Source: Pararhizobium gei (GTDB taxonomy: Bacteria > Pseudomonadota > Alphaproteobacteria > Rhizobiales > Rhizobiaceae). From it: a DNA stretch of 64,000 nucleotides. The translations under genes and the position numbers were made by a program. This document shows positions 1 through 64,000 of the stretch, piece by piece. The stretch is taken from contig NZ_CP119410.1 of assembly GCF_029223885.1 (NCBI RefSeq), forward strand, positions 207,880-271,879, given 5' to 3'. Under the pieces are notes generated by a model. It saw only the letters and a program-made list of their open reading frames with translations, was not told where the DNA came from and did not search any database. Numbering within the stretch: position 1 is the first letter of the stretch; each line of letters starts with the position of its first letter.

Positions 1-177
1 CGCCCCCAACGCGTGGCCGATGCCATCGCGGAGCTGGTCGAGGCCACGGAGCGGCGTCCATTGCGCACGGTCGTCATGCCCGAAGGTCTGGACTTCGGCG
101 TTCATCGACTGAACGAGGCCGTACGCCCGATTCAGAACGAGATGCTGACTTCGTTTGGCATGTCAGAGATGCTGTGA
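1..177 (+). CDS. Short-chain dehydrogenase/reductase, C-terminal fragment cut by window edge
   Basis: Frame 1 is open from the first base and ends at TGA, giving 58 residues (RPQRVADAIAEL ... FGMSEML). The helix that starts with a Pro-x-x-Val-Ala-x-Ala-Ile-like pattern, followed by a strand of the type RTVVMPEG, resembles the C-terminal part of classical SDR oxidoreductases, after the Tyr-x-x-x-Lys region. No catalytic residues lie inside the window, so the substrate cannot be inferred. The next gene (ohr) starts 13 bases later in the same direction, so the two are probably cotranscribed. The family call rests on a short tail only. Confidence 0.55.
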   Translation, partial: RPQRVADAIAELVEATERRPLRTVVMPEGLDFGVHRLNEAVRPIQNEMLTSFGMSEML

Positions 178-190
178 CAGGAGCCCGACG

Positions 191-615
191 ATGAGCGCAC
201 TCTACAGCACCAAAGTCACCGCGATCGGTGGCCGCAGCGGCACCGTCCTCAGCGAGGACGGTCTTCTTGATCTTCCGCTGGCGCTGTCCGCGACGATGGC
301 GGCAAGGGCGGTGCGACTAATCCCGAGCAACTGTTCGCGGCCGGCTATGCGGCCTGCTTCGAAAATGCGGTGATCCACATCACACGCAACAAGGCGATCA
401 GGGTGAAGGATACTGACATCGTGGTCGTGGCCGAAGTGGGTTTGCAGCCAAATGGCAGCGGTGGTTTTGCACTTTCAGTGGCGCTCGAAGTGGCGATTAC
501 TGGGCTCGATCAGGCAACGGCTGAGGAGATCGTGCAAGTGGCGCATGCGACGTGCCCCTATTCGAACGCGGTAAGGGGCAATATCGACGTCGCCATCACC
601 GTTAAGACGACCTGA
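191..615 (+). pseudogene. ohr: Organic hydroperoxide resistance protein (Ohr/OsmC family), frameshifted
   Basis: Ohr is a thiol peroxidase that reduces organic hydroperoxides with a pair of cysteines. The N-terminal frame reads MSALYSTKVTAIGGRSG and runs to about base 298. The rest lies in another frame as GGKGGATNPEQLF, then AGYAACFENAV with the first catalytic Cys, and ATCPYSNAVRG with the second. Restoring one G near 298-299 gives ATMGGKGGATNPEQ and a 141-residue protein, the normal Ohr length. Both cysteines and the family's conserved end are intact, so the loss is recent or a base-call error. As written, no full-length Ohr can be made. Confidence 0.8.
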
Positions 616-671
616 TGTCGATGCGGGAGGCGGATAGGACGGAAGGGCAACAACGCGTCGATCCCTAACCT

Positions 672-1485
672 GCACTGTAAAGTTAACTGAGAAACGATTA
701 AAATGTGGGATCTGTCGGCATGGCCAGATCTGCACGTGATCTTCTCTATCGTCGCCACCGGTTTCCAGCGGAAGTGATTGCCCATGCCGTATGGCTCTAT
801 TTCCGGTTTCCGCTCAGCCTGCGCATGGTCGAGGATATGCTGGCAGCTCGAGGTATCATCGTCTCTCACCAGACCGTAAGATTGTGGGCAGAGAAATTCG
901 GCAGGCAGTTCGCCAATGATATCCGGAAGCGATCAGCCGGTAGGCTCGGTGACAAATGGTACCTCGACGAGGTCGTCATCACCATTGGAGGGAAGAAACA
1001 CTGGTTATGGCGCGCCGCCGATCAGCATGGCTTCGTCCTCGACGTTCTGGTCCAAAGCCGCCGCGATGCCAGGGCTGCCAAGCGGTTGATGCGCAAGCTT
1101 CTGAAAGGGCAAGGTTCTGCCCCGCGCGTTACGATAACCGACAAGCTTCGATCCTATGGTGCGGCGAAGCGGGAGATTATGCCGGCGTCGAGCATCGTTC
1201 GCACAAGGGCCTGAACAATCGGGCTGAGAATTCTCATCAACCTATCCGGCGACGGGAGAGGATCATGAAGCGGTTCGAGTCACCGCGACAACTTCAGCGC
1301 TTCGTTTCAATCCACGACCCGATCGCCAACCTCTTCCAAATTCCCCGCCACGACATTCCATCTCACCACTATCGCGAGCTGCGAGGCGCCGCGATGCAGA
1401 TATGGAGCGGGATCGCCCATCTTCAGGTAGCATGATCGCAGACCTCGTGCCTTACCTTGACCCAAGGCCGTTAAGTTTACAGTGC
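672..1485 (+). mobile_element. IS6-family insertion sequence
   Basis: The element is about 814 bp long. Its left end is GCACTGTAAAGTTAAC (672-687). The right end (1470-1485) is its inverted copy with one mismatch, GTTAAGTTTACAGTGC on the plus strand. The GCACTGT terminus, the length and a single transposase gene fit the IS6 family. The flanking 8-mers (cctaacct and ccgccacg) do not match, so no target duplication is visible. That could reflect a cointegrate or a later rearrangement. The element separates the ohr fragment from the gluconate cluster. Confidence 0.85.
720..1435 (+). pseudogene. IS6-family transposase, broken by a one-base frameshift
   Basis: The DDE transposase starts MARSARDLLYRRHRFP. 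It shows the family features WYLDEVV (first Asp), TITDKLRSYG (second Asp) and, in the next frame, HKGLNNRAENSH (catalytic Glu). The frame changes at about 1184: the sequence reads ATGCCGGCGTC, where one more G would give a continuous frame into GVEHRSHKG. The catalytic Glu is thus separated from the two Asp residues, and no active transposase is made unless ribosomes slip. The C-terminal part ends at TGA near 1435. Without the shift the protein would be about 238 residues, the usual IS6 size. Confidence 0.85.
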
Positions 1486-1629
1486 CCGCCACGGGCATGA
1501 AGATTGGGTAAGTATCCGATGTAGCGCCATGTATGCTTCTATGGGATTTGGTGTGACTTAGGTCCGAATTGGTTAAAGGCGGTACACTGGGAGAAAAATT
1601 ATCCTATCTCCTTGGAAATTTTGGTTTGT

Positions 1630-2643
1630 CTAAGTAGAGCTCGCCCGCACGATCAATTCCGGCATGATCGTTAGGTTCGAGACATCGCCGGACCCGGTAA
1701 GAATGTCGAGAATGAAAGCACCGGTCTTCTCGCCGATCGCCCTTGAGCGGGCGTCGATCGTCGTTAGGGTCGGTACGCAGACATCGCTGATCTCGTAATT
1801 GCCAAAACCGCCGACGGCGATCTTTTCGGGCACTGCGATGCCCTGGCGCTGACATTCGGTGAGAGCTCCGAAGGCAGAAAGGTCAGAAACGCAGATCACC
1901 GCGTCGGTGTCCGGATAACTGTCCAGCAGGCGGGACATTGCATCAGCCCCTTCGCGCATCGAAATCGGCGGAGGACCGGCAGCAATCAACCGGGTAGGGT
2001 CGAGGCCATGCGCCGTCATTGCTTGCACGAAGCCGAGACGGCGGTCGCTGCCGCGTGTGTCACCACCAGCATCGCCACCGATGAAGGCGATGCGCCGGTA
2101 GCCTACAGCGATGAAGTGATCGACCATAAGCTGCACCGCCGCGGCATTGGAAAAGCCGACGTAATAGCCGACAGGCTGTTCCGGCACATCCCAGGTCTCG
2201 ATCACCGGAATATTGGAGTTTTCGAGCAGCTTCCGGCCCCGCTGCGTGTGGCGGCCGCCGGTGACGACAATCGCCTGTGGCTTGCGGCGCAGCAGTTGCT
2301 CGATCAACCTCTCCTCGATCTGCATGTCGTAATTCGTATAGCCCAGCAGGGTCTGCATGTTACTGCGGCCGAGCACCTCGGACAGGCCGGCGACCGTATC
2401 GGCGAAATTGGCGTTGTTGATCGACGGGATGATGACGGCGACGAAATCCGTCTTTTTCGAGCGCAGGTTCGAGGCCGTGGCGTCGAAGACATAGCCCAGT
2501 TCCTCGGCCGCCGTCAGAATGGCATCGCGGGTTTCCGGGCTGACCAGGCTATCTGCCTTGAAGGCACGCGACACCGTCATCGACGATACGCCGGCCCGGC
2601 GAGCGATATCGGCCATGATCGGCGGCTTGCGGCCTGAACTCAT
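1630..2643 (-). CDS. LacI-family transcriptional repressor, GntR/IdnR-like
   Basis: This is a 337-residue regulator. Residues about 9-30 (MADIARRAGVSSMTVSRAF) form the LacI helix-turn-helix, followed by a hinge helix near residues 45-60 and a periplasmic-binding-protein-like ligand domain up to the end. It is the last gene of the cluster encoding gluconate 5-dehydrogenase and gluconokinase, 74 bases after the kinase gene. The divergent promoter of this cluster holds a perfect 16-bp palindrome (4033-4048) that resembles GntR/IdnR operators. The natural inference is repression of both transcription units, relieved by gluconate, 5-ketogluconate or idonate. The inducer is not known from the sequence. 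Confidence 0.85.
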   Translation of the reverse strand: MSSGRKPPIMADIARRAGVSSMTVSRAFKADSLVSPETRDAILTAAEELGYVFDATASNLRSKKTDFVAVIIPSINNANFADTVAGLSEVLGRSNMQTLLGYTNYDMQIEERLIEQLLRRKPQAIVVTGGRHTQRGRKLLENSNIPVIETWDVPEQPVGYYVGFSNAAAVQLMVDHFIAVGYRRIAFIGGDAGGDTRGSDRRLGFVQAMTAHGLDPTRLIAAGPPPISMREGADAMSRLLDSYPDTDAVICVSDLSAFGALTECQRQGIAVPEKIAVGGFGNYEISDVCVPTLTTIDARSRAIGEKTGAFILDILTGSGDVSNLTIMPELIVRASST

Positions 2644-2717
2644 CGGATCGGATACTGTCTGTGGTTTGACGTCATGGCACTACATCGCCTTTCAGGCTGC
2701 ATTGCAAGCGGTTCGCC

Positions 2718-3227
2718 TCAAGGATCCAGCGCCGCGATCGATGCCGTCACCATCGATACAACCGCTGCCAATGGCTGGTTGATGGCGACGGTTACCGAGG
2801 CTTCATCGGCGGTTGGCGGTTCGAGCGTGGCGAACTGGCTGTCGACCAGCGATGCCGGCATTAAATGACCCGGCCGGGCTTTCATCCGCTGGGCGATGAC
2901 CTCTTTCGGGCCGGACAGATGCACGAACAGCACCCCTCCGCCGGCATCCTTGCGGATACGGTCGCGATAGATCCGCTTCAGTGCCGAGCAGCCGACGATG
3001 GTGGTGTTCCCGGCCATGGCCAGCGTCTCGCCGATCCGGTCGAGCCACGGCCAGCGATCGCTATCCTCAAGCGGTTTCCCGGCCTGCATCTTGGCGATGC
3101 TGGCTGGCAAATGCATGTCGTCGCCGTCGATATAGCGGTCGCCAATTGCTGTGGCGAGCGCTTCGCCGACCGACGACTTGCCGCAACCGGAGACGCCCAT
3201 GATGACGATGCGGGTCGGTTTCGCCAT
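2718..3227 (-). CDS. gntK: Gluconokinase
   Basis: This 169-residue kinase phosphorylates D-gluconate with ATP to 6-phosphogluconate, feeding the Entner-Doudoroff or pentose phosphate pathways. The P-loop GVSGCGKS is at residues 11-18 and is followed by DGDDMHLP and SDRWPWLDR, both typical of the GntK family. KRIYRDRIR supplies the Arg-rich lid side. The start chosen (MAKPTRIV) lies one base after the TGA of the upstream dehydrogenase, which implies translational coupling. Length is normal for GntK (about 165-175 residues). The product of the neighbouring dehydrogenase, gluconate, is its substrate. Confidence 0.92.
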   Translation of the reverse strand: MAKPTRIVIMGVSGCGKSSVGEALATAIGDRYIDGDDMHLPASIAKMQAGKPLEDSDRWPWLDRIGETLAMAGNTTIVGCSALKRIYRDRIRKDAGGGVLFVHLSGPKEVIAQRMKARPGHLMPASLVDSQFATLEPPTADEASVTVAINQPLAAVVSMVTASIAALDP

Positions 3228-3228
3228 A

Positions 3229-3987
3229 TCAGAGCGATGCCGTGATGCCGCCATCGACATAGAGCGTGTGGCCGTTGACGAAGGAAGAGGCGTCCGATGA
3301 CAGGAAGATACAGGCGCCGACCAGTTCCTCGACCTTGCCCCAGCGGCCGGCCGGCGTGCGCTTTTCGAGCCAGGCTGAAAATGTCTCGTCGCTGACCAGA
3401 GCGGCATTGAGCGGCGTGTCGAAATAGCCGGGGGCAATGGCGTTGCACTGCAGGCCGTGTTTTGCCCAGTCGGTCGCCATGCCCTTGGTCAGGTTGCCGA
3501 CAGCACCCTTGGTGGCGGTGTAGGGCGCTATGCCAGGTCGGGCAAGAGCCGTCTGGACGCTGGCGATATTGATGATCTTGCCCTTGCCGCGCGCGATCAT
3601 GTGACGGGCGACGGCCTGGCCGACATTGAAGACGCTCGACACGTTGGTGCGCAGAAGGCGCTCGAAGGCGTCGGCGGGAAAGTCTTCCAGCGCGGAACGG
3701 TATTGCATGCCGGCATTGTTGACGAGGATGTCGATGGCGCCGGTTTCCGCCTCGAAACGATCGACGGCGTCGCGCGCCGCCTGATGATCGGTGGCATCGA
3801 ACGCGAGGATATCGACCTCAGTCTCGAAGCCTTCGGCGGCAGCTTTCAGCTTGGTCTCGTCGCGACCATTGAGGACGATCGAGGCGCCGGCTGCCGCTAG
3901 ACCCTGTGCCAGGGCAAACCCTATTCCCTGCGACGAGCCGGTGATGAGCGCGCGTTTTTCCTTCAGGTCGAAAAGCTGCAGCGACAT
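3229..3987 (-). CDS. Gluconate 5-dehydrogenase (SDR family)
   Basis: This 252-residue SDR has the cofactor motif TGSSQGIG at about residues 16-23, NNAG in LVNNAGMQYR, the catalytic Ser in INIASVQT and the Tyr-Lys pair in APYTATKGAV. LNGRDETKLK after the second strand (an Arg after Gly) suggests NADP(H) preference. In the IdnO/Gno subfamily it interconverts D-gluconate and 5-keto-D-gluconate in the cytoplasm. It is the first gene of the leftward operon, directly upstream of gluconokinase, and starts 46 bases from the operator palindrome. The gene could also be called idnO, but SDR subfamilies are hard to separate by eye. Confidence 0.8.
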   Translation of the reverse strand: MSLQLFDLKEKRALITGSSQGIGFALAQGLAAAGASIVLNGRDETKLKAAAEGFETEVDILAFDATDHQAARDAVDRFEAETGAIDILVNNAGMQYRSALEDFPADAFERLLRTNVSSVFNVGQAVARHMIARGKGKIINIASVQTALARPGIAPYTATKGAVGNLTKGMATDWAKHGLQCNAIAPGYFDTPLNAALVSDETFSAWLEKRTPAGRWGKVEELVGACIFLSSDASSFVNGHTLYVDGGITASL

Positions 3988-4032
3988 GGTGTCCTCCGAT
4001 TTTTATCTCGACAAAGTTCGTTGTCGATGGTT

Positions 4033-4048
4033 ATGTTATCGATAACAT
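4033..4048. promoter_or_regulatory. LacI-type operator palindrome in the divergent gluconate/idonate promoter
   Basis: ATGTTATCGATAACAT is a perfect 16-bp palindrome with a central CG. It lies between the leftward gluconate operon (start 3987) and the rightward dehydrogenase pair. Its form (TGTTA-N-N-N-N-TAACA) is what LacI-family GntR/IdnR repressors bind. A second, weaker dyad, CGACAA/TTGTCG, lies at 4009-4026. The LacI-type regulator at the end of the leftward operon is the obvious binder. The site could control both directions at once. Confidence 0.7.
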
Positions 4049-4085
4049 TGCCTGTCAAGACGTTTCCATGGGAGTGAACACCAAA

Positions 4086-5033
4086 ATGGCGAAGCCGCAG
4101 ATCCTACAAATCGGCCCTTATCCGCAGTGGGACGAGGAACCCCTTAACGCAGCATTCGAAGTGTATCGATACTTCGACGCGGTCGATAAGCCTGCCTTCC
4201 TCGCGGAAGTTGGCCCCGGTATCCGTGGCATCGCCACGCGTGGCGAACTCGGCGCCAACCGGGCGATGATCGAGGCCTGCCCCGATCTCGAAGTCATCTC
4301 GGTCTATGGCGTCGGCTACGATGCCGTCGATCTCGCCGCCTGCCGCGAAAAGGGCATTCGCGTCACCAATACGCCCGACGTGCTGACCAATGACGTGGCC
4401 GATCTCGGTATTGCGATGATGCTCTGCCAGTCGCGCGGTGTGATCGGCGCAGAGACCTGGGTGAAGGATGGCAGCTGGGTAGCCAAAGGTCTTTATCCGC
4501 TGAAGCGCCGTGTCTGGGGTCGTCGCGCCGGCGTGCTCGGCCTCGGCCGCATCGGCTTCGAGGTCGCCAAGCGCCTCAAGGGTTTCGACATGCAGATTTC
4601 CTATAGCGACGTCGAACCAAAATCCTTCGCCGAAGGCATGACCTTCGTGGCAGATTCGGTGGAACTGGCGAAAAACGTCGACTTCCTGTTCGTCACGCTG
4701 GCGGCCTCCGCCGATACCCGCCATATCGTCGGGAGGGATGTCATCGCAGCACTCGGTGCCGAGGGCATGTTGATCAACATTTCCCGCGCCTCCAACATCG
4801 ATGAAGACGCGCTTCTCGCGGCGCTGGAAGACGGCATCCTGGGTTCGGCTGCGCTTGACGTGTTCGAGGGCGAGCCGAAGCTCAACCCGCGCTTCCTGTC
4901 GCTCGACAATGTGCTGCTGCAGCCGCACCATGCCTCGGGCACGTTCGAAACCCGTCAGGCGATGGGCAAGCTGTTGCGCGACAATCTCGAAGCGCATTTT
5001 TCGGGCGCAGCGCTCCCGACACCGGTTCTGTGA
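4086..5033 (+). CDS. D-isomer-specific 2-hydroxyacid dehydrogenase (2-ketogluconate/hydroxypyruvate reductase type)
   Basis: This NAD(P)H-dependent cytoplasmic reductase is about 315 residues long. The nucleotide site is GVLGLGRIGFEVAKRL. The catalytic set is Arg in INISRASNIDE, Glu in VFEGEP and His in LQPHHASGT. Members of this group reduce glyoxylate, hydroxypyruvate or 2-ketogluconate. Beside gluconokinase and idonate dehydrogenase, 2-keto-D-gluconate reduction is the best guess. GGAG at 4070-4073 points to the ATG at 4086, although an in-frame ATG at 4068 would add six residues. The idonate dehydrogenase gene follows 11 bases after its stop. Confidence 0.82.
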   Translation: MAKPQILQIGPYPQWDEEPLNAAFEVYRYFDAVDKPAFLAEVGPGIRGIATRGELGANRAMIEACPDLEVISVYGVGYDAVDLAACREKGIRVTNTPDVLTNDVADLGIAMMLCQSRGVIGAETWVKDGSWVAKGLYPLKRRVWGRRAGVLGLGRIGFEVAKRLKGFDMQISYSDVEPKSFAEGMTFVADSVELAKNVDFLFVTLAASADTRHIVGRDVIAALGAEGMLINISRASNIDEDALLAALEDGILGSAALDVFEGEPKLNPRFLSLDNVLLQPHHASGTFETRQAMGKLLRDNLEAHFSGAALPTPVL

Positions 5034-5044
5034 GGGTTACGATC

Positions 5045-6076
5045 ATGAAAGCCATTGTCGCACATGCGGCCAAGGACCTGCGCATCGAAGACGTGCAGGA
5101 TAAAAAACCCGGTCCGGGCGAAGTCAAGTTGAGGCTCGCCACAGGCGGCATCTGCGGCAGCGACCTGCATTATTACAACCATGGTGGTTTCGGCGCCGTT
5201 CGCCTCAAGCAGCCGATGATCCTTGGCCACGAGGTTTCGGCCTATGTCGAGGAACTGGGGGAGGGCGTCGAAGGTCTGTCGATCGGCGAACTTGTCGCCG
5301 TGTCGCCGTCGCGTCCCTGCCGGATCTGCCAATATTGCCAGCAGGGCCTGCACAACCAGTGCCTCAATATGCGTTTTTACGGCAGCGCCATGCCGTTCCC
5401 GCATGTCCAGGGCGCTTTCCGCGAGAGCCTGGTGGCCGATGCGTTGCAATGCGTACCGGCCGGCGACCTGACCCCAGCCGAAGCGGCCATGGCCGAACCA
5501 CTGGCCGTCGTGCTGCATGCTACCCGCCGCGCTGGCGAACTGCTCGGCAAGCGCGTACTGGTCACCGGCTGTGGCCCAATCGGCGTGCTGGCGATCCTTG
5601 CCGCCCGCCGGGCCGGCGCTGGCGAGATCGTCGCGACCGACCTGTCCGATTTCACGCTCGGCATGGCCAGGAAGGCCGGTGCCGATCGCATCATCAACAC
5701 GAAGAACGAGCCGGAGGCGCTGGCCCCCTATTCCGTCGACAAAGGCACGTTCGACATTCTCTACGAGTGCTCTGGCGCAGTCGCGGCACTGACCGGTGGC
5801 ATCGCAGCCCTGCGTCCGCGCAGCATCATCGTCCAGCTCGGCCTCAGCGGCGATATGAGCCTGCCGATGATGGCGATCACCGCCAAGGAACTCGACCTGC
5901 GCGGTTCCTTCCGTTTCCACGAGGAGTTCGCAACCGGCGTGCAACTGATGCGCAATGGGCTGATCGACGTCAAGCCGTTGATTACCCATACCGTGCCGCT
6001 GGAACAGGCGCTGTCCGCCTTCGAGATCGCCTCCGACCGCAGTCAGGCAATGAAGGCGCAGATCGCATTTTCATAA
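5045..6076 (+). CDS. idnD: L-idonate 5-dehydrogenase, zinc-dependent MDR family
   Basis: This 343-residue medium-chain dehydrogenase oxidises L-idonate to 5-keto-D-gluconate. GGICGSDLHYYNHGGFG holds the catalytic-zinc Cys, and GHEVSAYV adds the His-Glu pair. CRICQYCQQGLHNQC carries the four structural-zinc cysteines. VTGCGPIGVLA is the Rossmann loop. The LHYYNHGG signature is characteristic of IdnD rather than of sorbitol or threonine dehydrogenases. The start is the ATG 11 bases after the upstream stop, preceded by GAGGG. Its product feeds the 5-ketogluconate reductase and kinase across the divergent promoter. Confidence 0.85.
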   Translation: MKAIVAHAAKDLRIEDVQDKKPGPGEVKLRLATGGICGSDLHYYNHGGFGAVRLKQPMILGHEVSAYVEELGEGVEGLSIGELVAVSPSRPCRICQYCQQGLHNQCLNMRFYGSAMPFPHVQGAFRESLVADALQCVPAGDLTPAEAAMAEPLAVVLHATRRAGELLGKRVLVTGCGPIGVLAILAARRAGAGEIVATDLSDFTLGMARKAGADRIINTKNEPEALAPYSVDKGTFDILYECSGAVAALTGGIAALRPRSIIVQLGLSGDMSLPMMAITAKELDLRGSFRFHEEFATGVQLMRNGLIDVKPLITHTVPLEQALSAFEIASDRSQAMKAQIAFS

Positions 6077-6086
6077 AACGCCTTGA

Positions 6087-7025
6087 TCATTTGCCTGCCG
6101 CATTCACCTGCGGCAGGCAGGTCCAGTGACCTTCCAGCCCAAGACGCGAGACCACGCCGAGCAGAATGGCGCGCACCTCGAGGACGGCGCGGGTTGGCGG
6201 ATGGTTGACCGGCATGTCGAGCACCAGCCGCCGCGCCAGGCTGGGGCGCGACAGAGGGACGGCGGAGAGATCGCCGTTTTCGTGATCGGCATAGGCCGCG
6301 CCACGCCCGAAAATGGTCAGGCCATGCCCGGCGCGTATCGCCGCCTTGGTGCTGGCCACACCTTCTATTTCCTGAACGATATTCAGTTCCCGCCCCAGCA
6401 TCAGCGCCTGCCGCTCGAGCAGGATGCGAATGCCGTGCCTGCGCGTCGGCAGGATCATCGGCAGGCCCAGCGCCTCCTCGACCGTCAACACCTCGTCGCG
6501 TGAGAACCGCCCCTGTGGCCCTATCGCATAAAGCGTCTCGTCGAACAGCGGAACAGCGGTCGATTTGGCGACGCTCTCCAGTGTGACCGCAAGATCATGC
6601 ATGCGGGTCTCCACCGCTGTGCGCAGCGCCTGACTGTCGCCTTCGCTCACCGTCAACCGGATTTTGGGAAAACGCGCTGAGCATTCCTCAATCACCGGGA
6701 CTGTCAGCGTCGGGCAGATCGAACTGAGGATGCCAAGCGACACGTCGCCGGTCGGATATTTCGCCTGCTCTTTTGTCGCGGCTTCGGCTTGATCGACCGC
6801 GCGCAGGATGGCTTGCGCATGTGACAGCAGGGTCTGTCCCGCCTCGGTCACCACCGCGCCTCTCGGGGTTCGGTTCAGCAACAGAACGCCTAACTGCGCC
6901 TCAAGTGCGCGCATGTGAGAACTGAGCGCCGGCTGCGCGACACCCAGTTCGCTGGAGGCGCGGGTGAACGAGCCCAGTTCGGCGATCTTGGCGAAATAGC
7001 GCATTTTCAGAAGGTCGAGTGCCAT
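6087..7025 (-). CDS. LysR-family transcriptional regulator
   Basis: This protein has 312 residues. The winged helix-turn-helix spans roughly residues 1-60 (MRYFAKIAELGSFTRASSELGVAQPALSSHMRALEAQ, with the classic Ala-Gln-Pro-Ala-Leu recognition-helix motif), and the effector-binding domain covers about 90-300. The N-terminus resembles Nac/Cbl-like regulators of nitrogen and amino-acid uptake. It is transcribed away from the amino-acid transporter operon across a 125-bp AT-rich gap, the usual arrangement for a LysR activator and its target. It therefore probably controls the transporter-RraA operon. The ligand is unknown. Confidence 0.88.
   Translation of the reverse strand: MALDLLKMRYFAKIAELGSFTRASSELGVAQPALSSHMRALEAQLGVLLLNRTPRGAVVTEAGQTLLSHAQAILRAVDQAEAATKEQAKYPTGDVSLGILSSICPTLTVPVIEECSARFPKIRLTVSEGDSQALRTAVETRMHDLAVTLESVAKSTAVPLFDETLYAIGPQGRFSRDEVLTVEEALGLPMILPTRRHGIRILLERQALMLGRELNIVQEIEGVASTKAAIRAGHGLTIFGRGAAYADHENGDLSAVPLSRPSLARRLVLDMPVNHPPTRAVLEVRAILLGVVSRLGLEGHWTCLPQVNAAGK
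6092..6119. terminator. Bidirectional hairpin between idnD and the LysR gene
   Basis: Two perfect 10-bp arms, TGCCTGCCGC and GCGGCAGGCA, enclose an 8-base loop. The stem lies 15 bases after the idnD stop and overlaps the last codons of the convergent LysR gene. There is no long T-tract. The same placement, a stem inside the end of a convergent gene, recurs near 18.0 and 54.1 kb in this window. Confidence 0.6.
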
Positions 7026-7150
7026 CTTGTGCCCCTTCTCCGATATATATATAACATATAACAGATATCTCCAATATATATTTGTTCGAATAGTGGTGGC
7101 TGCTTATAAATGACGCTTGCAGCAGGAGGATGCTGCCAAGGAGGATCACC
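7026..7150. promoter_or_regulatory. AT-rich divergent promoter region, LysR gene / transporter operon
   Basis: This 125-bp gap is markedly AT-rich within GC-rich surroundings. Two runs of alternating AT (around 7043-7053 and 7073-7081) flank GATATC, giving an overall dyad suited to a dimeric or tetrameric LysR regulator. A strong ribosome-binding site, AAGGAGG, lies 8 bases before the binding-protein start at 7151. Exact promoter boxes cannot be fixed by eye. Confidence 0.45.
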
Positions 7151-7990
7151 ATGAGACTGAAGCACATCCTGGCTGCCGCCATTTTTGCCGGCGCCGCTGG
7201 CCTTTCAACCATCGCTTCTGCAGAACAGCTTAACGACATCAAGGCTGCCGGCGAGCTCAACTGCGGGGTGCTGACCAATTCGCCGCCACTCGGCTTCCAA
7301 GACCCAAAAACCCGCGAGCCGGCCGGATATGAGATCGAAATCTGCCAGATGCTGGCGAAATATCTCGGCGTCACACCGAAGCTGACTGCTGTTTCACCGC
7401 AGACACGCATGGCCGAACTGACACAGGGCCGTGTCGATATTCTGTCTTCGCTTTTGAGCTACAGCAAGCAGCGCGCCGAGCAGGTGGATTTCAGTGGCGC
7501 TTATGTCGCCGAGGACTTCAATTTCGTCGTGCTCGACAAGTCGGATATCACCAAGGTCGATGATCTTGCCGGCCAGCGTATCGGTCTCGTCAAGGGCTCC
7601 GTTCTGATCCCGCTTACTGAAAAACGCGTTCCCGACGCCCGCGTGCTTTCGTTCGAAACTAGCGCCGCATCCTTCCTGGCTCTGCAGCAGGGAAAGGTGA
7701 AGGCCACCGTCTATCGTTACTCGGAAGGCAAAGCCGTCGAGCGCAATGCTGGTGCCGACATCAAGGCCCTGCGCTTCCTTGACGAACCGCTGCTCTCGAT
7801 GCCGTCCGGGTTTGCATTCCGCAAGGGCTCGCCGGAATTGGTCAAGGCAACCAACACCTTCCTCGCTGAGCTTGAAACCTCAGGCGAAGGCCAGAAGCTT
7901 TACGACAAGTGGCTGGGCAAGGATTCCGAGCTGAAGGCTGAGCGCAAGTTCGAATTCGGCAAGCCGCAGGAAAGCTGGTTCAAGGAATAG
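7151..7990 (+). CDS. Polar amino-acid ABC transporter, periplasmic substrate-binding protein
   Basis: This 279-residue exported protein starts with a typical signal peptide (MRLKHILAAAIFAGAAGLSTIASA, cleavage before EQ). The mature part has the family-3 solute-binding pattern: AGYEIEICQMLAKYLGV near residue 55, RMAELTQGRVDI, a lobe switch around DDLAGQRIGLVKGS and a C-terminal KLYDKWLG. Such proteins bind polar or acidic amino acids or related small acids. The first ATG after AAGGAGG was chosen. A stem-loop and two permease genes follow, so it heads a four-gene ABC transporter operon controlled, by position, by the divergent LysR gene. Confidence 0.9.
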   Translation: MRLKHILAAAIFAGAAGLSTIASAEQLNDIKAAGELNCGVLTNSPPLGFQDPKTREPAGYEIEICQMLAKYLGVTPKLTAVSPQTRMAELTQGRVDILSSLLSYSKQRAEQVDFSGAYVAEDFNFVVLDKSDITKVDDLAGQRIGLVKGSVLIPLTEKRVPDARVLSFETSAASFLALQQGKVKATVYRYSEGKAVERNAGADIKALRFLDEPLLSMPSGFAFRKGSPELVKATNTFLAELETSGEGQKLYDKWLGKDSELKAERKFEFGKPQESWFKE

Positions 7991-8007
7991 GCACCTGCCA
8001 ACACCTT

Positions 8008-8030
8008 CCGGCAGGTCGACTGCCTGCCGG
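8008..8030 (+). terminator. Stem-loop after the binding-protein gene (attenuator or mRNA-stabilising hairpin)
   Basis: CCGGCAGG and CCTGCCGG form an 8-bp GC stem with a 7-base loop, 17 bases after the binding-protein stop. There is no T-tract, so full termination is unlikely. In ABC operons such hairpins commonly reduce read-through or protect the upstream mRNA, giving more binding protein than permease. That role is inferred from position. Confidence 0.5.
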
Positions 8031-8108
8031 GCCAATCTCAACGACGGCCGGAATGAAAAGTGAGCCGTCTGTCGGCTTTGCGACGCGCCAGAGCGGGACT
8101 GTATCGAT

Positions 8109-8807
8109 ATGGGCTATCAACTCGATTTCAGCAAAGTCCTGCAGGGAGAGTATCTCGATCTCATCCTGCAGGGTCTTCAGACCACGCTGATCCTGTTCGC
8201 CATCTCGTGGGTCATCGGACTGGTTCTGGCGGTGTTGCTTACTGTGGTCAGGGCGATCGAATTCAAGCCGACGCAATTCCTCGTCGCGGCCTTCGTCGAA
8301 TATCACCGCAACGTGCCGATCCTGATCCAGCTGTTTGTCTGGTATTTCGGCTTTGCAGTGGTCCTGCCGGAAGCGGTCAATGATTATCTCAACGATGTCG
8401 GTGCCGAAATCGGCTACGCCATAGTCGCCCTGGCGCTCAACAAGGCCGCGTACATGTCGGAGGATTTCCGCAGCGGTCTTCGCTCGATCCATCCGGCCCA
8501 GATGGAGGCGGCCCGCTCGATCGGCCTCAACTATCTCGGCGCGATGCGCTGGGTGATCCTGCCGCAGGCCTGGCGGTTGGCGCTTCCGGCGCTGCTCGGC
8601 CAGACGCTGATCCTGTTCAAAGGCACCAGCCTTGCGGCCGGCATAGGCGTCGCCGAACTCAGCTATCAGGCGCGCTATGTTGAGGAACAGTCCTTCCGGA
8701 TTTTCGAAGCCTACGGCCTCGTGACGGCGATCTACATGGTCATTTCATTTGCGATCATGTGGGGCTCGTCGATCCTGTCCACGCGCTATCGGTTGAGGGT
8801 TAAGTAG
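8109..8807 (+). CDS. Amino-acid ABC transporter permease 1 (HisM/GltJ-like)
   Basis: This 232-residue inner-membrane protein has about five hydrophobic segments. The cytoplasmic EAA loop reads MEAARSIGLNYLGAMRWVILPQAWR and docks the ATPase. YHRNVPILIQLFVWYF is the family's conserved segment after the first helices. It ends with TAG directly next to the ATG of the second permease. Together with that permease it forms the heterodimeric channel for the substrate delivered by the upstream binding protein. Confidence 0.92.
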   Translation: MGYQLDFSKVLQGEYLDLILQGLQTTLILFAISWVIGLVLAVLLTVVRAIEFKPTQFLVAAFVEYHRNVPILIQLFVWYFGFAVVLPEAVNDYLNDVGAEIGYAIVALALNKAAYMSEDFRSGLRSIHPAQMEAARSIGLNYLGAMRWVILPQAWRLALPALLGQTLILFKGTSLAAGIGVAELSYQARYVEEQSFRIFEAYGLVTAIYMVISFAIMWGSSILSTRYRLRVK

Positions 8808-9518
8808 ATGCTCGAGATTCTGCAAGAATACGGCATCCTGCTGCTGATCGGTGAATATCCGCACGGCAAGCTCGGCGGCCTGGCGATGACGCTGATCATC
8901 TCCTTTGTCAGCCTGCTCGTCACCTTTCCCTGCGCCATCCTGATCGCGCTTGCCCGCACCGGCGATTCGAAGCCATTGAAATCGATCGCCAGTGGCTTCG
9001 TCCACTGCGTTCGCGCCATCCCGCTGCTGATGCTGATCTTCTGGGCCTATTTCGCGCTGCCGGTGGTCATCGGTTTCCCGATCGATGCCACCTATACGCT
9101 GATCATCGCCATCGTCGTTTATCAGACCGCGTATCTCGGCGAGATCATCGCTGCCGGTATCGAAGGCCTGCCGAAAGGCCAGATGGAGGCCGCCAAGGCG
9201 CTTGGCCTGGGTTACATCCCGACGACGTTCAAGATCGTGTTGCCGCAGGCGCTGTTCAACGTCGTTCCCGGTATCGTTAACCAGCTGACGACGATCATCA
9301 AGGAATCGTCGCTGGGCTCGATCATCGCAGTGCCGGAGCTTTCCTACGCCATGCTTCAGGTGAACTCCAACGAAGTCACCAAGCCGCTGCAGATTTTCGG
9401 CATTCTCGCCGCCACCTATTTTGTCCTCTGCTTCGCGCTCAGTCAGGCAACCGGCGTCCTTGAAAGGCGAATTTCCAAACGTCGCACCGGGCGGGTCATC
9501 GTGGAGGTCGTGGCATGA
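8808..9518 (+). CDS. Amino-acid ABC transporter permease 2 (HisQ/GltK-like)
   Basis: This 236-residue membrane permease begins on the base after the stop of the first permease, so translation is probably coupled. The EAA loop reads MEAAKALGLGYIPTTFKIVLPQA. VRAIPLLMLIFWAYFALP is the typical second-helix region. It overlaps the ATPase gene by four bases (ATGA). It shares family, not close sequence, with the second transporter near 20 kb. Confidence 0.92.
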   Translation: MLEILQEYGILLLIGEYPHGKLGGLAMTLIISFVSLLVTFPCAILIALARTGDSKPLKSIASGFVHCVRAIPLLMLIFWAYFALPVVIGFPIDATYTLIIAIVVYQTAYLGEIIAAGIEGLPKGQMEAAKALGLGYIPTTFKIVLPQALFNVVPGIVNQLTTIIKESSLGSIIAVPELSYAMLQVNSNEVTKPLQIFGILAATYFVLCFALSQATGVLERRISKRRTGRVIVEVVA

Positions 9519-10246
9519 TCGCGTTCCAGAACGTTTCCAAATGGTATGGCGCGCTGCAGGTCATCCATGACATCACCGCTACGGTCGAGAAGGGCACCAC
9601 GATCGTGCTCTGCGGACCATCCGGCTCGGGCAAATCCACTTTGGTCAGAACCGTAAACCGGCTGGAGCCGATCCAGAAAGGCAAGATCACGCTTGCCGGT
9701 AGGGACATCCACGCAAAATCCGTCGATGTGAACGAACTGCGAACCGGCATCGGCTTCGTCTTCCAGCAGTTCAACCTGTTCCCGCATCTGTCGGTCATCG
9801 ACAATGTCATGCTGCCGTTACGCCGTCTGCGCGGGCAATCCCGCAAGCAGGCGCTGCCAACAGCCATGCTGATGCTGGAGCGGGTCGGTCTTGCCGACAA
9901 GGCAGGATCCTTGCCGGCGGATATTTCTGGTGGCCAGTCACAGCGCGTGGCGATCGCTCGCTCCATGATTTTGCAACCCGAAGTGCTGATTCTCGACGAG
10001 CCGACCAGCGCGCTCGATCCGGAAATGGTCAGTGAAGTTCTGAAACTCCTCAAGGAGCTTTCCGGCGGCGGCATCACCATGATGTGCGTCACCCACGAAA
10101 TGGCATTCGCCCGTGAAGTCGCCGACCGCATTTGGTTCCTGAAGAAGGGCGAACTGACCTTCGACGCAGCGCCGGACCTGTTTTTCTCGAAGGACACGCA
10201 TCCCGACGTTCAAGGGTTCATGTCCGCCATCCACCGAAATCACTGA
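9515..10246 (+). CDS. Amino-acid ABC transporter ATP-binding protein (GlnQ-like)
   Basis: This 243-residue ATPase powers the transporter. It has Walker [10 protein letters not shown] near residue 38, Q-loop FVFQQFNLFPHL, ABC signature SGGQSQRVAIA (Ser in place of the common second Gln), Walker [15 protein letters not shown] and the H-loop VTHEMAFA. All elements needed for ATP hydrolysis are present. The start overlaps the upstream permease stop. The RraA-like gene follows after 28 bases, in the same direction, and is probably cotranscribed. Confidence 0.93.
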   Translation: MIAFQNVSKWYGALQVIHDITATVEKGTTIVLCGPSGSGKSTLVRTVNRLEPIQKGKITLAGRDIHAKSVDVNELRTGIGFVFQQFNLFPHLSVIDNVMLPLRRLRGQSRKQALPTAMLMLERVGLADKAGSLPADISGGQSQRVAIARSMILQPEVLILDEPTSALDPEMVSEVLKLLKELSGGGITMMCVTHEMAFAREVADRIWFLKKGELTFDAAPDLFFSKDTHPDVQGFMSAIHRNH

Positions 10247-10274
10247 AATCGCAAAAATCCATACGGAGATCACC

Positions 10275-10949
10275 ATGATCCACATCAAGCAGATTCCCGA
10301 GCGTCCGAGCAAGGAAGACATCGCAGCGCTGACGCCGTTCTCGCCGGCCACCATCCATGAGGCGCAGGGCCGTCGCGGCGCATTGTCGTCGCGTATCAAG
10401 CCAGTCGATTACCGGATGAAGCTCTGCGGCCCGGCCTTCACGGTCAAGAGCGCGCCGCGCGACAACATCATGCTGCAGCTTGCCATCAACTACGCCAGTC
10501 CGGGCGATATCATCGTCGTCTCCGGCGGCGAATACGAAGAAGCCGGCTCGTTCGGCGACGTTCTCGCCAACGCCTGCCTTGCGAAGGGTATCGGCGGCCT
10601 CGTCACCGATACCGGTGTTCGCGATACGCTACAGCTTCGCGACCTTGGATTCCCTGTGTTTTCGCTCAGCGTCTGCATCAAGGGTACGGTTAAGGAAACC
10701 CTAACGTCCGTCAACGATCCGATCATAATCGGTGACGAACTGATCTATCCCGGCGACATCATCGTCGGCGATGCCGACGGACTGGTTGTGGTGCGTCGTG
10801 GCGAGGCCCAGGAGGTCGCAAAGCTTTCGCAGGCTCGTGAAGATGCCGAAGCCGGCTATATCGCGGCCTACAAGGCCGGCAAGTCGGTGATCGAGGTCAG
10901 CAACCTCGAGCCGGTGCTGAAGGCCAAGGGCTTCAAGTCCGATATCTGA
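10275..10949 (+). CDS. RraA-like / HMG-CHA aldolase family protein
   Basis: This 224-residue protein belongs to the RraA-like fold, which includes 4-hydroxy-4-methyl-2-oxoglutarate and 4-carboxy-4-hydroxy-2-oxoadipate aldolases as well as RraA itself. FGDVLANACLAKGIGGLVTDTGVRDT contains the conserved GxVRD-like active-site segment, with Thr-Gly in place of the more usual Asp-Gly before VRD. GDADGLVVV near residue 170 is also typical. Being last in an amino/organic-acid transporter operon argues for a catabolic aldolase or decarboxylase rather than an RNase E inhibitor. The real substrate is unknown. Confidence 0.75.
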   Translation: MIHIKQIPERPSKEDIAALTPFSPATIHEAQGRRGALSSRIKPVDYRMKLCGPAFTVKSAPRDNIMLQLAINYASPGDIIVVSGGEYEEAGSFGDVLANACLAKGIGGLVTDTGVRDTLQLRDLGFPVFSLSVCIKGTVKETLTSVNDPIIIGDELIYPGDIIVGDADGLVVVRRGEAQEVAKLSQAREDAEAGYIAAYKAGKSVIEVSNLEPVLKAKGFKSDI

Positions 10950-10975
10950 TAAAATCCCGGAAGAGCGAGAACGCG

Positions 10976-11896
10976 TCAGGTCTCGTGCTTGGCCAGCGCG
11001 TTTTCCGCCAGCTGCATGCTGCGCTTCAGCCGGCTTTCCCGCCACACGGCAAAGAGACCGGCGGCTGCGACGACGACACCGCCGACGATCGTCGTTGCGA
11101 CCGGCAGTTGGCCGAGCGCGAAATAGCCGATCAGCACCGACCACAGCATGGTGGTGTATTCGAACGGAGCCAGAAGCGAAGCCTGTGCGTGACGCAGGCT
11201 GACGGTGACCAGTATCTGCGCCATGCCGCCGAATATTCCGGCTGACAGCAGAAAACCGAACTGCCAGATCGTCGGCATGGTCCAGCCGAAGACGATCGTC
11301 GCCAGGCCGATGACTGTGGTGATCAGCGAGAAATACAGCACGATCGCGCCAGGCTGTTCGGTCCTGGCGAGATGGCGGATCTGCACCGCCGAGACTGCCG
11401 AAAACAGTGCCGCCAGAAGGCCCGCCGCGCTCCCGAGCATCGTTGCGGTGCTTGCCGTATCGAAAAAATTGAGATGCGGCAAGAGCATCAGCAGCACTCC
11501 GAGGAAGCCGATCGCCACCGAAGTCCAGCGATAGCCACGGATGACCTCATCTAGGAGGACGGCAGCGAGAACGACCGTAAACAGCGGCGCCGCGTAACTC
11601 AGCGCCGTCGCATCGGCGAGCGGCAGGTAGGCCAGTGCCAGATAGCTGAAGAACATGCCGCCAGTGCCGGAAAGGCTGCGCACCGCATGGCCGCCGAAAT
11701 GCCGGGTTTTAGTCAGCGCGAGAATGTTTCCTTGTAGGCTAAGCCAGATCAGCAGCGGCAGCAGAGCGAAGATCGAGCGGAAGAACACCACTTCACCACT
11801 CGGGATCTGGCCATCCAGCGCCTTGATGCTCGCCGCCATCAGCGTAGCGCAGAGCGCCGCCAGCACCTTGAGGGCTATTCCTAGTCTGGGATTCAT
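10976..11896 (-). CDS. EamA/DMT-family transporter
   Basis: This 306-residue membrane protein has about ten predicted hydrophobic helices in two repeated halves, the DMT/EamA architecture of metabolite exporters. GEVVFFRSIFALLPLL in the first half and the repeat around APFEYTTMLWSVLIGYFALG in the second are typical. Residue 1 follows a 185-bp gap to the divergent biotin-carboxylase operon. It may export an intermediate or end product of that pathway, but nothing in the sequence fixes a substrate. Confidence 0.85.
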   Translation of the reverse strand: MNPRLGIALKVLAALCATLMAASIKALDGQIPSGEVVFFRSIFALLPLLIWLSLQGNILALTKTRHFGGHAVRSLSGTGGMFFSYLALAYLPLADATALSYAAPLFTVVLAAVLLDEVIRGYRWTSVAIGFLGVLLMLLPHLNFFDTASTATMLGSAAGLLAALFSAVSAVQIRHLARTEQPGAIVLYFSLITTVIGLATIVFGWTMPTIWQFGFLLSAGIFGGMAQILVTVSLRHAQASLLAPFEYTTMLWSVLIGYFALGQLPVATTIVGGVVVAAAGLFAVWRESRLKRSMQLAENALAKHET

Positions 11897-12081
11897 GACC
11901 GTTCACCGCATTCACAAACCTCCCGATTGTCTTTCAACACGGACGGTGCCGGGAGAGAACTGGAAAAGCGCTCCATCAAAACTTCGTCTGACCCCATCAC
12001 GCGGCCACTGATGTAGTCAGAATGGCGCCTGACGCTGCATCTGCCAGCGGAAATACCGGCGGCCTTGTGCATGGGTGACGT

Positions 12082-12486
12082 ATGGACCTCTCGAAAATCA
12101 AGACGTTGATCGACTTCGTCGGCCAATCGAACATCACCGAACTCACGGTCACGGAAAAAGACACGACCGTGCGGATCTTCCGCAATGGCAAGCCTGCCGC
12201 CACCTCCGCTGCAGCTGCAAAGCCGGCAGAAAGTGCTGCTGCGACCAAGACCTCCACCTCGGTCACCTCGCCGATCTTCGGTCTTCTGCACGTCGCGCCG
12301 GCACCCGGCGAAAAGGCGTTCGTTGCGCTCGGCGACATGGTCGAGGTTGGCCAGACATTGTTCATCATAGAAGCCATGAAGGTTTTCAACAGCATCACCG
12401 CGCCGCGTGCGGGCCGCATCGTCAGCATTGATGCTGCGGATGGCGCCGAGGTCGAGGTCGGTGACCTTCTGGCGGAGATCGCCTGA
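12082..12486 (+). CDS. accB: Biotin carboxyl carrier protein (AccB-like)
   Basis: This 134-residue carrier has an N-terminal helical part, an Ala/Lys/Ser-rich linker (about residues 38-60) and a C-terminal biotinyl domain. The biotinylation motif EAMKVF places the modified lysine at residue 100. It moves CO2 from a biotin carboxylase to a carboxyltransferase. It shares TGATG with the next gene (biotin carboxylase). No AccA or AccD carboxyltransferase follows. PxpB/PxpC-type proteins, whose fold is shared with the urea-carboxylase carboxyltransferase, follow instead. It is probably not the housekeeping acetyl-CoA carboxylase subunit. Confidence 0.87.
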   Translation: MDLSKIKTLIDFVGQSNITELTVTEKDTTVRIFRNGKPAATSAAAAKPAESAAATKTSTSVTSPIFGLLHVAPAPGEKAFVALGDMVEVGQTLFIIEAMKVFNSITAPRAGRIVSIDAADGAEVEVGDLLAEIA

Positions 12487-13877
12487 TGTCACAGGTCGCC
12501 CACGAAAATACCGGAGACAAGCGCGGTTTCGATACCGTGCTGATCGCCAACCGCGGCGAGATCGCCCTGCGCATCCTGAAAGCCTGCAAGGATCTCGGGC
12601 TGAAGACGGTGATGGTCTGTTCCGAAGCCGACCGTCAGGCGAGCTACGGCAAACTCGCTGACAAATTCATTTGCATCGGCCCGGCCAGTGCCGGCAAGAG
12701 CTATCTCAACAGGGATGCGATCCTGCTGGCGGCTAGAATGACCGGCGCTGGAGCGGTTCATCCCGGCTATGGGTTTCTGTCCGAGAATGCAGCGTTTTCG
12801 GCAGCCGTCGAAGATGCGGGCATGGTATTCATCGGCCCGACCGCACAGTCGATCTCCACCATGGGCGACAAGATCGCCGCCAAGACCGCGATGATCGCCG
12901 CCGGCGTGCCCTGCGTCCCCGGTCCTGATTCCGAATTGCCCGACGACAGGGCGGCGGCCGAGGCCATCGCGGCGGAAATCGGCTATCCGGTCATCGTCAA
13001 GGCGGCCGGTGGTGGCGGCGGACGCGGCATGCGCGTTGTCGCGGATGCCGGTGCGCTGCACTCATCGGTTTCGACGACCCGGGAGGAAGCCCGCCAGGCA
13101 TTCGGCACGCCGGCGCTCTACATGGAGAAATTCCTCCAGCATCCGCGCCATGTGGAAATACAGGTGCTGTGCGATGTGCATGGTAACGCCGTCTGGCTCG
13201 GTCACCGCGACTGCTCGATGCAGCGCCGTCATCAGAAGGTCGTCGAGGAAGCCCCGGCACCCGGCATTCCGCACGAGATCATCGGCCCGGTGGCCGATGC
13301 CTGCGTCACGGCCTGCCAGCAGATCGGCTATCGCGGCGTCGGCACGTTCGAATTCCTATACGAGGACGGCGGCTTCTATTTCATCGAGATGAACACCCGG
13401 TTACAGGTCGAACATCCGGTGACCGAAATGACCAGCGGTATCGACATCGTCCAGGCGCAAATCAGGGCCGCGCAGGGCATTCCGCTGACGATCTCCCAAG
13501 CCGATGTCGCGGCCGACGGCCATGCCTTCGAATGCCGCATCAATGCTGAAGACCCAGAGACATTTCTCGCCTCGGCCGGCACAATTATCGGTTTGCAGCT
13601 GCCATCCGGCCCCGGTATCCGAGTCGATACGCATGTGCATGCCGGCTACAAGGTCCCGCCCTATTACGACTCACTGATCGGCAAGCTGATCGTCCACGCG
13701 CCAACCCGCGCCGAAGCGATCGTGCTGATGCGGTCGGCGCTGGCGGACACGCAGGTCGAAGGCATTTCCACCAATCTGCCGCTGCTGCGCTCGCTGTTCG
13801 AGGACGAAGGCTTTGCCGCCGGCGGCACCGATATCCACTATCTCGAGAAATGGCTGAAGCAGCGGAACGCATCATGA
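12486..13877 (+). CDS. accC: Biotin carboxylase (AccC-like)
   Basis: This 463-residue ATP-grasp enzyme carboxylates biotin with ATP and bicarbonate. It shows FDTVLIANRGEIALRI at the N-terminus, HPGYGFLSENA, the glycine-rich loop KAAGGGGGRGMRVV, HRDCSMQRRHQKVVEEAPAP, FEFLYEDGGFYFIEMN and the active-site segment TRLQVEHPVTEM. Length matches AccC (about 450 residues). It overlaps the upstream carrier by one base and the next small gene by four, so the whole set is tightly coupled. Its acceptor substrate is set by the partner proteins and is probably not acetyl-CoA. Confidence 0.9.
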   Translation: MSQVAHENTGDKRGFDTVLIANRGEIALRILKACKDLGLKTVMVCSEADRQASYGKLADKFICIGPASAGKSYLNRDAILLAARMTGAGAVHPGYGFLSENAAFSAAVEDAGMVFIGPTAQSISTMGDKIAAKTAMIAAGVPCVPGPDSELPDDRAAAEAIAAEIGYPVIVKAAGGGGGRGMRVVADAGALHSSVSTTREEARQAFGTPALYMEKFLQHPRHVEIQVLCDVHGNAVWLGHRDCSMQRRHQKVVEEAPAPGIPHEIIGPVADACVTACQQIGYRGVGTFEFLYEDGGFYFIEMNTRLQVEHPVTEMTSGIDIVQAQIRAAQGIPLTISQADVAADGHAFECRINAEDPETFLASAGTIIGLQLPSGPGIRVDTHVHAGYKVPPYYDSLIGKLIVHAPTRAEAIVLMRSALADTQVEGISTNLPLLRSLFEDEGFAAGGTDIHYLEKWLKQRNAS

Positions 13878-14266
13878 GCGACTTCAATCTCAGCGATCCC
13901 TCTGCCATCGCCGCGATTTCCGAAGCCCTGACGAAGGCCGGTGTCGACGGCATCGAGATCGAGCGCGGTGCACAGAAACTGCGCATCGTCGTTGAGCGCA
14001 CCGGCGCTGCCTCGGTACTGGTCGATGCTGCAAAGACTGCGGAAACAAATATTGTCAAGGCTCCGTTGGCCGGCGTTTTTCAGCCGGTTCCTGGCACTTT
14101 GACGCGTGAGGTTGGCCCTGGCGAAATCCTCGGCTTCATCCGCGTCGGCCCGGTCCTGCTGCCGGTCAAGGCCCCGAAAGCAGGCGTTCTGGCCCACATT
14201 CTTGCCGAACACGGCGCGCTGGTCGGCTACGGCCATCCACTCTTCGAAACAGAGCTGCTTCCATGA
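13874..14266 (+). CDS. Second biotinyl-domain-like protein lacking the biotinylation lysine
   Basis: This 130-residue protein has an AccB-like layout: a helical N-terminus (ISEALTKAGVDGIEIERGAQKLRIVVER), a short linker and a C-terminal hammerhead domain (VKAPLAGVFQPVPG ... VLAHILAEHGALVGYGHPLFE). Where AccB has EAMKM this copy has VGPVLL, so no lysine is available at the modification site. It cannot carry biotin in the normal way. It may act as a structural or docking subunit. It overlaps its neighbours by ATGA on both sides, which argues that it is translated in fixed ratio with them. Confidence 0.8.
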   Translation: MSDFNLSDPSAIAAISEALTKAGVDGIEIERGAQKLRIVVERTGAASVLVDAAKTAETNIVKAPLAGVFQPVPGTLTREVGPGEILGFIRVGPVLLPVKAPKAGVLAHILAEHGALVGYGHPLFETELLP

Positions 14267-14970
14267 ACCGTGCATCGAATTCCATTGCTGTTCGGCCGCT
14301 CGGCGCTCCTCTCGTGCAGGAACGGGTGCAGATTTCGGCCATCGGCGGTCGTGCTTTCCTGCTTGAGGCGCCGGGTGGTTTCGATCTCGCGGCACAGCGG
14401 CGGATCTGGGCGCTGACGCAGGTCGTTGCCTGTTGGGACGACGTGATCGAGACCGTTCCCGGCATGACCAATCTGCTGGCGATCTTCAAGGCCGTGCCGG
14501 AAAATCCGGATGCGGTGGTAGCAAGGCTTGTCGACGCCTGGGATCGCGCCGAAAGCATCGACATTCACGGCAAGATGATCGAGATTGCCGTGACCTATGG
14601 CGGCGAACACGCCACCGATCTAGCTGCGCTCTGCGACCTTTCCGGCCTGCGCGATCGGGAAATTGTCCGTATCCATCACGAGGGCACCTATACTGTGTTC
14701 GCCCTCGGCAGCGCGCCCGGCTTCGGCTACCTTCATGGGCTCGACCCGCGCATTCATATGCCACGCAAGACCGTGCCGTCGCTGAAAATGGAAAAGGGCT
14801 GCGTCACCATCGGCGGCATGCAGACCGGCGTTGCGGTGCTGACCGGCCCGAACGGCTGGAACTCGATCGGCTTTGCTGAACTGCCGATATTCGACCCAAC
14901 CGCCGCAACGCCCGCTCTCATGACGCCGGGCGATATCGTGCGTTTCATCCCGGAAAGGATCGAGCTGTGA
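14263..14970 (+). CDS. pxpB: PxpB/KipI-family protein (5-oxoprolinase subunit or carboxyltransferase subdomain 1)
   Basis: This 235-residue protein has the AHS1/KipI fold. HHEGTYTVFALGSAPGFGYLHGLDPRIHMPRK, with PGF and Pro-Arg, and the later GGMQTGVAVLTGPNGWNSIG are family hallmarks. PxpB works with PxpC and PxpA in ATP-driven opening of 5-oxoproline to glutamate. The same KipI-KipA fold builds the carboxyltransferase of urea carboxylase. Because biotin carboxylase and carrier genes sit directly upstream, a biotin-dependent carboxylation followed by hydrolysis is an alternative. It starts within the stop of the upstream gene and overlaps pxpC by a GTGA. Confidence 0.85.
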   Translation: MNRASNSIAVRPLGAPLVQERVQISAIGGRAFLLEAPGGFDLAAQRRIWALTQVVACWDDVIETVPGMTNLLAIFKAVPENPDAVVARLVDAWDRAESIDIHGKMIEIAVTYGGEHATDLAALCDLSGLRDREIVRIHHEGTYTVFALGSAPGFGYLHGLDPRIHMPRKTVPSLKMEKGCVTIGGMQTGVAVLTGPNGWNSIGFAELPIFDPTAATPALMTPGDIVRFIPERIEL

Positions 14971-15962
14971 TCGAGGTCGTCGATACAGGACCGCTGAACA
15001 CCATACAGGATCTCGGCCGCACAGGTTTTCGCGATATCGGCGTAACCGTCAGCGGCGCGATGGATCCGCTGGCACTGAAGGTCGCCAACTTGCTCGTCGG
15101 CAACGACGATGGCGCTGCGGCGATCGAGTTGCAGACGTTTCCGTTCCGCGTCCGTTTTGGCAAACAGACCGCCTTTGCCGTCACCGGTGGCGGCGCTGCG
15201 ACGCTCGATGATGTCGCCATACCGGCGTGGTGGATGCAGATGGCCGAAGCCGGGCAGGTGCTCGAGGTCACGCCGGTGGCCGGATCGGCCCGCGCCTATG
15301 TCACCTTCGGTGGCGGTGTGGACGTCGAACCGGTGATGGGATCGCGCAGCACGTCGTTAAGGGGTTCCTTCGGCGGCATGGGAGGCCGGTCCCTGAAGAA
15401 GGGCGATCTGCTCCCGCTCGGTGAAACGATGATCTCCGGACTGGCTGCCTATGGTTTTGGTGTCGTTCCGCCGCTGCTCGAAATGGCCTCGCTGTTTCCG
15501 GTTGCCGACGATGGCACGCTGCTGATCAGGGCGCTGCCCGCCGGTGAACATGACCTGTTCGGCGCCGATGCCGAGCGGTTCTGGAGCCAGACGTGGAAGA
15601 TTTCCTCGCAGAGCGACCGCACCGGCTACCGGCTTTCCGGGAATGCCATTCGGCCGATCGCGCCGGTGGAAATGCGTTCGCACGGCATTGTTGCCGGCGT
15701 CGTGCAGGTGCCGCCGGCAGGCGAGCCGATCATCCAGATGAGCGATGCCAATACTGCCGGTGGCTATCCTAAGATCGCCGGCGTCCTCGAAGCCGATCTC
15801 TGGTTGCTCGGCCAGGCGCGCAGCGGCAGCCGGTTGCGTTTCGTGCGCTCCAGCCATGCGGAGGGCCGCGCACTCGACAAAGCCATCGCAGAATATCTCA
15901 AGGATATCCGAGTGACATCGCAGATGGTCGATCGTGCCTTGAAGACTATTTCCGGCCGTTGA
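14967..15962 (+). CDS. pxpC: PxpC/KipA-family protein (5-oxoprolinase subunit or carboxyltransferase subdomain 2)
   Basis: This 331-residue AHS2/KipA protein starts at GTG (VIEVVDTGPLNTIQDLGRTGF, the family's diagnostic N-terminus). AMDPLALKVANLLVGND, ELQTFPFRVRF and the C-terminal ANTAGGYPKIAGVL also match. With PxpB it forms the second half of a KipIA-like unit. The GTG overlaps the pxpB stop, so the two are made together. It resembles both KipA of Bacillus and the C-terminal carboxyltransferase half of urea amidolyase. The biotin carboxylase context leaves the exact reaction open. Confidence 0.87.
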   Translation: MIEVVDTGPLNTIQDLGRTGFRDIGVTVSGAMDPLALKVANLLVGNDDGAAAIELQTFPFRVRFGKQTAFAVTGGGAATLDDVAIPAWWMQMAEAGQVLEVTPVAGSARAYVTFGGGVDVEPVMGSRSTSLRGSFGGMGGRSLKKGDLLPLGETMISGLAAYGFGVVPPLLEMASLFPVADDGTLLIRALPAGEHDLFGADAERFWSQTWKISSQSDRTGYRLSGNAIRPIAPVEMRSHGIVAGVVQVPPAGEPIIQMSDANTAGGYPKIAGVLEADLWLLGQARSGSRLRFVRSSHAEGRALDKAIAEYLKDIRVTSQMVDRALKTISGR

Positions 15963-15978
15963 AATATGGGGAAGAGTT

Positions 15979-16746
15979 ATGAAGATCGACTTGAATTCAG
16001 ACATGGGCGAGGGCTTCGGTCCCTACAGTCTCTGCGATGACGAAGCGATGATGAAGGTCGTCTCGTCGGCCAACATCGCCTGCGGTTTCCACGCCGGAGA
16101 TCCGGATACGATGGCCCGCATGGTTCGGCTGGCCAAAGCCAATGGCGTCGGTATCGGCGCTCATCCGGGCCTGCCGGACAGGCAGGGTTTCGGCCGCCGG
16201 GAAATGCCCTATTCCAATGACGAACTTCGCCAGCAGATGCTCTACCAGCTTGGTGCACTGACGGCGATTGCCAAGGCCGAGCAGGTGCCTGTGGCCCATA
16301 TCAGTTTTCATGCGGCGATGGGCAACACGGTCAACCGCGATCCCACACTTGCCGACCTGATGATGAACGCGATCCGCACCGTCGATCCCAATCTCATCGT
16401 CTTCGCCATGCCCGGAAGCGTCATTGCCGACGCGGCAGCGCGGGCAGGGCTGAAGTCGCTGCTGCTGTTCCTTGCCGACCGTGCCTATGACGCCGATGGC
16501 AAGCTGGTTGCCCGCGGCCAGCCGGGTGCCGTCATCAAGGAAGAGAATGCCTTGCGTGCGCGTGTCCGGCAATTCCTGAAAGACGGAACCGTGACCACCA
16601 TCGAAGGCGCTACGCTTGTCATGCCGGCCCGTTCCATCCTAGTCCACAGCGATACGCCAGGATCGCTCGAACTCGCGCGGATCGTTCGAAGCGAGATCGA
16701 GGCGACAGGCGCGGTCCTCGCCCCGGCCTCCGAGATCGTCGGGTAA
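15979..16746 (+). CDS. pxpA: PxpA / LamB-YcsF family 5-oxoprolinase subunit A
   Basis: This 255-residue protein has the LamB/YcsF signature at its start (IDLNSDMGEGFGPYSL, then SSANIACGFHAGDPDTM), followed by GIGAHPGLPDRQGFGRR and SFHAAMGN. PxpA contributes the hydrolytic half of 5-oxoprolinase. It follows pxpC after 16 bases, with GAAGAG as ribosome-binding site. In this window it completes a PxpABC set joined to biotin carboxylase and an aminotransferase, consistent with turning a cyclic amide into an amino acid that is then transaminated. Confidence 0.9.
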   Translation: MKIDLNSDMGEGFGPYSLCDDEAMMKVVSSANIACGFHAGDPDTMARMVRLAKANGVGIGAHPGLPDRQGFGRREMPYSNDELRQQMLYQLGALTAIAKAEQVPVAHISFHAAMGNTVNRDPTLADLMMNAIRTVDPNLIVFAMPGSVIADAAARAGLKSLLLFLADRAYDADGKLVARGQPGAVIKEENALRARVRQFLKDGTVTTIEGATLVMPARSILVHSDTPGSLELARIVRSEIEATGAVLAPASEIVG

Positions 16747-16792
16747 GTTCTCCTATCCATCCTCTAGTCAACGCTACCGAAAGCCAAACCCG

Positions 16793-17995
16793 ATGCCAGC
16801 AATCGCCGATCGTCTGAAGAACGTCTCCATCTCCGCTTCCGCCGCGATGACCCAGCGTGCGCGCGACCTCGCCGCAAAGGGCGTCAATGTCATCAGCCTG
16901 TCGGCCGGCGAGCCCGATTTCCCCACGCCGTCGAACGCGATCGAGGCGGCACATGCGGCAGCGCTGGCGGGCGATACCAAATATCCGTCGATGGATGGCA
17001 CGCCGGCCCTAAAGGCGGCGATCTCGCGGAAGTTCAAGCGGGATAACAATCTCGAGTACGATGTCAGCCAGATCATCGTTTCCGGCGGTGGCAAGCAGGT
17101 GATCTTCAATGCCATGCTGGCGACCATCAATCCGGGCGACGAAGTGGTCATCCCGACGCCGTCGTGGATCAGCTACGCGGATATCGTCAAGTTTGCGGGT
17201 GGCGTCCCGGTGCCGGTCGCCTGCCCGCAACAGGCCGGCTTCAAGCTCCGTGCTGAAGACCTGGAAGCTGCGATCACCCCGCGTACCAAATGGCTTTTTC
17301 TCAATTTCCCCAACAACCCGACCGGTGCCGCCTGCTCACGCGAGGAGATGAAGGCGATCGCCGAGGTCATGCTGCGGCATCCTGATGTCTGGATCATGAC
17401 TGACGACATCTACGAACACCTGATCTACGACGACTTCGAATTCTGCACGATCGCCGAAGTCGAGCCGCGGCTCTATGACCGCGTTTTGACCATGAACGGC
17501 GCCTCGAAGGCCTATGCGATGACTGGCTGGCGCCTCGGCTTCTGCGGCGGCCCGAAAGACCTCATCTCGGCGATCAGTAATGTCAACGGCCAGAATGGCG
17601 GCGGCACGGCAACCGTCGTGCAGGCGGCAGCGGTGGCAGTGCTCGACGGTTCGCAGGATCTGCTGAAGGAGCGTGCCGCAATCTACAAGGAGCGTCGCGA
17701 TTTCGTTCTTTCGGAACTCGCAAAGATCGAGGGCCTCCGTTGCCACAAGCCGGAAGGCGCATTCTATATCTTCCCGAACATGTCGGGCCTGATCGGCAAG
17801 ACCTCCAAGGCCGGCCACAAGATCGAGACCGATACAGATTTCGTCATGGCGCTGGTCAACGAGCACCACGTCGCAACCGTACAGGGTGCGGCTTATGGTA
17901 TGAGCCCGTTCTTCCGGATTTCCTACGCGACAAGCATGGAAAAGCTGACCGAGGCCTGCGGCCGTATCAGCCAGTTCTGCTCCGAACTTCGCTAA
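16793..17995 (+). CDS. Class I/II pyridoxal-phosphate aminotransferase (aspartate aminotransferase-like)
   Basis: This 400-residue enzyme has ISLSAGEPDFPTP near residue 35, the substrate-side NFPNNPTGA and the PLP-lysine motif TMNGASKAYAMTGWRLGFCGG, all of the AspC I-gamma type common in alphaproteobacteria. It transfers amino groups between amino acids and 2-oxo acids in the cytoplasm. It is last in the operon behind pxpA (46-base gap), which suggests that glutamate or a related product of that pathway is its amino donor. Aspartate and aromatic substrates are both possible. A hairpin terminator follows. Confidence 0.88.
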   Translation: MPAIADRLKNVSISASAAMTQRARDLAAKGVNVISLSAGEPDFPTPSNAIEAAHAAALAGDTKYPSMDGTPALKAAISRKFKRDNNLEYDVSQIIVSGGGKQVIFNAMLATINPGDEVVIPTPSWISYADIVKFAGGVPVPVACPQQAGFKLRAEDLEAAITPRTKWLFLNFPNNPTGAACSREEMKAIAEVMLRHPDVWIMTDDIYEHLIYDDFEFCTIAEVEPRLYDRVLTMNGASKAYAMTGWRLGFCGGPKDLISAISNVNGQNGGGTATVVQAAAVAVLDGSQDLLKERAAIYKERRDFVLSELAKIEGLRCHKPEGAFYIFPNMSGLIGKTSKAGHKIETDTDFVMALVNEHHVATVQGAAYGMSPFFRISYATSMEKLTEACGRISQFCSELR

Positions 17996-18001
17996 GTGTC
18001 G

Positions 18002-18919
18002 CTACTGACCGCGCGGCAGTTTCAGTCGCGCGGTCAGTTCCAGCAGGATGTCGCGGACAGCGGTGGCCGGTTCCGACAGCGACACGCCGTCGGCCACACA
18101 GAGTGACAGTGTTTCCTCGATACGAGGGGAAACCATGCGGCAGATCAGCGGCTCGCTCGATTCCGTCACGATTCGGTCGGCGACAGCCTTCGGCATGATC
18201 GTCGCTCCAAGGCCGGCACTGACCGCTCGCGTAAGCGTTCTGACGATTTCCAGTTCGGCCACGACCTTCAGATTGATCCGGCTGCGCGTGAACGCCGTGT
18301 CGACGGCGCGTCTCACGAAATTATACGCAGGCGGCATCAGCAGCGGAAGGCCGTCCAGGGCCGCAATCTGAACCGGCTTGTCGTCAGGCTCGATGGCCAG
18401 ATCTGGATGCGCGACGAGGTAAAGCTCCTCGCTCAGCAATGGCTCGAATTTCACACCCTTGATTGGGCCGGATCCGTGTAACAGCGCCATCTCCAGCCGG
18501 CCGGTCATGATCATCTGGCTGTAAGTCTGGCCGACGCTTTCGGTGAGATGCAGAAGGATGCCTGGGTGACGCTTGCGGGTCTCGGCCAGAAGATCGACTG
18601 ACAGTGTCGCCGCGCTGCTGAACGGCACGAGGCCGACCGAGACGCGACCGACCAGCGAATTGCCGGCGGCCGAGGCATCCGCCTGGGCCTGATCCATCTG
18701 CCTAAGGATAATCTGTGCATGGCGATAAACAGCATGTCCGGCATCCGTCATGCTGACGCCCTGCTGGCTGCGCAACAGAAGCTTCTGACCGAAATGCTCT
18801 TCGAGCCCGGCGATCTGCTGGCTCAGCGCCGGCTGCGCGACATGCAGGATATCGGCAGCACGCGTAATGCTGCCGGTATCAACGATCACGATAAAGGATT
18901 TAAGGCGTCTGATATCCAT
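18002..18919 (-). CDS. LysR-family transcriptional regulator (Nac/Cbl-like)
   Basis: This 305-residue protein has the helix-turn-helix at residues 1-60 (MDIRRLKSFIVIVDTGSITRAADILHVAQPALSQQIAGLEEHF) and a periplasmic-binding-like effector domain thereafter. MDIRRLKSFIVIVDTGSITRAA is the typical start of Nac-like regulators. It lies between two catabolic operons, convergent with the pxp operon and divergent from the SDR-ABC transporter operon across 252 bp. The divergent operon is its most likely target. It could also sense a product of the pxp pathway. Confidence 0.87.
   Translation of the reverse strand: MDIRRLKSFIVIVDTGSITRAADILHVAQPALSQQIAGLEEHFGQKLLLRSQQGVSMTDAGHAVYRHAQIILRQMDQAQADASAAGNSLVGRVSVGLVPFSSAATLSVDLLAETRKRHPGILLHLTESVGQTYSQMIMTGRLEMALLHGSGPIKGVKFEPLLSEELYLVAHPDLAIEPDDKPVQIAALDGLPLLMPPAYNFVRRAVDTAFTRSRINLKVVAELEIVRTLTRAVSAGLGATIMPKAVADRIVTESSEPLICRMVSPRIEETLSLCVADGVSLSEPATAVRDILLELTARLKLPRGQ
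18005..18037. terminator. Bidirectional hairpin between the aminotransferase and LysR genes
   Basis: Perfect 11-bp arms CTGACCGCGCG and CGCGCGGTCAG enclose an 11-base loop. The hairpin begins 10 bases after the aminotransferase stop and sits inside the last codons of the convergent LysR gene, as at 6092-6119. There is no strong T-tract on either side. Confidence 0.6.
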
Positions 18920-19171
18920 CGCGCTGCATTTTACCCTATTATACTTTCAGTCACCAGCAACCACCGGCGGCCCTTCATCATTCCTAGATCATTATATTTC
19001 AATAGCTTACCATGCGCCAGAGGATTCTTGCTGCTCAATTAACAAGCACAAGGATTGCGCAACTGCGCAAATAGTCAGCGCCATAAGGCTTGCTTATCGC
19101 TCCAGAGATAATCGGTCTTATTCATGGTTCGCAAGTTCCATTAGGGTGCAGAAAACAGACGGGGAATAAGA
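18920..19171. promoter_or_regulatory. Divergent promoter region between LysR gene and SDR/ABC operon
   Basis: This 252-bp gap is less GC-rich than its surroundings and holds no convincing gene. It should carry the LysR gene promoter (leftward), the operon promoter (rightward) and LysR binding sites. ACGGGGAA lies 11-18 bases before the ATG at 19172. No strong palindrome stands out to me. Confidence 0.4.
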
Positions 19172-19945
19172 ATGTCATTTTCCGATTACAGGACCGCATT
19201 GGTCACCGGGGCGTCTTCCGGTATTGGGGCAGCCGTCGTCGAGCGGTTGCGCCGGGAGAATATCGAGGTCCACGCTCTGGCCCGAAGCGCCGAGCCGCTG
19301 CGGAAACTGGCCGAAAAGACCGGCTGCATTCCGCACGCGATCGACGTAACCGACCGCGCAACACTCGCCGAGCTGACCAGTTGGATCGAATTCGACATTC
19401 TCGTCAACAATGCTGGCGTCGATCGCCCGAAGAAGTTCCTCGAGGCGGACGAGGGGGACATCGACCTGATCATCGACGTCAATCTGCGCGCCGTCCTACA
19501 TCTCTGCCGTATGATCGTGCCGGGCATGGTCGCTCGCGACAACGGCCATGTCATCAACATCTCTTCGATCGCCGGTGCTTACAATTTCGGTGGCAACTCA
19601 TCCTATCACGCCACCAAGGCTGCCGTCAGCATGCTTTCCAACCAGCTGCGCATCGATGCCTTCGGCAAGCGCGTGCGAGTGACAGAGATCTGCCCGGGGC
19701 GCGTCGCGACCGACATCTTCGCACATGTCCACGGCGACGATCCATCGATCCGCGAGCGCTTTATCGACGGCTTCGAGCTGCCGGAAGCCTCCGACATTGC
19801 CGATGCGATCGCCTATGCCATCGGCACGCCGGTTGCCGTCAACATCGGCCATATGGAAATTACCCCGACGCTCCAGGTGATGGGCGGCCTCCAGACGGCA
19901 CGGCCGGAAACACAGCGCACCAAGCCGGCGGTCTCTAGGCCGTGA
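19172..19945 (+). CDS. Short-chain dehydrogenase/reductase
   Basis: This 257-residue classical SDR has TGASSGIGAAVVERL at residues 10-24, DILVNNAGVDRPK, the catalytic Ser in INISSIAGAYNF and the Tyr-Lys pair in SSYHATKAAVSM. It overlaps the following permease start by four bases and so heads the transporter operon. A dehydrogenase tied to an amino-acid or hydroxy-acid importer points to oxidation or reduction of the imported compound. Many family members of this kind are serine or 3-hydroxy-acid dehydrogenases, but the substrate cannot be fixed here. The last 20 residues are a low-complexity tail. Confidence 0.85.
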   Translation: MSFSDYRTALVTGASSGIGAAVVERLRRENIEVHALARSAEPLRKLAEKTGCIPHAIDVTDRATLAELTSWIEFDILVNNAGVDRPKKFLEADEGDIDLIIDVNLRAVLHLCRMIVPGMVARDNGHVINISSIAGAYNFGGNSSYHATKAAVSMLSNQLRIDAFGKRVRVTEICPGRVATDIFAHVHGDDPSIRERFIDGFELPEASDIADAIAYAIGTPVAVNIGHMEITPTLQVMGGLQTARPETQRTKPAVSRP

Positions 19946-20649
19946 GCGGGTTCGACCTCTCAGCAATCCTGACAAATCCCGAGTATATCTCGATGCTTAT
20001 TCATGGCATCGAGATCACCTTCGTGATTGCCATCGGTTCCTGGCTGCTGGCAATGACGCTGGCGATCCTGCTTCTGGCGCTGCGATTTTCGCCCGGCCGT
20101 TTCGGCAATGCGTTTGTCGCCGGCTATGTTTCCTACCACCGGAACGTGCCTACCCTGGTGCAGCTTATGCTCTGGTATTTCGGCATCTTCACGCTGCTGC
20201 CGGACTGGCTGACTTACTGGCTGGCCAGCCATAATGCCGAAGCGATCTTTGCGGTCATCGGGCTCGGCCTCTGCCAGGCAGCCTATTTCAGCGAAGACCT
20301 GCGGTCAGGCCTTCGCTCCGTCAGCCCCGGGCAGATGGAAGCGGCAAGGGCGCTCGGCCACGGATATCTGTCGGCAATGCGTTTCGTGATGATGCCACAG
20401 GGAGTTCGCAATGCGCTGCCGCCGCTGATCAATCACAGCGTCTCTTTGTTCAAGAACAGCAGTCTTGGCATCGTTATCGGCGCCTCGGAGCTTACGCATG
20501 CGGTCAAGGAAATCGAAAACCTCAGCTTTCGCACGTTTGAGGTCTACCTGATCGGCACGGTCCTCTACCTGTTCTTCTCGCTGATCATCATGGGTGCCGG
20601 CGCCTTCATCTCGATGCGCGCAGATCCAGCCCGGAGGGCACGGGCATGA
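19942..20649 (+). CDS. Amino-acid ABC transporter permease 1, second system
   Basis: This 235-residue membrane permease starts at GTG within the SDR stop. YHRNVPTLVQLMLWYFG and the EAA loop MEAARALGHGYLSAMRFVMMPQG are the family marks. Its pattern parallels the permease near 8.1 kb but is only moderately alike. It overlaps the second permease by four bases and pairs with it. Confidence 0.9.
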   Translation: MSGFDLSAILTNPEYISMLIHGIEITFVIAIGSWLLAMTLAILLLALRFSPGRFGNAFVAGYVSYHRNVPTLVQLMLWYFGIFTLLPDWLTYWLASHNAEAIFAVIGLGLCQAAYFSEDLRSGLRSVSPGQMEAARALGHGYLSAMRFVMMPQGVRNALPPLINHSVSLFKNSSLGIVIGASELTHAVKEIENLSFRTFEVYLIGTVLYLFFSLIIMGAGAFISMRADPARRARA

Positions 20650-21403
20650 TCCACGACATGATCGCCATCTTCCAGGATTACTGGCTGCTGCTATTGATCG
20701 GCCAATATCCGAACGGCCCGCTCGGCGGTCTCGCCAACACGCTCATTCTTTCGGCACTCAGCATCGCGCTGGCCTTCCCGATCAGCATCCTGATGGCGCT
20801 GGCACGGATCTCGAAATGGCGCCTGCTGCGCTGGCCGGTGACCGTGCTGGTCTATGTAACGCGCGGCGTTCCGCTGCTGATGCTGATCCTGTGGAGCTAT
20901 TTCCTGGTTCCGCTGCTAACCGGCGCCGACGTGCCGAGCTTCGTCACCATGCTGACGACGCTGGTGATCTATCAGGGCGCCTTCCTCAGCGAAGTCGTGC
21001 GGGCCGGTATCGTCTCGCTCGGCCATGGCCAGATGGATGCCGCCAAGGCGCTCGGCCACAGCTATCTCGGAGCGATGCGCTTCATCATTCTGCCGCAGGC
21101 GCTGTACAACATGATCCCGAGCATCCTCTCCACCTTCGTGTCGACCATCAAGGACACGACGCTCGGCTACGTGATCAACGTTCCCGACCTCACCTTTGCG
21201 GCCAGCCAGGTCAATAACCAGCTGCTGACCCAGCCCTTCCAGGTCTTCCTCATTCTGGCGGTGATCTATTACGCGATCTGCTGGAGTATCACTTTCGTCG
21301 CCAATCGTCTGGAGCGCCGTATCACCCGCAAGCGCGCCGGTCTCGGCGGAGACCGCGCCGCAGCAGCAGTGGCCGTGCCCGCCAAAATCGCATCGGAGCA
21401 GCT

Positions 21404-21407
<4 letters not shown>
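20646..21407 (+). CDS. Amino-acid ABC transporter permease 2, second system
   Basis: This 253-residue permease has the conserved [18 protein letters not shown] and the EAA loop [25 protein letters not shown]-terminal cytoplasmic tail of about 30 residues after [11 protein letters not shown] is longer than usual. It starts within the previous stop codon and overlaps the ATPase start by four bases, so the order permease-permease-ATPase is translationally coupled. Confidence 0.9.
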
Positions 21408-22168
<761 letters not shown>

Positions 22169-22197
22169 TAACGCAACAATAATCAAAGGAGAACAGC

Positions 22198-23034
22198 ATG
22201 AAAATGAAATGCATCCCCCTTGGCCTCGCCCTTGCGGCGGCAGCTTCGGTCACCCCGGCACATGCCGACCAACTCGCCGACATTATGTCGAATAAGACGC
22301 TGCGTTGTGCGACGTTCGCCGACGTTCCGCCGTTCGCAGCACCTGATACCAAGACCCGCGAAATGGCCGGTTTCGACGTCGACCTCTGCAACGCCATTGC
22401 CAAGCAACTCGGCGTCAAGGCCGAAGTCAAGCCGGTTTCGGTCGAAGCCCGCGTTCCTGAAGTCAAGCTTGGCCGCGTCGACATTACCGTCGCCAACCTG
22501 GCCTACACGCTCAGCCGCGCCGAACAGATCCAGTTTAGCGATCCCTACTATCTCGCCAAGGAAATGCTGATCGTTCCGGACGAAGATCCGGGCAAGTCAA
22601 AGGCCGATTTCGCCGGCCAGCGCATCGCTTCCACAAAGGGCTCGACCTCCGAGATGTCGATCAAGCTCAACAAGTCGGATCCGCTGACCTTCCAGGATAC
22701 GGCATCCGCCTATCTCGCCGTACAGCAGGGCAAGGCCCGCGGCATGGTCGCCAATACGATGACGACAACGAAGTTCGTCAACGAGTCGCAGACTAAGGGC
22801 AAGAAGATGCGGATGATCCAGGATCCGATGCTGTTCCAGCCGATCGGCATCGGCATGGCCAAGGATCAGCCGGCCCTGACTGCCAAGATCAACGAAGCGC
22901 TGCACACGCTGGACACCTCCGGCGAACTCGGCAAGATCTGGGACAAGTGGCTCGGCCCGGACACGGAGTACAAGATCAAACGCAACGACAAGGTCGTTCC
23001 TCTCAGCGAACTGAAATTTGATCCTATTCCTTGA
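22198..23034 (+). CDS. Amino-acid ABC transporter substrate-binding protein, second system
   Basis: This 278-residue exported protein has a signal peptide of about 22 residues (MKMKCIPLGLALAAAASVTPAHA). FDVDLCNAIAKQLGVKAEVKPV and RVPEVKLGRVDITVANLAYTLSRAEQIQFSDPYY are typical of family-3 solute-binding proteins. It is the last gene of the operon and ends 33 bases before a strong palindrome. A ribosome-binding site, AAAGGAG, precedes the ATG. The ligand is probably a polar or acidic amino acid; nothing in the sequence fixes it further. Confidence 0.9.
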   Translation: MKMKCIPLGLALAAAASVTPAHADQLADIMSNKTLRCATFADVPPFAAPDTKTREMAGFDVDLCNAIAKQLGVKAEVKPVSVEARVPEVKLGRVDITVANLAYTLSRAEQIQFSDPYYLAKEMLIVPDEDPGKSKADFAGQRIASTKGSTSEMSIKLNKSDPLTFQDTASAYLAVQQGKARGMVANTMTTTKFVNESQTKGKKMRMIQDPMLFQPIGIGMAKDQPALTAKINEALHTLDTSGELGKIWDKWLGPDTEYKIKRNDKVVPLSELKFDPIP

Positions 23035-23067
23035 TAACTACATTGTATGGCTGAAGAAGCGAAAGGA

Positions 23068-23089
23068 GGGTGATGCCTAGGCATCACCC
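23068..23089 (+). terminator. Perfect 22-bp palindrome after the second transporter operon
   Basis: The two arms GGGTGATGC and GCATCACCC flank the central CTAG, making a fully self-complementary 22-mer 33 bases after the binding-protein stop. It can form a 9-bp hairpin, but no T-run follows, so it may be a weak terminator or an mRNA-end stabiliser. It also marks the end of the metabolic region. Confidence 0.55.
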
Positions 23090-23341
23090 ATTCACGTTCC
23101 TGGCTAGCATCTGCAAAGAGTGATCGCGCTCGTCATTGCCCCGGTTAGGTCCTGCTCCTATTCATTCTTGTTACTTTGACATGCGGTTGCCCCGAGTATC
23201 TCTCCGGAGTTTAGCCAAAAGTTCCATAAATATGGTTACCTGATGTTTTCTAAGCTATTGAAATACTACATATAATGCCACCTCTCTATCATTCGGATTT
23301 TGTGGTAACTTGCCTCTATCGCCACCGGTCTCGAGAGATTG
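23090..23341. other. AT-rich gap between metabolic cargo and plasmid backbone
   Basis: About 250 bp with no supported gene and lower GC content than either side, especially 23200-23300 (repeated TAAATATGG, CTACATATAATGCC). It probably holds the promoter for the following small gene. It is also the point where gene content changes from catabolism to conjugative-plasmid functions. No inverted or direct terminal repeats were seen. Confidence 0.4.
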
Positions 23342-23614
23342 ATGATCCGCTTCCTCACACAGTGGCGCGCACATCGCCGGGCAATACGGCGGCGATGGCA
23401 GGCTGATGCCAGGCTTCTCGCAATTTCGGATCCAGCCGGGTCCTACTACGAAGCACAGCGCCGTGCGTTCCATAGCCGGTCCAGTGGTGATCTCGACGAG
23501 TTCTGGCACTGGTCGAAAGTCGCAAGCGAGATAGCCCGGATAGAACCACGCGCTGAGATGGACTTCGCTGTTCTCAAAGCCCTGTCCGATCGGGAGAAAG
23601 CCGGCCGTCGCTGA
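23342..23614 (+). CDS. Small hypothetical protein, basic N-terminus
   Basis: This is a predicted 90-residue cytoplasmic protein. The first 30 residues are rich in Arg/Trp (FLTQWRAHRRAIRRRWQ). The rest is a helix-rich acidic part (YYEAQRRAFHSRSSGDLDEFWHWSKVASEIARIEPRAEMDF). No known domain was recognised. An ATG after GAGAG was preferred over the in-frame TTG one codon upstream. It lies at the outer edge of the plasmid region and points toward oriT like its neighbours. Function unknown. Confidence 0.55.
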   Translation: MIRFLTQWRAHRRAIRRRWQADARLLAISDPAGSYYEAQRRAFHSRSSGDLDEFWHWSKVASEIARIEPRAEMDFAVLKALSDREKAGRR

Positions 23615-23890
23615 CTTGTGGGCTGGTCAGACAGATGCTCAGCAACAAATGCTGAGCTGGCTTCCGTGAACCATCTCTGCCGGATACCTCAATTCCCGCC
23701 GAATCAAACCAATCCCGCTCTTTATGATGGCGTCCTGGACCATGTCCGGATCTCCGTCGATCAACCCACTTTCGGGGTCGGCTAGCAAGCTGCCGCCGCT
23801 TGTCTTCGACTGCGCGGTGATCGCGACCGTCCCCGGTCCTTTGAGGAGCCATCGAGCGGGATCGGCCCGCTCCGGACGGAGGTTTCTCAC

Positions 23891-24067
23891 ATGGCACAGG
23901 ATCTTGCACTCGCCCAAAGCCACGCATTTTCGCTTTCCCGCATCCTCATGGTTCCCGTCACCCTGTTCAAATCCGGGGACGAATTCGGCGTCCTTCCGTC
24001 CGACGAACTCGATGACGAAGACGATCTTGAGATCGTGCATGAATATTTCCCCCGCGGGTCTCATTGA
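23891..24067 (+). CDS. Small acidic hypothetical protein (58 aa)
   Basis: The ATG is 8 bases after a clear GGAGG (23878-23882). The product starts MAQDLALAQSHAFSLSRIL. A beta-like stretch, MVPVTLFKSGDEFGVLPSDE, is followed by a strongly acidic tail (LDDEDDLEIVHEYFPRGSH). No domain was recognised. The upstream leader contains a hairpin, AGCGGG/CCCGCT. The good ribosome-binding site and the GC-rich third positions support a real gene. It precedes the tra-box-like site and the Toprim gene. Confidence 0.6.
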   Translation: MAQDLALAQSHAFSLSRILMVPVTLFKSGDEFGVLPSDELDDEDDLEIVHEYFPRGSH

Positions 24068-24126
24068 GCCCCGCATGTCCCTGCCGCTGGCGACCTGTCG
24101 GCCGCAAGGGAAGCTCCGCCGCGGCC

Positions 24127-24142
24127 GGTGCAAATCTGCACC
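24127..24142 (+). promoter_or_regulatory. tra-box-like dyad upstream of the Toprim gene
   Basis: GGTGCAAATCTGCACC is a near-perfect dyad (14 of 16 positions symmetric). Its core GTGCAAATCTGCAC differs by one base from the core of the classic Ti-plasmid TraR box, GTGCAGATCTGCAC. The centre lies about 113 bases before the Toprim ATG at 24248. A TTGATT hexamer starts one base after the dyad and could act as a -35 element. TraR or the second LuxR regulator of this plasmid are the candidate binders. Confidence 0.65.
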
Positions 24143-24247
24143 TTGATTGCCGCGCCCTTGCCCCCTCCATTCTTCGCGGCGGAAACGAGGATGGCCGCAG
24201 GTATGCGGATTGGAAAAGAAGGGCGATCGACAAGTGATCGGAAAACA

Positions 24248-25285
24248 ATGAAGAGAGAAGAGTTGGAGGCGCTGCGCGCCAAGGTGAGTTGCGAAGCCGT
24301 GCTGGAGCAGGCCGGTTACGAAATCGATCTCAAAGAAAGCACGCGCCGCGCCGTCAAATACCGGTGTGGCGGCAACATCGTCATTGTCACGCATGACGGA
24401 CGCGGCTGGTTCGATCCGCTCAGCGACGAGAAAGGCGATGTATTCGGCCTTGCCATGTTCCTGGAAGGAATTCCATTCCCGTCCGCAATAAAAGCGGTCG
24501 CGTCAATTGTCGGGTATCAACTCTCCCGGCCGGAATGGAGGTCCTCGCGGTCTTCAGTGCCAGTAAAAGACATTTGCGAACGCTGGCGCAGCCGGCGCTC
24601 GCCTTCGCCCGGATCCAGTACCTGGCGCTATCTGTGCTGGGCGCGCGGGATCCCGACTGCCATCGCCCGGCAGGCGATCCGGGCGGGTGTCCTGCGGGAA
24701 GGACCCTTCGGCAGTATGTGGGCAGCCCATGTCGATGGCGCGGGTCGCGTTGTGGGTTGGGAGGAGCGCGGTCCCGCCTGGCGTGGCTTTGCCACCGGGG
24801 GCTCGAAGGTTCTCTTCCGTTTTGGACCATGCGATGCCTTTCGTCTCTGCGTTACCGAGGCCGCGATCGACGCGATGAGCCTCGCAGCGCTCGAGGGTTT
24901 GCGCGAGCAAACTCTCTATCTCAGCACGGGTGGTGGGTGGTCTCCGGCGACAGATGCGGCGCTTGCGGAACTTGCGGTGCGCCCGGGCCTGACACTGGTC
25001 GCGGCCACGGATGCCAATTCGCAAGGGGATGTCTATGCAGAACGATTGCGGGCGCTCGCCGAGTCATCCGGCTGCGACTGGCAGCGGTTACGTCCGCCGG
25101 CGGAGGATTGGAACGAGGTTCTAAAAAACAGGGAGAGGGAAAAATGGGAAAGGAAGAGCGAGAAGAACAACGAGGCCTGCCGCATGCGCGCCGGCCGCAT
25201 CAAGGGAGGCTCCGCCCGGCATGCGCCGGCCCTTGACCCGGCCGGACACGAGGCCGGCAGCGCGGAAGGGGTCATGAAGGACTGA
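24248..25285 (+). CDS. DUF3991 / Toprim domain protein
   Basis: This 345-residue cytoplasmic protein belongs to a plasmid-borne family with a primase-like N-terminus, a DUF3991 middle (TWRYLCWARGIPTAIARQAIRAGVL) and a Toprim domain (FRLCVTEAAIDAMSLAALEG, with the Glu; TLVAATDANSQGD, with the Asp-rich metal site). Toprim proteins nick, ligate or prime DNA. A role in processing or priming incoming plasmid DNA is likely but unproven. The C-terminal 50 residues are charged and low in complexity. The start (MKREELEALRAKV) lies about 110 bases after the tra-box-like dyad. DUF1419 and methylase-helicase genes follow in the same direction. Confidence 0.82.
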   Translation: MKREELEALRAKVSCEAVLEQAGYEIDLKESTRRAVKYRCGGNIVIVTHDGRGWFDPLSDEKGDVFGLAMFLEGIPFPSAIKAVASIVGYQLSRPEWRSSRSSVPVKDICERWRSRRSPSPGSSTWRYLCWARGIPTAIARQAIRAGVLREGPFGSMWAAHVDGAGRVVGWEERGPAWRGFATGGSKVLFRFGPCDAFRLCVTEAAIDAMSLAALEGLREQTLYLSTGGGWSPATDAALAELAVRPGLTLVAATDANSQGDVYAERLRALAESSGCDWQRLRPPAEDWNEVLKNREREKWERKSEKNNEACRMRAGRIKGGSARHAPALDPAGHEAGSAEGVMKD

Positions 25286-25350
25286 AGAGAATGGCAAGGT
25301 CGAAAAGACTTGTACTGCCTTCGGTCCAAACCCCCGAAAGGATCAAGCTG

Positions 25351-25956
25351 ATGACCTCGATAGCCCTTCCCCGCAAAATATTCCAGGGCGTGGCCAAGCG
25401 CGCCGACATGTTCCGGATGTTCGACAGGCACACGATGCGCCCCGACCGCTTTGATAGCGACCAATCCGCCGTCTATGCCGGCGAATGGTTTGAGATCGAT
25501 GAAACCTCCTACTCCTATATGCTGGACATTCTGCCGCCGCTCTGGATGCGCGGGCCGATCTTTGCGATGCGGGAATTCATGACCGGTTCGGTGACCTCGG
25601 TGTTTTATGCGATCCGGATCGATGAAGCCGTCCGTTACTTTCACACCTACTGCGACCTCTCGGACCCGGACTCTGTGGAGGCGATGCGGATCGCGATCAT
25701 TGACCGCGAAACCCGACCAGTCCGGGCGATGAGCCGCGAAGAACGGCTCGAGCATATCTGGAGCACGACCACCGACGACTATCGAGGCTATGCCAGCGCG
25801 CGTTGGCCCAAGCCCATGCAAGGCCATCGTACGGTGATGCTCTACGGTGGCAGTGAAGGCAGCTTTCTGAAGTTGCTCGACACCCTGTCTGACGGCGAGA
25901 TCGCGGCCAAGCTGCCGGAGCATCTACGCCACCTCCCCTCAGCCCTCGCCGCCTGA
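25351..25956 (+). CDS. DUF1419 family protein
   Basis: This predicted 201-residue protein matches the DUF1419 pattern seen in rhizobial and agrobacterial plasmids: YAGEWFEIDETSYSYMLDILPPLWMRGPIFAMREFMTGSVTSVFYAIRIDEAVRYFHTYCDL. There is no signal peptide or membrane segment. The start (MTSIALPRKIF) follows AAAGG; an upstream in-frame start would add 20 residues. It sits between the Toprim gene and the methylase-helicase and is probably cotranscribed with both. Its biochemical role is unknown. Confidence 0.75.
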   Translation: MTSIALPRKIFQGVAKRADMFRMFDRHTMRPDRFDSDQSAVYAGEWFEIDETSYSYMLDILPPLWMRGPIFAMREFMTGSVTSVFYAIRIDEAVRYFHTYCDLSDPDSVEAMRIAIIDRETRPVRAMSREERLEHIWSTTTDDYRGYASARWPKPMQGHRTVMLYGGSEGSFLKLLDTLSDGEIAAKLPEHLRHLPSALAA

Positions 25957-26045
25957 GCCAGATCATCATTCGCAAACTCCGCGCCGAAAGCGGTCTTCTC
26001 GGTGGCCGAGCGATGGCGCACGCCCTCATTTCAAGGAGCTTTCCC

Positions 26046-29000
26046 ATGAGCAACGATCCCTTTACATCAGACATGTTCGGCTCGAGCGTGCTTTCGTCCG
26101 GCCCCGGGCTTGGCGTGACAGCGTTCGGCGGGTTCTCGCCTGATGCCGCCAATGACGACGATCCGGATCCCCTGCCGCCAGCACCTGCATCCGCCCTCCC
26201 CGTCGCTGCCACGCCTGTCCGGCGCGCAAGGCTTCGGGCAAACTTCTATCTCGACGGTGACCGCAAGCTGGCCGCCTCCTGGAAGGATCGCGCCCGCGCC
26301 AATGTCGCGGCGATACTCGTCGCCGACGGCATTGCCAAGCAGGAGCGGCCGGCGACGGCAAAGGAACAGGCGCAGTTGATCCGCTTCACCGGCTTCGGCG
26401 CCGGCGAACTGGCCAACGGTATCTTCCGTCGGCCAGGCGAGGTCGATTTCCGCCAGGGCTGGGACGATATTGGTTCTTCGCTCGAGACCGCGGTTTCTGA
26501 GACCGACTACGCGTCGCTTGCCCGCTGCACCCAATATGCGCATTTCACGCCGGAGTTCATCATCAGGGCAATCTGGACTGGGGTCCAGAAAATGGGCTGG
26601 CGCGGCGGCCGGGTGCTGGAACCTGGCATCGGCACGGGGCTGTTCCCGGCCCTGATGCCGGAGCCATATCGCGACGTCGCCTATGTGACCGGGATTGAAC
26701 TCGATCCGGTCACCGCTCGCATCGCCCGCCTGCTTCAGCCGAAGGCGCGGATCATCAATGGCGATTTTGCCCGCACGGATCTGGCTCCGATCTACGATCT
26801 CGCCATCGGCAATCCACCCTTCTCCGATCGCACCGTCCGCTCGGACCGCGCTTACCGATCGCTTGGCCTTCGTTTGCACGACTATTTCATCGCCCGGTCG
26901 ATTGACCTGCTGAAGCCCGGTGCGCTCGCCGCCTTCGTTACCTCGCATGGCACCATGGACAAGGCCGATACCACGGCACGGGAGCATATCGCCAAATCCG
27001 CCGACCTGATCGCAGCGATCCGCCTGCCCGAGGGCAGCTTCCGTCGCGACGCCGGCACGGATGTCGCCGTCGACATCCTGTTCTTCCGCAAGCGGAAGCC
27101 CGGAGAGCCGGAGGGAAATCAGCTGTGGCTCGATGTCGATGAGATCAGGCCGGCCACCGACGAAGAAGGCGCCATCAGGGTCAATCGCTGGTTTGGTCGG
27201 CATCCGGACTTCGTGCTCGGCACACACGCCCTGACCTCCGGCCCGTTCGGCGAGACCTACACATGCCGGCCCCGCGAAGGAGAGAATCTCGAAGCCGCCA
27301 TTGCCACTGCCATCGAGCTTCTGCCGGCCGATCTCTATGACGGCGAACCGACACTGATCGATATTGATCTGGAGGAAGAACTCGGCGAGATCGTCGATCT
27401 ACAGCCGAAGGGCGGGACTGTTCGCGAGGGCAGCTTCTTCCTCGACCGGTCGAAGGGCCTGATGCAGATGCTCGACGGATCGGCCGTGCCGGTCACCGTC
27501 CGCAAGGGTCGCTCAGGCGATGGAATCCCGGAAAAACACGTTCGGATCATCAGCAAGCTGATCCCGATTCGCGATGCAGTGCGCGAGGTCCTGAAGGCGC
27601 AGGAAGCCGATCGGCCATGGCGCGATCTCCAAATCCGATTGCGCATTGCCTGGTCGAGTTTTGTGCGCGATTTCGGGCCGATCAACCACACAGTCGTGTC
27701 CGTTCAAGAGGATATCGAGACCGGCGAGGTCAAGGAAACGCATCGCCAACCGAACCTCGCACCGTTCCGCGACGATCCCGATTGCTGGCTGGTCGCCTCG
27801 ATCGAGGACTACGATCTGGAGACGGACACGGCGAAACCGGGGCCGATTTTTTCCGAACGCGTGATTGCTCCGCCGGCCGCACCGACGATTACCTCACCTG
27901 CCGATGCGCTCGCCGTCGTGCTGAATGAACGAGGCCACGTCGATATCGACCATGTCGCCGAGCTGCTGCACAGCGATCCTGCTGATGTGGTCGACGCGCT
28001 GGGCGAGGCCATCTTCCGTGATCCGGCCGATGGATCGTGGAAGATGGCAGACGGATATCTTTCAGGGGCCGTCCGCACGAAGCTCGCCGCCGCGCAGGCA
28101 GCGGCCGAGCTCGACCCCGCCTATGAGCGCAATGTCCGCGCCCTCCAGGAGGTCCAGCCGGCTGATCTCCGGCCATCCGACATCACAGCCCGCCTCGGCG
28201 CACCTTGGATCCCGGCCGCCGATGTCGTCGCCTTCGTCAGGCAAAAGATGGAGGCGGAAATTCGCATCTACCACATGCCGGAGCTTGGGTCCTGGACGGT
28301 GGAGGCACGGCAGCTTGGTTACAGCGCTGCTGGCACATCGGAATGGGGAACGAGCCGCCGCCACGCCGGCGACCTGCTGTCTGACGCGCTGAATAGCCGG
28401 GTCCCTCAGATCTTCGACGTCTTTAAGGATGCCGACGGTGAGCGCCGGGTCCTCAATGTAGTCGATACGGAAGCCGCGCGCGACAAGCTCCAGAGGATCA
28501 AGCAGGCATTCCAGGACTGGGTCTGGACCGATCCGGATCGAACCGACCGGCTGGCCCGCGGCTACAATGACCGTTTCAACAACATCGCGCCGCGGAAATT
28601 CGACGGCTCCCACCTGAAACTCCCTGGCGCCTCTGGCGCCTTTGTTTTGTATGGGCACCAGAAACGCGGCATATGGCGGATCATCGCCGATGGCTCGACT
28701 TATCTTGCCCACGCCGTCGGCGCCGGTAAGACGATGACCATGGCGGCGGCCATCATGGAACAGCGGCGCCTTGGACTGATCGCCAAGGCCATGCTGGTCG
28801 TCCCCGGCCATTGCCTGGCGCAGGCGGCGCGCGAGTTTTTAGGCCTCTATCCGAATGCCCGCATTCTCGTCGCCGACGAGACCAATTTCACCAAGGACAA
28901 GCGCGCCCGCTATCTGTCGCGTGCGGCGACTGCAACGTGGGATGCGATCATCATCACGCATTCGGCGTTCCGATTTATCGCCGTGCCGTCTGCCTTTGAG

Positions 29001-31136
29001 CAGGAGATGATCCACGGCGAGTTGCAACTCTATGAGGATCTGCTGACCAAGGTCGACAGTGAGGATCGCGTTTCGCGCAAGCGCCTTGAGCGGCTGAAGG
29101 AAGGTTTGCAGGAGCGGCTCGAAGGTCTCGCTACCCGCAAGGATGATCTTCTCACCATCTCGGAAATCGGCGTCGATCAGATCGTCGTCGACGAGGCGCA
29201 GGAATTCCGCAAGCTCTCCTTTGCCACTAACATGTCGACGCTGAAGGGCATCGATCCAAATGGCTCGCAGCGCGCTTGGGATCTCTATGTCAAATCCCGC
29301 TACATCGAGATGCGGAACCCAGGCCGCGCGCTCGTGCTTGCCTCCGGCACGCCGATCACCAATACGCTTGGCGAGATGTTCTCCATCCAGCGCCTGCTCG
29401 GTCATGCGGCACTCTCTGAGCGAGGGCTGCACGAGTTCGATGCCTGGGCTTCCTGCTTCGGCGATACAACTACGGAATTGGAGATCCAGCCATCCGGCAA
29501 ATATAAGCCTGTCAGCCGCTTTGCTTCCTTCGTCAACGTGCCCGAACTTATCGCGATGTTCCGCTCGTTTGCCGATGTGGTGTTGCCGGATGACCTGCGG
29601 CAATACGTGAAGGTGCCCAACATCTCGACCGGCCGGCGGCAGATCATGACTGCCAAGCCGACGGCTTTGTTCAAGACCTATCAGCAGGCCCTCGGCAGCA
29701 GGATCAAGGCGATCGAGCAGCGCGAGGGTCCCGCCAAGCCCGGTGACGACATCCTGCTGTCCGTCATTACTGATGGGCGCCATGCGGCGATCGACCTGCG
29801 CTTCGTCATGCCGGCGGCCGACAACGAGGAGAATAACAAGCTCAATCTGCTCGTCCGCAATGCCCATCGGATATGGAAGGAAAGCGGGGAAGCCATCTAT
29901 CGGCGTCCCGATGGCAAGGATTTTGAGCTACCGGGCGCTGCCCAGATGATCTTTTCCGATCTCGGCACGATCAACGTCGAGAAGAGCCGAGGCTTCTCGG
30001 CATATCGGTTCATTCGCGACGAGCTGATCCGGCTCGGCGTGCCCTCCTCGCAAATCGCCTTCATGCAGGACTACAAGAAGACCGAAGCCAAGCAGCGACT
30101 GTTCGGCGATGTCAGGGCCGGCAAGGTTCGTTTCCTGATAGGCTCGTCTGAAACCATGGGCACGGGCGTCAACGCCCAGCTTCGGCTGAAGGCGCTCCAT
30201 CACCTGGATGTCCCATGGCTGCCGTCGCAGATCGAGCAGCGAGAAGGCCGGATCGTCCGCCAGGGCAACCAGCACGAGGAGGTCGATATCTTCGCCTATG
30301 CGACGGAAGCCTCGTTGGATGCCAGCATGTGGCAGAATAATGAGCGCAAAGCCCGGTTCATTGCCGCGGCCCTATCCGGCGACACCTCGATCAGGCGGCT
30401 GGAAGATGTCGGTGAAGGGGCTGCCAACCAGTTCGCGATGGCCAAGGCCATTGCCTCCGGTGACGAGCGCCTGATGCAGAAGGCCGGGCTTGAGGCCGAC
30501 ATTGCCCGGCTTGAGCGGCTGCGCGCTGCCCACGAGGACGATCAATACGCCGTCCGCCGGCAGATGCGCGATGCAGAGCGCGAAATCGAGGTCTCAACCC
30601 GGCGGATTGACGAAATCGGCCAGGACATCGCGCGGCGACAGTCGATCACCGGCGATGCCTTCACCATGACGGTGCTCGGTAAAGAACATGCCGAGCGCAA
30701 GGAAGCGGGCCAGGCGCTGATGAAGGAAATCCTCACGCTTCTGCAGCTTCAGCATGAGGGCGAGGTGCATCTTGCCACGATCGGCGGCTTCGATCTCGTC
30801 TATGAGGGGGAGCGGTTCGGCAAGGGCGACGGCTATCGCTATGAGACCCTGGTCCAGCGCACCGGGGGAGAGTATGGGATCGACCTTGCAATCACGGTCA
30901 CGCCGCTCGGCGCCATCTCACGGCTGGAGCACGGACTCGACGGCTTCGAGCAGGAACAGCTTCAGTATCGCCGGCGGTTGGAAGAGGCCGAGCGCCGGCT
31001 GGCCTCATACCGTTCCCGAGACGGAGGAGCGTTCGCGTTCGCTGACTACCTGAAGGAGAAAAGGCGCGAACTACGTGACATCGAAACTCAGCTGGCGGGC
31101 AGCCTCGGCAATGAGACCAACGCGCTGGCTGCATAG
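26046..31136 (+). CDS. Giant N6-adenine methylase-helicase (DarB-like)
   Basis: This predicted 1,696-residue protein has an N-terminal N6-adenine methyltransferase: motif I LEPGIGTG near residue 190 and motif IV IGNPPFSD near 254. An SF2 helicase follows, with HAVGAGKTMTMA (Walker A, about 888), VVDEAQEF (motif II, about 1048), LASGTPITNTLGEM (motif III) and IEQREGRIVRQGN (motif VI, about 1400). The last 200 residues are charged and helical, probably coiled coil. The layout resembles phage P1 DarB and similar plasmid or ICE proteins that shield DNA from restriction. AAGGAG supports the chosen ATG. The role is inferred from architecture. Confidence 0.88.
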   Translation: MSNDPFTSDMFGSSVLSSGPGLGVTAFGGFSPDAANDDDPDPLPPAPASALPVAATPVRRARLRANFYLDGDRKLAASWKDRARANVAAILVADGIAKQERPATAKEQAQLIRFTGFGAGELANGIFRRPGEVDFRQGWDDIGSSLETAVSETDYASLARCTQYAHFTPEFIIRAIWTGVQKMGWRGGRVLEPGIGTGLFPALMPEPYRDVAYVTGIELDPVTARIARLLQPKARIINGDFARTDLAPIYDLAIGNPPFSDRTVRSDRAYRSLGLRLHDYFIARSIDLLKPGALAAFVTSHGTMDKADTTAREHIAKSADLIAAIRLPEGSFRRDAGTDVAVDILFFRKRKPGEPEGNQLWLDVDEIRPATDEEGAIRVNRWFGRHPDFVLGTHALTSGPFGETYTCRPREGENLEAAIATAIELLPADLYDGEPTLIDIDLEEELGEIVDLQPKGGTVREGSFFLDRSKGLMQMLDGSAVPVTVRKGRSGDGIPEKHVRIISKLIPIRDAVREVLKAQEADRPWRDLQIRLRIAWSSFVRDFGPINHTVVSVQEDIETGEVKETHRQPNLAPFRDDPDCWLVASIEDYDLETDTAKPGPIFSERVIAPPAAPTITSPADALAVVLNERGHVDIDHVAELLHSDPADVVDALGEAIFRDPADGSWKMADGYLSGAVRTKLAAAQAAAELDPAYERNVRALQEVQPADLRPSDITARLGAPWIPAADVVAFVRQKMEAEIRIYHMPELGSWTVEARQLGYSAAGTSEWGTSRRHAGDLLSDALNSRVPQIFDVFKDADGERRVLNVVDTEAARDKLQRIKQAFQDWVWTDPDRTDRLARGYNDRFNNIAPRKFDGSHLKLPGASGAFVLYGHQKRGIWRIIADGSTYLAHAVGAGKTMTMAAAIMEQRRLGLIAKAMLVVPGHCLAQAAREFLGLYPNARILVADETNFTKDKRARYLSRAATATWDAIIITHSAFRFIAVPSAFEQEMIHGELQLYEDLLTKVDSEDRVSRKRLERLKEGLQERLEGLATRKDDLLTISEIGVDQIVVDEAQEFRKLSFATNMSTLKGIDPNGSQRAWDLYVKSRYIEMRNPGRALVLASGTPITNTLGEMFSIQRLLGHAALSERGLHEFDAWASCFGDTTTELEIQPSGKYKPVSRFASFVNVPELIAMFRSFADVVLPDDLRQYVKVPNISTGRRQIMTAKPTALFKTYQQALGSRIKAIEQREGPAKPGDDILLSVITDGRHAAIDLRFVMPAADNEENNKLNLLVRNAHRIWKESGEAIYRRPDGKDFELPGAAQMIFSDLGTINVEKSRGFSAYRFIRDELIRLGVPSSQIAFMQDYKKTEAKQRLFGDVRAGKVRFLIGSSETMGTGVNAQLRLKALHHLDVPWLPSQIEQREGRIVRQGNQHEEVDIFAYATEASLDASMWQNNERKARFIAAALSGDTSIRRLEDVGEGAANQFAMAKAIASGDERLMQKAGLEADIARLERLRAAHEDDQYAVRRQMRDAEREIEVSTRRIDEIGQDIARRQSITGDAFTMTVLGKEHAERKEAGQALMKEILTLLQLQHEGEVHLATIGGFDLVYEGERFGKGDGYRYETLVQRTGGEYGIDLAITVTPLGAISRLEHGLDGFEQEQLQYRRRLEEAERRLASYRSRDGGAFAFADYLKEKRRELRDIETQLAGSLGNETNALAA

Positions 31137-31312
31137 CTGTATTGCACAATAAATGTTTTCCGATTGGCCAAAAATCAGGCATAAAGCCTACAGCTGATGC
31201 ATATGGCGGTCTCCTCCCAGTTCCGCCGCAGCAGCTGTTCCCCTCTGGAGGTCAAAGATCTCCACACTTTATGGGCCGCGGTTTACTCCGTCGGCCCTTT
31301 TTTCTTGCCGTC
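31137..31312. other. Short gap after the methylase-helicase gene
   Basis: About 175 bp between converging genes, with no supported coding sequence. It is AT-richer just after the stop (GCACAATAAATGTTTTCC). No clear terminator hairpin with a T-run is visible, apart from a short GCCAAAAATCAGGC-type dyad near 31168. Confidence 0.35.
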
Positions 31313-31859
31313 TTATTGTGGCCACGTCATTTGCCACAAGACCGATGCGACGTACGAGCCCAGTACACCAGGCAAGACGGCGATACCGCGCTCTGCCCAC
31401 CGTTGCGCTTTCGTCGGTACTCCCAGCGCTTTTCGGGCTGCTTCCGTCTCAATAGCTTTCAACGCCTCAAGTGCCTGCGCTTCTGTAATCAAAGTCGACT
31501 TTTGATCGTTCGCAGCTGCTATCGCTGTCGCAAGCATCGAAAGCTCTGCCTTGTTCCTGTCGGCTTGGATCCCCAGTTCGTCAATAGCCTCAAGCGCCTC
31601 GCGCATGTTTTGTCGGGCGGCGTCGATTTTCTTCAATCGCTCATCGACTGTTTCGCGTGACTGGCCTACCGCGATCGATAGATCGAAGGGCCCGAGCTTC
31701 GCTTTGATGCCAAGATCTCAGTAACGAGATGCTTGCGCCACGCAGTGCGTCTAGCACCTCCCCCAGGATCACGCCGCTTATCTGCGCCTGGCCTTGAGGC
31801 TTCATGTTCCAACGAGGCCCAAGGCCTCTGGCCTCTCCCGGTTTGTCTTTTTCGTCCAT
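31313..31859 (-). pseudogene. Coiled-coil protein with C-terminal membrane anchor, frameshifted
   Basis: Two adjoining frames make one plausible protein of about 180 residues. The first part (MDEKDKPGEARGLGPRWNMKPQGQ ... GEVLDALRGASISLL) runs into an alternative frame near base 31710-31718. The second part continues DLGIKAKLGPFDLSIAVGQSRETVDERLKKID, then a long heptad-like coiled coil, and ends with a hydrophobic segment (GIAVLPGVLGSYVASVLWQM). The downstream frame has a TGA directly before DLG and no good start, so it was not an independent gene. The shift corresponds to one extra base, or two missing. Function unknown. Confidence 0.6.
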
Positions 31860-32216
31860 CTTTCCCCCTCGGTCCGAACGATCGGTTTCGAACCATGCGC
31901 CGCAACGACATTCGATTAAGCTGAAAGAAGCTTGGCCTGCAATGAAAAGGAGGAGAGTTGCAGGGAAGAATAGATCAAGAAAGCGCTCGCCGATCGGTCC
32001 TCCTGCCGACGCGTACGCTCAACCGCCGCCTGCGCTATCCCGGCCACTCGTTCTTCGCAGGGCTGTCAGCCCCGCTTGTCCTTCGCAGCAGGGATGCTCG
32101 GCCGCAGTTGCGTCAGTCCGGCCGTTCGGCGGTCCGGGAGGTGTCTTCGAGAACAATGAAGACAGGAAGGGCTGGCATGGCGCTGGTCCGGAACTCTCTA
32201 GACAAGGACAAATCCC
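31860..32216. other. Leader region before the ParB-like gene
   Basis: About 357 bp without a supported gene. It is GC-rich and contains several short dyads, for example CAGGGCTGTCAGCCCCG near 32057 and GGCCG/CGGCC around 32100-32120. A weak ribosome-binding site AAGGA precedes the ATG at 32217. Promoters for the diverging coiled-coil gene and the ParB-like gene must lie here. No tra box was found. Confidence 0.35.
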
Positions 32217-33968
32217 ATGCAGATCATGAAGGTTGACCCGCGCGCTCTGAAGGAAAACCCCGACCGGATGCGCCAGTCGAAGTCCTCGCCGCAGGCCGAT
32301 GCGCTGATGCTGGCGACGATCAAGGCCGTCGGCATCGTCCAGCCGCCGGTGGTCGCGCCGGAAACAGATGGTGGAAACGGCTACATCATCGACGCTGGGC
32401 ATCGTCGGGTGCGCCTCGCCATCGCGGCCGGTCTCGAAGAAATCGAAATCCTCGTCGTTGATGCAGCCAACGACAATGGCGCGATGCGTTCCATGGTCGA
32501 GAACAGCGTTCGCGAGGCTCTTAATCCCGTCGATCAATGGCGCGGCATCGAACGGCTCGTTGCTCTCGGCTGGACCGAGGAGGCGATCGCCGTCGCTCTC
32601 GCCCTCCCCGTTCGCCAGATCCGCAAGCTGCGCCTGCTGGCCAATGTCCTGCCAGCTATGCTGGAGCAGATGGCGCTGGGCGACATGCCGTCCGAGCAGC
32701 AGTTGCGGACCATCGCAGCGGCGGGCCAGGTCGAACAGAAGGAGGTCTGGAAAGCGCACAAGCCCAAGAAGGGTGATACGGCGCCATGGTGGCAGATCGC
32801 CAATGCGCTGACGAAAAAGCGCATGTATGCCAGGGACGCGAGCTTCGGTGACGATCTGGCTCAGGCCTACGGCATCGAATGGGTGGAGGATCTCTTCGCA
32901 CCGGCCGACGAGGACGGCCGCTACACCACCAATGTCGAAGGTTTTCTTGGCGCCCAGCACGAATGGATGACGAGCAACCTGCCGAAGCGCGGCGCGATCG
33001 TCGAGGTCAACAGCTGGGGCCAGCCGGAACTGCCGAAGAAGGGATCCCAAGTTTACGGCAAGCCGTCCAAGTCCGACCATACGGCGCTCTACCTCGATCG
33101 TGACGGCAAGGTCCAGACGGTGCATTACCGCATGCCCGAGGCGGCGAAGCCGAAGGGTGCTGTTGGCGACGGATCGGTCACTGGCGGCGATGACACCGAC
33201 GCTGTCGCCACGCCGAAAGCCCGGCCCGACGTCACCCAGAAGGGCCACGACATGATCGGCGATTTCCGCACTGATGCCCTGCACGATGCGCTCGGTCGCG
33301 CGCCGATCGAGGATGATATGCTGATGGCGCTGATGGTCCTGGCGTTCGCCGGCCAGAATGTCCGCATCGACTCCGGCGCAGATGGCACCTTCTACGGCGG
33401 CAAGCGCTTCTCGCGTCATGCCGTCGGACTGTTTGACGAGCATGGCAGGCTCGCCTTCGATCAGGACACGCTTCGGGTCGCCGCCCGCTCGGTGCTGATC
33501 GACGTCCTCTCGTGCCGGCGTGGCATGTCGAACAGCGGCATGGTCGCGCGCATCGCCGGCGAGGCGATCGGCGCCGACGCGTTCCTGCCAAACATGGGCT
33601 CGGAAGATTTCCTCTTGTGCTTGTCGCGCCAGGCACTGGAAGCCTCTTGCGCTGAGGCATCGATCCAGCCGCGCCCGAAGGTCCGCGAGACGCGTACAGC
33701 GCTCGTCGAGCATTTCGCAACTAAGCACTTTGTCCATCCGTCGGGTCGCTTCGCACCGCCGGCTGACGAACTGCTCGACTGGATCCAGGCAGGTTCTGCC
33801 ACAGATGTCGTCGGCGCCGGGTCGCGCGACGACGGCCGCGCTGATGATCCCGCTGAGGACCAGGATGGGGAGAACGACAACGATATGGAACGGGAAGGCA
33901 TGCAGGGGGCAGACCGTCCCGATGACGCTGAGCTTGACGAGGACTTCGATCAGAGGGCCGCAGCATGA
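32217..33968 (+). CDS. ParB/Spo0J-like nuclease-domain DNA-binding protein
   Basis: This 583-residue protein has an N-terminal ParB-like domain: IDAGHRRVRLAIAAGL (the ParB box II GxRR pattern, here GHRRV), then VENSVREALNPVDQWRGIERLVALGWTEEAIAVALAL with a helix-turn-helix and QIRKLRLLANVLP. The middle and C-terminal parts (RGAIVEVNSWGQ; ETRTALVEHFATK) are not from plasmid-partition ParB. The end is very acidic. ParB-domain proteins of this size on conjugative plasmids are thought to act in DNA protection or establishment rather than partition. There is no parA next to it. It overlaps the next gene by ATGA. Confidence 0.8.
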   Translation: MQIMKVDPRALKENPDRMRQSKSSPQADALMLATIKAVGIVQPPVVAPETDGGNGYIIDAGHRRVRLAIAAGLEEIEILVVDAANDNGAMRSMVENSVREALNPVDQWRGIERLVALGWTEEAIAVALALPVRQIRKLRLLANVLPAMLEQMALGDMPSEQQLRTIAAAGQVEQKEVWKAHKPKKGDTAPWWQIANALTKKRMYARDASFGDDLAQAYGIEWVEDLFAPADEDGRYTTNVEGFLGAQHEWMTSNLPKRGAIVEVNSWGQPELPKKGSQVYGKPSKSDHTALYLDRDGKVQTVHYRMPEAAKPKGAVGDGSVTGGDDTDAVATPKARPDVTQKGHDMIGDFRTDALHDALGRAPIEDDMLMALMVLAFAGQNVRIDSGADGTFYGGKRFSRHAVGLFDEHGRLAFDQDTLRVAARSVLIDVLSCRRGMSNSGMVARIAGEAIGADAFLPNMGSEDFLLCLSRQALEASCAEASIQPRPKVRETRTALVEHFATKHFVHPSGRFAPPADELLDWIQAGSATDVVGAGSRDDGRADDPAEDQDGENDNDMEREGMQGADRPDDAELDEDFDQRAAA

Positions 33969-34842
33969 CTGCCGCCCTCGATTCGAACATGACAGCATCC
34001 ACCCCCGATCTTCGGGGGTGGAGTTTGCCACCAGCGCGGACGGTCTACCCGTGGCCCGCATCGGTGACCTAGTCCTTGGCATGATCACATCACCCAGCGG
34101 CTATGCTTTTGTTGCAAGCGCCGGTGCGATCCGTCGGCCACTCGCCGATCTGACGCGGGCAGATTTCATCGGGCAGGACGGCCGGGTTGCCGATGAGGCC
34201 GAGTTCCGGGCGCGCGTTGCCGAGACTGCTGGTCACAAACGCGATGTGGCCAAGCTGCACCGCGTGCAAACCCGCATGTCGGTAAGCACACCATGGGGCG
34301 GATCGCAGACGGCGGTTGTCTATGCCGAGGGCGTCGTCGCTCACATGACATCAGGGCATGGCGGTTTCCATCTGTCGACAGAGCGCAATGCCAAGGTCCA
34401 TCCGCTGCTGCGCAAGGATATGCCCTGGTACGAGGAAGACTGCGAATGGGCGATCGTCGCGGTAAGTTTCCCGGACCTCTTCACCGCCTACGAGCGGTCA
34501 ACGGCAGAAAAGATCATCCGCAATACCTGGCCCGACGCCTGGGAGAAAATCCATGGCCGCTCGCTCGCCGAGGGAGAGAGCTGGGCCAAGGATCGCCGTG
34601 TGTTCGATCAACGCTATGCGGCGGACTACATCGTTATGTCGGCAATCTTGTCCGATCAGCGCCCCGGCATGACGGAGGTCGTGGCGAAGATCGGCGGTGG
34701 TGAAGAACGCCGCTTTCTGGTGGCAAGCGACGAATATGCGGTGCGGGGGCGGTTCGGCTTCGTCATCGATCTCGCTCGTCACGCTGAATATGATGGCCCC
34801 TCCTCCCTCATTGGCTGGCGAAGCCGGGGGGATGGGTCATGA
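33965..34842 (+). pseudogene. DUF7007-like protein, reading frame broken near the N-terminus
   Basis: The ATG overlaps the ParB-like stop (ATGA) and gives MTAALDSNMTASTPDLRG before the frame is lost. The rest lies in another frame (VEFATSADGLPVARIGDLVLG ... LARHAEYDGPSSLIGWRSRGDGS). Adding one G to the five-G run at 34014-34018 joins the two into about 292 residues. Without it, translation could restart at GTG 34018, GTG 34051 or ATG 34081. The C-terminal part is conserved-looking (FHLSTERNAKVHPLLRKDMPWYEEDCEWAIVAVSFP) and ends ATGA-coupled to the next gene. I am unsure of the family name; function unknown. Confidence 0.6.
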
Positions 34843-35150
34843 TCGACATCCGCCTCTCGAGGCCGCTGGCGAAAGCAATCGGCGCCCGGCGCGAGACCCA
34901 GCGGCATCTCGATTGTCTGACTCGCCAGATTGCGGCGCGCGCCGGAAGACAGGCGACCACAGTGAAGGTCCGGAGCCGCGCGCGGCGCCGGTCCAGTCCC
35001 CGTCTCTACCATCGGGAGATCGTCGACCGCCTTGCCTTCGAGCGCTGGGTCGAACTCGACATGATCGCCTGCAGGCTGGCGATGCAGGAGCAGGTCATCG
35101 GGGCGTTCCAGCATCGCGACCGCGAGCCTGTGCTGCATCCGGCGATATAG
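34839..35150 (+). CDS. Small basic hypothetical protein
   Basis: This predicted 103-residue, Arg-rich protein (LTRQIAARAGRQATTVKVRSRARRRSSPR) overlaps the upstream gene by ATGA, suggesting coupled translation. No domain was recognised. Basic charge and its place in a DNA-protection gene set would fit nucleic-acid binding, but that is only inference. Codon use matches its neighbours. Confidence 0.6.
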   Translation: MIDIRLSRPLAKAIGARRETQRHLDCLTRQIAARAGRQATTVKVRSRARRRSSPRLYHREIVDRLAFERWVELDMIACRLAMQEQVIGAFQHRDREPVLHPAI

Positions 35151-35533
35151 GAGGACCCGAGGCGAAAGGACCTGGCGATGTCCTACCCGGCTGCGATGTC
35201 ATCGTCATGGTGGGCTTGGCCATGTCTATCGCTTGCCTTGGGATTGATATCGGACTCGTGGCGGACTGCCCTTCTTGTTCGCTGCGGTCTGAACCGGCGG
35301 CCGGTCGTTTCAAGGCCGCTTGCGCGCCGCGGGGCGGCCGATCCAGCCTCTCTGCGCGAGGGCAGGCTCGCGGTCTGCTCAGGTCAAGACCTGCTGGCCC
35401 GCAACCCTGCCCTGCTGGCTCAGCCGGATCGGACCTGTGAAGCCACCCGTCCCTTGCCGGTTCTTGGTCGTCCGCATCGAAGGGCAGACCGGCACGGGCC
35501 GGTACCGCTTCGGAAGCCAAGGAAGGAACAGAC
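35151..35533. other. GC-rich, hairpin-rich leader with no gene
   Basis: About 380 bp without a supported coding sequence. It contains short perfect hairpins, for example CAGGTC-AA-GACCTG near 35383-35396 and GGCCGC/GCGGCC pairs near 35320-35340. AAGGAAGGAA precedes the next ATG. Long structured leaders of this kind precede several genes in this region. Confidence 0.4.
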
Positions 35534-36121
35534 ATGGCCAAGTCCTCTACCCCAAATCGCTCCAACGCACGGGTCTCGCAATCTCGCCGCGCTACCACCC
35601 TCGAAATGGTCCGCCTCTCCTGCCCCGACGCCACCCAGGCGTCCAAGATCGCGACAAGCTTCGGCACGGCAGTCGTCGACAGCGATGGCATACGCAGCCT
35701 TCACGAGCGGCTGATCGTCGAGACCGCCGAAAGCCTCTCCGAAGGCCTCGGCGAGAAGGCGATGCAGATCCACCTCCAGCGCATCGTCGGGGCGTTTGTC
35801 GGATCCGCGCATGGCGCCGGGCAATTCTACTCCCGCGCCGTCACAGAGGCGCGCGACGCAACGGCCAAGGCGTCCAACGATGCCCGCGACGAGGATCTCG
35901 ATGGTCCGGTCGGCTATGACAGCGCCGCCCAGCGCAAGCGGGAGTTCGCGGCCGACATGGGTGTCCAGTCGCACGCGCTGCGCATGGCAGCCGAGGGCGC
36001 AGTCGCGGCTTACGAACAGGTCATCGGCGAGACCTGGAAGCCCTTCGACCGGCCGGTCGAAAATCCGGGCGCATCGCTCGACCGCAAAGCAGCAGAAGCT
36101 CAGTTAGCCGCTTTCGGATAA
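35534..36121 (+). CDS. Conserved-looking plasmid hypothetical protein (195 aa)
   Basis: This soluble protein starts MAKSSTPNRSNARVSQSRR with a basic tail, followed by a helical body (SLHERLIVETAESLSEGLGEKAMQIHLQRIVGAFVGSAHGAGQFYSRAVTEARDATAKASNDARDED). A strong ribosome-binding site (AAGGAAGGAA) supports the start. No enzymatic motif or membrane segment is visible. A good terminator follows, so it is a single-gene unit. Function unknown. Confidence 0.65.
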   Translation: MAKSSTPNRSNARVSQSRRATTLEMVRLSCPDATQASKIATSFGTAVVDSDGIRSLHERLIVETAESLSEGLGEKAMQIHLQRIVGAFVGSAHGAGQFYSRAVTEARDATAKASNDARDEDLDGPVGYDSAAQRKREFAADMGVQSHALRMAAEGAVAAYEQVIGETWKPFDRPVENPGASLDRKAAEAQLAAFG

Positions 36122-36165
36122 TACGAACGGCGGGGTCGCACCCCGCCCCTTCCTTCTTGTTCCTT

Positions 36166-36197
36166 GGCTGGCGCCTGCATGCGCCGGCCTTTTCTTT
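36166..36197 (+). terminator. Rho-independent terminator after the 195-aa gene
   Basis: GGCTGGCGC and GCGCCGGCC form a 9-bp stem (one G-T pair) with a six-base loop, followed by TTTTCTTT. A second hairpin (GGCGGGGT/ACCCCGCC) lies just before it at 36129-36147. Together they isolate the upstream gene from the ardC-like unit. Confidence 0.8.
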
Positions 36198-36212
36198 GTT
36201 GAAATGGAGAAC

Positions 36213-36377
36213 GGGAGACGCGCCTATCGCGGCCCGTCCCGCTCGGCGGTCCTGCAGGAGCCGGGCACCCATGCAAGGGCTTCGCCGTCCTCCACGCTGT
36301 TGCGGCCGTTCGGTGCATGGCCGCGCCATCGGCCCCTGACTTCGGACCTCCGTGACGGACCGCGATAGGCGCGGTCC
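36213..36377. repeat. Long-range inverted repeat in the ardC leader
   Basis: CGCGCCTATCGCGG at 36219-36232 is repeated exactly in inverted form at 36360-36373, and the match extends several bases with a mismatch (CCCGTC against TCCGTC). About 127 bases separate the arms. The right arm ends 24 bases before the ardC ATG. In double-stranded DNA this could form a large cruciform. In single-stranded transfer DNA it would pair into a stem next to the gene start. A GAGAAAAGGAA element follows the right arm. Confidence 0.75.
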
Positions 36378-36397
36378 TGAGAAAAGGAAAAGAAGTC

Positions 36398-37321
36398 ATG
36401 ACGAAGAAATCGGAATCGGACCGTGCGGATATCTACACGCAGATCACCGATCGGATCGTTGAAGATCTCGAACAGGGCGTTCGCCCCTGGATGAAACCAT
36501 GGAGAGCCGCCAACACGCATAGTCGCATTACACGGCCGGTGCGCCACAATGGCCTCCCCTATTCCGGCATGAACGTGCTGCTCCTGTGGTCGGAGCAGGT
36601 ATCGCGCGGCTTCTCCTCCTCGATGTGGATGACCTTCAAACAGGCCCTCGAGCTGGGCGGGGCCGTGCGAAAGGGCGAAACCGGCTCGACAGTCGTTTTC
36701 GCCAGCCGGTTCACAAAGTCGGTGGCCGACGGAAACGGCAATGATGTCGATCGAGAGATACCGTTCCTAAAGGCATATTCTGTGTTCAATATAGAGCAGA
36801 TCGAGGGTTTGCCCGACACCTATCATGCTCCGCCGGCCAGGGTCCGGGATCCTGTCGAGCGAATAGAAAGCGCCGATCTCTTTTTCCGCAACACCGGCGC
36901 GGTCATCCGGCACGGCGGCAACCAGGCCTATTATTCGCCGATCATGGATTACATCCAGATGCCGCCCTTCGAGGCGTTCTGTGATGCTGCCGGATACGCG
37001 GCCGTCCTCAGCCATGAGGCGACCCACTGGACGGCGGCGGAACATCGCGTCGGACGTGACCTGTCGCGCTATGCGAAGGACCGGACGGATCGCGCGCGCG
37101 AAGAACTTATTGCCGAGCTCGGCAGTTGCTTCCTCTGCGCCGATCTCGGCATCGCACCGGAGCTCGAGCCGCGGCCGGATCATGCATCCTACCTGCAGTC
37201 GTGGCTATCGGTGCTGACCAACGACAAGCGGGCGATCTTCCAGGCGGCGGCTCATGCGCAGCGCGCTGTAAGTTTCCTGCATTCCTTGCAGCCGCAAGCG
37301 GAAGTCAAGGCTGCAGCCTGA
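36398..37321 (+). CDS. ardC: ArdC-like antirestriction protein with zincin-type metallopeptidase domain
   Basis: The 307 residues comprise an N-terminal ArdC domain (DIYTQITDRIVEDLEQGVRPWMKPW, then LPYSGMNVLLLW and WMTFKQALELGGAVRKGETGSTVVFA) and a C-terminal zincin domain with the HExxH motif in VLSHEATHW, followed by EELIAELGSCFL with the likely third metal ligand. ArdC proteins bind single-stranded DNA and protect incoming plasmid DNA in the recipient. It lies behind a long inverted repeat and is transcribed toward oriT, as expected for a leading-region gene. No signal peptide is present. Confidence 0.87.
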   Translation: MTKKSESDRADIYTQITDRIVEDLEQGVRPWMKPWRAANTHSRITRPVRHNGLPYSGMNVLLLWSEQVSRGFSSSMWMTFKQALELGGAVRKGETGSTVVFASRFTKSVADGNGNDVDREIPFLKAYSVFNIEQIEGLPDTYHAPPARVRDPVERIESADLFFRNTGAVIRHGGNQAYYSPIMDYIQMPPFEAFCDAAGYAAVLSHEATHWTAAEHRVGRDLSRYAKDRTDRAREELIAELGSCFLCADLGIAPELEPRPDHASYLQSWLSVLTNDKRAIFQAAAHAQRAVSFLHSLQPQAEVKAAA

Positions 37322-37324
37322 CGC

Positions 37325-37498
37325 TCAGTCGCGGTTGTCACCGCCTGTGGCGACCGCGTGATCCATGTCCCGTTCGTCCTTGAGACCTTGTGCGATGTCA
37401 GCATCCAGCCTTCCCCAGATTGACGGTTTTTGAGCGTCGGGTTTGGGTTTGCGGGTCGGTCTACGTTCGACAATAAACGGCTTGGTCTGCTGGCGCAT
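37325..37498 (-). CDS. Small hypothetical protein (57 aa)
   Basis: On the minus strand GGAGG sits four bases before the ATG, an almost ideal site. The product starts MRQQTKPFIVERRPTRKPKP, a basic first half, then SIWGRLDADIAQGLKDERDMDH, an acidic helix. It is convergent with ardC, their stops being three bases apart. No domain was recognised. Small charged proteins of this kind beside antirestriction genes may be inhibitors or antitoxins, but there is no direct evidence. Confidence 0.6.
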   Translation of the reverse strand: MRQQTKPFIVERRPTRKPKPDAQKPSIWGRLDADIAQGLKDERDMDHAVATGGDNRD

Positions 37499-37622
37499 TG
37501 ATCCTCCAGGTGGCAATTCGCGAGTGCAACGATATCGCACAGGGTAAGTTGGGCAAGTGGGCCGATGATGCGAGGGGCTCGTGTCCCCCGACAGAAGCAA
37601 GCAACGACGGTCGAAGCGGGGG

Positions 37623-37826
37623 ATGGCGCAAGATGCCATTCGTGCCCGGGCGAGAGCGGCGGAACACCATTGCCATATCCCTTCACGTCAGAGTTTCCGG
37701 CAACCCATCTGCGGGCTCGATGAGGCATGTCTGACCGGAGACCGGCTGCGCCTCGATCGTTTTCCCGCAACGGCTAGCCGCAGATTTCTTACCCCGGAAG
37801 GCTGCGCCTTTCTCCTCGCCCACTAA
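37623..37826 (+). CDS. Possible small hypothetical protein (67 aa)
   Basis: An open frame starts MAQDAIRARARAAEHHCHIP and ends EGCAFLLAH. Codon third positions are fairly GC-rich, and GCGGGGG lies just before the ATG, but there is no textbook ribosome-binding site and no known domain. An upstream in-frame GTG at 37581 would add 14 residues. The coding status is uncertain; the stretch could instead be leader sequence of the DUF736 gene. Confidence 0.3.
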   Translation: MAQDAIRARARAAEHHCHIPSRQSFRQPICGLDEACLTGDRLRLDRFPATASRRFLTPEGCAFLLAH

Positions 37827-37954
37827 CAAATCTGCGACTTGCCGCCCTCCATTTCATTCCGGCCCTATTGGGTGCGGTCCGATCGTCACCGGTCTTTTGA
37901 CAGCTATCGAGGTCGCGATGGGCGCGGCCCGAACACGAGAAAAGGAATACGACA

Positions 37955-38263
37955 ATGGCAACCATCGGCACATTCACCTCCACCGAAAACGGCTTCACCG
38001 GCTCCATCCGCACGCTCGCCCTCAGCGTCAAGGCCCGCATCGCCCGGGTCGAGAACCCCTCCGACAAGGGCCCGCAGTTCCGCGTCTACGCCGGCAGCGT
38101 CGAGCTAGGTGCCGCCTGGCAGAAAACCTCCGAACAGGGCCGCGACTACCTCTCGGTCAAGCTCGACGATCCGAGCTTCCCAGCTCCGATCTACGCAACG
38201 CTCGCCGAAGTTGAAGGCGAGGATGGCCTCCAGCTCATCTGGTCCCGCCCGAACCGGGACTGA
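37955..38263 (+). CDS. DUF736 family protein
   Basis: This predicted 102-residue protein matches the DUF736 family of rhizobial plasmids and symbiosis islands throughout: [78 protein letters not shown]. The fold is probably beta-rich. Its role is unknown. The leader just before the ATG (CGCGATGGGCGCGGCCC ... GAGAAAAGGAA) is clearly related to that of the ardC gene, suggesting shared control. A rho-independent terminator follows. Confidence 0.88.
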
Positions 38264-38275
38264 TTGACATCACGG

Positions 38276-38305
38276 GGCTCCGCCGTCGGCGGAGCCTTCT
38301 CCTTT
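38276..38305 (+). terminator. Rho-independent terminator after the DUF736 gene
   Basis: GGCTCCGCC-GTC-GGCGGAGCC is a perfect 9-bp stem with a three-base loop, followed by TTCTCCTTT. It lies 12 bases after the stop codon and makes DUF736 a single-gene unit. Confidence 0.85.
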
Positions 38306-38585
38306 GCCGAGAAGTCAAAGCAGGACCCGGTATCGAGCCAGGTCCTGCTTTTTTGGTGGCATACGGAAACGGGGGATAGCTGCTCAGATCTGTCGAGGAT
38401 GCCGGGTCGGAATGACGGCCTCAAGGACGAGCGGTTCCCCCAATTTCGCGCGAACGCTCATTGAGCGCCCGCACGAAATCGGCTCCCCCACTCGCCACCG
38501 CTGGCGGTCGCATCCGCGATCCCTGACCCCGCCATCCCGTCCCGCCCTGCCAAATCGTCTTTCACAAACTCAAGGAGATGAGACG
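38306..38585. other. Gap between DUF736 and a small gene
   Basis: About 280 bp with no supported coding sequence. It is GC-rich with a CGCCACCGCTGGCGG hairpin near 38495. AAGGAGATGAGACG just before 38586 is the ribosome-binding site of the next small gene. Its promoter probably lies here. Confidence 0.35.
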
Positions 38586-38750
38586 ATGACGATCGAACAG
38601 CACATCGAAGAACTGCGCGCCGAGCTCAAGAACGCATGCGACGCTGCGGAGCGCCGCGAGATCCAGACCGAGCTGGACCTGGCTCAAGCGGAGTTGGCAA
38701 TCATCACGGCAGGGCAGGACGGAAGCGTCGATGCCGAGCCGCCCTTCTGA
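38586..38750 (+). CDS. Small helical hypothetical protein (54 aa)
   Basis: MTIEQHIEELRAELKNACDAAERREIQTELDLAQAELAII is almost entirely amphipathic helix with heptad-like Leu/Ile/Ala spacing, probably a short coiled coil, ending in an acidic tail. AAGGAG nine bases upstream gives strong support for translation. No known domain was recognised. It is one of three very small stand-alone genes in this part of the plasmid. Function unknown. Confidence 0.65.
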   Translation: MTIEQHIEELRAELKNACDAAERREIQTELDLAQAELAIITAGQDGSVDAEPPF

Positions 38751-39042
38751 GGGCGGTAGACTACACAGCCAGGCGTGGTCTCTGTGTAAGGTGTCGAAAG
38801 GCGGAGACATTGCACGGTGTCCTTGTCGAGCGAGGCCATCGACATCAGGGATGTTGCAGTCCGGTCGTCGGGCAGCAACTCATCGCCATCAGAATTTTCC
38901 CCGCCGCTTCGCGTCTTCTCGCGCGCCAAAATTCAGATGTCGATAAGTCCTCCGCTTCGCTGCGGCCGTACCGATGCAACCCTCCTTGTCCCGGCCTGCG
39001 GCAGATCCCTGCGATGTCCGCAATCGACAAGGAGAAACCACC
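38751..39042. other. Gap between two small genes
   Basis: About 290 bp without a supported gene. Dyads include CCGCTTCGCTGCGG near 38951. The ribosome-binding site AAGGAG at about 39030 belongs to the next gene. No tra box was found. Confidence 0.35.
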
Positions 39043-39216
39043 ATGCAACGTCTCGCGCAATTCCTCGCAGCCACCGGCCGTCAACTCCGCAACCTTGGCA
39101 AAATCATCTGTCACTTTTTCCGGAAGGGCAAACTCGGCCTGAAGCTCGCGATCAAGATCCCGTTCTTCGTCGAGATCGAGATCTCCTTTGAAACAGATTG
39201 GAGCAGGCGCCGATAA
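39043..39216 (+). CDS. Small basic, partly hydrophobic hypothetical protein (57 aa)
   Basis: The product starts MQRLAQFLAATGRQLRNLGK. A segment, LGLKLAIKIPFFVEIEISF, is hydrophobic enough for membrane association, and the protein ends in WSRRR. AAGGAG precedes the ATG by about seven bases. It converges with the nuclease gene (stop to stop 36 bases). No domain was recognised. Function unknown. Confidence 0.6.
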   Translation: MQRLAQFLAATGRQLRNLGKIICHFFRKGKLGLKLAIKIPFFVEIEISFETDWSRRR

Positions 39217-39252
39217 CGGCGTTGTGCAACGGCCAGCAATCGTGGGCCGGTT

Positions 39253-39765
39253 TCAGCACCAGGGCTGTCTACGGCCCGTCCAGGTTCTGGCCAGGCCTTC
39301 CGATACGAGGATATCGCCGAGGCTCCTGCCGTCACGGATGAGGACGCGGAGCTTGCGACCGTATCTGTCTTCGTCGCGTCCGGGCCATGCGCGAAGCTTG
39401 ACGGAACCCTGATTGACCAGTTCGATCAGGCGATCGGTCGCTCGATTTCCAAGCGCCAGCTCCGTTGCGCATTTCGGCTCGCTGATCTCGGGAGCGTCGA
39501 TATCGGCAATGCGGATTTTTGCGCCCTCAATCCAGAGAGTATCTCCGTCCACGACGCAGGCGAAGCGATCACCACCGAAACATTTCCGGTATGTCGTCTC
39601 CGGACTGATGACCAAGCTCGCAGCCTCGGCGACTGGAACGATCCCAAATATGTGAGCGCCCAGCGCACAGCCGGATACTGCGATCGAGACGATGATCTTT
39701 CTCACGGGATAACGGAACTCTGGCCGAAGGCTATGGTCATTCTTCTGCAATTCCATGGGTCTCAA
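39253..39765 (-). CDS. Secreted thermonuclease-family (SNase-like) protein
   Basis: The 170 residues begin with a positively charged stretch and a hydrophobic signal segment (IIVSIAVSGCALGAHIFGIVPVAEA). The staphylococcal-nuclease domain follows: FACVVDGDTLWIEGAKIRIADIDAPEIS (metal and catalytic Asp/Arg/Glu), LGNRATDRLIELV and a second catalytic Arg region WPGRDEDRYGRKLRVL, ending GLARTWTGRRQPWC. It probably acts in the periplasm. Such nucleases are frequent on rhizobial conjugative plasmids near tra genes, but no role in transfer is proven. The start could be MELQKND three codons later. Confidence 0.85.
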   Translation of the reverse strand: MRPMELQKNDHSLRPEFRYPVRKIIVSIAVSGCALGAHIFGIVPVAEAASLVISPETTYRKCFGGDRFACVVDGDTLWIEGAKIRIADIDAPEISEPKCATELALGNRATDRLIELVNQGSVKLRAWPGRDEDRYGRKLRVLIRDGRSLGDILVSEGLARTWTGRRQPWC

Positions 39766-39820
39766 TTTGAGTTCGATCCGTCAGAGATGGTTTTCATATC
39801 GCTCTTCGGTGAAGCTGGCG

Positions 39821-40105
39821 CTAAGGCCGCTGCAAGCTGTCCCGGTACGTATGTTGCGCCGAGTTGATTGTACGGTATCCCCGGTGGCGTTTTTGCCTGA
39901 CGAGATCGAGGAACAATTCAACCGCGTCTTTCTCTTGCTCGAAGTGATGAACCTTTAGCTGGCCTCTGGTTCCGATGCGTCCCCAGCGCCGCATAAGACA
40001 GGCCTCTCCGAAGAGGGTCGGTTCGATCGACATGGCATAGAAGCGCGCCATGTTGTTCTCGGCGTCCGTGCGTTCGATATAGAGGCGATATGGCTGGGCG
40101 ATCAT
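39821..40105 (-). CDS. WGR-domain protein
   Basis: This 94-residue protein is one WGR domain: PYRLYIERTDAENNMARFYAMSIEPTLFG, then LMRRWGRIGTRGQLKVHHFEQEKDAVELFLDLVRQKRHRGY. WGR domains bind nucleic acid, for example beside the catalytic part of PARPs. Stand-alone copies are common on alphaproteobacterial plasmids with unknown function. The start MIAQPYRLYI was chosen. It lies between the nuclease gene and traG on the same strand and enters the recipient early if the oriT orientation inferred here is right. Confidence 0.85.
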   Translation of the reverse strand: MIAQPYRLYIERTDAENNMARFYAMSIEPTLFGEACLMRRWGRIGTRGQLKVHHFEQEKDAVELFLDLVRQKRHRGYRTINSAQHTYRDSLQRP

Positions 40106-40315
40106 GGTGAGAGAATCGCGCAATTGGGCCCATGCGTCCAACGACAGTTGTGAATCGATGGTCGCGGAACGATTCAGTTTTGTGAAGTATGGACAGAAGG
40201 AGCGCGGGGCGGTCCGCCTTTGGCGTACGGCTCTATTCGCTGGAGCGAACGAAGCCCGGCTGTGGTCTTCGCCGATCCCGGTAACGATCCTCCCGCGATA
40301 GCCGACTGCCATTGA

Positions 40316-40513
40316 TCAGTATCCCAGGTAACCGAGAATATCGGCGCCGCAATCGTTGGCTTGCTGGTCTGGCTGAGCGATGAAATCACCGGTCGTGACA
40401 TCTACTAAAGCCCTATCGCTATTGCGAACGATTGCCTCAATTTGATGGATGCGGCATTCTTCGATGGCCGCTTCTGCCGTGACCTGTGCCTCGCAGGCTT
40501 CCCAATATCTCAT
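40316..40513 (-). CDS. Small hypothetical protein downstream of traG (65 aa)
   Basis: This protein starts MRYWEACEAQVTAEAAIEE, a helical stretch, and continues IHQIEAIVRNSDRALVDVTTGDFIAQPD to a short C-terminus. It begins 28 bases after the traG stop on the same strand, with GGAG as ribosome-binding site, so it is probably the last gene of the traC-traD-traG operon. No domain was recognised. Confidence 0.55.
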   Translation of the reverse strand: MRYWEACEAQVTAEAAIEECRIHQIEAIVRNSDRALVDVTTGDFIAQPDQQANDCGADILGYLGY

Positions 40514-40541
40514 CTCCCGATCTCCGGATCTGGGTTCTCCC

Positions 40542-42479
40542 TCAGACCTTGATTTCCAATGGTCCACGGTTTCCATGGAAGCGGTTATCGCCAACGCAGG
40601 ACTTCATGTCGGCTCGCCGGAACCACATCGCGCGACCGCATCGAAGCGGCGCATTTCCCCCGGTGAACACAATCTGCTCATCGGCACGCATGCACAGGAC
40701 TTCGTGCGGCTGGATCAATGGTCGGCTGGCAAGTTGCTTTGATCGGGTTCGTGACGAACCCCTCGCCTGAAAGCTGCGGCTGACCTGATCGATCTCGACC
40801 GTCGTTGTTCCACAACGCCGGGAGATATAGTCCGCGGTCTCCGGATCGTTGATCGCTGAGAAACTGATCCAGCTCGCGCTTTCGAACCACTTGCTGGTGG
40901 CGTCGCGTCCGCCATAGGTTTCGCGCATCTGGCCGATCGACTGATAGATCATCAGAAGCGTGATCCCGTACTTGCGGCCGGCATCGCGTGCCGTCTCAAG
41001 GATCCTCATGAAACCCAGGCGCGCGACCTCGTCGAGAAGGAACAGAGCGCGTCCCGGCATCGCTCCGTCACGATTATAAATGGCGTTCAGGAATGAGCCG
41101 ATGATTACCCGCGCCAGACCTCCATTGGTCTCCAGCGTTTTAAGATCCAGGGCGACGAACACGTCGGTCTTTCCCGACGCGATGTCATCGGTCGAAAAGG
41201 TCGAACCGGACACGAGACCGGCATAGTTCGGATAGCTCAGCCAATGTGTTTCTTTGATCGCATTGGCATAGACGCCGGAGAAGGTTTCGGGCGTCATGTT
41301 CACGAACGCTGCCACGTTCTCCTTCACAAAATCGGACTCGGAGTTGTCGTAGATTTCCTGAAGCCGCGCGCGCAGCTTCGGCTCCGGTTCCGAGAGGTTC
41401 ATGCGCACTGTCCGCAGCGTCTGATCCTTTTTTTCCGTATGACCGGAGAGGCAGACATCGGCGATGATCGCCGTCAGCAGCTGCAAGCCGGATGCCCGAA
41501 AGAAATCGTCCCGTACGCCGCTGGCGCGGCCGCTTTCGCTCATAATCCACGAGGCGACCGCGGCGATATCCTCTTCCTTCGTCCCGCCATGCTGACCGAT
41601 CCAGTCGAGGGCATTAAACCCGATATCGGGATGCTTCGGGTCGAGCACGATCACATCACGGCCGGCCTTAATCCGGTGCGCCTTAACCATCGGCGCCACC
41701 TCATTGGATGGATCAAGGACGATCAGCGTGCCGCCCCATTTCAGCGCCGTTGGAATTGTCACCGACGTGGTCTTGAAACCGCCGGAGCCGGCGAACACGA
41801 TGCCATGTGAGGATCCGAACGAAGCATCGAAGCAGAGCAGCGGTGACTTGCCCCCGGCGCCCCATGTTTCAGGCAGATCGGCCCGGAACGAGAGTGCCGC
41901 TGTGCTATCGCGATCGACACGATATCGCTCGCCGATGACGATGCCGCCACCCTCTGCGAACAGCTTCCCTGCTTCCGGCAGTTTCATCCATTCCGCCTCG
42001 CCATGCAGCGCACGTTTACCCCGGATTCGTTTCGGCTCGGAACGCGAGAATGCCGCGTTGCCGATCACCGCTACCCGCAGCGCGAAGATGCCGGAGAAGA
42101 GAGCTGCCGCAGCACCTGTCATTGTTGCCGGATCGATATAAGACAGGATCGGCCGGACCGCTGGCAACTCTCCGGCAAATTGCGAAAGCCGTATTCCTTC
42201 CCGAACGATGGCGAGTGCAATGACGGCCACCGATCCTGCCACGCCGCCCCACCCTGCGGTCTTGATATTGACCGATCCCTGGGCACTGAGGAGAAAGATC
42301 AGCCCGATCGCAGTGCTCGCGATATAGGGCAGCGACAGTCCAATTCGGCCGAGGGTCAATTTCGCCTCTGCCGTTTTTCCGAACGTCGCAAGCCATTGTT
42401 CGATCCCCGGCAACGCGAGGGCGATGGCAATCATCATCAGCGGCGGGACAACGGCGAGCAGGATCCTAGTCGCTGTCAT
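40542..42479 (-). CDS. traG: Type IV coupling protein TraG (VirD4 family)
   Basis: TraG is the inner-membrane ATPase that links the relaxosome to the Trb mating channel. The 645 residues have an N-terminal membrane part (several hydrophobic segments before residue 140), Walker [12 protein letters not shown] near 230 (Phe-Lys-Thr in place of Gly-Lys-Thr/Ser), LIVLDPSNE and Walker [12 protein letters not shown] near 480. It ends with a Ti-type TraG C-terminus. It overlaps traD by 14 bases. The operon diverges from traA across oriT and the tra box. Confidence 0.93.
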
Positions 42480-42681
42480 TGCCGAATGCCTCCGCGCCGA
42501 TTGCGGTCAGACGGGATCGCTCCGCCTCATCGTCCTTGATTTTCTTTTGCGCTTCGATCAGCACACCCAACAGAAGCGCGCGTTTCTCATAGCGCAACCC
42601 GGCTTTGACGATCAGGCCGCCCAACTCGATCTTCTCGCGAGCGTCCTTCTTTCTGGCCTCTGCTGTGGTCAGCCGCTGCAT
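42466..42681 (-). CDS. traD: TraD conjugal transfer protein (small)
   Basis: This is a 71-residue protein, the normal TraD length in Ti and rhizobial plasmids: [45 protein letters not shown]. It has no enzymatic motif and probably acts as a relaxosome accessory. GAGG overlapping the end of traC serves as ribosome-binding site, with the start four bases after the traC stop. It overlaps traG at its 3' end. Confidence 0.88.
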
Positions 42682-42685
42682 CCGC

Positions 42686-42982
42686 TCAAGCCTCGCCAGC
42701 CTGGCTCGTAGCCGCGCCAGCGCTGAGCGACGTGGCCGACGATGTTCCGGTCGCTCCAGCGGCACCCTTTTCTTTTCCGTTCGATCCGGCTTTCGTTCCG
42801 CGAAACCGCTTTGCAACGTCCTCGAAAGCTGCCTGAAGGTCGGCGTCGTCGACTTCGATCTCTCCAAGTCCGGCCTTCAGCGCAATGCGGCCGATGCGTT
42901 CGGCGTCACGCGTTTCCGCCTGCTTCAGCTGTTCCTGCAAGCGGGCAAGTTCTTCGCGGATTTTGGACATTGGCTTCTTCAT
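42686..42982 (-). CDS. traC: TraC relaxosome accessory protein
   Basis: This 98-residue protein has an N-terminal helical half ([56 protein letters not shown]) and a low-complexity Ala/Gly/Ser/Thr-rich C-terminus. It matches TraC of Ti-type plasmids, which helps TraA act at oriT. It is the first gene of the traCDG operon. The tra box lies about 70 bases upstream. Confidence 0.87.
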
Positions 42983-43051
42983 CGGGATGCAATCTCCAGT
43001 GATATCCGTGGAATGGTGGGATGAGAGTCCCCGATTTTTCCCCGGCAGGAC

Positions 43052-43069
43052 AGGTACAAATTTGTACCT
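43052..43069. promoter_or_regulatory. tra box between traC and traA
   Basis: AGGTACAAATTTGTACCT is a perfect 18-bp palindrome, the size and form of TraR-family binding sites. Its core TACAAATTTGTA recurs exactly in the trb promoter at 63690-63701. It is centred about 78 bases from the traC start and 172 from traA, so it can serve both divergent operons as in Ti plasmids. The core differs from the classic GTGCAGATCTGCAC. Confidence 0.85.
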
Positions 43070-43102
43070 CGCCAAAGCGTCAGCATTTGGCGAATGATCC
43101 CG

Positions 43103-43155
43103 CCGCTCGACAAGAGCGGATCCAAGGGCGCAATTATACGTCGCTGACGCGACGT
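43103..43155 (-). other. oriT: oriT, RSF1010/Ti (MOBQ) type with predicted nic site
   Basis: The minus strand carries a perfect 7-bp stem, ACGTCGC-GTCA-GCGACGT, then ATAATTGCGCCC and TTGG. This is the RSF1010-like order of relaxase-binding hairpin and conserved GCGCCC nick motif. The predicted nick is on the minus strand between 43126 and 43125. A second dyad, CCGCTC/GAGCGG, lies at 43103-43119. If so, the transferred strand runs from here toward lower coordinates, through traCDG into the 40-to-23 kb region. The cognate relaxase TraA starts about 80 bases away. Confidence 0.85.
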
Positions 43156-43232
43156 TCTGCTTTTGCCCCCTGGCGGGGCCACCTCTTGCGATCAACCTGT
43201 TGATTTCGTTCGCAAGAAGGAGCGCTCCACCC

Positions 43233-46200
43233 GTGGCCGTCCCGCATTTCTCAGTTAGCATCGTCGCCCGTGGCTCTGGCCGCAGCGCAGTGCTGTCTGC
43301 GGCCTACCGGCACTGCGCCAGGATGGAGTATGAGCGGGAAGCACGCACAATCGACTACACCAGGAAGCAGGGTCTTCTGCACGAGGAGTTCGTGATCCCT
43401 GCCGATGCGCCAAACTGGCTGCGCGCCATGATTGCCGATCGATCGGTCTCGGGAGCCTCAGAAGCGTTCTGGAACAAGGTCGAGGTGTTCGAGAAGCGGG
43501 TCGATGCCCAGCTTGCCAAGGATGTGACCATCGCGCTGCCGATCGAGCTATCCTCCGAGCAGAACATCGCGCTGATGCGAGACTTCGTTGCCGAGCATAT
43601 CACGTCGAAGGGTATGGTCGCGGACTGGGTCTATCACGATGCACCCGGCAACCCGCATGTCCACCTGATGACGACATTGCGGCCTCTGAGCGGGGACGGG
43701 TTCGGTGCCAAGAAGGTCGCTGTTCTTGGACCAGACGGCCAGCCCATTCGCAACGACACTGGCAAAATCATCTATGAACTCTGGGCGGGTGGCACCGAGG
43801 ACTTCAATTCCTTTCGTGATGGATGGTTTGCTTGTCTGAACCGGCACCTGGTGCTTGCCGGGCTGGATATCCGCATCGATGGCCGATCCTTCGAAAAGCA
43901 GGGTATCGACCTGACACCGACCATTCATATCGGGGTCGGCGCGACAGCTATCGAGCGAAAATCGGAAACGGAAAACGGGCCGGCCACAGCCCGGTCACGG
44001 AAGCTCGAGCGGATCGAATTGCAGGAGGAGCGGCGCGCGGACAATGTCCGGCGCATCCAGCGCAATCCCGGTATCGTGCTCGATCTGATCACCCGGGAGA
44101 AGAGCGTTTTCGACAACCAAGACGTCGCGAAGATCCTCCATCGCTATGTCGACGACGCAGCTCTCTTCCAGAGCTTGATGGCGCGGATCATGCAGCATCT
44201 GGACGTGCTGCGTCTCGACCGCGAGCGGATTGATTTCGGCTCAGGCGTGCGTACGCCGGCTCGGTTCACCACGCGTGAGATGATCCGCCTTGAGGCCGAG
44301 ATGGCAAACCGGTCGATCTGGCTGTCCCAGCGATCGTCACACCGCGTCCGGCAGAAGATCATCGAAGCGGTGTTCGCGCGCCATGAGCGCCTCTCGGATG
44401 AGCAGAAAACGGCCATTGAGCGTGTCGCAGGTCCTGAGCGGATTGCAGCCGTGATCGGCCGCGCTGGCGCCGGCAAAACCACAATGATGAAGGCGGCGCG
44501 CGAGGCCTGGGAAGCGGCCGGGTATCGTATCGTTGGTGCCGCCCTGGCGGGGAAGGCTGTCGAAGGATTGGAAAAGGAAGCGGGTATTCTTTCCCGTACA
44601 CTATCCTCCTGGGAACTGCGCTGGGCTCAAGGTCGCGACCATCTCGATGACAAGACCGTTATGGTTCTGGACGAAGCCGGCATGGTCTCTTCGAAACAGA
44701 TGGCGCAGCTTGTTGAAGAGGCAACGGTGCGCGGGGCAAAGCTCGTTCTCATCGGTGATCCCGAACAGCTGCAGCCGATCGAGGCAGGTGCCGCCTTCCG
44801 CGCCATCGCTGATCGCATCGGCTACGCCGAACTCGAAACCATCTATCGCCAGCACGAGCAATGGATGCGCGACGCTTCGCTCGATCTCGCCCGCGGCAAC
44901 ATCGCCAAGGCTGTCGCATCCTACAGCGCAAACGGTCGGATGATGGGATCGACCTTGAAGTCGCAAGCCGTCGAAAACCTTATTTCCGATTGGAACCGTG
45001 AGTACGATCCGTCACAGTCCTCGCTGATCCTCGCCCACCTTCGCCGCGACGTGCGGATGCTTAATGCCCTGGCGCGCGCCAAGTTGGTGGAGCGCGGACT
45101 TGTCGATGGTGGTCACGCCTTCAAGACGGAAGACGGTATCCGTCATTTTGCCGCTGGCGACCAGATCGTCTTCTTGAAGAATGAAGGCTCGTTGGGCGTC
45201 AAGAACGGTATGCTGGCAAAGGTCGTTGATGCGGCTCCCGGGCGTATCGTGGCCGAGATCGGCGAAGGTGAGCACCGGCGGCCGATCAGCGTAGAGCAGC
45301 GGTTCTACAACAACGTCGATCACGGATACGCGACGACGATCCATAAGAGTCAGGGAGCGACCATCGACAGGGTCAAGGTTCTGGCCTCGCTCTCCCTTGA
45401 TCGTCACCTGACCTATGTGGCGATGACCCGTCATCGCCAGGATCTCGGCGTCTATTATGGCTCCCGGTCCTTCGCCAAGGCGGGTGGCCTTGCCGAGCTT
45501 TTGTCGCGCAAGAACTCCAAGGAAACCACGCTCGATTACGAGAAGGGCGCCTTCTATCGCGCGGCCCTTCGCTTCGCCGACATGCGCGGCCTGCATCTGG
45601 TCAATGTCGCGCGCACCCTCGTTCGCGACCGCCTCGACTGGACCGTTCGGCAGAAACAGAAGCTCGTCAATCTCACCGCCCGCCTGGCGACGATCGGCGC
45701 ACAGCTCGGTTTAAAGCGCCCGAATACCCATGTGACCCCGAAACCCTTCATGGAGGCCAAGCTAATGGTATCAGGCATCACGACGTTCCCGAAATCGATC
45801 GACCAGGCCGTTGAGGATCGTCTGACTGCCGATCCCGGTTTGAAGAAGCAATGGCAGGAGGTCACGACACGCTTTACCCAGGTCTTCGCCGAGCCGGAGA
45901 CCGCGTTCAAGGCGGTCAATGTCAATGCCATGCTGAAAGATCCGGCAAGAGCGCAGACAACGCTTGCGAAGATCGCAGCTGAGCCGGAAAGGTTTGGAGC
46001 GCTCAAGGGCAAGACCGGCATCTTCGCCGGAGCGAATGAGAAGGCCGCGCGCGAAACGGCGCTTGTCAACGCGCCTGCCCTGGCGCGAAACCTCGAGCGC
46101 TATGTGACGGCGCGCGTCGAGGCGGAGCGCAAGCATGAAGCGCAAGAGCGGGCAATCCGTCTCAAGGTCTCCATCGACATCCCTGCCCTCTCGCCATCGG

Positions 46201-46556
46201 CCAAGCAAACGCTTGAGCGGATCCGCGATGCGATCGATCGCAACGATCTTCCCGCCGGTCTCGAATATGCGCTGGCCGACAGAAACGTGAAAGCTGAGCT
46301 TGAAGGCTTTGCCAAGGCTGTGTCCGAGCGTTTCGGAGAACGTAGCCTGCTGCCGATCTCGGCAAAAGTTGCAAACGGCGAGACCTTTCACAAATTGACG
46401 GCCGGGATGAACCCTTCGCAGAAAAGCGAAGTGCAGTCGGCCTGGAACAGCATGCGCACTGTGCAGCAACTCGCCGCGCACGAGCGCACCACGCTGGCGT
46501 TGAAGCAGGCTGAAACAGCGCGGCAAACCCAGACAAAGGGGCTTTCCCTCAGATGA
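43233..46556 (+). CDS. traA: TraA relaxase-helicase (MOBQ, MobA/MobL family)
   Basis: TraA nicks oriT and unwinds the plasmid. The GTG start has GAAGGAG upstream. From it, the Tyr of SAAYRH is residue 25, the position of the catalytic Tyr in RSF1010 MobA. The metal-binding motif YHDAPGNPHVHLM lies near residues 132-145. The helicase part has Walker A GRAGAGKTT near 409 and VMVLDEAGMV (motif II), plus HKSQGATIDRV and YVAMTRHR, typical of UvrD/RecD-like helicases. The total is 1,107 residues, as in Ti TraA. The C-terminal 250 residues are helical and probably contact TraG. Confidence 0.94.
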   Translation: MAVPHFSVSIVARGSGRSAVLSAAYRHCARMEYEREARTIDYTRKQGLLHEEFVIPADAPNWLRAMIADRSVSGASEAFWNKVEVFEKRVDAQLAKDVTIALPIELSSEQNIALMRDFVAEHITSKGMVADWVYHDAPGNPHVHLMTTLRPLSGDGFGAKKVAVLGPDGQPIRNDTGKIIYELWAGGTEDFNSFRDGWFACLNRHLVLAGLDIRIDGRSFEKQGIDLTPTIHIGVGATAIERKSETENGPATARSRKLERIELQEERRADNVRRIQRNPGIVLDLITREKSVFDNQDVAKILHRYVDDAALFQSLMARIMQHLDVLRLDRERIDFGSGVRTPARFTTREMIRLEAEMANRSIWLSQRSSHRVRQKIIEAVFARHERLSDEQKTAIERVAGPERIAAVIGRAGAGKTTMMKAAREAWEAAGYRIVGAALAGKAVEGLEKEAGILSRTLSSWELRWAQGRDHLDDKTVMVLDEAGMVSSKQMAQLVEEATVRGAKLVLIGDPEQLQPIEAGAAFRAIADRIGYAELETIYRQHEQWMRDASLDLARGNIAKAVASYSANGRMMGSTLKSQAVENLISDWNREYDPSQSSLILAHLRRDVRMLNALARAKLVERGLVDGGHAFKTEDGIRHFAAGDQIVFLKNEGSLGVKNGMLAKVVDAAPGRIVAEIGEGEHRRPISVEQRFYNNVDHGYATTIHKSQGATIDRVKVLASLSLDRHLTYVAMTRHRQDLGVYYGSRSFAKAGGLAELLSRKNSKETTLDYEKGAFYRAALRFADMRGLHLVNVARTLVRDRLDWTVRQKQKLVNLTARLATIGAQLGLKRPNTHVTPKPFMEAKLMVSGITTFPKSIDQAVEDRLTADPGLKKQWQEVTTRFTQVFAEPETAFKAVNVNAMLKDPARAQTTLAKIAAEPERFGALKGKTGIFAGANEKAARETALVNAPALARNLERYVTARVEAERKHEAQERAIRLKVSIDIPALSPSAKQTLERIRDAIDRNDLPAGLEYALADRNVKAELEGFAKAVSERFGERSLLPISAKVANGETFHKLTAGMNPSQKSEVQSAWNSMRTVQQLAAHERTTLALKQAETARQTQTKGLSLR

Positions 46557-47119
46557 TCATGATGATGCTTGAAGGTGGCACGGTGCCTCGTCAACGTCGC
46601 CGCGCCTGCGTCACGTTATCCGTGGCAGCCGGTCTGTTGATCGTCCTCTTTGCGGCCGGTTGGATTGGTGGTCTGCGCGTCAACACGACCCCGAGTGAGC
46701 CGCTCGGACTCTGGCGCATCGTTCCGCTCACGCGTGCCGCCGGGTCCGGGGAAACGGTTTTCGTCTGCCCGCCTGACAATGTCACCATGCGCGAGGCGAG
46801 GCAGCGCGGATATCTCCGCCCGGGACTTTGCCCCGGTGGGTTCGGACCGTTGATCAAGACCGTTATCGCGGTGGCGGGACAGCGCGTGGACGTCACCGAT
46901 CGTGTCGCCATTGATGGCGTACCGATCCCCCGCTCTCGCATCATAGAGAGGGACGCACAGGGGCGATCTCTTCGGCACGATCTAAGCGGAATGGTGCGAG
47001 CCGGAGAGGTGTATTTGCACTCAGACTTCATCGGCTCATGGGATTCCCGGTATTTCGGGCCGGTGCCTGTTTCAGGCGTGCTCGGTCTGGCGCAAGAGGT
47101 GTTGACCTATGCGCCGTGA
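46553..47119 (+). CDS. traF: TraF, S26-family signal peptidase for pilin maturation
   Basis: TraF processes and cyclises the TrbC pilin. The 188 residues start with a membrane segment (VTLSVAAGLLIVLFAAGWIGGL). The catalytic Ser lies in NTTPSEPLGLWR and the Lys in GPLIKTVIAVAGQRV. VYLHSDFIGSWDSRYFGPV matches the S26 box near the end. The ATG overlaps the traA stop; later start codons are possible (the basic PRQRRRAC stretch follows). It overlaps traB by 11 bases. Confidence 0.9.
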   Translation: MIMMMLEGGTVPRQRRRACVTLSVAAGLLIVLFAAGWIGGLRVNTTPSEPLGLWRIVPLTRAAGSGETVFVCPPDNVTMREARQRGYLRPGLCPGGFGPLIKTVIAVAGQRVDVTDRVAIDGVPIPRSRIIERDAQGRSLRHDLSGMVRAGEVYLHSDFIGSWDSRYFGPVPVSGVLGLAQEVLTYAP

Positions 47120-48275
47120 GATCATGATGACTGCCGTTCTCGTCCCGCTTGCCGTGGTGGTCGGTACGATCGGCTGGAGCGGCCAGGCGGCCCTGCTGCC
47201 TGCGGCAACCTTCTTCCCGCTTCTGTGGGCGCGATCACCAACGCGGATCGCAGCGGCCGTCGTCGCGGCCGGCTATTTCCTGGCGGCGTCACGGGGTTTG
47301 CCATCCGGCGTCGCACAGTTCTTTGCTGCGGATCTCTGGGTCGGCCTCAGTTTCTGGGTCGCGGCGGCATCGTCTTTCGTTGCTGTCCATGCGGCGCTTT
47401 GGACGATGCGGTCGGGCTCGGCAAAATCAGCACGCTATCTGCTCATCTTGGCTCTCACCGGTCTGCCGCCACTCGGCATCACAGGCTGGGCGCATCCGCT
47501 GACGGCGGCCGGCATACTGTTTCCAGAATGGGGATGGTGGGGGCTTCTCGCGTTGACAGCCGGCCTGATCGGTCTCGTAACCCGGATCGGGCGGGCTATC
47601 GCCATTGCCCTGTCAGGTCTATGGCTTTGGTCCGCCGCATCGGGGACAAATCAGATTCTACCGGAGGGGTGGCGTGGTGTCGACCTTGAAATGGGCGCGA
47701 GTCTCGGCCGCGATCAGTCCCTTCGACTTCAACGTGACCTGGTGACGGCTATTCGGCAGGCTGCCGGAACACGAGAGACCGTCGTCGTGCTTCCCGAGAG
47801 CACACTGGGCTTTTGGACGCCAACGCTTGAACGTTTCTGGCGGAATGAGCTGCAAGGAACGCACGTGACTGTAGTCGCCGGCGCGGCGGTCGTCGATGCG
47901 GTTGGCTACGACAACGTCATGGTGGCCATCGATGCGCATGGGGGGCGTGTCCTCTATCGCGAGCGCATGCCTGTGCCGGTTTCGATGTGGCGTCCATGGG
48001 AGCGATGGACAGGAGAGACTGGCGGCGCCCGCGCCAACCTCTTGGCCAATCCTGTCGTCGAGGTCGCGGGCCGAAAGATCGCGCCTCTTATCTGCTACGA
48101 GCAGCTCGTACTGTGGCCCATTCTCCAGTCGATGCTACACCGACCCGACGCGATCGTTTTGATCGGCAATGGCTGGTGGACGACGGGTGGCAACATCGTC
48201 GCCATCCAGCGCGCGAGCGCCAAAGCCTGGTCCGTCCTGTTCGGCGTCCCCCTTGTGATTTCCTTCAATACCTGA
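47109..48275 (+). CDS. traB: TraB, membrane protein with nitrilase-fold domain
   Basis: The 388 residues have about five N-terminal hydrophobic segments and a C-terminal carbon-nitrogen-hydrolase domain like apolipoprotein N-acyltransferase. VVVLPESTLGFW carries the Glu and IAPLICYEQL the Cys of the triad. At the usual Lys position the sequence reads LYRERMPVPVSMW, with Arg. TraB is required for efficient Ti conjugation, but its substrate is unknown. The start lies within traF; overlaps across the operon suggest coupled translation. Confidence 0.88.
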   Translation: MRREIMMTAVLVPLAVVVGTIGWSGQAALLPAATFFPLLWARSPTRIAAAVVAAGYFLAASRGLPSGVAQFFAADLWVGLSFWVAAASSFVAVHAALWTMRSGSAKSARYLLILALTGLPPLGITGWAHPLTAAGILFPEWGWWGLLALTAGLIGLVTRIGRAIAIALSGLWLWSAASGTNQILPEGWRGVDLEMGASLGRDQSLRLQRDLVTAIRQAAGTRETVVVLPESTLGFWTPTLERFWRNELQGTHVTVVAGAAVVDAVGYDNVMVAIDAHGGRVLYRERMPVPVSMWRPWERWTGETGGARANLLANPVVEVAGRKIAPLICYEQLVLWPILQSMLHRPDAIVLIGNGWWTTGGNIVAIQRASAKAWSVLFGVPLVISFNT

Positions 48276-48292
48276 ACTTTGGAGCCTTCGTC

Positions 48293-48904
48293 ATGGATGC
48301 TGCCTTTATCGCGGAATGCGCCGATCCCTCGCTGAAACCCGCCATCGTCGAGCAGTTCGTAGCCGCTGTCGGTCAGGGCGATCCGCTGGCCGTCACCGTC
48401 AAAGCCGGAGGGCGGCTCATCCCTGTACCAAAACCGAAGACGGCCGACGAGGCTATGGAGATCATACGCCAGTATGTCGGGCAGGCCGTCGTGCGTGTGG
48501 GCCTTACACAGTTCCCGGCGGGTGTCGGCGTGAAGGACGCATCCGAGTTGAAACCAGATCTGATGGAGCCTTGCGAAAATCTTCGCATGGGGACGAAGAT
48601 GTTTTCAAAGATCATGCGCATCGTTTCACAGTGGTATGGCAACCCAACGAGCAAAGAGGTGCTTCCACAGATCTTCGAAGATGCCGTTTACGCCTGGAAC
48701 ACCGGCCAGTTCGAGGGGCAAAGCGTGTTTCAGGCGCAGGATCCAGGAGGAACAATCGTCGATCGGAAGGAAGTTTCTTCGGATGCCGCGGACAAACCTG
48801 CGGATGCTAACCCCTCCCAGAGCGAAGGGGAGCCCCTAGACGAAAAAGAGGTTGGGACTGCGGGAATTCGGGTCGATTTGTCCCGGATCGGTGGGCAGAA
48901 GTAG
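48293..48904 (+). CDS. traH: TraH conjugal transfer protein
   Basis: This predicted 203-residue soluble protein starts MDAAFIAECADPSLKPAIVEQFV and has a conserved body (VGLTQFPAGVGVKDASELKPDLMEPCENLRMGTKMFSKIMRIVSQWYGNP). The acidic end LDEKEVGTAGIRVDLSRIGGQK is typical of TraH. It is the last gene of traAFBH. Its biochemical role is unknown. GGAG precedes the ATG by seven bases. Confidence 0.88.
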   Translation: MDAAFIAECADPSLKPAIVEQFVAAVGQGDPLAVTVKAGGRLIPVPKPKTADEAMEIIRQYVGQAVVRVGLTQFPAGVGVKDASELKPDLMEPCENLRMGTKMFSKIMRIVSQWYGNPTSKEVLPQIFEDAVYAWNTGQFEGQSVFQAQDPGGTIVDRKEVSSDAADKPADANPSQSEGEPLDEKEVGTAGIRVDLSRIGGQK

Positions 48905-48936
48905 TGCTGGATCCGACTTCGACGACAGGTAAAATA

Positions 48937-49557
48937 TCAGGGATCAGGTTCGACAATTGCGACATTGAGGTCGTTTAGTATATCAGCCAGACCCGGCGCG
49001 CGGATCAGCTTCGTCGTGCGGACCGCCTTCAGTTTTCCAATAGCTCGATCGAACAGTGCAAGGTTGGTGTGGCCGTTGAGCCGAGACGGGTAGATGATGC
49101 CGTCCACCTGGCTGTCGTGTTCATTGAAGGCGACCGCCCACTTCCGTGCGAGGGATTGCTTTGAGCCCTTCGCGACATCCGTCGGCACACCCATCTTGAT
49201 CGGCCCGTCGTCTCGAAGATCGACCATCATCAGCGGATTGATGACCTCGATCTCTGCGAAATTGCGGTCGTACAATTCGGATTCAGCTATCGGCAGGTCG
49301 CCGAGGACCCCATCGCGTTGATCGCGCAAGACGGCTTCGAGAAAGCACACCTTCACCGTATCGCCCAAATAGAGCACCCCGAACCGGTTAGCGAATTTGC
49401 GCCGGCGTGGATCGCTGAAACGGCTCGGCGTTTTACCGAAGCCCAGTGGATCAGGGTAGGTGCCCAGATAGATGCGACCGAACCGAAGTCCGGCTGCGAC
49501 CGTATGCAGGTGAAGGCTTGCATTTGCAAAGCCGGGAGGCGGCAGAGTACGTGCCAT
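48937..49557 (-). CDS. RES-domain toxin
   Basis: This 206-residue RES-family protein has GRIYLGTYPDPLGFGKTPSRFSDPR (the Arg-x-x-Ser-like first motif), FGVLYLGDTVKVCFLEAVL (catalytic Glu) and DGIIYPSRLNGHTNLALFD (the conserved Ser/Arg site). RES toxins break down or transfer from NAD. The antitoxin gene lies upstream on the same strand, its stop next to the toxin ATG. The pair would stabilise the plasmid or act as a stress or phage-response module. Its place between traH and traR is unusual for a Ti-type core. Confidence 0.88.
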   Translation of the reverse strand: MARTLPPPGFANASLHLHTVAAGLRFGRIYLGTYPDPLGFGKTPSRFSDPRRRKFANRFGVLYLGDTVKVCFLEAVLRDQRDGVLGDLPIAESELYDRNFAEIEVINPLMMVDLRDDGPIKMGVPTDVAKGSKQSLARKWAVAFNEHDSQVDGIIYPSRLNGHTNLALFDRAIGKLKAVRTTKLIRAPGLADILNDLNVAIVEPDP

Positions 49558-50313
49558 TCAGCGGAAATCTCGACCAATGCTCTCGACAACCTCGAGCGCT
49601 TGCTCGGTCCGTCCCCGCTCCAATGCCTCGCGACCTGTCAGTCCGTCCAGCTCTCCGTGGGGCTGGACCAGGAACCGGTAAACCGCCCAGGCTCCGCCCA
49701 GTCGCTCCTGGAGCGTTGCAAGCGCTGCAAACGGCTTGCCATCGGCATCGATCTGCCAATCCGGGAAGCGAAAGCCGCGTTTCGCGCCATCCAGCCCCAA
49801 TACCAGTCCGGTCTGGCGCTTTGAATTCACCGTTACCCTTGTCGTGCCAAGCAGCTTGGCGAATTCGTCGGCATTCAGCATGTCAGTGCCGCTGAGGACC
49901 TCAGCAGCCTTTATGCGTCCCCGCGCCCGTGCGGCCAACAACGCCTGCTCCAACTCCGGATCCAGTGCATCGTTCTCCTCTACGACAGGCACCGTTGTCA
50001 TTTCCACCGCCTCAACGGGAGTGACAACCATCTCACCTTCGGAATCGACATCGACACGGAAGCTGACCGGGTGGCCAGCAGAACGGCTTTTTGCGATCGC
50101 TTGACCATATTCCTGGAGGAGCGCCTTGACGCGATTGGGATTGCCGGTCAGGGCTTTTGATGCATTGTCCGGGATCTTGATCTTGAAGGCGGCTCTCCCC
50201 TTCGCCAGCGGGGCGGCGCCTGTGGTCAGGAAAAAAGCCATGGATTCAGCGCCCGGTTTTTCGCGCCCGCTTGCACCGTCACGTATGCTGGTTTTGGACT
50301 TCAGAGATGCCAT
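49558..50313 (-). CDS. Xre/MbcA/ParS-type antitoxin (DUF2384-like)
   Basis: This 251-residue protein has a disordered first half, a helix-turn-helix-like middle (LNADEFAKLLGTTRVTVNSKRQTG) and a C-terminal toxin-binding part (FPDWQIDADGKPFAALATLQERLGGAWAVYRFLVQPHGELDGLTGREALERG), as in Xre antitoxins of RES toxins. It is longer than most (150-170 residues); the additional N-terminal 90 residues have no recognised domain. GGAGGG before the ATG gives strong translation. It probably represses its own operon through the repeats just upstream. Confidence 0.82.
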   Translation of the reverse strand: MASLKSKTSIRDGASGREKPGAESMAFFLTTGAAPLAKGRAAFKIKIPDNASKALTGNPNRVKALLQEYGQAIAKSRSAGHPVSFRVDVDSEGEMVVTPVEAVEMTTVPVVEENDALDPELEQALLAARARGRIKAAEVLSGTDMLNADEFAKLLGTTRVTVNSKRQTGLVLGLDGAKRGFRFPDWQIDADGKPFAALATLQERLGGAWAVYRFLVQPHGELDGLTGREALERGRTEQALEVVESIGRDFR

Positions 50314-50349
50314 CTCTCACCCTCCGTTCGGAGAGCTATATATGGCAAG

Positions 50350-50377
50350 GTTGGTTAAGTTCGTCAAGTTGGTAAAG
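50350..50377. promoter_or_regulatory. Tandem operator-like repeats before the RES/Xre operon
   Basis: GTTGGTTAAG (50350-50359) and GTTGGTAAAG (50368-50377) are direct repeats 18 bases apart, located 37-64 bases upstream of the antitoxin ATG. Eighteen bases is close to two helical turns, as for two Xre dimers on one face. They overlap the vapC stub. Confidence 0.55.
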
Positions 50378-50450
50378 CCGTAGTGCTCCTGATCTTCTGT
50401 GTCCTGATTGCGGCTACGTGGACGACTGCGGAGTGATCGACGACAATCAT
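50364..50450 (-). pseudogene. VapC toxin remnant (N-terminus only)
   Basis: The start ATG overlaps the vapB stop (ATGA). MIVVDHSAVV matches the PIN-domain start (MIVVDxSAVV, with the first catalytic Asp). After about 16 residues the sequence turns into unrelated codons and stops at TGA after 28. The join marks a deletion or insertion between a VapBC module and the RES/Xre module. Confidence 0.65.
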
Positions 50451-50698
50451 GGTTGATGCAGGTCGTCGAGGATTTCTTTCGGGGATGATGTATCAAGCAG
50501 CGGTAGGGCAGAAACCTTTTCCCCGATCGCTGTCATCTGTTCGACGGTCATCCGATGTCTCACAGGCAGGTCGCCGAAAACCCCGATGGCCTGAGCTTCA
50601 CGTTCGAGGGCAGCGCGTATGATATCGTCCGGTCTGCGCCCGACACGGGCCGCAATTTCCCGGGCAAGCTGTTCGGTGTCGTGGGTAAGCTGCAACAT
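50447..50698 (-). CDS. vapB: VapB-like antitoxin, orphan
   Basis: The 83 residues carry the Rv0623/PSK-type antitoxin pattern LAREIAARVGRRPDDIIRAALEREAQAIG, followed by a toxin-binding tail (LPLLDTSSPKEILDDLHQP). It would normally neutralise a PIN-domain RNase and repress its own promoter. Here only a short vapC stub follows, so it may act as a free antitoxin against related VapC toxins elsewhere in the cell. The start MLQLTHDTEQL was chosen. Confidence 0.78.
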   Translation of the reverse strand: MLQLTHDTEQLAREIAARVGRRPDDIIRAALEREAQAIGVFGDLPVRHRMTVEQMTAIGEKVSALPLLDTSSPKEILDDLHQP

Positions 50699-51002
50699 GG
50701 GTTCGCTCTAAATGGGTCCTTCCATGTAAAGCATTTCGCAAAACAATGACAGATTTCTGCTCAGGGGCCATGAAGCTGAGATCGCTTGGCCAATTGTGAG
50801 CTGACACGTTTTCCGCGAGTAAGCAAAATCCGTGGTTTGCAATTCCAAGAAAACGATTTAGAAAACCATTCCATCATGGTCAACTTACGCGATTGAATAT
50901 GCTCATTCTTTACCAGGTCACTGTTCGCGCGCGTCGCGGTCCCTCTGACTGCCGACGCACTTCGCCACCGCGGAACGGGTGCGATTTACAGGGAGAGTAT
51001 GG
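50699..51002. promoter_or_regulatory. Upstream region of traR
   Basis: About 300 bp, AT-richer than its surroundings (50800-50900), without a supported gene. GGAGAG lies 6-11 bases before the traR ATG. No tra-box palindrome was found, so traR may be controlled by other signals, such as the opine-type control known in Ti plasmids. Confidence 0.4.
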
Positions 51003-51707
51003 ATGACAAACTGGGTCGAGAAACTGCTGGATATCACTGTGATCGGAAACGATCAGTCCATGGTCAAGGGCGCACTGGCCAATCTTGCTGATCGGTTCGA
51101 TTTTGTGGGCTATGCCTTCGTCAACATTCGTCCGGGGCAGACCTATGCGGTCTCCAACTACGATATCGACTGGCAGAAAATCTATGACACGCTGGACTAC
51201 CGGTTCATCGATCCGGTCATGCGGCAGGCCCAACTGATAAGGCGCGCTTTCGCCTGGTCCGGCGAAGCCGAAAAGAGCTCGCTGTCAAAAGAGCAGAAAA
51301 ACTTCTTTTCGAAAGCCGCTGATTTCAACATTCGCTCGGGCGTTTCCATCCCGGTCGCCACCGCCAACGGTGCCATGTCCATGCTGACCTTTGCATCGGC
51401 GAAGCCTTCTCTTGCCAGTGATATGGAGATTGATGCCATTATGGCTGCATCAGCGGTCGCTCAACTTCATGCCCGTCTTGAGCACATGCGTGTCACGCCC
51501 TCCATCGAGGAAAAGATCGTCCTGACGCCGAAGCAGGTGAACTACATTCGCTGGCTGTCGCTTGGCAAAACCGTCGAGGTGATCGCTGAGCTGGAGCAGG
51601 CAAAGTATGCTGGCGTCCGCTCTGCGATTGACGATGTCAGAACGCGCTACAATCTGGCCAATCATGCGCAGGTGGTGGCTTTGGCTATCCGACGCGGCCT
51701 GATTTAG
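51003..51707 (+). CDS. traR: TraR, LuxR-family quorum-sensing activator of conjugation
   Basis: The 234 residues equal the length of Ti TraR. The acyl-homoserine-lactone domain has NYDIDWQKIYDTLDYRFIDPV and RRAFAW (the Trp, Tyr and Asp contacts). The DNA-binding part is LTPKQVNYIRWLSLGKTVEVIAELEQAKYAGVRSAIDDVRTRYNLANHAQVVALAIRRGLI. It binds tra boxes and turns on tra and trb operons. The ATG after GGAGAG was chosen; an upstream GTG would add eight residues. It converges with traM, its antiactivator. Confidence 0.92.
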   Translation: MTNWVEKLLDITVIGNDQSMVKGALANLADRFDFVGYAFVNIRPGQTYAVSNYDIDWQKIYDTLDYRFIDPVMRQAQLIRRAFAWSGEAEKSSLSKEQKNFFSKAADFNIRSGVSIPVATANGAMSMLTFASAKPSLASDMEIDAIMAASAVAQLHARLEHMRVTPSIEEKIVLTPKQVNYIRWLSLGKTVEVIAELEQAKYAGVRSAIDDVRTRYNLANHAQVVALAIRRGLI

Positions 51708-51729
51708 GCTGATGTGGCGTTGTCAGGCC
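51696..51729. terminator. Possible terminator stem spanning the traR and traM stops
   Basis: GGCCTGA (51696-51702) and TCAGGCC (51723-51729) are exact complements with a 20-base loop covering both stop codons. The loop is long, so the call is weak. It repeats the theme of stems at convergent gene ends in this window. Confidence 0.35.
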
Positions 51730-52022
51730 TTGGGCGTATAGCCTAGAATGTGCAGGAGGGTGGTCAGCACCGACATTTGCGCGTGCATCCTGATGGTTGC
51801 TTCGAGATAGGCAATATGGGTATCGCCAACAAGCTCCTTACCGGCTTTAACGTCAGCCGGCAGTTCATTGAACAGATTTTCTGCCCGCTCCAATAGATCC
51901 CGATGTTCGCGGATTGCATTGATCGTGAGACGTTCGATGAGCGGTGACGGAAGCCCATGCAGGAGGCCTACCAGCGGCTTCAGATCGACTGCCTCGCCAT
52001 TCAATCGGTCGTCGGCGTCCAT
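51723..52022 (-). CDS. traM: TraM, TraR antiactivator
   Basis: This 99-residue helical protein (Ti TraM is 102) binds TraR and blocks DNA binding at low signal levels. VDLKPLVGLLHGLPSPLIERLTINAIREHRDLLERAENLFNELPA and the C-terminus MSVLTTLLHILGYTPKA match TraM. The ATG was chosen to give MDADDRLNGEAV, dropping an upstream extension without family features. A hairpin-rich region starts about 65 bases upstream of its start. Confidence 0.88.
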   Translation of the reverse strand: MDADDRLNGEAVDLKPLVGLLHGLPSPLIERLTINAIREHRDLLERAENLFNELPADVKAGKELVGDTHIAYLEATIRMHAQMSVLTTLLHILGYTPKA

Positions 52023-52086
52023 GTTCAACTCCCAAAACAGGAATGCGCGGTGCGCCCCCGCAAAGTTCCTGACCCCTGGCGATCGG

Positions 52087-52251
52087 GGAGTTAGTAACCG
52101 AGCATGCGCCGGCCCATAGACCTTTAGTTCCGAGGAACCTGGACATACGTCCACGGCTCCCCGACCATAGGTCGAGGAATTCGGCGCCCTAACGGCGGAC
52201 GCCAAACCGGCATGCGTCGGGTTACTAAGCCCGGAGGCAGCGCGTACTGCC
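52087..52251. other. Cluster of consecutive hairpins enclosed by a TTAGTAACC inverted repeat
   Basis: An outer stem, TTAGTAACC (52091-52099) with GGTTACTAA (52220-52228), is strengthened inside by GCCGG/CCGGC. It encloses three perfect hairpins: GTTCC-GA-GGAAC (52127-52138), TGGAC-ATAC-GTCCA (52140-52153) and CGACC-ATA-GGTCG (52162-52174). GGCAG/CTGCC follows at 52236-52251. No coding sequence explains it. It lies upstream of traM (leftward) and of the luxR gene (rightward). Confidence 0.6.
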
Positions 52252-52574
52252 TCACCAGCGCTTATAGCGACCTAACCTCATCCGCACCACCGCAGATTTG
52301 TTGGCGTCCGAGGTCGGCTCGCGGCCAGCGATTGAAGAAGGAGACTGCGTCGTTGTCGCTTTGGTGTCCAAAATGAAACGGGTGATCGTCCAATAGTCGA
52401 ACGAAATTAACCTCGGCATTGCAATGCCTCTCTTCGCCGGAAAGTTGCGTTTGAACCACGAAAGCAATCAGGCTACAGCACGATCCCTTGAAGTTCTGCA
52501 TCGCCGCCGAACTCGTTTGGCTGATCATTCGATCTCTGCGGCGGATTGTCAGGTCGCAGTGCTGGAAGCGGATA
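52252..52574. promoter_or_regulatory. Upstream region of the second luxR gene
   Basis: About 320 bp with no supported coding sequence. No tra-box palindrome is visible. GGAAG precedes the TTG start used for the luxR gene. An alternative TTG at 52488 would take up about 90 bases of this stretch. Confidence 0.35.
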
Positions 52575-53294
52575 TTGACACGATCTCTCGCCGATTTTTC
52601 CGACGTCAAAGAGCGCCTTGCAAAGACGGGCTCGGTGACCGAAGCGCTCCATTTCATACAGTCGGTCTATCGCGTCGATTTCATAACCTACCATCTCGCT
52701 TCGACGGTGATCGGTGATTTTGACGCCCCGTTCGTGCGCACGACCTACCCGGATGCGTGGGTATCCACCTATCTGTTGAAGGGCTATGTCACCATCGATC
52801 CTGTCGCGCGGGAGGGCTTTTTGCGCCAGCTGCCATTCGATTGGCGAGAACTCGAAGTCGCGCCCGAGATGCTGATGTTTCTGGAAGACGCAATACGCCA
52901 TGGGATCGGCCGTTTTGGTTTTTCCATCCCGATATCGGATAAAGCCGGCCGTCGCGCCATCCTCTCTTTGAATTCGAACGTCTCCGCCGAAGACTGGGAG
53001 GATCTGGTCAGTGCTCATCGGAGGGAATGGGTCGATCTCGCGTATCTCGTCCACCAGATGGCAGTGTTCGAGCTACATGGAGCGAGCGATCCGATCCCGG
53101 TCTTGAGTCCGCGGGAACGTGAGTGCCTCTACTGGAGCGCGCTCGGCAAGGATTACAACGATATCGCGCTTATTCTCGGCCTTTCCCATCACACGACCCG
53201 CAGCTACATCAAGTCGGCGAGGACAAAACTCGGTTGCGCTACGATCTCGGCGGCGGCCACTCTTGCCCTGAAGCTGCGCGTGATCACGATATGA
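52575..53294 (+). CDS. Second LuxR-family regulator (CinR/solo-like)
   Basis: This protein has about 239 residues. The signal-binding domain includes VYRVDFITYHLAST, YPDAWVSTYLLKGYVTIDPVAREGF and FDWREL. The C-terminal LuxR helix-turn-helix is VLSPRERECLYWSALGKDYNDIALILGLSHHTTRSYIKSARTKLGCATISAAATLALKL. It differs clearly from TraR and is closer to CinR-type proteins; a CinR-like regulator beside traI is known in Rhizobium plasmid p42a. The start is uncertain: TTG 52575 with GGAAG, or TTG 52488. It is transcribed toward luxI, which begins 117 bases after its stop. Confidence 0.85.
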   Translation: MTRSLADFSDVKERLAKTGSVTEALHFIQSVYRVDFITYHLASTVIGDFDAPFVRTTYPDAWVSTYLLKGYVTIDPVAREGFLRQLPFDWRELEVAPEMLMFLEDAIRHGIGRFGFSIPISDKAGRRAILSLNSNVSAEDWEDLVSAHRREWVDLAYLVHQMAVFELHGASDPIPVLSPRERECLYWSALGKDYNDIALILGLSHHTTRSYIKSARTKLGCATISAAATLALKLRVITI

Positions 53295-53322
53295 GCCGAT
53301 CGCACGCCAGCCTTTGACAATA

Positions 53323-53350
53323 CCCGCATATGGGTCTGACCATATGCGGG
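53323..53350. promoter_or_regulatory. Inverted repeat between luxR and luxI
   Basis: CCCGCATATGG and CCATATGCGGG are perfect 11-bp arms around a six-base spacer. TTGACA (a -35-like hexamer) lies just before at 53314-53319, so the dyad sits where a promoter core would be. It could be an operator for luxI or an intergenic hairpin without a T-run. Confidence 0.55.
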
Positions 53351-53411
53351 AATATCTGGCTCCTCCGCCAGGCGGCATCTTCCAGCCAGTATCAACAGCT
53401 GGAGACAAACC

Positions 53412-54074
53412 TTGTTCATTCTGGTTCAAGCGCATCAGTACACCCGTTATCAGGCTCTCATGGATCAGGCATTTCGCCTGCGCAAACGTGTGTTTCACGA
53501 TCAACTCGGTTGGGCCGTGACAATCGACGGTGATTGCGAGCGCGACGAGTATGATGCTCTGCGGCCAGCTTACCTGATGTGGTGCAATGATCGCGCGGAT
53601 CGCCTTTATGGAACGCTGCGGCTGATGCCAACCACCGGCCCAACGCTTCTCTACGACGTCTTCCATAACACGTTTGCGGGTGCAAACCTGATTGCACCTG
53701 GCATCTATGAGGGAACGAGAATGTGCCTCGATGAGGAAACACTTTCCGAGGATTTCCCGAGGCTGGAAACGGGTAAGGCTTTCGGCATGCTGCTGCTGGC
53801 GTTGTGCGAATGCGGATTGTCGCACGGTATCGAGACGCTGGTCTCAAACTACGAGCCGCACTTGGCGCGCGTCTATCGTCGGGCGGGGCTCGCCGTTGAA
53901 GAGGTTGGCCGCGCAGAAGGCTATGGTCGCTCTCCGGTTTGCTGCGGTGTTTTCGAAGTTTCAGAGGAGGTTCGCACGCGCATGCAGCAGGCGCTTGGCG
54001 TCGCGGCTCCCCTCTATGCAGGATATCGGCCGCGCAAAATTGCGGACAGCGAGACCGTGCGCATATCGGCCTGA
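53412..54074 (+). CDS. traI: LuxI-family acyl-homoserine-lactone synthase (TraI-like)
   Basis: This 220-residue enzyme makes an acyl-homoserine lactone from S-adenosylmethionine and acyl-ACP. The family's invariant residues are in LRKRVFHDQLGW (Arg, Phe, Trp), DCERDEYDALRP (two Asp), RLYGTLRLMP (Arg) and IYEGTRMCLDEE (Glu, Arg). The start is TTG after GGAG. In Ti plasmids traI is the first gene of the trb operon; here it lies beyond the far end, convergent with trbI and directly after a luxR gene. The acyl chain length is not predictable. Confidence 0.9.
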   Translation: MFILVQAHQYTRYQALMDQAFRLRKRVFHDQLGWAVTIDGDCERDEYDALRPAYLMWCNDRADRLYGTLRLMPTTGPTLLYDVFHNTFAGANLIAPGIYEGTRMCLDEETLSEDFPRLETGKAFGMLLLALCECGLSHGIETLVSNYEPHLARVYRRAGLAVEEVGRAEGYGRSPVCCGVFEVSEEVRTRMQQALGVAAPLYAGYRPRKIADSETVRISA

Positions 54075-54092
54075 TCCAGGAGTTGGCCAAAA

Positions 54093-54123
54093 GGCGGTTG
54101 CGACAACGTCTGCCTCAACCGCC
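54093..54123. terminator. Bidirectional hairpin between luxI and trbI
   Basis: GGCGGTTG and CAACCGCC are perfect 8-bp arms with a 15-base loop. The right arm overlaps the last codons and stop of trbI. No T-tract. It separates the convergent luxI and trb transcripts. Confidence 0.55.
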
Positions 54124-55395
54124 ATAATTTCCGGGAAAGACAATATCTTGGTCGACGAGAACGTTGAACTTGTAGCCCGGCCGGATTTGGATGGTGGGCT
54201 GAACATTCAAGTTCTTGGAAATCGTCTGCTCCGCGACGCGGCCGAAGGTCTCCGCAAAGTTCCGGCGTGCCGCGTCAGAGGCTGTATCCTGTGTGGCGAG
54301 GGTGGAACTCTCCGGAACCGCCATATCGATGCCAGTACCAATCAGTGCAACAAGCGCCGCCGAACCGAAGGTGCGGAAATAGTGATTATTGACCTTGTCA
54401 GAGAACCCGCCATAGCCCTGCGAGTCCGTTCCAGCCATGCCGCCGATCTGCAGTGTCGAGCCATTCGGGAAGATGACATCCGTCCAGACGACCAGAACGC
54501 GGCTTTGGCCAAACGAGACCTTGCTGTCATAGCGTCCGAGTAATTTGGTACCTTGCGGAATGAGAAGAAAATGCCCCGTGGCGCTGTCGTAGATGTGCTG
54601 GCTCACCTGCGCGGTAATCCGGCCCGGCAAATCGGAGATGATACCGGTGATCATCGTCGCAGGGATGACGGAGCCGCGTTTCAGTTCATAGCGTGACTGC
54701 TGAGGTACAACCTGGTTCGGCAGGTAGCCGAGATCCTTGATGTCGGCGTTGAAGAAATCTTCCTTCGAAGTCTGCCCGTTCGGATCGGCATTCTGGCCCA
54801 TGGCCGCCGCATAGAGATCGGAGGCACCGTTATTGGTGGCCGGCTGCCGGTCTGTTGTCCTGGTGTCGTTGGAGATATTTCCCAGCTCCGAGATTTTGAG
54901 CTTCAGCGGCGAGTCAAAGGCAGTGGCACGCGCCTGAAGGCTGGCCATCCGCTGTCGCTGCTGTTCACGCAGGACTTGTTCGCGCTGCTCGCGGCGAAGT
55001 CGGGCCAACCATTCTTCTTCCGACTCCATTTGCGGTCGGCGCTCTTCCCGTGCCTGCTGCTTTATCTGCTCTTCTTCAATCGGCTTGGCTTCCACCTTTG
55101 TCTGGGTTGTGGGCGTGGGCTGGAATACGGACTGCTCTTCGCGATCCCCGATGATGCCGTCTTTCACCCCGCGCTTCATCTGATCAGCGAAGGTCGAGGC
55201 CGGGACGTTCGAGCCTGCTTCATCCGGAATTCTGTCGCCGAACCGCAGTCCCCTGGATGAGATGCCGTAGACAAGGACACAGGCGACGACGACTGCGATA
55301 CCGATGCCAAAGAACACCGGCAGGCGATTGAGCCGTTTCATGCCCTTTTCCTGCGAGGCGCTGCTCGGATTGCCGAGCTGGAGCGACTGGACCAT
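54115..55395 (-). CDS. trbI: TrbI (VirB10-like) outer-to-inner membrane scaffold
   Basis: The 426 residues have one N-terminal membrane segment (VFFGIGIAVVVACVLVYGI), a Gln/Glu/Arg-rich periplasmic stretch (EEWLARLRREQREQVLREQQRQRM) and the VirB10 C-terminal beta domain (YELKRGSVIPATMITGIISDLPG, FLLIPQGTKLLGRYDSKVSFGQSRVLVVWTDVIFPNG). It spans the envelope in the core complex with TrbG and TrbH. It is the last gene of the operon. Length is usual for TrbI. Confidence 0.93.
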   Translation of the reverse strand: MVQSLQLGNPSSASQEKGMKRLNRLPVFFGIGIAVVVACVLVYGISSRGLRFGDRIPDEAGSNVPASTFADQMKRGVKDGIIGDREEQSVFQPTPTTQTKVEAKPIEEEQIKQQAREERRPQMESEEEWLARLRREQREQVLREQQRQRMASLQARATAFDSPLKLKISELGNISNDTRTTDRQPATNNGASDLYAAAMGQNADPNGQTSKEDFFNADIKDLGYLPNQVVPQQSRYELKRGSVIPATMITGIISDLPGRITAQVSQHIYDSATGHFLLIPQGTKLLGRYDSKVSFGQSRVLVVWTDVIFPNGSTLQIGGMAGTDSQGYGGFSDKVNNHYFRTFGSAALVALIGTGIDMAVPESSTLATQDTASDAARRNFAETFGRVAEQTISKNLNVQPTIQIRPGYKFNVLVDQDIVFPGNYGG

Positions 55396-55407
55396 ATCTG
55401 TCTCTCC

Positions 55408-55851
55408 TCAGTTTCGCTTCATTAATGAAAGCGGGCTCGCCGGCGTGGCGCCACCAGATGACACCGAATAGGCCCGCCCAAGCTCGAGTGTCTCGCTGGA
55501 AAGCCTCACGAGTACCTGTCCGTCAACGTCGATCAACGAATATGCCAGCTCGATCGGTTTGGCGGTGTTCTTCACGGAGCGTGCCTTATCATCCGTCACG
55601 ACAGTGAAACCCCACCCTTTTAACGCGGCCTCGAGCGCGGTCGCGAAATCCGAAGTGTCGTTGTGAAGCCTGATCGGCGCGGCGGTTGACCCTGCCTGCT
55701 CGGCGTAACGTCCAGCCATGTCGCCGGCGATCGCGCTTGCCACGGGACCTGTTACCGTCGAGGGCGCGGCGCTCGTCGTGAGCGCGTCTGTTCCGGTCTG
55801 GCAACCAGAGAGAAGAACGGCAGCAACAATAGGAAAATGGCAAAGGCGCAT
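55408..55851 (-). CDS. trbH: TrbH lipoprotein (VirB7-like role)
   Basis: The 147 residues begin with a lipoprotein signal ending in VLLSGCQTG, giving Cys near residue 17 as the likely lipidated residue. The rest is a periplasmic alpha-beta domain. It supports TrbG and TrbI in the outer-membrane part of the channel. It starts three bases after the trbG stop. Confidence 0.87.
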   Translation of the reverse strand: MRLCHFPIVAAVLLSGCQTGTDALTTSAAPSTVTGPVASAIAGDMAGRYAEQAGSTAAPIRLHNDTSDFATALEAALKGWGFTVVTDDKARSVKNTAKPIELAYSLIDVDGQVLVRLSSETLELGRAYSVSSGGATPASPLSLMKRN

Positions 55852-55854
55852 CGA

Positions 55855-56685
55855 TCAGCCTCCCCGCCGGATGGTGATTTTCTGCTGACGCCAGCCGACG
55901 CCCGAAACAAGGACAGCCTTGTCGATATTGTAATCGACGATCATCATGTCGTTCTTCATCCGGTAGTTTACGATCCGGTTTTGCCCGCCAGAAACTACGA
56001 AGAGGACCGGCGCATCCTGACCGGAGAGCGTTCGCGGAAACTGTATGTAGGTCTTCTGCCCATCCGAATAGACGCGCTTCGGCTTCCAGGGCGCGCTGCC
56101 GCTCAGCGAATAGGCGAAGGCAAGTTGCTCTGGCGGTACGCCGCCGTCGGAATTGGTCATCGTCTGAATTCGAGCGTTGATGTCGGACAATCTCGTCGCG
56201 GCCTCTTCCGGATACTCGAAGCCGACCCGGGCCATATACTGGTTTGGATGCGATTTGAGCTGAATATGATAGGTGCGCCTCGACGTCGTCACCACCATCG
56301 ACGTCACCAGACCCGCTTCAGACGGTTTGACGATCAGGTGAATTGCCTGGCCCCCTGCAGCACCGGATGTGGCCGGCTCGACCTTCCAGCGCACCGTGTC
56401 CCCAACAAGCACGTCGCGGACAATCTCCCCACCCTGAAGCTCGATGTCGCAGACCTGTAAAGGTGAGCAAACGACAGAGGGCTGCGTCTCACCGAACAGA
56501 AAGATGACTTTTCCGTCGGCACCAGTTGTTACCAGTCCCCGCTGCCCACGCCATTTGTTGGAGAGGGTGGTTCCTTTCGCCTCATTCGTCGTCAGGCTCT
56601 GGGCAAAGCCCGATGTCGTCGCCGTGATCAAAAGCGCAAGTGCGGTCATGCAGCAAAGCGCTGCCCGATTTAACCTTGTATTCAT
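55855..56685 (-). CDS. trbG: TrbG (VirB9-like) outer-membrane channel subunit
   Basis: The 276 residues have an N-terminal signal sequence ([20 protein letters not shown]) and a VirB9/CagX pattern: [38 protein letters not shown], then TIQFPRTL-like [21 protein letters not shown] and the end [18 protein letters not shown]. It forms the outer-membrane ring with TrbH and TrbI. The order trbF-trbG-trbH-trbI is the usual one. Confidence 0.93.
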
Positions 56686-56700
56686 TGAAGTCCCCTGCCC

Positions 56701-57363
56701 TTACAGTTGCGCGGTCCAGTCGAAGTCCTTGACATAGAGGCCGATGGGATTGAGCCGGATGGTCGCCTCGTCCTGGGGCGGGGTGATCGCCACCGTGGCT
56801 ATGCCGCGAAATCGGCGTGTCGCGATTTCCTTGCCTTTGCGGTCCCGTTCGTACTCAGTCCAGTCGATCTGATAGGTCTGGTTCGACAGCGCGACGATGT
56901 TGTTCACCTCGATGGCGACGGTCGCATTCACGGCCTTTTCGAATGGCGAGTTGCCACGGAACCAGGCATTAATCTTCTGGGTCGATGGATCGCTTGTCCT
57001 GAGAAGCGCATAGGTCCTGTCGATGTATTGTTTCTGGACGACGGCATCCGGCGTGATCGAGCGGAAACTGGTGATAAAGCCGCCGAGCGTTGCCCGGATG
57101 ACCCGGGCGTCGGCATATTCGATCTGCTGCGGAAATCCTGCCGAGACGGTGTTTCCGAGCTTGTCGACCTCGACGATGTACGGCACGAGTTTGACCTGCG
57201 TGCTCAGATACAGCGAGTAACTGAGACCGATCACCGCCATGCCGAGGCTCAAGATGCCGACCGTCCGCCATGCCGAGGCCGCCCTCACGTAAGAGCCGTA
57301 TCGTTCCGACCATTCCTGCCTTGCGGCAAGATACGGGTTCTCCGGGGCGCGTTGCGCTGCCAT
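56701..57363 (-). CDS. trbF: TrbF (VirB8-like) inner-membrane scaffold
   Basis: The 220 residues have a cytoplasmic N-terminus ([25 protein letters not shown]), one membrane helix ([19 protein letters not shown]) and a VirB8-like periplasmic domain ([19 protein letters not shown] ... [30 protein letters not shown]). It nucleates assembly of the channel. It lies between trbL and trbG with a 15-base gap. Confidence 0.93.
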
Positions 57364-57384
57364 ATTATTTTCCCTGTCTTGAAT

Positions 57385-58566
57385 TTACGATTTATCCTGC
57401 CGCTCCGGCGGCTGACCGGGTGAGGCTCCCTTGCCGCGAGCCTGGTCGAGCTTCGCGTTCGCTAGGCCAAGGATGGAGCCGGCATAGGCACCGGGCGACC
57501 CGATCGCCTTCTCCTTGGCTGCGGATCCTGCGGCCTGCCCGGCCGAGCCAAGGCCTGCACCCACTCCGCGAATAGCCGCTCCTCCAAAGGATGATCCGGC
57601 GGCCCGCGCCGCTTGACCTGCTGCAAATCCTGCTCCGGCCGCACCTGCGGCCAGGAAGGCTCCGCCAGTCGCGAAAGACGCCGCCTGCCCACCGTGCTGA
57701 ATGGCTTCCATCCCGCCGGAAACCGACGCCCCCTGAACGACGCCCTGCATGATGTTTGGAACATACATCGCGATGATAAACACAACGACCGAGATGCCGG
57801 CGATCGCAAGTGTCGTGATGAACTGGTCGGTCTCGGCGGTTGGGGCCTGAGCAAGTCCCAAGAGGACACCGGAGCCGATTTTAGCGATCATGACCAACGC
57901 CATGAGCTTCATGCCAACGCCGAAAGCATAAACGAGATATCGGACAGCAAAGTCCTTGGTGAACGAGGATCCACCGAGGCCGAGCATAATCATTCCCGCG
58001 AGTAGGCCGACATACATCTCGACCATCACAGCCACGAAAATCGCTGCCACCAGCGAGAAGCAGATTACAACAATACCCATGGCGAGAACGGCTGCGATCG
58101 CAAGGGCATTATCCTCGAAGACACCGAACTTGGCCTGTTCCGACATCTGCGAAGCGACACGGATACCCGCATCGAACACCTCCGCAGGCGAAGCTGACCC
58201 GCTGCCGGCCCCGATCTGATAGAGACTATCGACAACAGCTTTGGCAAACGCCGGTCCCTGGGTCAAAACAAAGGCAAAAAAGCCGATGAACATGATCCTC
58301 CGCACAAGCTCAGCGAACCAGCTGTCGAGGGATGCCGACTGAATGGCGAGCCACACCGCGGCAATCCCTACCTCTATTCCGGCGAGGATCCAGAACAGAG
58401 ACCTTGCCGCATCCATGATGGTTGTTTCCCAACCCTTGGCAGCGGAAGAAACCTGATTTTCAAGCTCTGTGAGGACTTGGCCCTGCTGTGCAAACGCAGG
58501 GCCGGCCAGCATAAGGCAGGCAAGTCCGGTTGCGAAAAAGATCAACTCGATCCGTGCCCTCACCAT
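57385..58566 (-). CDS. trbL: TrbL (VirB6-like) polytopic membrane protein
   Basis: The 393 residues have a signal-like start, five or six hydrophobic segments in the first 270 residues and a long Ala/Gly-rich tail (AAGAAGAGFAAGQAARAAGSSFGG). This layout is typical of TrbL/VirB6, which lines the inner-membrane pore. Its ATG overlaps the trbK stop (ATGGTGA). Confidence 0.92.
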   Translation of the reverse strand: MVRARIELIFFATGLACLMLAGPAFAQQGQVLTELENQVSSAAKGWETTIMDAARSLFWILAGIEVGIAAVWLAIQSASLDSWFAELVRRIMFIGFFAFVLTQGPAFAKAVVDSLYQIGAGSGSASPAEVFDAGIRVASQMSEQAKFGVFEDNALAIAAVLAMGIVVICFSLVAAIFVAVMVEMYVGLLAGMIMLGLGGSSFTKDFAVRYLVYAFGVGMKLMALVMIAKIGSGVLLGLAQAPTAETDQFITTLAIAGISVVVFIIAMYVPNIMQGVVQGASVSGGMEAIQHGGQAASFATGGAFLAAGAAGAGFAAGQAARAAGSSFGGAAIRGVGAGLGSAGQAAGSAAKEKAIGSPGAYAGSILGLANAKLDQARGKGASPGQPPERQDKS

Positions 58567-58742
58567 CTTGGACGCATTTCCTGGCCCTTTTCGATCGGGG
58601 GCAGGTCCTTTTTCACACCGAAAAACTTCTCACTCATTTTGGATGCGGACCGATCGTCGGATTTCATGATGAACACCGTTGCTGCGGACACCGAAGCCGC
58701 CGCGACCAAAAGCGCGCTAGCAATGACAACTGCGCGGCTCAC
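58560..58742 (-). CDS. trbK: TrbK, putative entry-exclusion protein
   Basis: This predicted 60-residue protein starts at GTG within the trbJ stop (GTGA), with one hydrophobic segment (VVIASALLVAAASVSAATVFIM) and a conserved-looking tail (SEKFFGVKKDLPPIEKGQEMRPRW). TrbK prevents entry of a second copy of the same plasmid. No Cys is present, so it is not a lipoprotein like RP4 TrbK. The tail is strikingly similar to the C-terminus of TrbJ just upstream. Confidence 0.82.
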   Translation of the reverse strand: MSRAVVIASALLVAAASVSAATVFIMKSDDRSASKMSEKFFGVKKDLPPIEKGQEMRPRW

Positions 58743-59542
58743 CAGCGTGGCTCCATCTTCTGACCTTCGGGGACGGCACTGGTATCGGCGTTGAAGAACT
58801 TTTCTCGCCGAGCTTGTGCCAGATCCTTGTCGGTCTGCTCGCTTTGCAGCCACGTCCCCATCATCGTCATCTGCTGGGAGACGAGACCACGCAGCTTCTG
58901 CATTTGCGCAACCTGCTGCGCCGCAATTTCGTGGCCGACCTGGAGAGCTTTCATTTGGCCATCGGCCGATTCCGACATGTTTCGGAGGGAGCCCATCGTA
59001 TCCTCCTCGCTGTCGAACTGGTCAGCCGTCAGGCTTGCAGCCTTGAGCGTGCTGGCGATGGTGTCGCGGTTGGTATCTGACCAACGGGCATAGTTCGAGG
59101 ATAGGTCCGTCCCGTCGGCGGCGGCAGTCTGAAGATCAGCATAGGATTGAAAGCGCTGTTTCAGCACATCATCTGCGCTCCCCATCGAGAAAGAGATGCT
59201 CTGTCCTTGATCGACGATACTGCGGAGCTGATTGAGGTCGCTCTCCACCTGCCCCCAGATATGATCGGGCAGCTGCGCCGTGTTTTGCAGCATGTTTTCG
59301 TAGATGTTCAGCTGGTTTTGGATCTGCTCGGCCAACTGACTGATCTGTGTCAGCTGATTGTCGACTTGCAGGCCGGAGCTTTTAAGAAGGTCGACGAGCT
59401 GTGCATTGTTGGCAAGCTGTGTCCACTCGGTTGCAGCGCCCGTCGCTGAGCCAGCAAATGCCGGTGTGGAAGCGCCGGTTACAAATGCTGCAATGACAAC
59501 GGTCGCGGATTTTCTTCTGAGCGATAGGATATGGTCAAGCAT
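58739..59542 (-). CDS. trbJ: TrbJ (VirB5-like) pilus-associated protein
   Basis: The 267 residues have a signal peptide (KSATVVIAAFVTGASTPAFAG), a helix-rich body (LKSSGLQVDNQLTQISQLAEQIQNQLNIYENMLQNTAQ) and a C-terminal tail REKFFNADTSAVPEGQKMEPRW. VirB5-type proteins sit at the pilus tip and help contact recipients. The start MLDHILSLRR overlaps the trbE end; MKEGSIAM seven codons earlier is possible. Confidence 0.9.
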   Translation of the reverse strand: MLDHILSLRRKSATVVIAAFVTGASTPAFAGSATGAATEWTQLANNAQLVDLLKSSGLQVDNQLTQISQLAEQIQNQLNIYENMLQNTAQLPDHIWGQVESDLNQLRSIVDQGQSISFSMGSADDVLKQRFQSYADLQTAAADGTDLSSNYARWSDTNRDTIASTLKAASLTADQFDSEEDTMGSLRNMSESADGQMKALQVGHEIAAQQVAQMQKLRGLVSQQMTMMGTWLQSEQTDKDLAQARREKFFNADTSAVPEGQKMEPRW

Positions 59543-61973
59543 AGCGATTGATCCCTCTTTCATTGAGCCATTGGGTCGGCCAGTCTTTGCCGTAAGTTGA
59601 GAGAAGTTCCCGGATCCGAGCGAGGTCGGCTTTGCCGGAAGCACCGACGAAGGAGAGGGTGAGCGGCCCCAGCGCCATATCGAAAAGGCGGCGTCCGTCC
59701 GGCGACGTCACGTAATATTCCCGCTTTGGAATAGCGGCTGCGACGATTTCGATTTGGCGAGGATTAAAGCCGATGCGCTCATAGAATTCTCGTGTCCCGG
59801 ACTCGCGGGCAGCCCCATTCGGGAGGCAGATCTTGGTTGGGCAGGATTCCTTCAGGACATCGATGATGCCCGAGCGCTCTGCGTCCGAAATTGACTGGGT
59901 GGCGAGAACGACAGCGCAGTTCGCCTTTCGCAGCACCTTCAGCCACTCGCGGATCTTGTCGCGAAAAACCGGGTGACCGAGCATCAGCCACGCCTCATCG
60001 AGAATGATGAGACTTGGTGCCCCGGTGAGCCGCTTTTCGATCCTGCGAAACAGATAGGTCAGCACTGGCACGAGATTTCGCTCGCCCATGTTCATCAGTT
60101 GCTCGATCTCGAAGCACTGGAATTGACCGAGGGTCAGCGAATCCTGTTCAGCGTCGAGAAGCTGACCCATTGGGCCATCGACAGTGTAGTGGTGCAACGC
60201 GTCCTTGATCTCCCGCATCTGCACGCCACTCACAAAATCCGACAGCGACCGGCCTGGAGCCCCCGCCATCAAACCGATCTGCCGAGATATGGCGTTTCGG
60301 TGGTCCGGGTTGACCGTGACACCCTGCAGGGAGACGAGTGTTTCGATCCACTCGGAAGCCCAGGCGCGGTCGGTATCGGTCGAGAGGTCGGAGAGAGGGC
60401 AAAAGGCAAGCCTAGCCCCCTCCCCTGCCTCGCCGCCGATTTCGTAATGATTGCCATCCACGGCCAGCGTCAGCGGCAGAATAGAGTTGCCTTTGTCGAA
60501 GGCGAAAACCTGCGCACCCTCATACCGGCGAAATTGCGCTGCGATGAGCGCGAGAAGCGTTGACTTGCCGGAACCGGTCGGTCCGAAAATCAGCGTATGC
60601 CCGACATCGTCCACGTGAAGGTTTAGTCGGAAGGGTGACGATCCGGAAGCCACCTGCGTCAGTGGCGGCGCGTCCGGTGGATAGAACGGGCAGGGCGCAA
60701 GCGGACTGCCCGACCAGACGGAATTGAGCGGGATCAGGTCCGCGAGGTTGCGGGTGTTTATCAGCGGTTCCCGGATGTTGCAGTACCAGTTGCCTGGCAG
60801 GCTCCCGAGGAACGCGTCAGTTGCGTTCAACGTCTCGATCCGCGCCCCAAATCCTTCAGCCTGGATTATCCGCCGAACGGACTCGGCTTTATTGGCAAGA
60901 TTTTCTCTGCTCTCGTCGAATAGGATGATCACCGGCGTGTAATAGCCATATGCGACTAGCTGCGAAGAAGCCTCGGCGATCGCGTCTTCAGTCTCCGAGA
61001 CCATGGCCATTGCATCCTGGTCAACCGATCGGCTCTGCGTCTGGAAGAGTTGGTCGAAGAAAGGCCGTACCTTCTGCTGCCATTTCTTGCGCGTGCGCTC
61101 CAACCGCTGTTTGGCTTCCTCAGCATCCAGAAAGATGAAGCGCGACGACCAGCGGTAGGTGAGCGGCAAGAGATCGAGGCTATTCAAGATGCCTGGCCAG
61201 CTCTCGGCCGGCAAACCGTCGATTGCAATGACGCTGAGGAACCGGTTTTCGACCTTCGGGGTAAGGCCGTGCTCCAGCTCCGCGGTCGCCAGCCAGTCCA
61301 AATATATGGGAATTTCTGGCAAACGCACCGGGTGATTTTCACCGGTAATGCAGAACCGGATGAACTGGAACAGCTCATCGTAGCGGGCAATACGGGCGCC
61401 ATCGCGTTCCGGCACCTCACGCGTCCGCATACGGTCGATTGAGATGACGTTGCCGAGGTACTGCTCGATCTCTCGGATAGAGCGCCTGAAACTGTCGAGC
61501 ACTGTGTCGGCATAGGTCGCCGTCCGGCTCTCAGTGTCCGAGTAGATATAACGCGTGACGCCAGATCGCCGGCGCTCGGGAGGGCGATATGTCAGGACGA
61601 GCGCATGCCGGCTCTCGAAATGCCCGCGCTCCTGTTCGAAGTGCTTGCGCCGCTCATCATCGATCATGCGGGTGACAGCATCGGGAAAATAACTGCGCTC
61701 CGCAGAAGGATAGTCGTTCGTTGGAATGCGCACAGCCTCGACTTGGATCATCCAGCCGGAACCCAGCCGCGAAAGGATCGTATTGATCTGACGGGACAGC
61801 TCGTTGCGCTCGAAATCCGTGGCGCTCTCGGAGTCAGGGCCGGCAAAATACCATCCCGCCATGAGACTTCCGTCCTTGAGAAGAATGATCCCGTTATCGA
61901 CCAGTCCGGCATAGGGCACGAGATCGGCGAACGACGGTGCGGACGGACGAAGGGAACGCAAAGCGACCATCAT
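59535..61973 (-). CDS. trbE: TrbE (VirB4-like) ATPase
   Basis: The 812 residues start MMVALRSLRPSAPSFADLVPYAGLVDNGIILLKDGSLMAGWYFAGPD. Walker A FGPTGSGKST lies near residue 466 and SLIILDEAWLMLG is Walker B. It energises assembly of the channel and pilus. AGAGGTG lies just before two adjacent ATG codons; the first was used. Length and motifs are complete. trbD ends eight bases upstream. Confidence 0.94.
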   Translation of the reverse strand: MMVALRSLRPSAPSFADLVPYAGLVDNGIILLKDGSLMAGWYFAGPDSESATDFERNELSRQINTILSRLGSGWMIQVEAVRIPTNDYPSAERSYFPDAVTRMIDDERRKHFEQERGHFESRHALVLTYRPPERRRSGVTRYIYSDTESRTATYADTVLDSFRRSIREIEQYLGNVISIDRMRTREVPERDGARIARYDELFQFIRFCITGENHPVRLPEIPIYLDWLATAELEHGLTPKVENRFLSVIAIDGLPAESWPGILNSLDLLPLTYRWSSRFIFLDAEEAKQRLERTRKKWQQKVRPFFDQLFQTQSRSVDQDAMAMVSETEDAIAEASSQLVAYGYYTPVIILFDESRENLANKAESVRRIIQAEGFGARIETLNATDAFLGSLPGNWYCNIREPLINTRNLADLIPLNSVWSGSPLAPCPFYPPDAPPLTQVASGSSPFRLNLHVDDVGHTLIFGPTGSGKSTLLALIAAQFRRYEGAQVFAFDKGNSILPLTLAVDGNHYEIGGEAGEGARLAFCPLSDLSTDTDRAWASEWIETLVSLQGVTVNPDHRNAISRQIGLMAGAPGRSLSDFVSGVQMREIKDALHHYTVDGPMGQLLDAEQDSLTLGQFQCFEIEQLMNMGERNLVPVLTYLFRRIEKRLTGAPSLIILDEAWLMLGHPVFRDKIREWLKVLRKANCAVVLATQSISDAERSGIIDVLKESCPTKICLPNGAARESGTREFYERIGFNPRQIEIVAAAIPKREYYVTSPDGRRLFDMALGPLTLSFVGASGKADLARIRELLSTYGKDWPTQWLNERGINRYA

Positions 61974-61980
61974 TGCACCT

Positions 61981-62280
61981 CTAGAAACGTCGCCACGGCG
62001 AAGACGTGGGCAGGTAGTGATGCCGGTAGCGCAAATGCCGCACATAGACATGACGCATGAGGGGATCGGATTTTGCCATCATGCGCAGTGCGCCGACGAT
62101 CACGAACCAGATGGCCATGCCGAACAGCGCGGAATATAGGGTGAGCACGACGAAGATCAGGATGATTGCCACCAGCCCTGTGACAAGCAGAAGCTCCCGG
62201 TCTGCCCCCATCAGCAGGTTCGGTCGTGAAAGAGCGCGGTGAATGCGATTGCGTTGGAGAGCGGAATGCGGCTCACCCAT
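61981..62280 (-). CDS. trbD: TrbD (VirB3-like) inner-membrane protein
   Basis: The 99 residues, [32 protein letters not shown], are followed by two hydrophobic segments ([22 protein letters not shown] and [14 protein letters not shown]) and end in [18 protein letters not shown]. This is the TrbD/VirB3 pattern; it works with the TrbE ATPase. The start overlaps the trbC end by eight bases. Confidence 0.9.
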
Positions 62281-62665
62281 TGGCCCCCTCCCCTCTTGAA
62301 ACGGACATCGGATGCGAAACGGTACCTGGCAAACTTGTGGCAGTGATGCCGATCGATGCGCCGGTCGCACCGAACAGTCCGACAATCGTCGTGGCCCCCA
62401 GCAGGATACCGGCGACCAGTACGATGTAGACGAGGCGTCGCGCGAAATCGTTGAGCTCGCCGCCGAAGATCAGCATTCCGCCGGCGATTGCCATGGCAGC
62501 CAACGCGATCGCTCCGGCAACCGGACCCGTGATGGACTCCTGGATCTGTTCAAGCGGCCCTTCCCATGGAAGACTTCCACCGGAACTGGCGAGGGCTGGC
62601 GCCGCAAGCGCCGTGCAAAACAGAGCAGCGAGTAGCCCGAGGCGAAAAGAGCGATTATGCAGCAT
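62273..62665 (-). CDS. trbC: TrbC prepilin (VirB2-like)
   Basis: The 130 residues begin with a long signal sequence ([27 protein letters not shown]). Two hydrophobic helices follow ([41 protein letters not shown]) with a short cytoplasmic loop. TraF removes its C-terminal part to make the conjugative pilus subunit. GAGGA inside the trbB end favours the ATG at 62665; an in-frame ATG four codons earlier is possible. Confidence 0.9.
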
Positions 62666-63620
62666 GAATGTCCTCATCTATTTGAGCGTAATGTTCGGTC
62701 TGGTATCGGCTACCGCTGAAGCCCTCGACATTGATGACCTCTCGTACCCGTCTCCCCCTCCCCGCGCGCTCGATCGAAATGACAAGATCAACGGCCTCGC
62801 CGATCACAGCCTGCATCGGCTGCTGACTGACCTCGGCGGTCAATTGCTCCAGACGACGCAAGGCAGACATGGCAGTATTGGAGTGGACAGTGGTGACGCC
62901 ACCGGGATGGCCGGTATTCCAGGCCTTCAACAGCGTCAGTGCGGCGCCATCGCGGACTTCGCCAACGATGATGCGGTCAGGACGGAGGCGCATGGTGCTC
63001 TTGAGCAACCGCGCCATATCGATCGTGTCACTGGTATGGAGGCACACTGCATTCTCTGCCGCACACCTGATTTCCGCAGTATCTTCAAGAATGACCATGC
63101 GGTCATCCGGTGCTGAAGCTATGATTTCAGCGATCACCGCATTGGCGAGGGTCGTTTTGCCTGAGCCCGTACCTCCTGCAATCACGATGTTTAGCCGGTT
63201 CGCGATAGCGCTCCTGATCACTGTCGCTTGTGCCTCTGTCATCACTTTGTCAGCGATATAGTCGTCGAGTGGGATCAGCCTGGAGGCTCTGCGCCTGATC
63301 GTGAAGGTTGGCGACGCTACGACTGGAGGCAGCAGTCCTTCAAATCGGTGCCCTCCAATAGGGAGCTCGCCGGAGATGATCGGTCGTCCGTCGTCCGCCT
63401 CTGATTGGAGAGCGTGTGCGACGGAGCCAATGATTGTTTCCGCTGCTGTCGCAGCCATCTCACCCGCAGGCGCAATACCCTGCCCTAACCGTTCGATAAA
63501 AACCCTTCCATCGGGGTTGAGCATGATTTCCACGACACTGGGGTCGTCGAGGGCGACACAAAGGCGGTCGCCCAAGGCTTCTTGAAGTTTGCGGACAAGG
63601 CGTGAGTGCGATTGCAGCAT
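62655..63620 (-). CDS. trbB: TrbB (VirB11-like) secretion ATPase
   Basis: The 321 residues start [62 protein letters not shown] is Walker A near residue 150, [11 protein letters not shown] is the Asp box, and [39 protein letters not shown] covers Walker B and the His box. It is a hexameric ATPase driving pilus and channel assembly, and the first gene of the trb operon. GAGGAG sits 12 bases before this ATG, or 3 bases before a GTG that would add three residues. A tra box lies about 70 bases upstream. Confidence 0.93.
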
Positions 63621-63689
63621 GGGTGGCACTGTCTCCTCGTTGGATGTTTCGAGAGGGAGACAAAACCGGAGCGGGAGGACATGTCCATC

Positions 63690-63701
63690 TACAAATTTGT
63701 A
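63690..63701. promoter_or_regulatory. tra box upstream of the trb operon
   Basis: TACAAATTTGTA is a perfect 12-bp palindrome identical to the core of the traC-traA box, followed by the same CCTCGC on the right side. The left flank (CATC) is not symmetric. It lies about 70 bases before the trbB start, the position expected for a TraR-activated trb promoter. Confidence 0.8.
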
Positions 63702-64000
63702 CCTCGCGATTCTCCTTGGATTCCGTCACGGTCGCGCAAATCACTACGTCGGCCGCCTTTCAGATGCGTTGAGGCTGGCAAAAGGCTGTGGGAAGCCTCA
63801 GTGTGGCAGGTCAATTTAGCGGATCTAAGTATATGAAAATGCAACCTGATTGTAAATTTTCATCGCTTAGCCGCAACTGCGTTAAGGTTTTGTTAACCCA
63901 AAACTTCTTGCTCGAAAAACAGAATCGGCGCTATTTATCAGTGGCGGAATTTTTCAGGTTTCGCGAAAATTACCGCCAATGGCAAAAAATGGGTTTTGAG
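63702..64000. other. AT-rich intergenic end of the window with a large dyad
   Basis: No coding sequence is supported. From 63830 the DNA becomes AT-rich. GTTTTG/CAAAAC flank TTAACC at about 63885-63902. TGGCGGAATTTTT (63942-63954) faces AAAATTACCGCCA (63966-63978), an inverted repeat matching at 11 of 13 positions. In many rhizobial plasmids repABC lies next to the trb operon, so these may be regulatory sites for a replication gene beyond the window. That is inference only. Confidence 0.4.

Follow-up and report, generated by a model that had tools for sequence, protein, structure and literature searches.

What is a TraR-box-like inverted repeat doing ahead of a Toprim gene on a plasmid that also encodes its own transfer functions? 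The window (the whole stretch of DNA analysed, 64,000 nucleotides) lies at the very end of a contig of 271,879 bases in a genome of 3 contigs, and the repeat and the genes behind it lie in it as follows.

24127..24142, + strand: dyad GGTGCAAATCTGCACC, a candidate TraR/LuxR operator at the hairpin tip (sequence, ortholog and tra-box comparison)
24248..25285, + strand: DUF3991/Toprim_2 gene (Pfam)
25291..25956, + strand: DUF1419 gene (Pfam)
26013..31136, + strand: 1707-aa methylase-helicase gene (Pfam, with the Eco57I methylase match just below the cut-off; partial PADLOC/NCBIfam matches)

As first predicted, the 12-base core of the dyad is 1 base off TGCAGATCTGCA, the classic TraR core, and the repeat precedes three same-strand genes of which the last is a giant methylase-helicase (Pfam; 1707 aa); the distance to this run had been put at about 113 bases, whereas 105 bases separate the dyad from the Toprim ATG at 24248. 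No other sequence in the 64-kb window comes within one mismatch of TGCAGATCTGCA. Tra boxes are inverted repeats (18 bp in Ti plasmids), and here we find a 16-bp dyad with 7 of 8 pairs. By itself the dyad says little, because perfect 6+6 arms around a 4-base spacer occur in 30 16-mers of the window; it carries weight because it is conserved among orthologous loci.

As orthologs we took the best 80 of 353 Toprim loci. In 14 of these 80, GGTGCANNNNTGCACC starts 119–134 bases ahead of the Toprim start, at Toprim identities from 92% down to 58%, and the window's exact 16-mer occurs in 6 of the 80. The original prediction was to be given up if the dyad were missing from all orthologous loci, and with these 14 this check does not refute it. 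A conserved element (about 24104–24179) precedes the Toprim gene and has the repeat as its tip; it reads GCAAGGG..CGCGGC-tip-TTG..CCCTTGC in the window and in general GCAAGGGARGCTNCGC, CGCGGC or a variant, tip, GCCGCGCCCTTGC and a conserved TTTGCTCTTCGCGGC.

23891..24067, + strand: conserved 58-aa ORF just upstream of the element (tblastn relatives in six compared plasmid stretches, 64–100% identity)
24104..24110, + strand: left outer arm GCAAGGG, which can pair with 24155–24161
24120..24125, + strand: left inner arm CGCGGC, which can pair with 24149–24154 and covaries among orthologs
24143..24148, + strand: -35-like TTGATT directly after the dyad (TTG spacing over 99 unique elements)
24149..24154, + strand: right inner arm GCCGCG (covariation)
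24155..24161, + strand: right outer arm CCCTTGC (pattern searches)
24166..24179, + strand: weak -10-like TCCATT, then conserved CTTCGCGG (base frequencies over 99 unique elements; TCYTCGC in 76 of 90 unique flanks)

The tip of this element is interchangeable: 66 of the 80 loci are without GGTGCANNNNTGCACC, and 61 of these 66 retain both outer arms round another tip. Of 394 genomes in the window's family, the window's own included, 60 match the arm pattern and 0 the reversed-pattern control. Elsewhere in the window, the right-arm pattern has no further copy and the left-arm pattern has partial matches only.

Do the arms change together? In the 123 of 130 loci that had both arms (7 were dropped, and 49 fetched loci carry the outer arms by construction), the first six pairs of the inner arm were Watson–Crick in 358 of 420 cases (70 distinct arm pairs), whereas 2,000 shuffles averaged 322 and reached at most 338. 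Such counts are inflated by relatedness, which shuffling does not remove. Fully paired variants are CGCGGC/GCCGCG, CGCGGG/CCCGCG, CGCAGC/GCTGCG and CGTGGC/GCCACG. DNA folding z values for the two strands averaged -2.0 and -2.3 over 99 elements vs -0.5 and -0.35 over 67 control segments, and the 131-nt region of the window itself does not stand out in its folding (z -0.46 and -1.11). Over all elements, tip stems are longer than in shuffles (5.08 vs 4.19; 69 of 99), and by eye some tips without a tra-box look form near-perfect stems (e.g. those of G268 C3 and G169). At the Toprim element, G-T and A-C wobble pairs show no strand asymmetry, and no known RNA family matches up to E 1. The original prediction of a TraR-box dyad is supported in part, as that of a candidate operator, and overlooked the conserved hairpin, with its compensatory arms, in which the dyad is set.

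In its TTG spacing the element suits an activator-type promoter. TTG lies exactly 12 nt ahead of the right arm in 79 of the 99 unique elements and 13 nt ahead in 7 more. The hexamer 17 bases beyond TTG is TTTGCT in 48 of 99, a poor -10 fit, and -10-like hexamers score at most 3 of 6 in the 98 of 99 elements listed. A consensus scan found no sigma-70 promoter at the element, and no terminator call or T-run occurs at the arms. In class II TraR promoters the box, some 45 bases ahead of the transcription start, shares part of its extent with the -35 element (PMC3907764); here TTG abuts the tip and the -10 is weak.

Which regulator might read the dyad? The window holds traG, traD, traC, traA and trb genes together with the following regulatory genes and sites.

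43053..43068, + strand: apparent tra box GGTACAAATTTGTACC between traC and traA (sequence)
51003..51707, + strand: TraR (Pfam Autoind_bind; NCBIfam TraR equivalog at 281.8 bits, cut-off 250)
51723..52205, - strand: TraM antiactivator (Pfam)
52488..53294, + strand: second LuxR-type regulator (profile matches)
53412..54074, + strand: LuxI-type synthase (profile matches; the genome's only LuxI match)
63688..63703, - strand: tra-box-like TCTACAAATTTGTACC upstream of trbB (sequence)

That the plasmid encodes TraR, TraM and LuxI supports TraR as the regulator. Judged from sequence, TraR is the likeliest binder of the dyad and the second LuxR a real alternative. The window's tip and its own traC-traA box have GGTGCA and GGTACA halves, respectively, the same base differing in both half sites.

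If the tip is an operator, does it follow the tra boxes of its plasmid? Out of 68 places in other genomes, 49 were fetched, chosen by contig extent and tip variety, which with 7 named or own stretches made 56; the 31 of these with both TraA and a near-complete Toprim match formed the coupling set. Compared with their own traC-traA regions, the tips of these 31 plasmids scored a mean of 10.9 vs 8.3 shuffled (0 of 20,000 permutations), with one tip (G247) wrongly cut in this test; the type-level test uses a fixed 52-nt cut. When plasmids were collapsed to 8 tra-box types, own scores averaged 9.93 vs 8.36 shuffled, and 34 of 20,000 permutations reached the score. Flanking controls (52 bases on the upstream and on the downstream side) gave 2,542 and 10,816 of 20,000, and a further control, which is not clean and compares the tip with the later stretch of the traC-traA gap, gave 627 of 20,000. 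Across plasmid types, the tip resembles its own plasmid's tra box more than those of others.

The coupling is carried by 4 of the 8 types, with own scores of 14.0 (the window's type, the highest), 13.2, 12.9 and 10.8. The other four lie under the shuffled mean: type B at 7.6 and three singletons at 7.0 each, for which the fetched 40 kb gave no TraR match in two and a weak match in the third. For type B tips the match is with the box upstream of traI, tip and box agreeing in orientation (GCTGCAACTTTTGTCAGT vs GCTGACACTTTTGGCAGT and CACTTGCTGCAACTTTTGGCAGT vs CACTCGCTAACACTTTTGGCAGT). In a small table of regions upstream of traI and trbB, where the G139 stretch was empty, the own type was the best column for type B plasmids, G094 and G116, tied for pAt2, and not best for the window or pRi2659. 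The window tip scores lower against its own trbB upstream region than against three others, and the traC-traA regions of 5 of 30 other plasmids outscore the window's own against this tip. The plasmid pAt2 (L016) has the window's identical tip but type B tra boxes, and its left arm is deleted. On the C58 Ti plasmid (pTiC58, GV3101 record) the tip is GGTGCAGATTGTCATC, one half site, vs TGTGCAGATCTGCACG at traC-traA, and pTi_AR125 has CTGCAGATCAGCAG vs TGTGCAGATCTGCACA; pTiC58, its twin CFBP5503 and AR125 stand outside the permutation tests, and pSmeSM11b was left out, having no traA in its stretch.

Taken singly, pAt2, which shares the window's tip and not its tra box, spoke against TraR; the wider comparison of types restored the case. 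What holds of the predicted TraR box is a LuxR/TraR operator candidate in a promoter-like place, with a tip that follows its own tra boxes over types. Against it count the 5 of 30 foreign tra regions that score higher, the confinement of the coupling to 4 of 8 types, its break in pAt2, the half site kept by pTiC58 and a tabulated TraR regulon without the operon genes.

The surroundings of the operon bear on where it would be expressed.

36398..37321, + strand: ArdC-type antirestriction gene (Pfam)
43122..43136, - strand: nic-like core TAATTGCGCCCTTGG (read from sequence; sets the minus strand as T-strand)

We take the nic-like core at 43122–43136 to resemble RSF1010-type nic sites, and for this reason the minus strand would be the T-strand. 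The + strand genes at 24–40 kb would therefore be the leading region, facing oriT with the T-strand as template, so that expression in the recipient would be at least as relevant as expression in the donor. The Toprim, DUF1419 and methylase-helicase genes are probably transcribed together, and their role may be protective, perhaps including methylation, as first predicted. The arms of the element can fold a single strand, and the folded strand is presumably the T-strand rather than mRNA, given its position and the tip's presumed function as an operator; wobble pairs do not discriminate between the two.

Further repeats precede other genes of the leading region.

35359..35413, + strand: inverted repeat ahead of the gene at 35534 (several relatives have arms in this position, in some cases changed in pairs)
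36219..36373, + strand: inverted repeat with 23-nt arms before ArdC (repeat search)
37771..37844, + strand: covarying hairpin before the DUF736 gene (37955–38263, named after annotated orthologs; pairing counts)
38878..38948, + strand: covarying hairpin before the 57-aa ORF at 39043 (pairing counts)

The DUF736 and 57-aa ORF hairpins have arms of up to 21 bases and keep a roughly constant distance to the gene. Their cores were found in 28 of 43 DUF736 hits (26 unique) and in 12 of 12 hits of the 57-aa ORF (12 unique). The outer arms diverge yet remain complementary, with 231 of 390 pairs at DUF736 (shuffled maximum 195) and 127 of 180 at the 57-aa ORF (shuffled maximum 121; 5,000 shuffles each), although the cores were placed by best pairing among pattern matches, which favours pairing. 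TCYTCGC is common to three elements, occurring in 76 of 90 Toprim flanks, 15 of 26 DUF736 loops and 10 of 12 57-aa ORF loops; after shuffling the means fall below 1. With a simple hairpin score, the signal was mixed for ArdC and not clear for ParB. Wobble asymmetry (A-C minus G-T) at the DUF736 hairpin reached the observed value in 339 of 3,000 shuffles with all rows (42 of 3,000 only after six poorly paired rows were dropped and 20 of 26 kept), and at the 57-aa ORF hairpin in 1,704 of 3,000; we set this asymmetry aside.

How would such an element work? We tentatively favour, at a little short of an even chance and on the strength of sequence comparison, that the dyad is a LuxR-family operator, most likely that of the plasmid's own TraR, at the tip of a conserved hairpin promoter that heads the leading-region operon. 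A LuxR-family operator built into a leading-region hairpin promoter is the simplest account of both the coupling and the hairpin. In the double-stranded DNA of the donor, TraR together with its signal would occupy the dyad and bring polymerase to the adjacent -35-like TTG, as at class II TraR promoters, and the Toprim operon would rise along with tra and trb. TraR binding at the dyad would thereby activate the operon, and our comparisons suggest, short of proof, that the plasmid turns this operon on together with transfer. When the element enters as a single strand, here the minus strand, the arms round the dyad can pair and make it double-stranded locally, and it may thereby function in the recipient ahead of second-strand synthesis, being active as single-stranded DNA. 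A wider proposal, which we regard as speculative and distinctly unlikely, is that of a dual-mode promoter, a TraR quorum-sensing promoter in the donor duplex and a self-folded duplex promoter on the recipient's incoming single strand. Products of the leading-region genes could be made in the donor beforehand and again, without delay, in the recipient, and the element would belong to a wider group of covarying hairpins situated before several leading-region genes in this family's plasmids.

Several other explanations have to be weighed. The dyad could be purely structural, the end stem of a hairpin with a role on the single-stranded T-strand in the recipient, as a promoter or priming site, its likeness to a tra box reflecting shared ancestry or coincidence and no LuxR protein binding there. 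The covarying arms, the near-perfect stems of tips without a tra-box look (G268 C3, G169), the excess of stem length over shuffles (5.08 vs 4.19, 69 of 99), the 4 of 8 types without coupling at traC-traA and the uncoupled tip of pAt2 all suit this explanation. It would not lead one to expect coupling at the level of types or close same-orientation matches to the traI-upstream boxes, and the TTG spacing suits an activator promoter; we consider it unlikely, with a substantial chance of being right all the same. An improbable variant of the operator reading assigns the dyad to the second LuxR (52488–53294) with its neighbouring LuxI, and not to TraR. This pair, with the genome's only LuxI match, adjoins TraR, and the tip departs from the traC-traA box at the same base of both half sites (GGTGCA vs GGTACA); in other plasmid types, however, the tip follows the traA or traI boxes.

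The folded molecule could also be an mRNA leader or attenuator made from a promoter further upstream, where the conserved 58-aa ORF lies on the same strand. This we hold to be quite improbable: on the mRNA-sense strand, G-T pairs have no clear advantage over A-C in retention, the arms lack both a following T-run and a terminator call, and a tra-box-like tip would be without a role in RNA. A chance repeat, for which the 30 comparable dyads in the window might speak, was rejected as hardly credible because orthologous loci conserve its position (14 of 80, the top-ranked of 353, at Toprim identities as low as 58%). The operator at the hairpin tip, read by TraR, thus remains our preferred reading. 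If it is true, the reach of quorum sensing extends beyond the transfer machinery to genes that may aid the survival of incoming DNA, the plasmids of rhizobia and Agrobacterium acquire a set of candidate single-strand elements with a role like that of Frpo, and the coupling of tip and tra box would offer a way to read TraR specificity from sequence.

How does the element compare with known systems? A review table of TraR-regulated genes names 24 (tra, trb, rep, traM, yci), and the text gives 31 TraR-raised genes in the nopaline type and 25 in the octopine type (PMC3907764). Because the text counts 31 and 25 against 24 tabulated, some raised genes go unnamed in the table, which includes none of the Toprim-operon genes (PMC3907764). 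In the available text on the dual TraR systems of pAt15955 and pTi15955, the tra boxes are inverted repeats with distinct consensus sequences (PMC7856919). The boxes compared here are likewise inverted repeats with distinct consensus in related plasmids; that text concerns tra promoters only, unlike our leading-region site. Also to be set, with reserve, against the TraR reading, the main text on the cinI regulon of pAtP4 is without helicase, toprim or methyl (PMC4992315). Within the literature covered (mainly openly available main texts, PMC6341043 and PMC9601222 among them), we recognised no work that links TraR to the leading region or describes these hairpins.

Leading regions hold Frpo-type promoters and anti-defence genes, as described in the available text of PMC11541004, which cites Masai and Arai 1997 for the single-stranded Frpo/ssi promoters and whose main text makes no mention of Agrobacterium or rhizob. 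Our element shares with Frpo/ssi an antirestriction-type gene (ArdC) nearby, and it is a hairpin apparently under selection in single-stranded form, as DNA of either strand or as RNA, given the paired changes and the folding z over 99 elements. It is also a hairpin in the leading region, upstream of genes templated by the T-strand, insofar as the nic-like core marks the nic site. Unlike Frpo/ssi, it has no -35 and -10 consensus within the folded stem and carries a LuxR-type dyad, and we liken it to Frpo by description. With the class II TraR promoters of Ti plasmids (traI-trb, traCDG/traAFBH) it has in common a dyad beside a -35-like element, a regulator of the same family encoded on the plasmid and a tip that follows the tra box over types. 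It differs from them in being a candidate site, in being embedded in a hairpin and in having as its target a leading-region Toprim/methylase-helicase operon.

Judged by its sequence around positions 1440–1620 of the compared stretch, the plasmid pAt2 is a mosaic. In it, a Toprim element (the conserved hairpin-forming element before the Toprim gene) of the type found in the window is combined with tra boxes of another type (type B), and the left hairpin arm of the element is deleted.

Rfam places an ar15 sRNA directly 3′ of the methylase-helicase gene (31192–31303, plus strand, E = 4.5e-21). It likewise lies just beyond this gene in two other compared stretches (L105 and L018), but in pAt2 no ar15 match reaches the gathering score. 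Further features are:

37771–37844: long covarying hairpin in the leading region, before the DUF736 gene
38878–38948: long covarying hairpin in the leading region, before the 57-aa ORF
48937–50313, minus strand: RES-domain gene (Pfam) and its 251-aa neighbour

The Pfam search returned no match for the 251-aa neighbour; the two genes may form a toxin–antitoxin pair.

A second LuxR and a LuxI, the sole LuxI match in the genome, adjoin TraR/TraM (52488–54074). Because LuxI is sited there, trbB in the window has no traI ahead of it, unlike in pAt2 and others, where traI is located before trbB.
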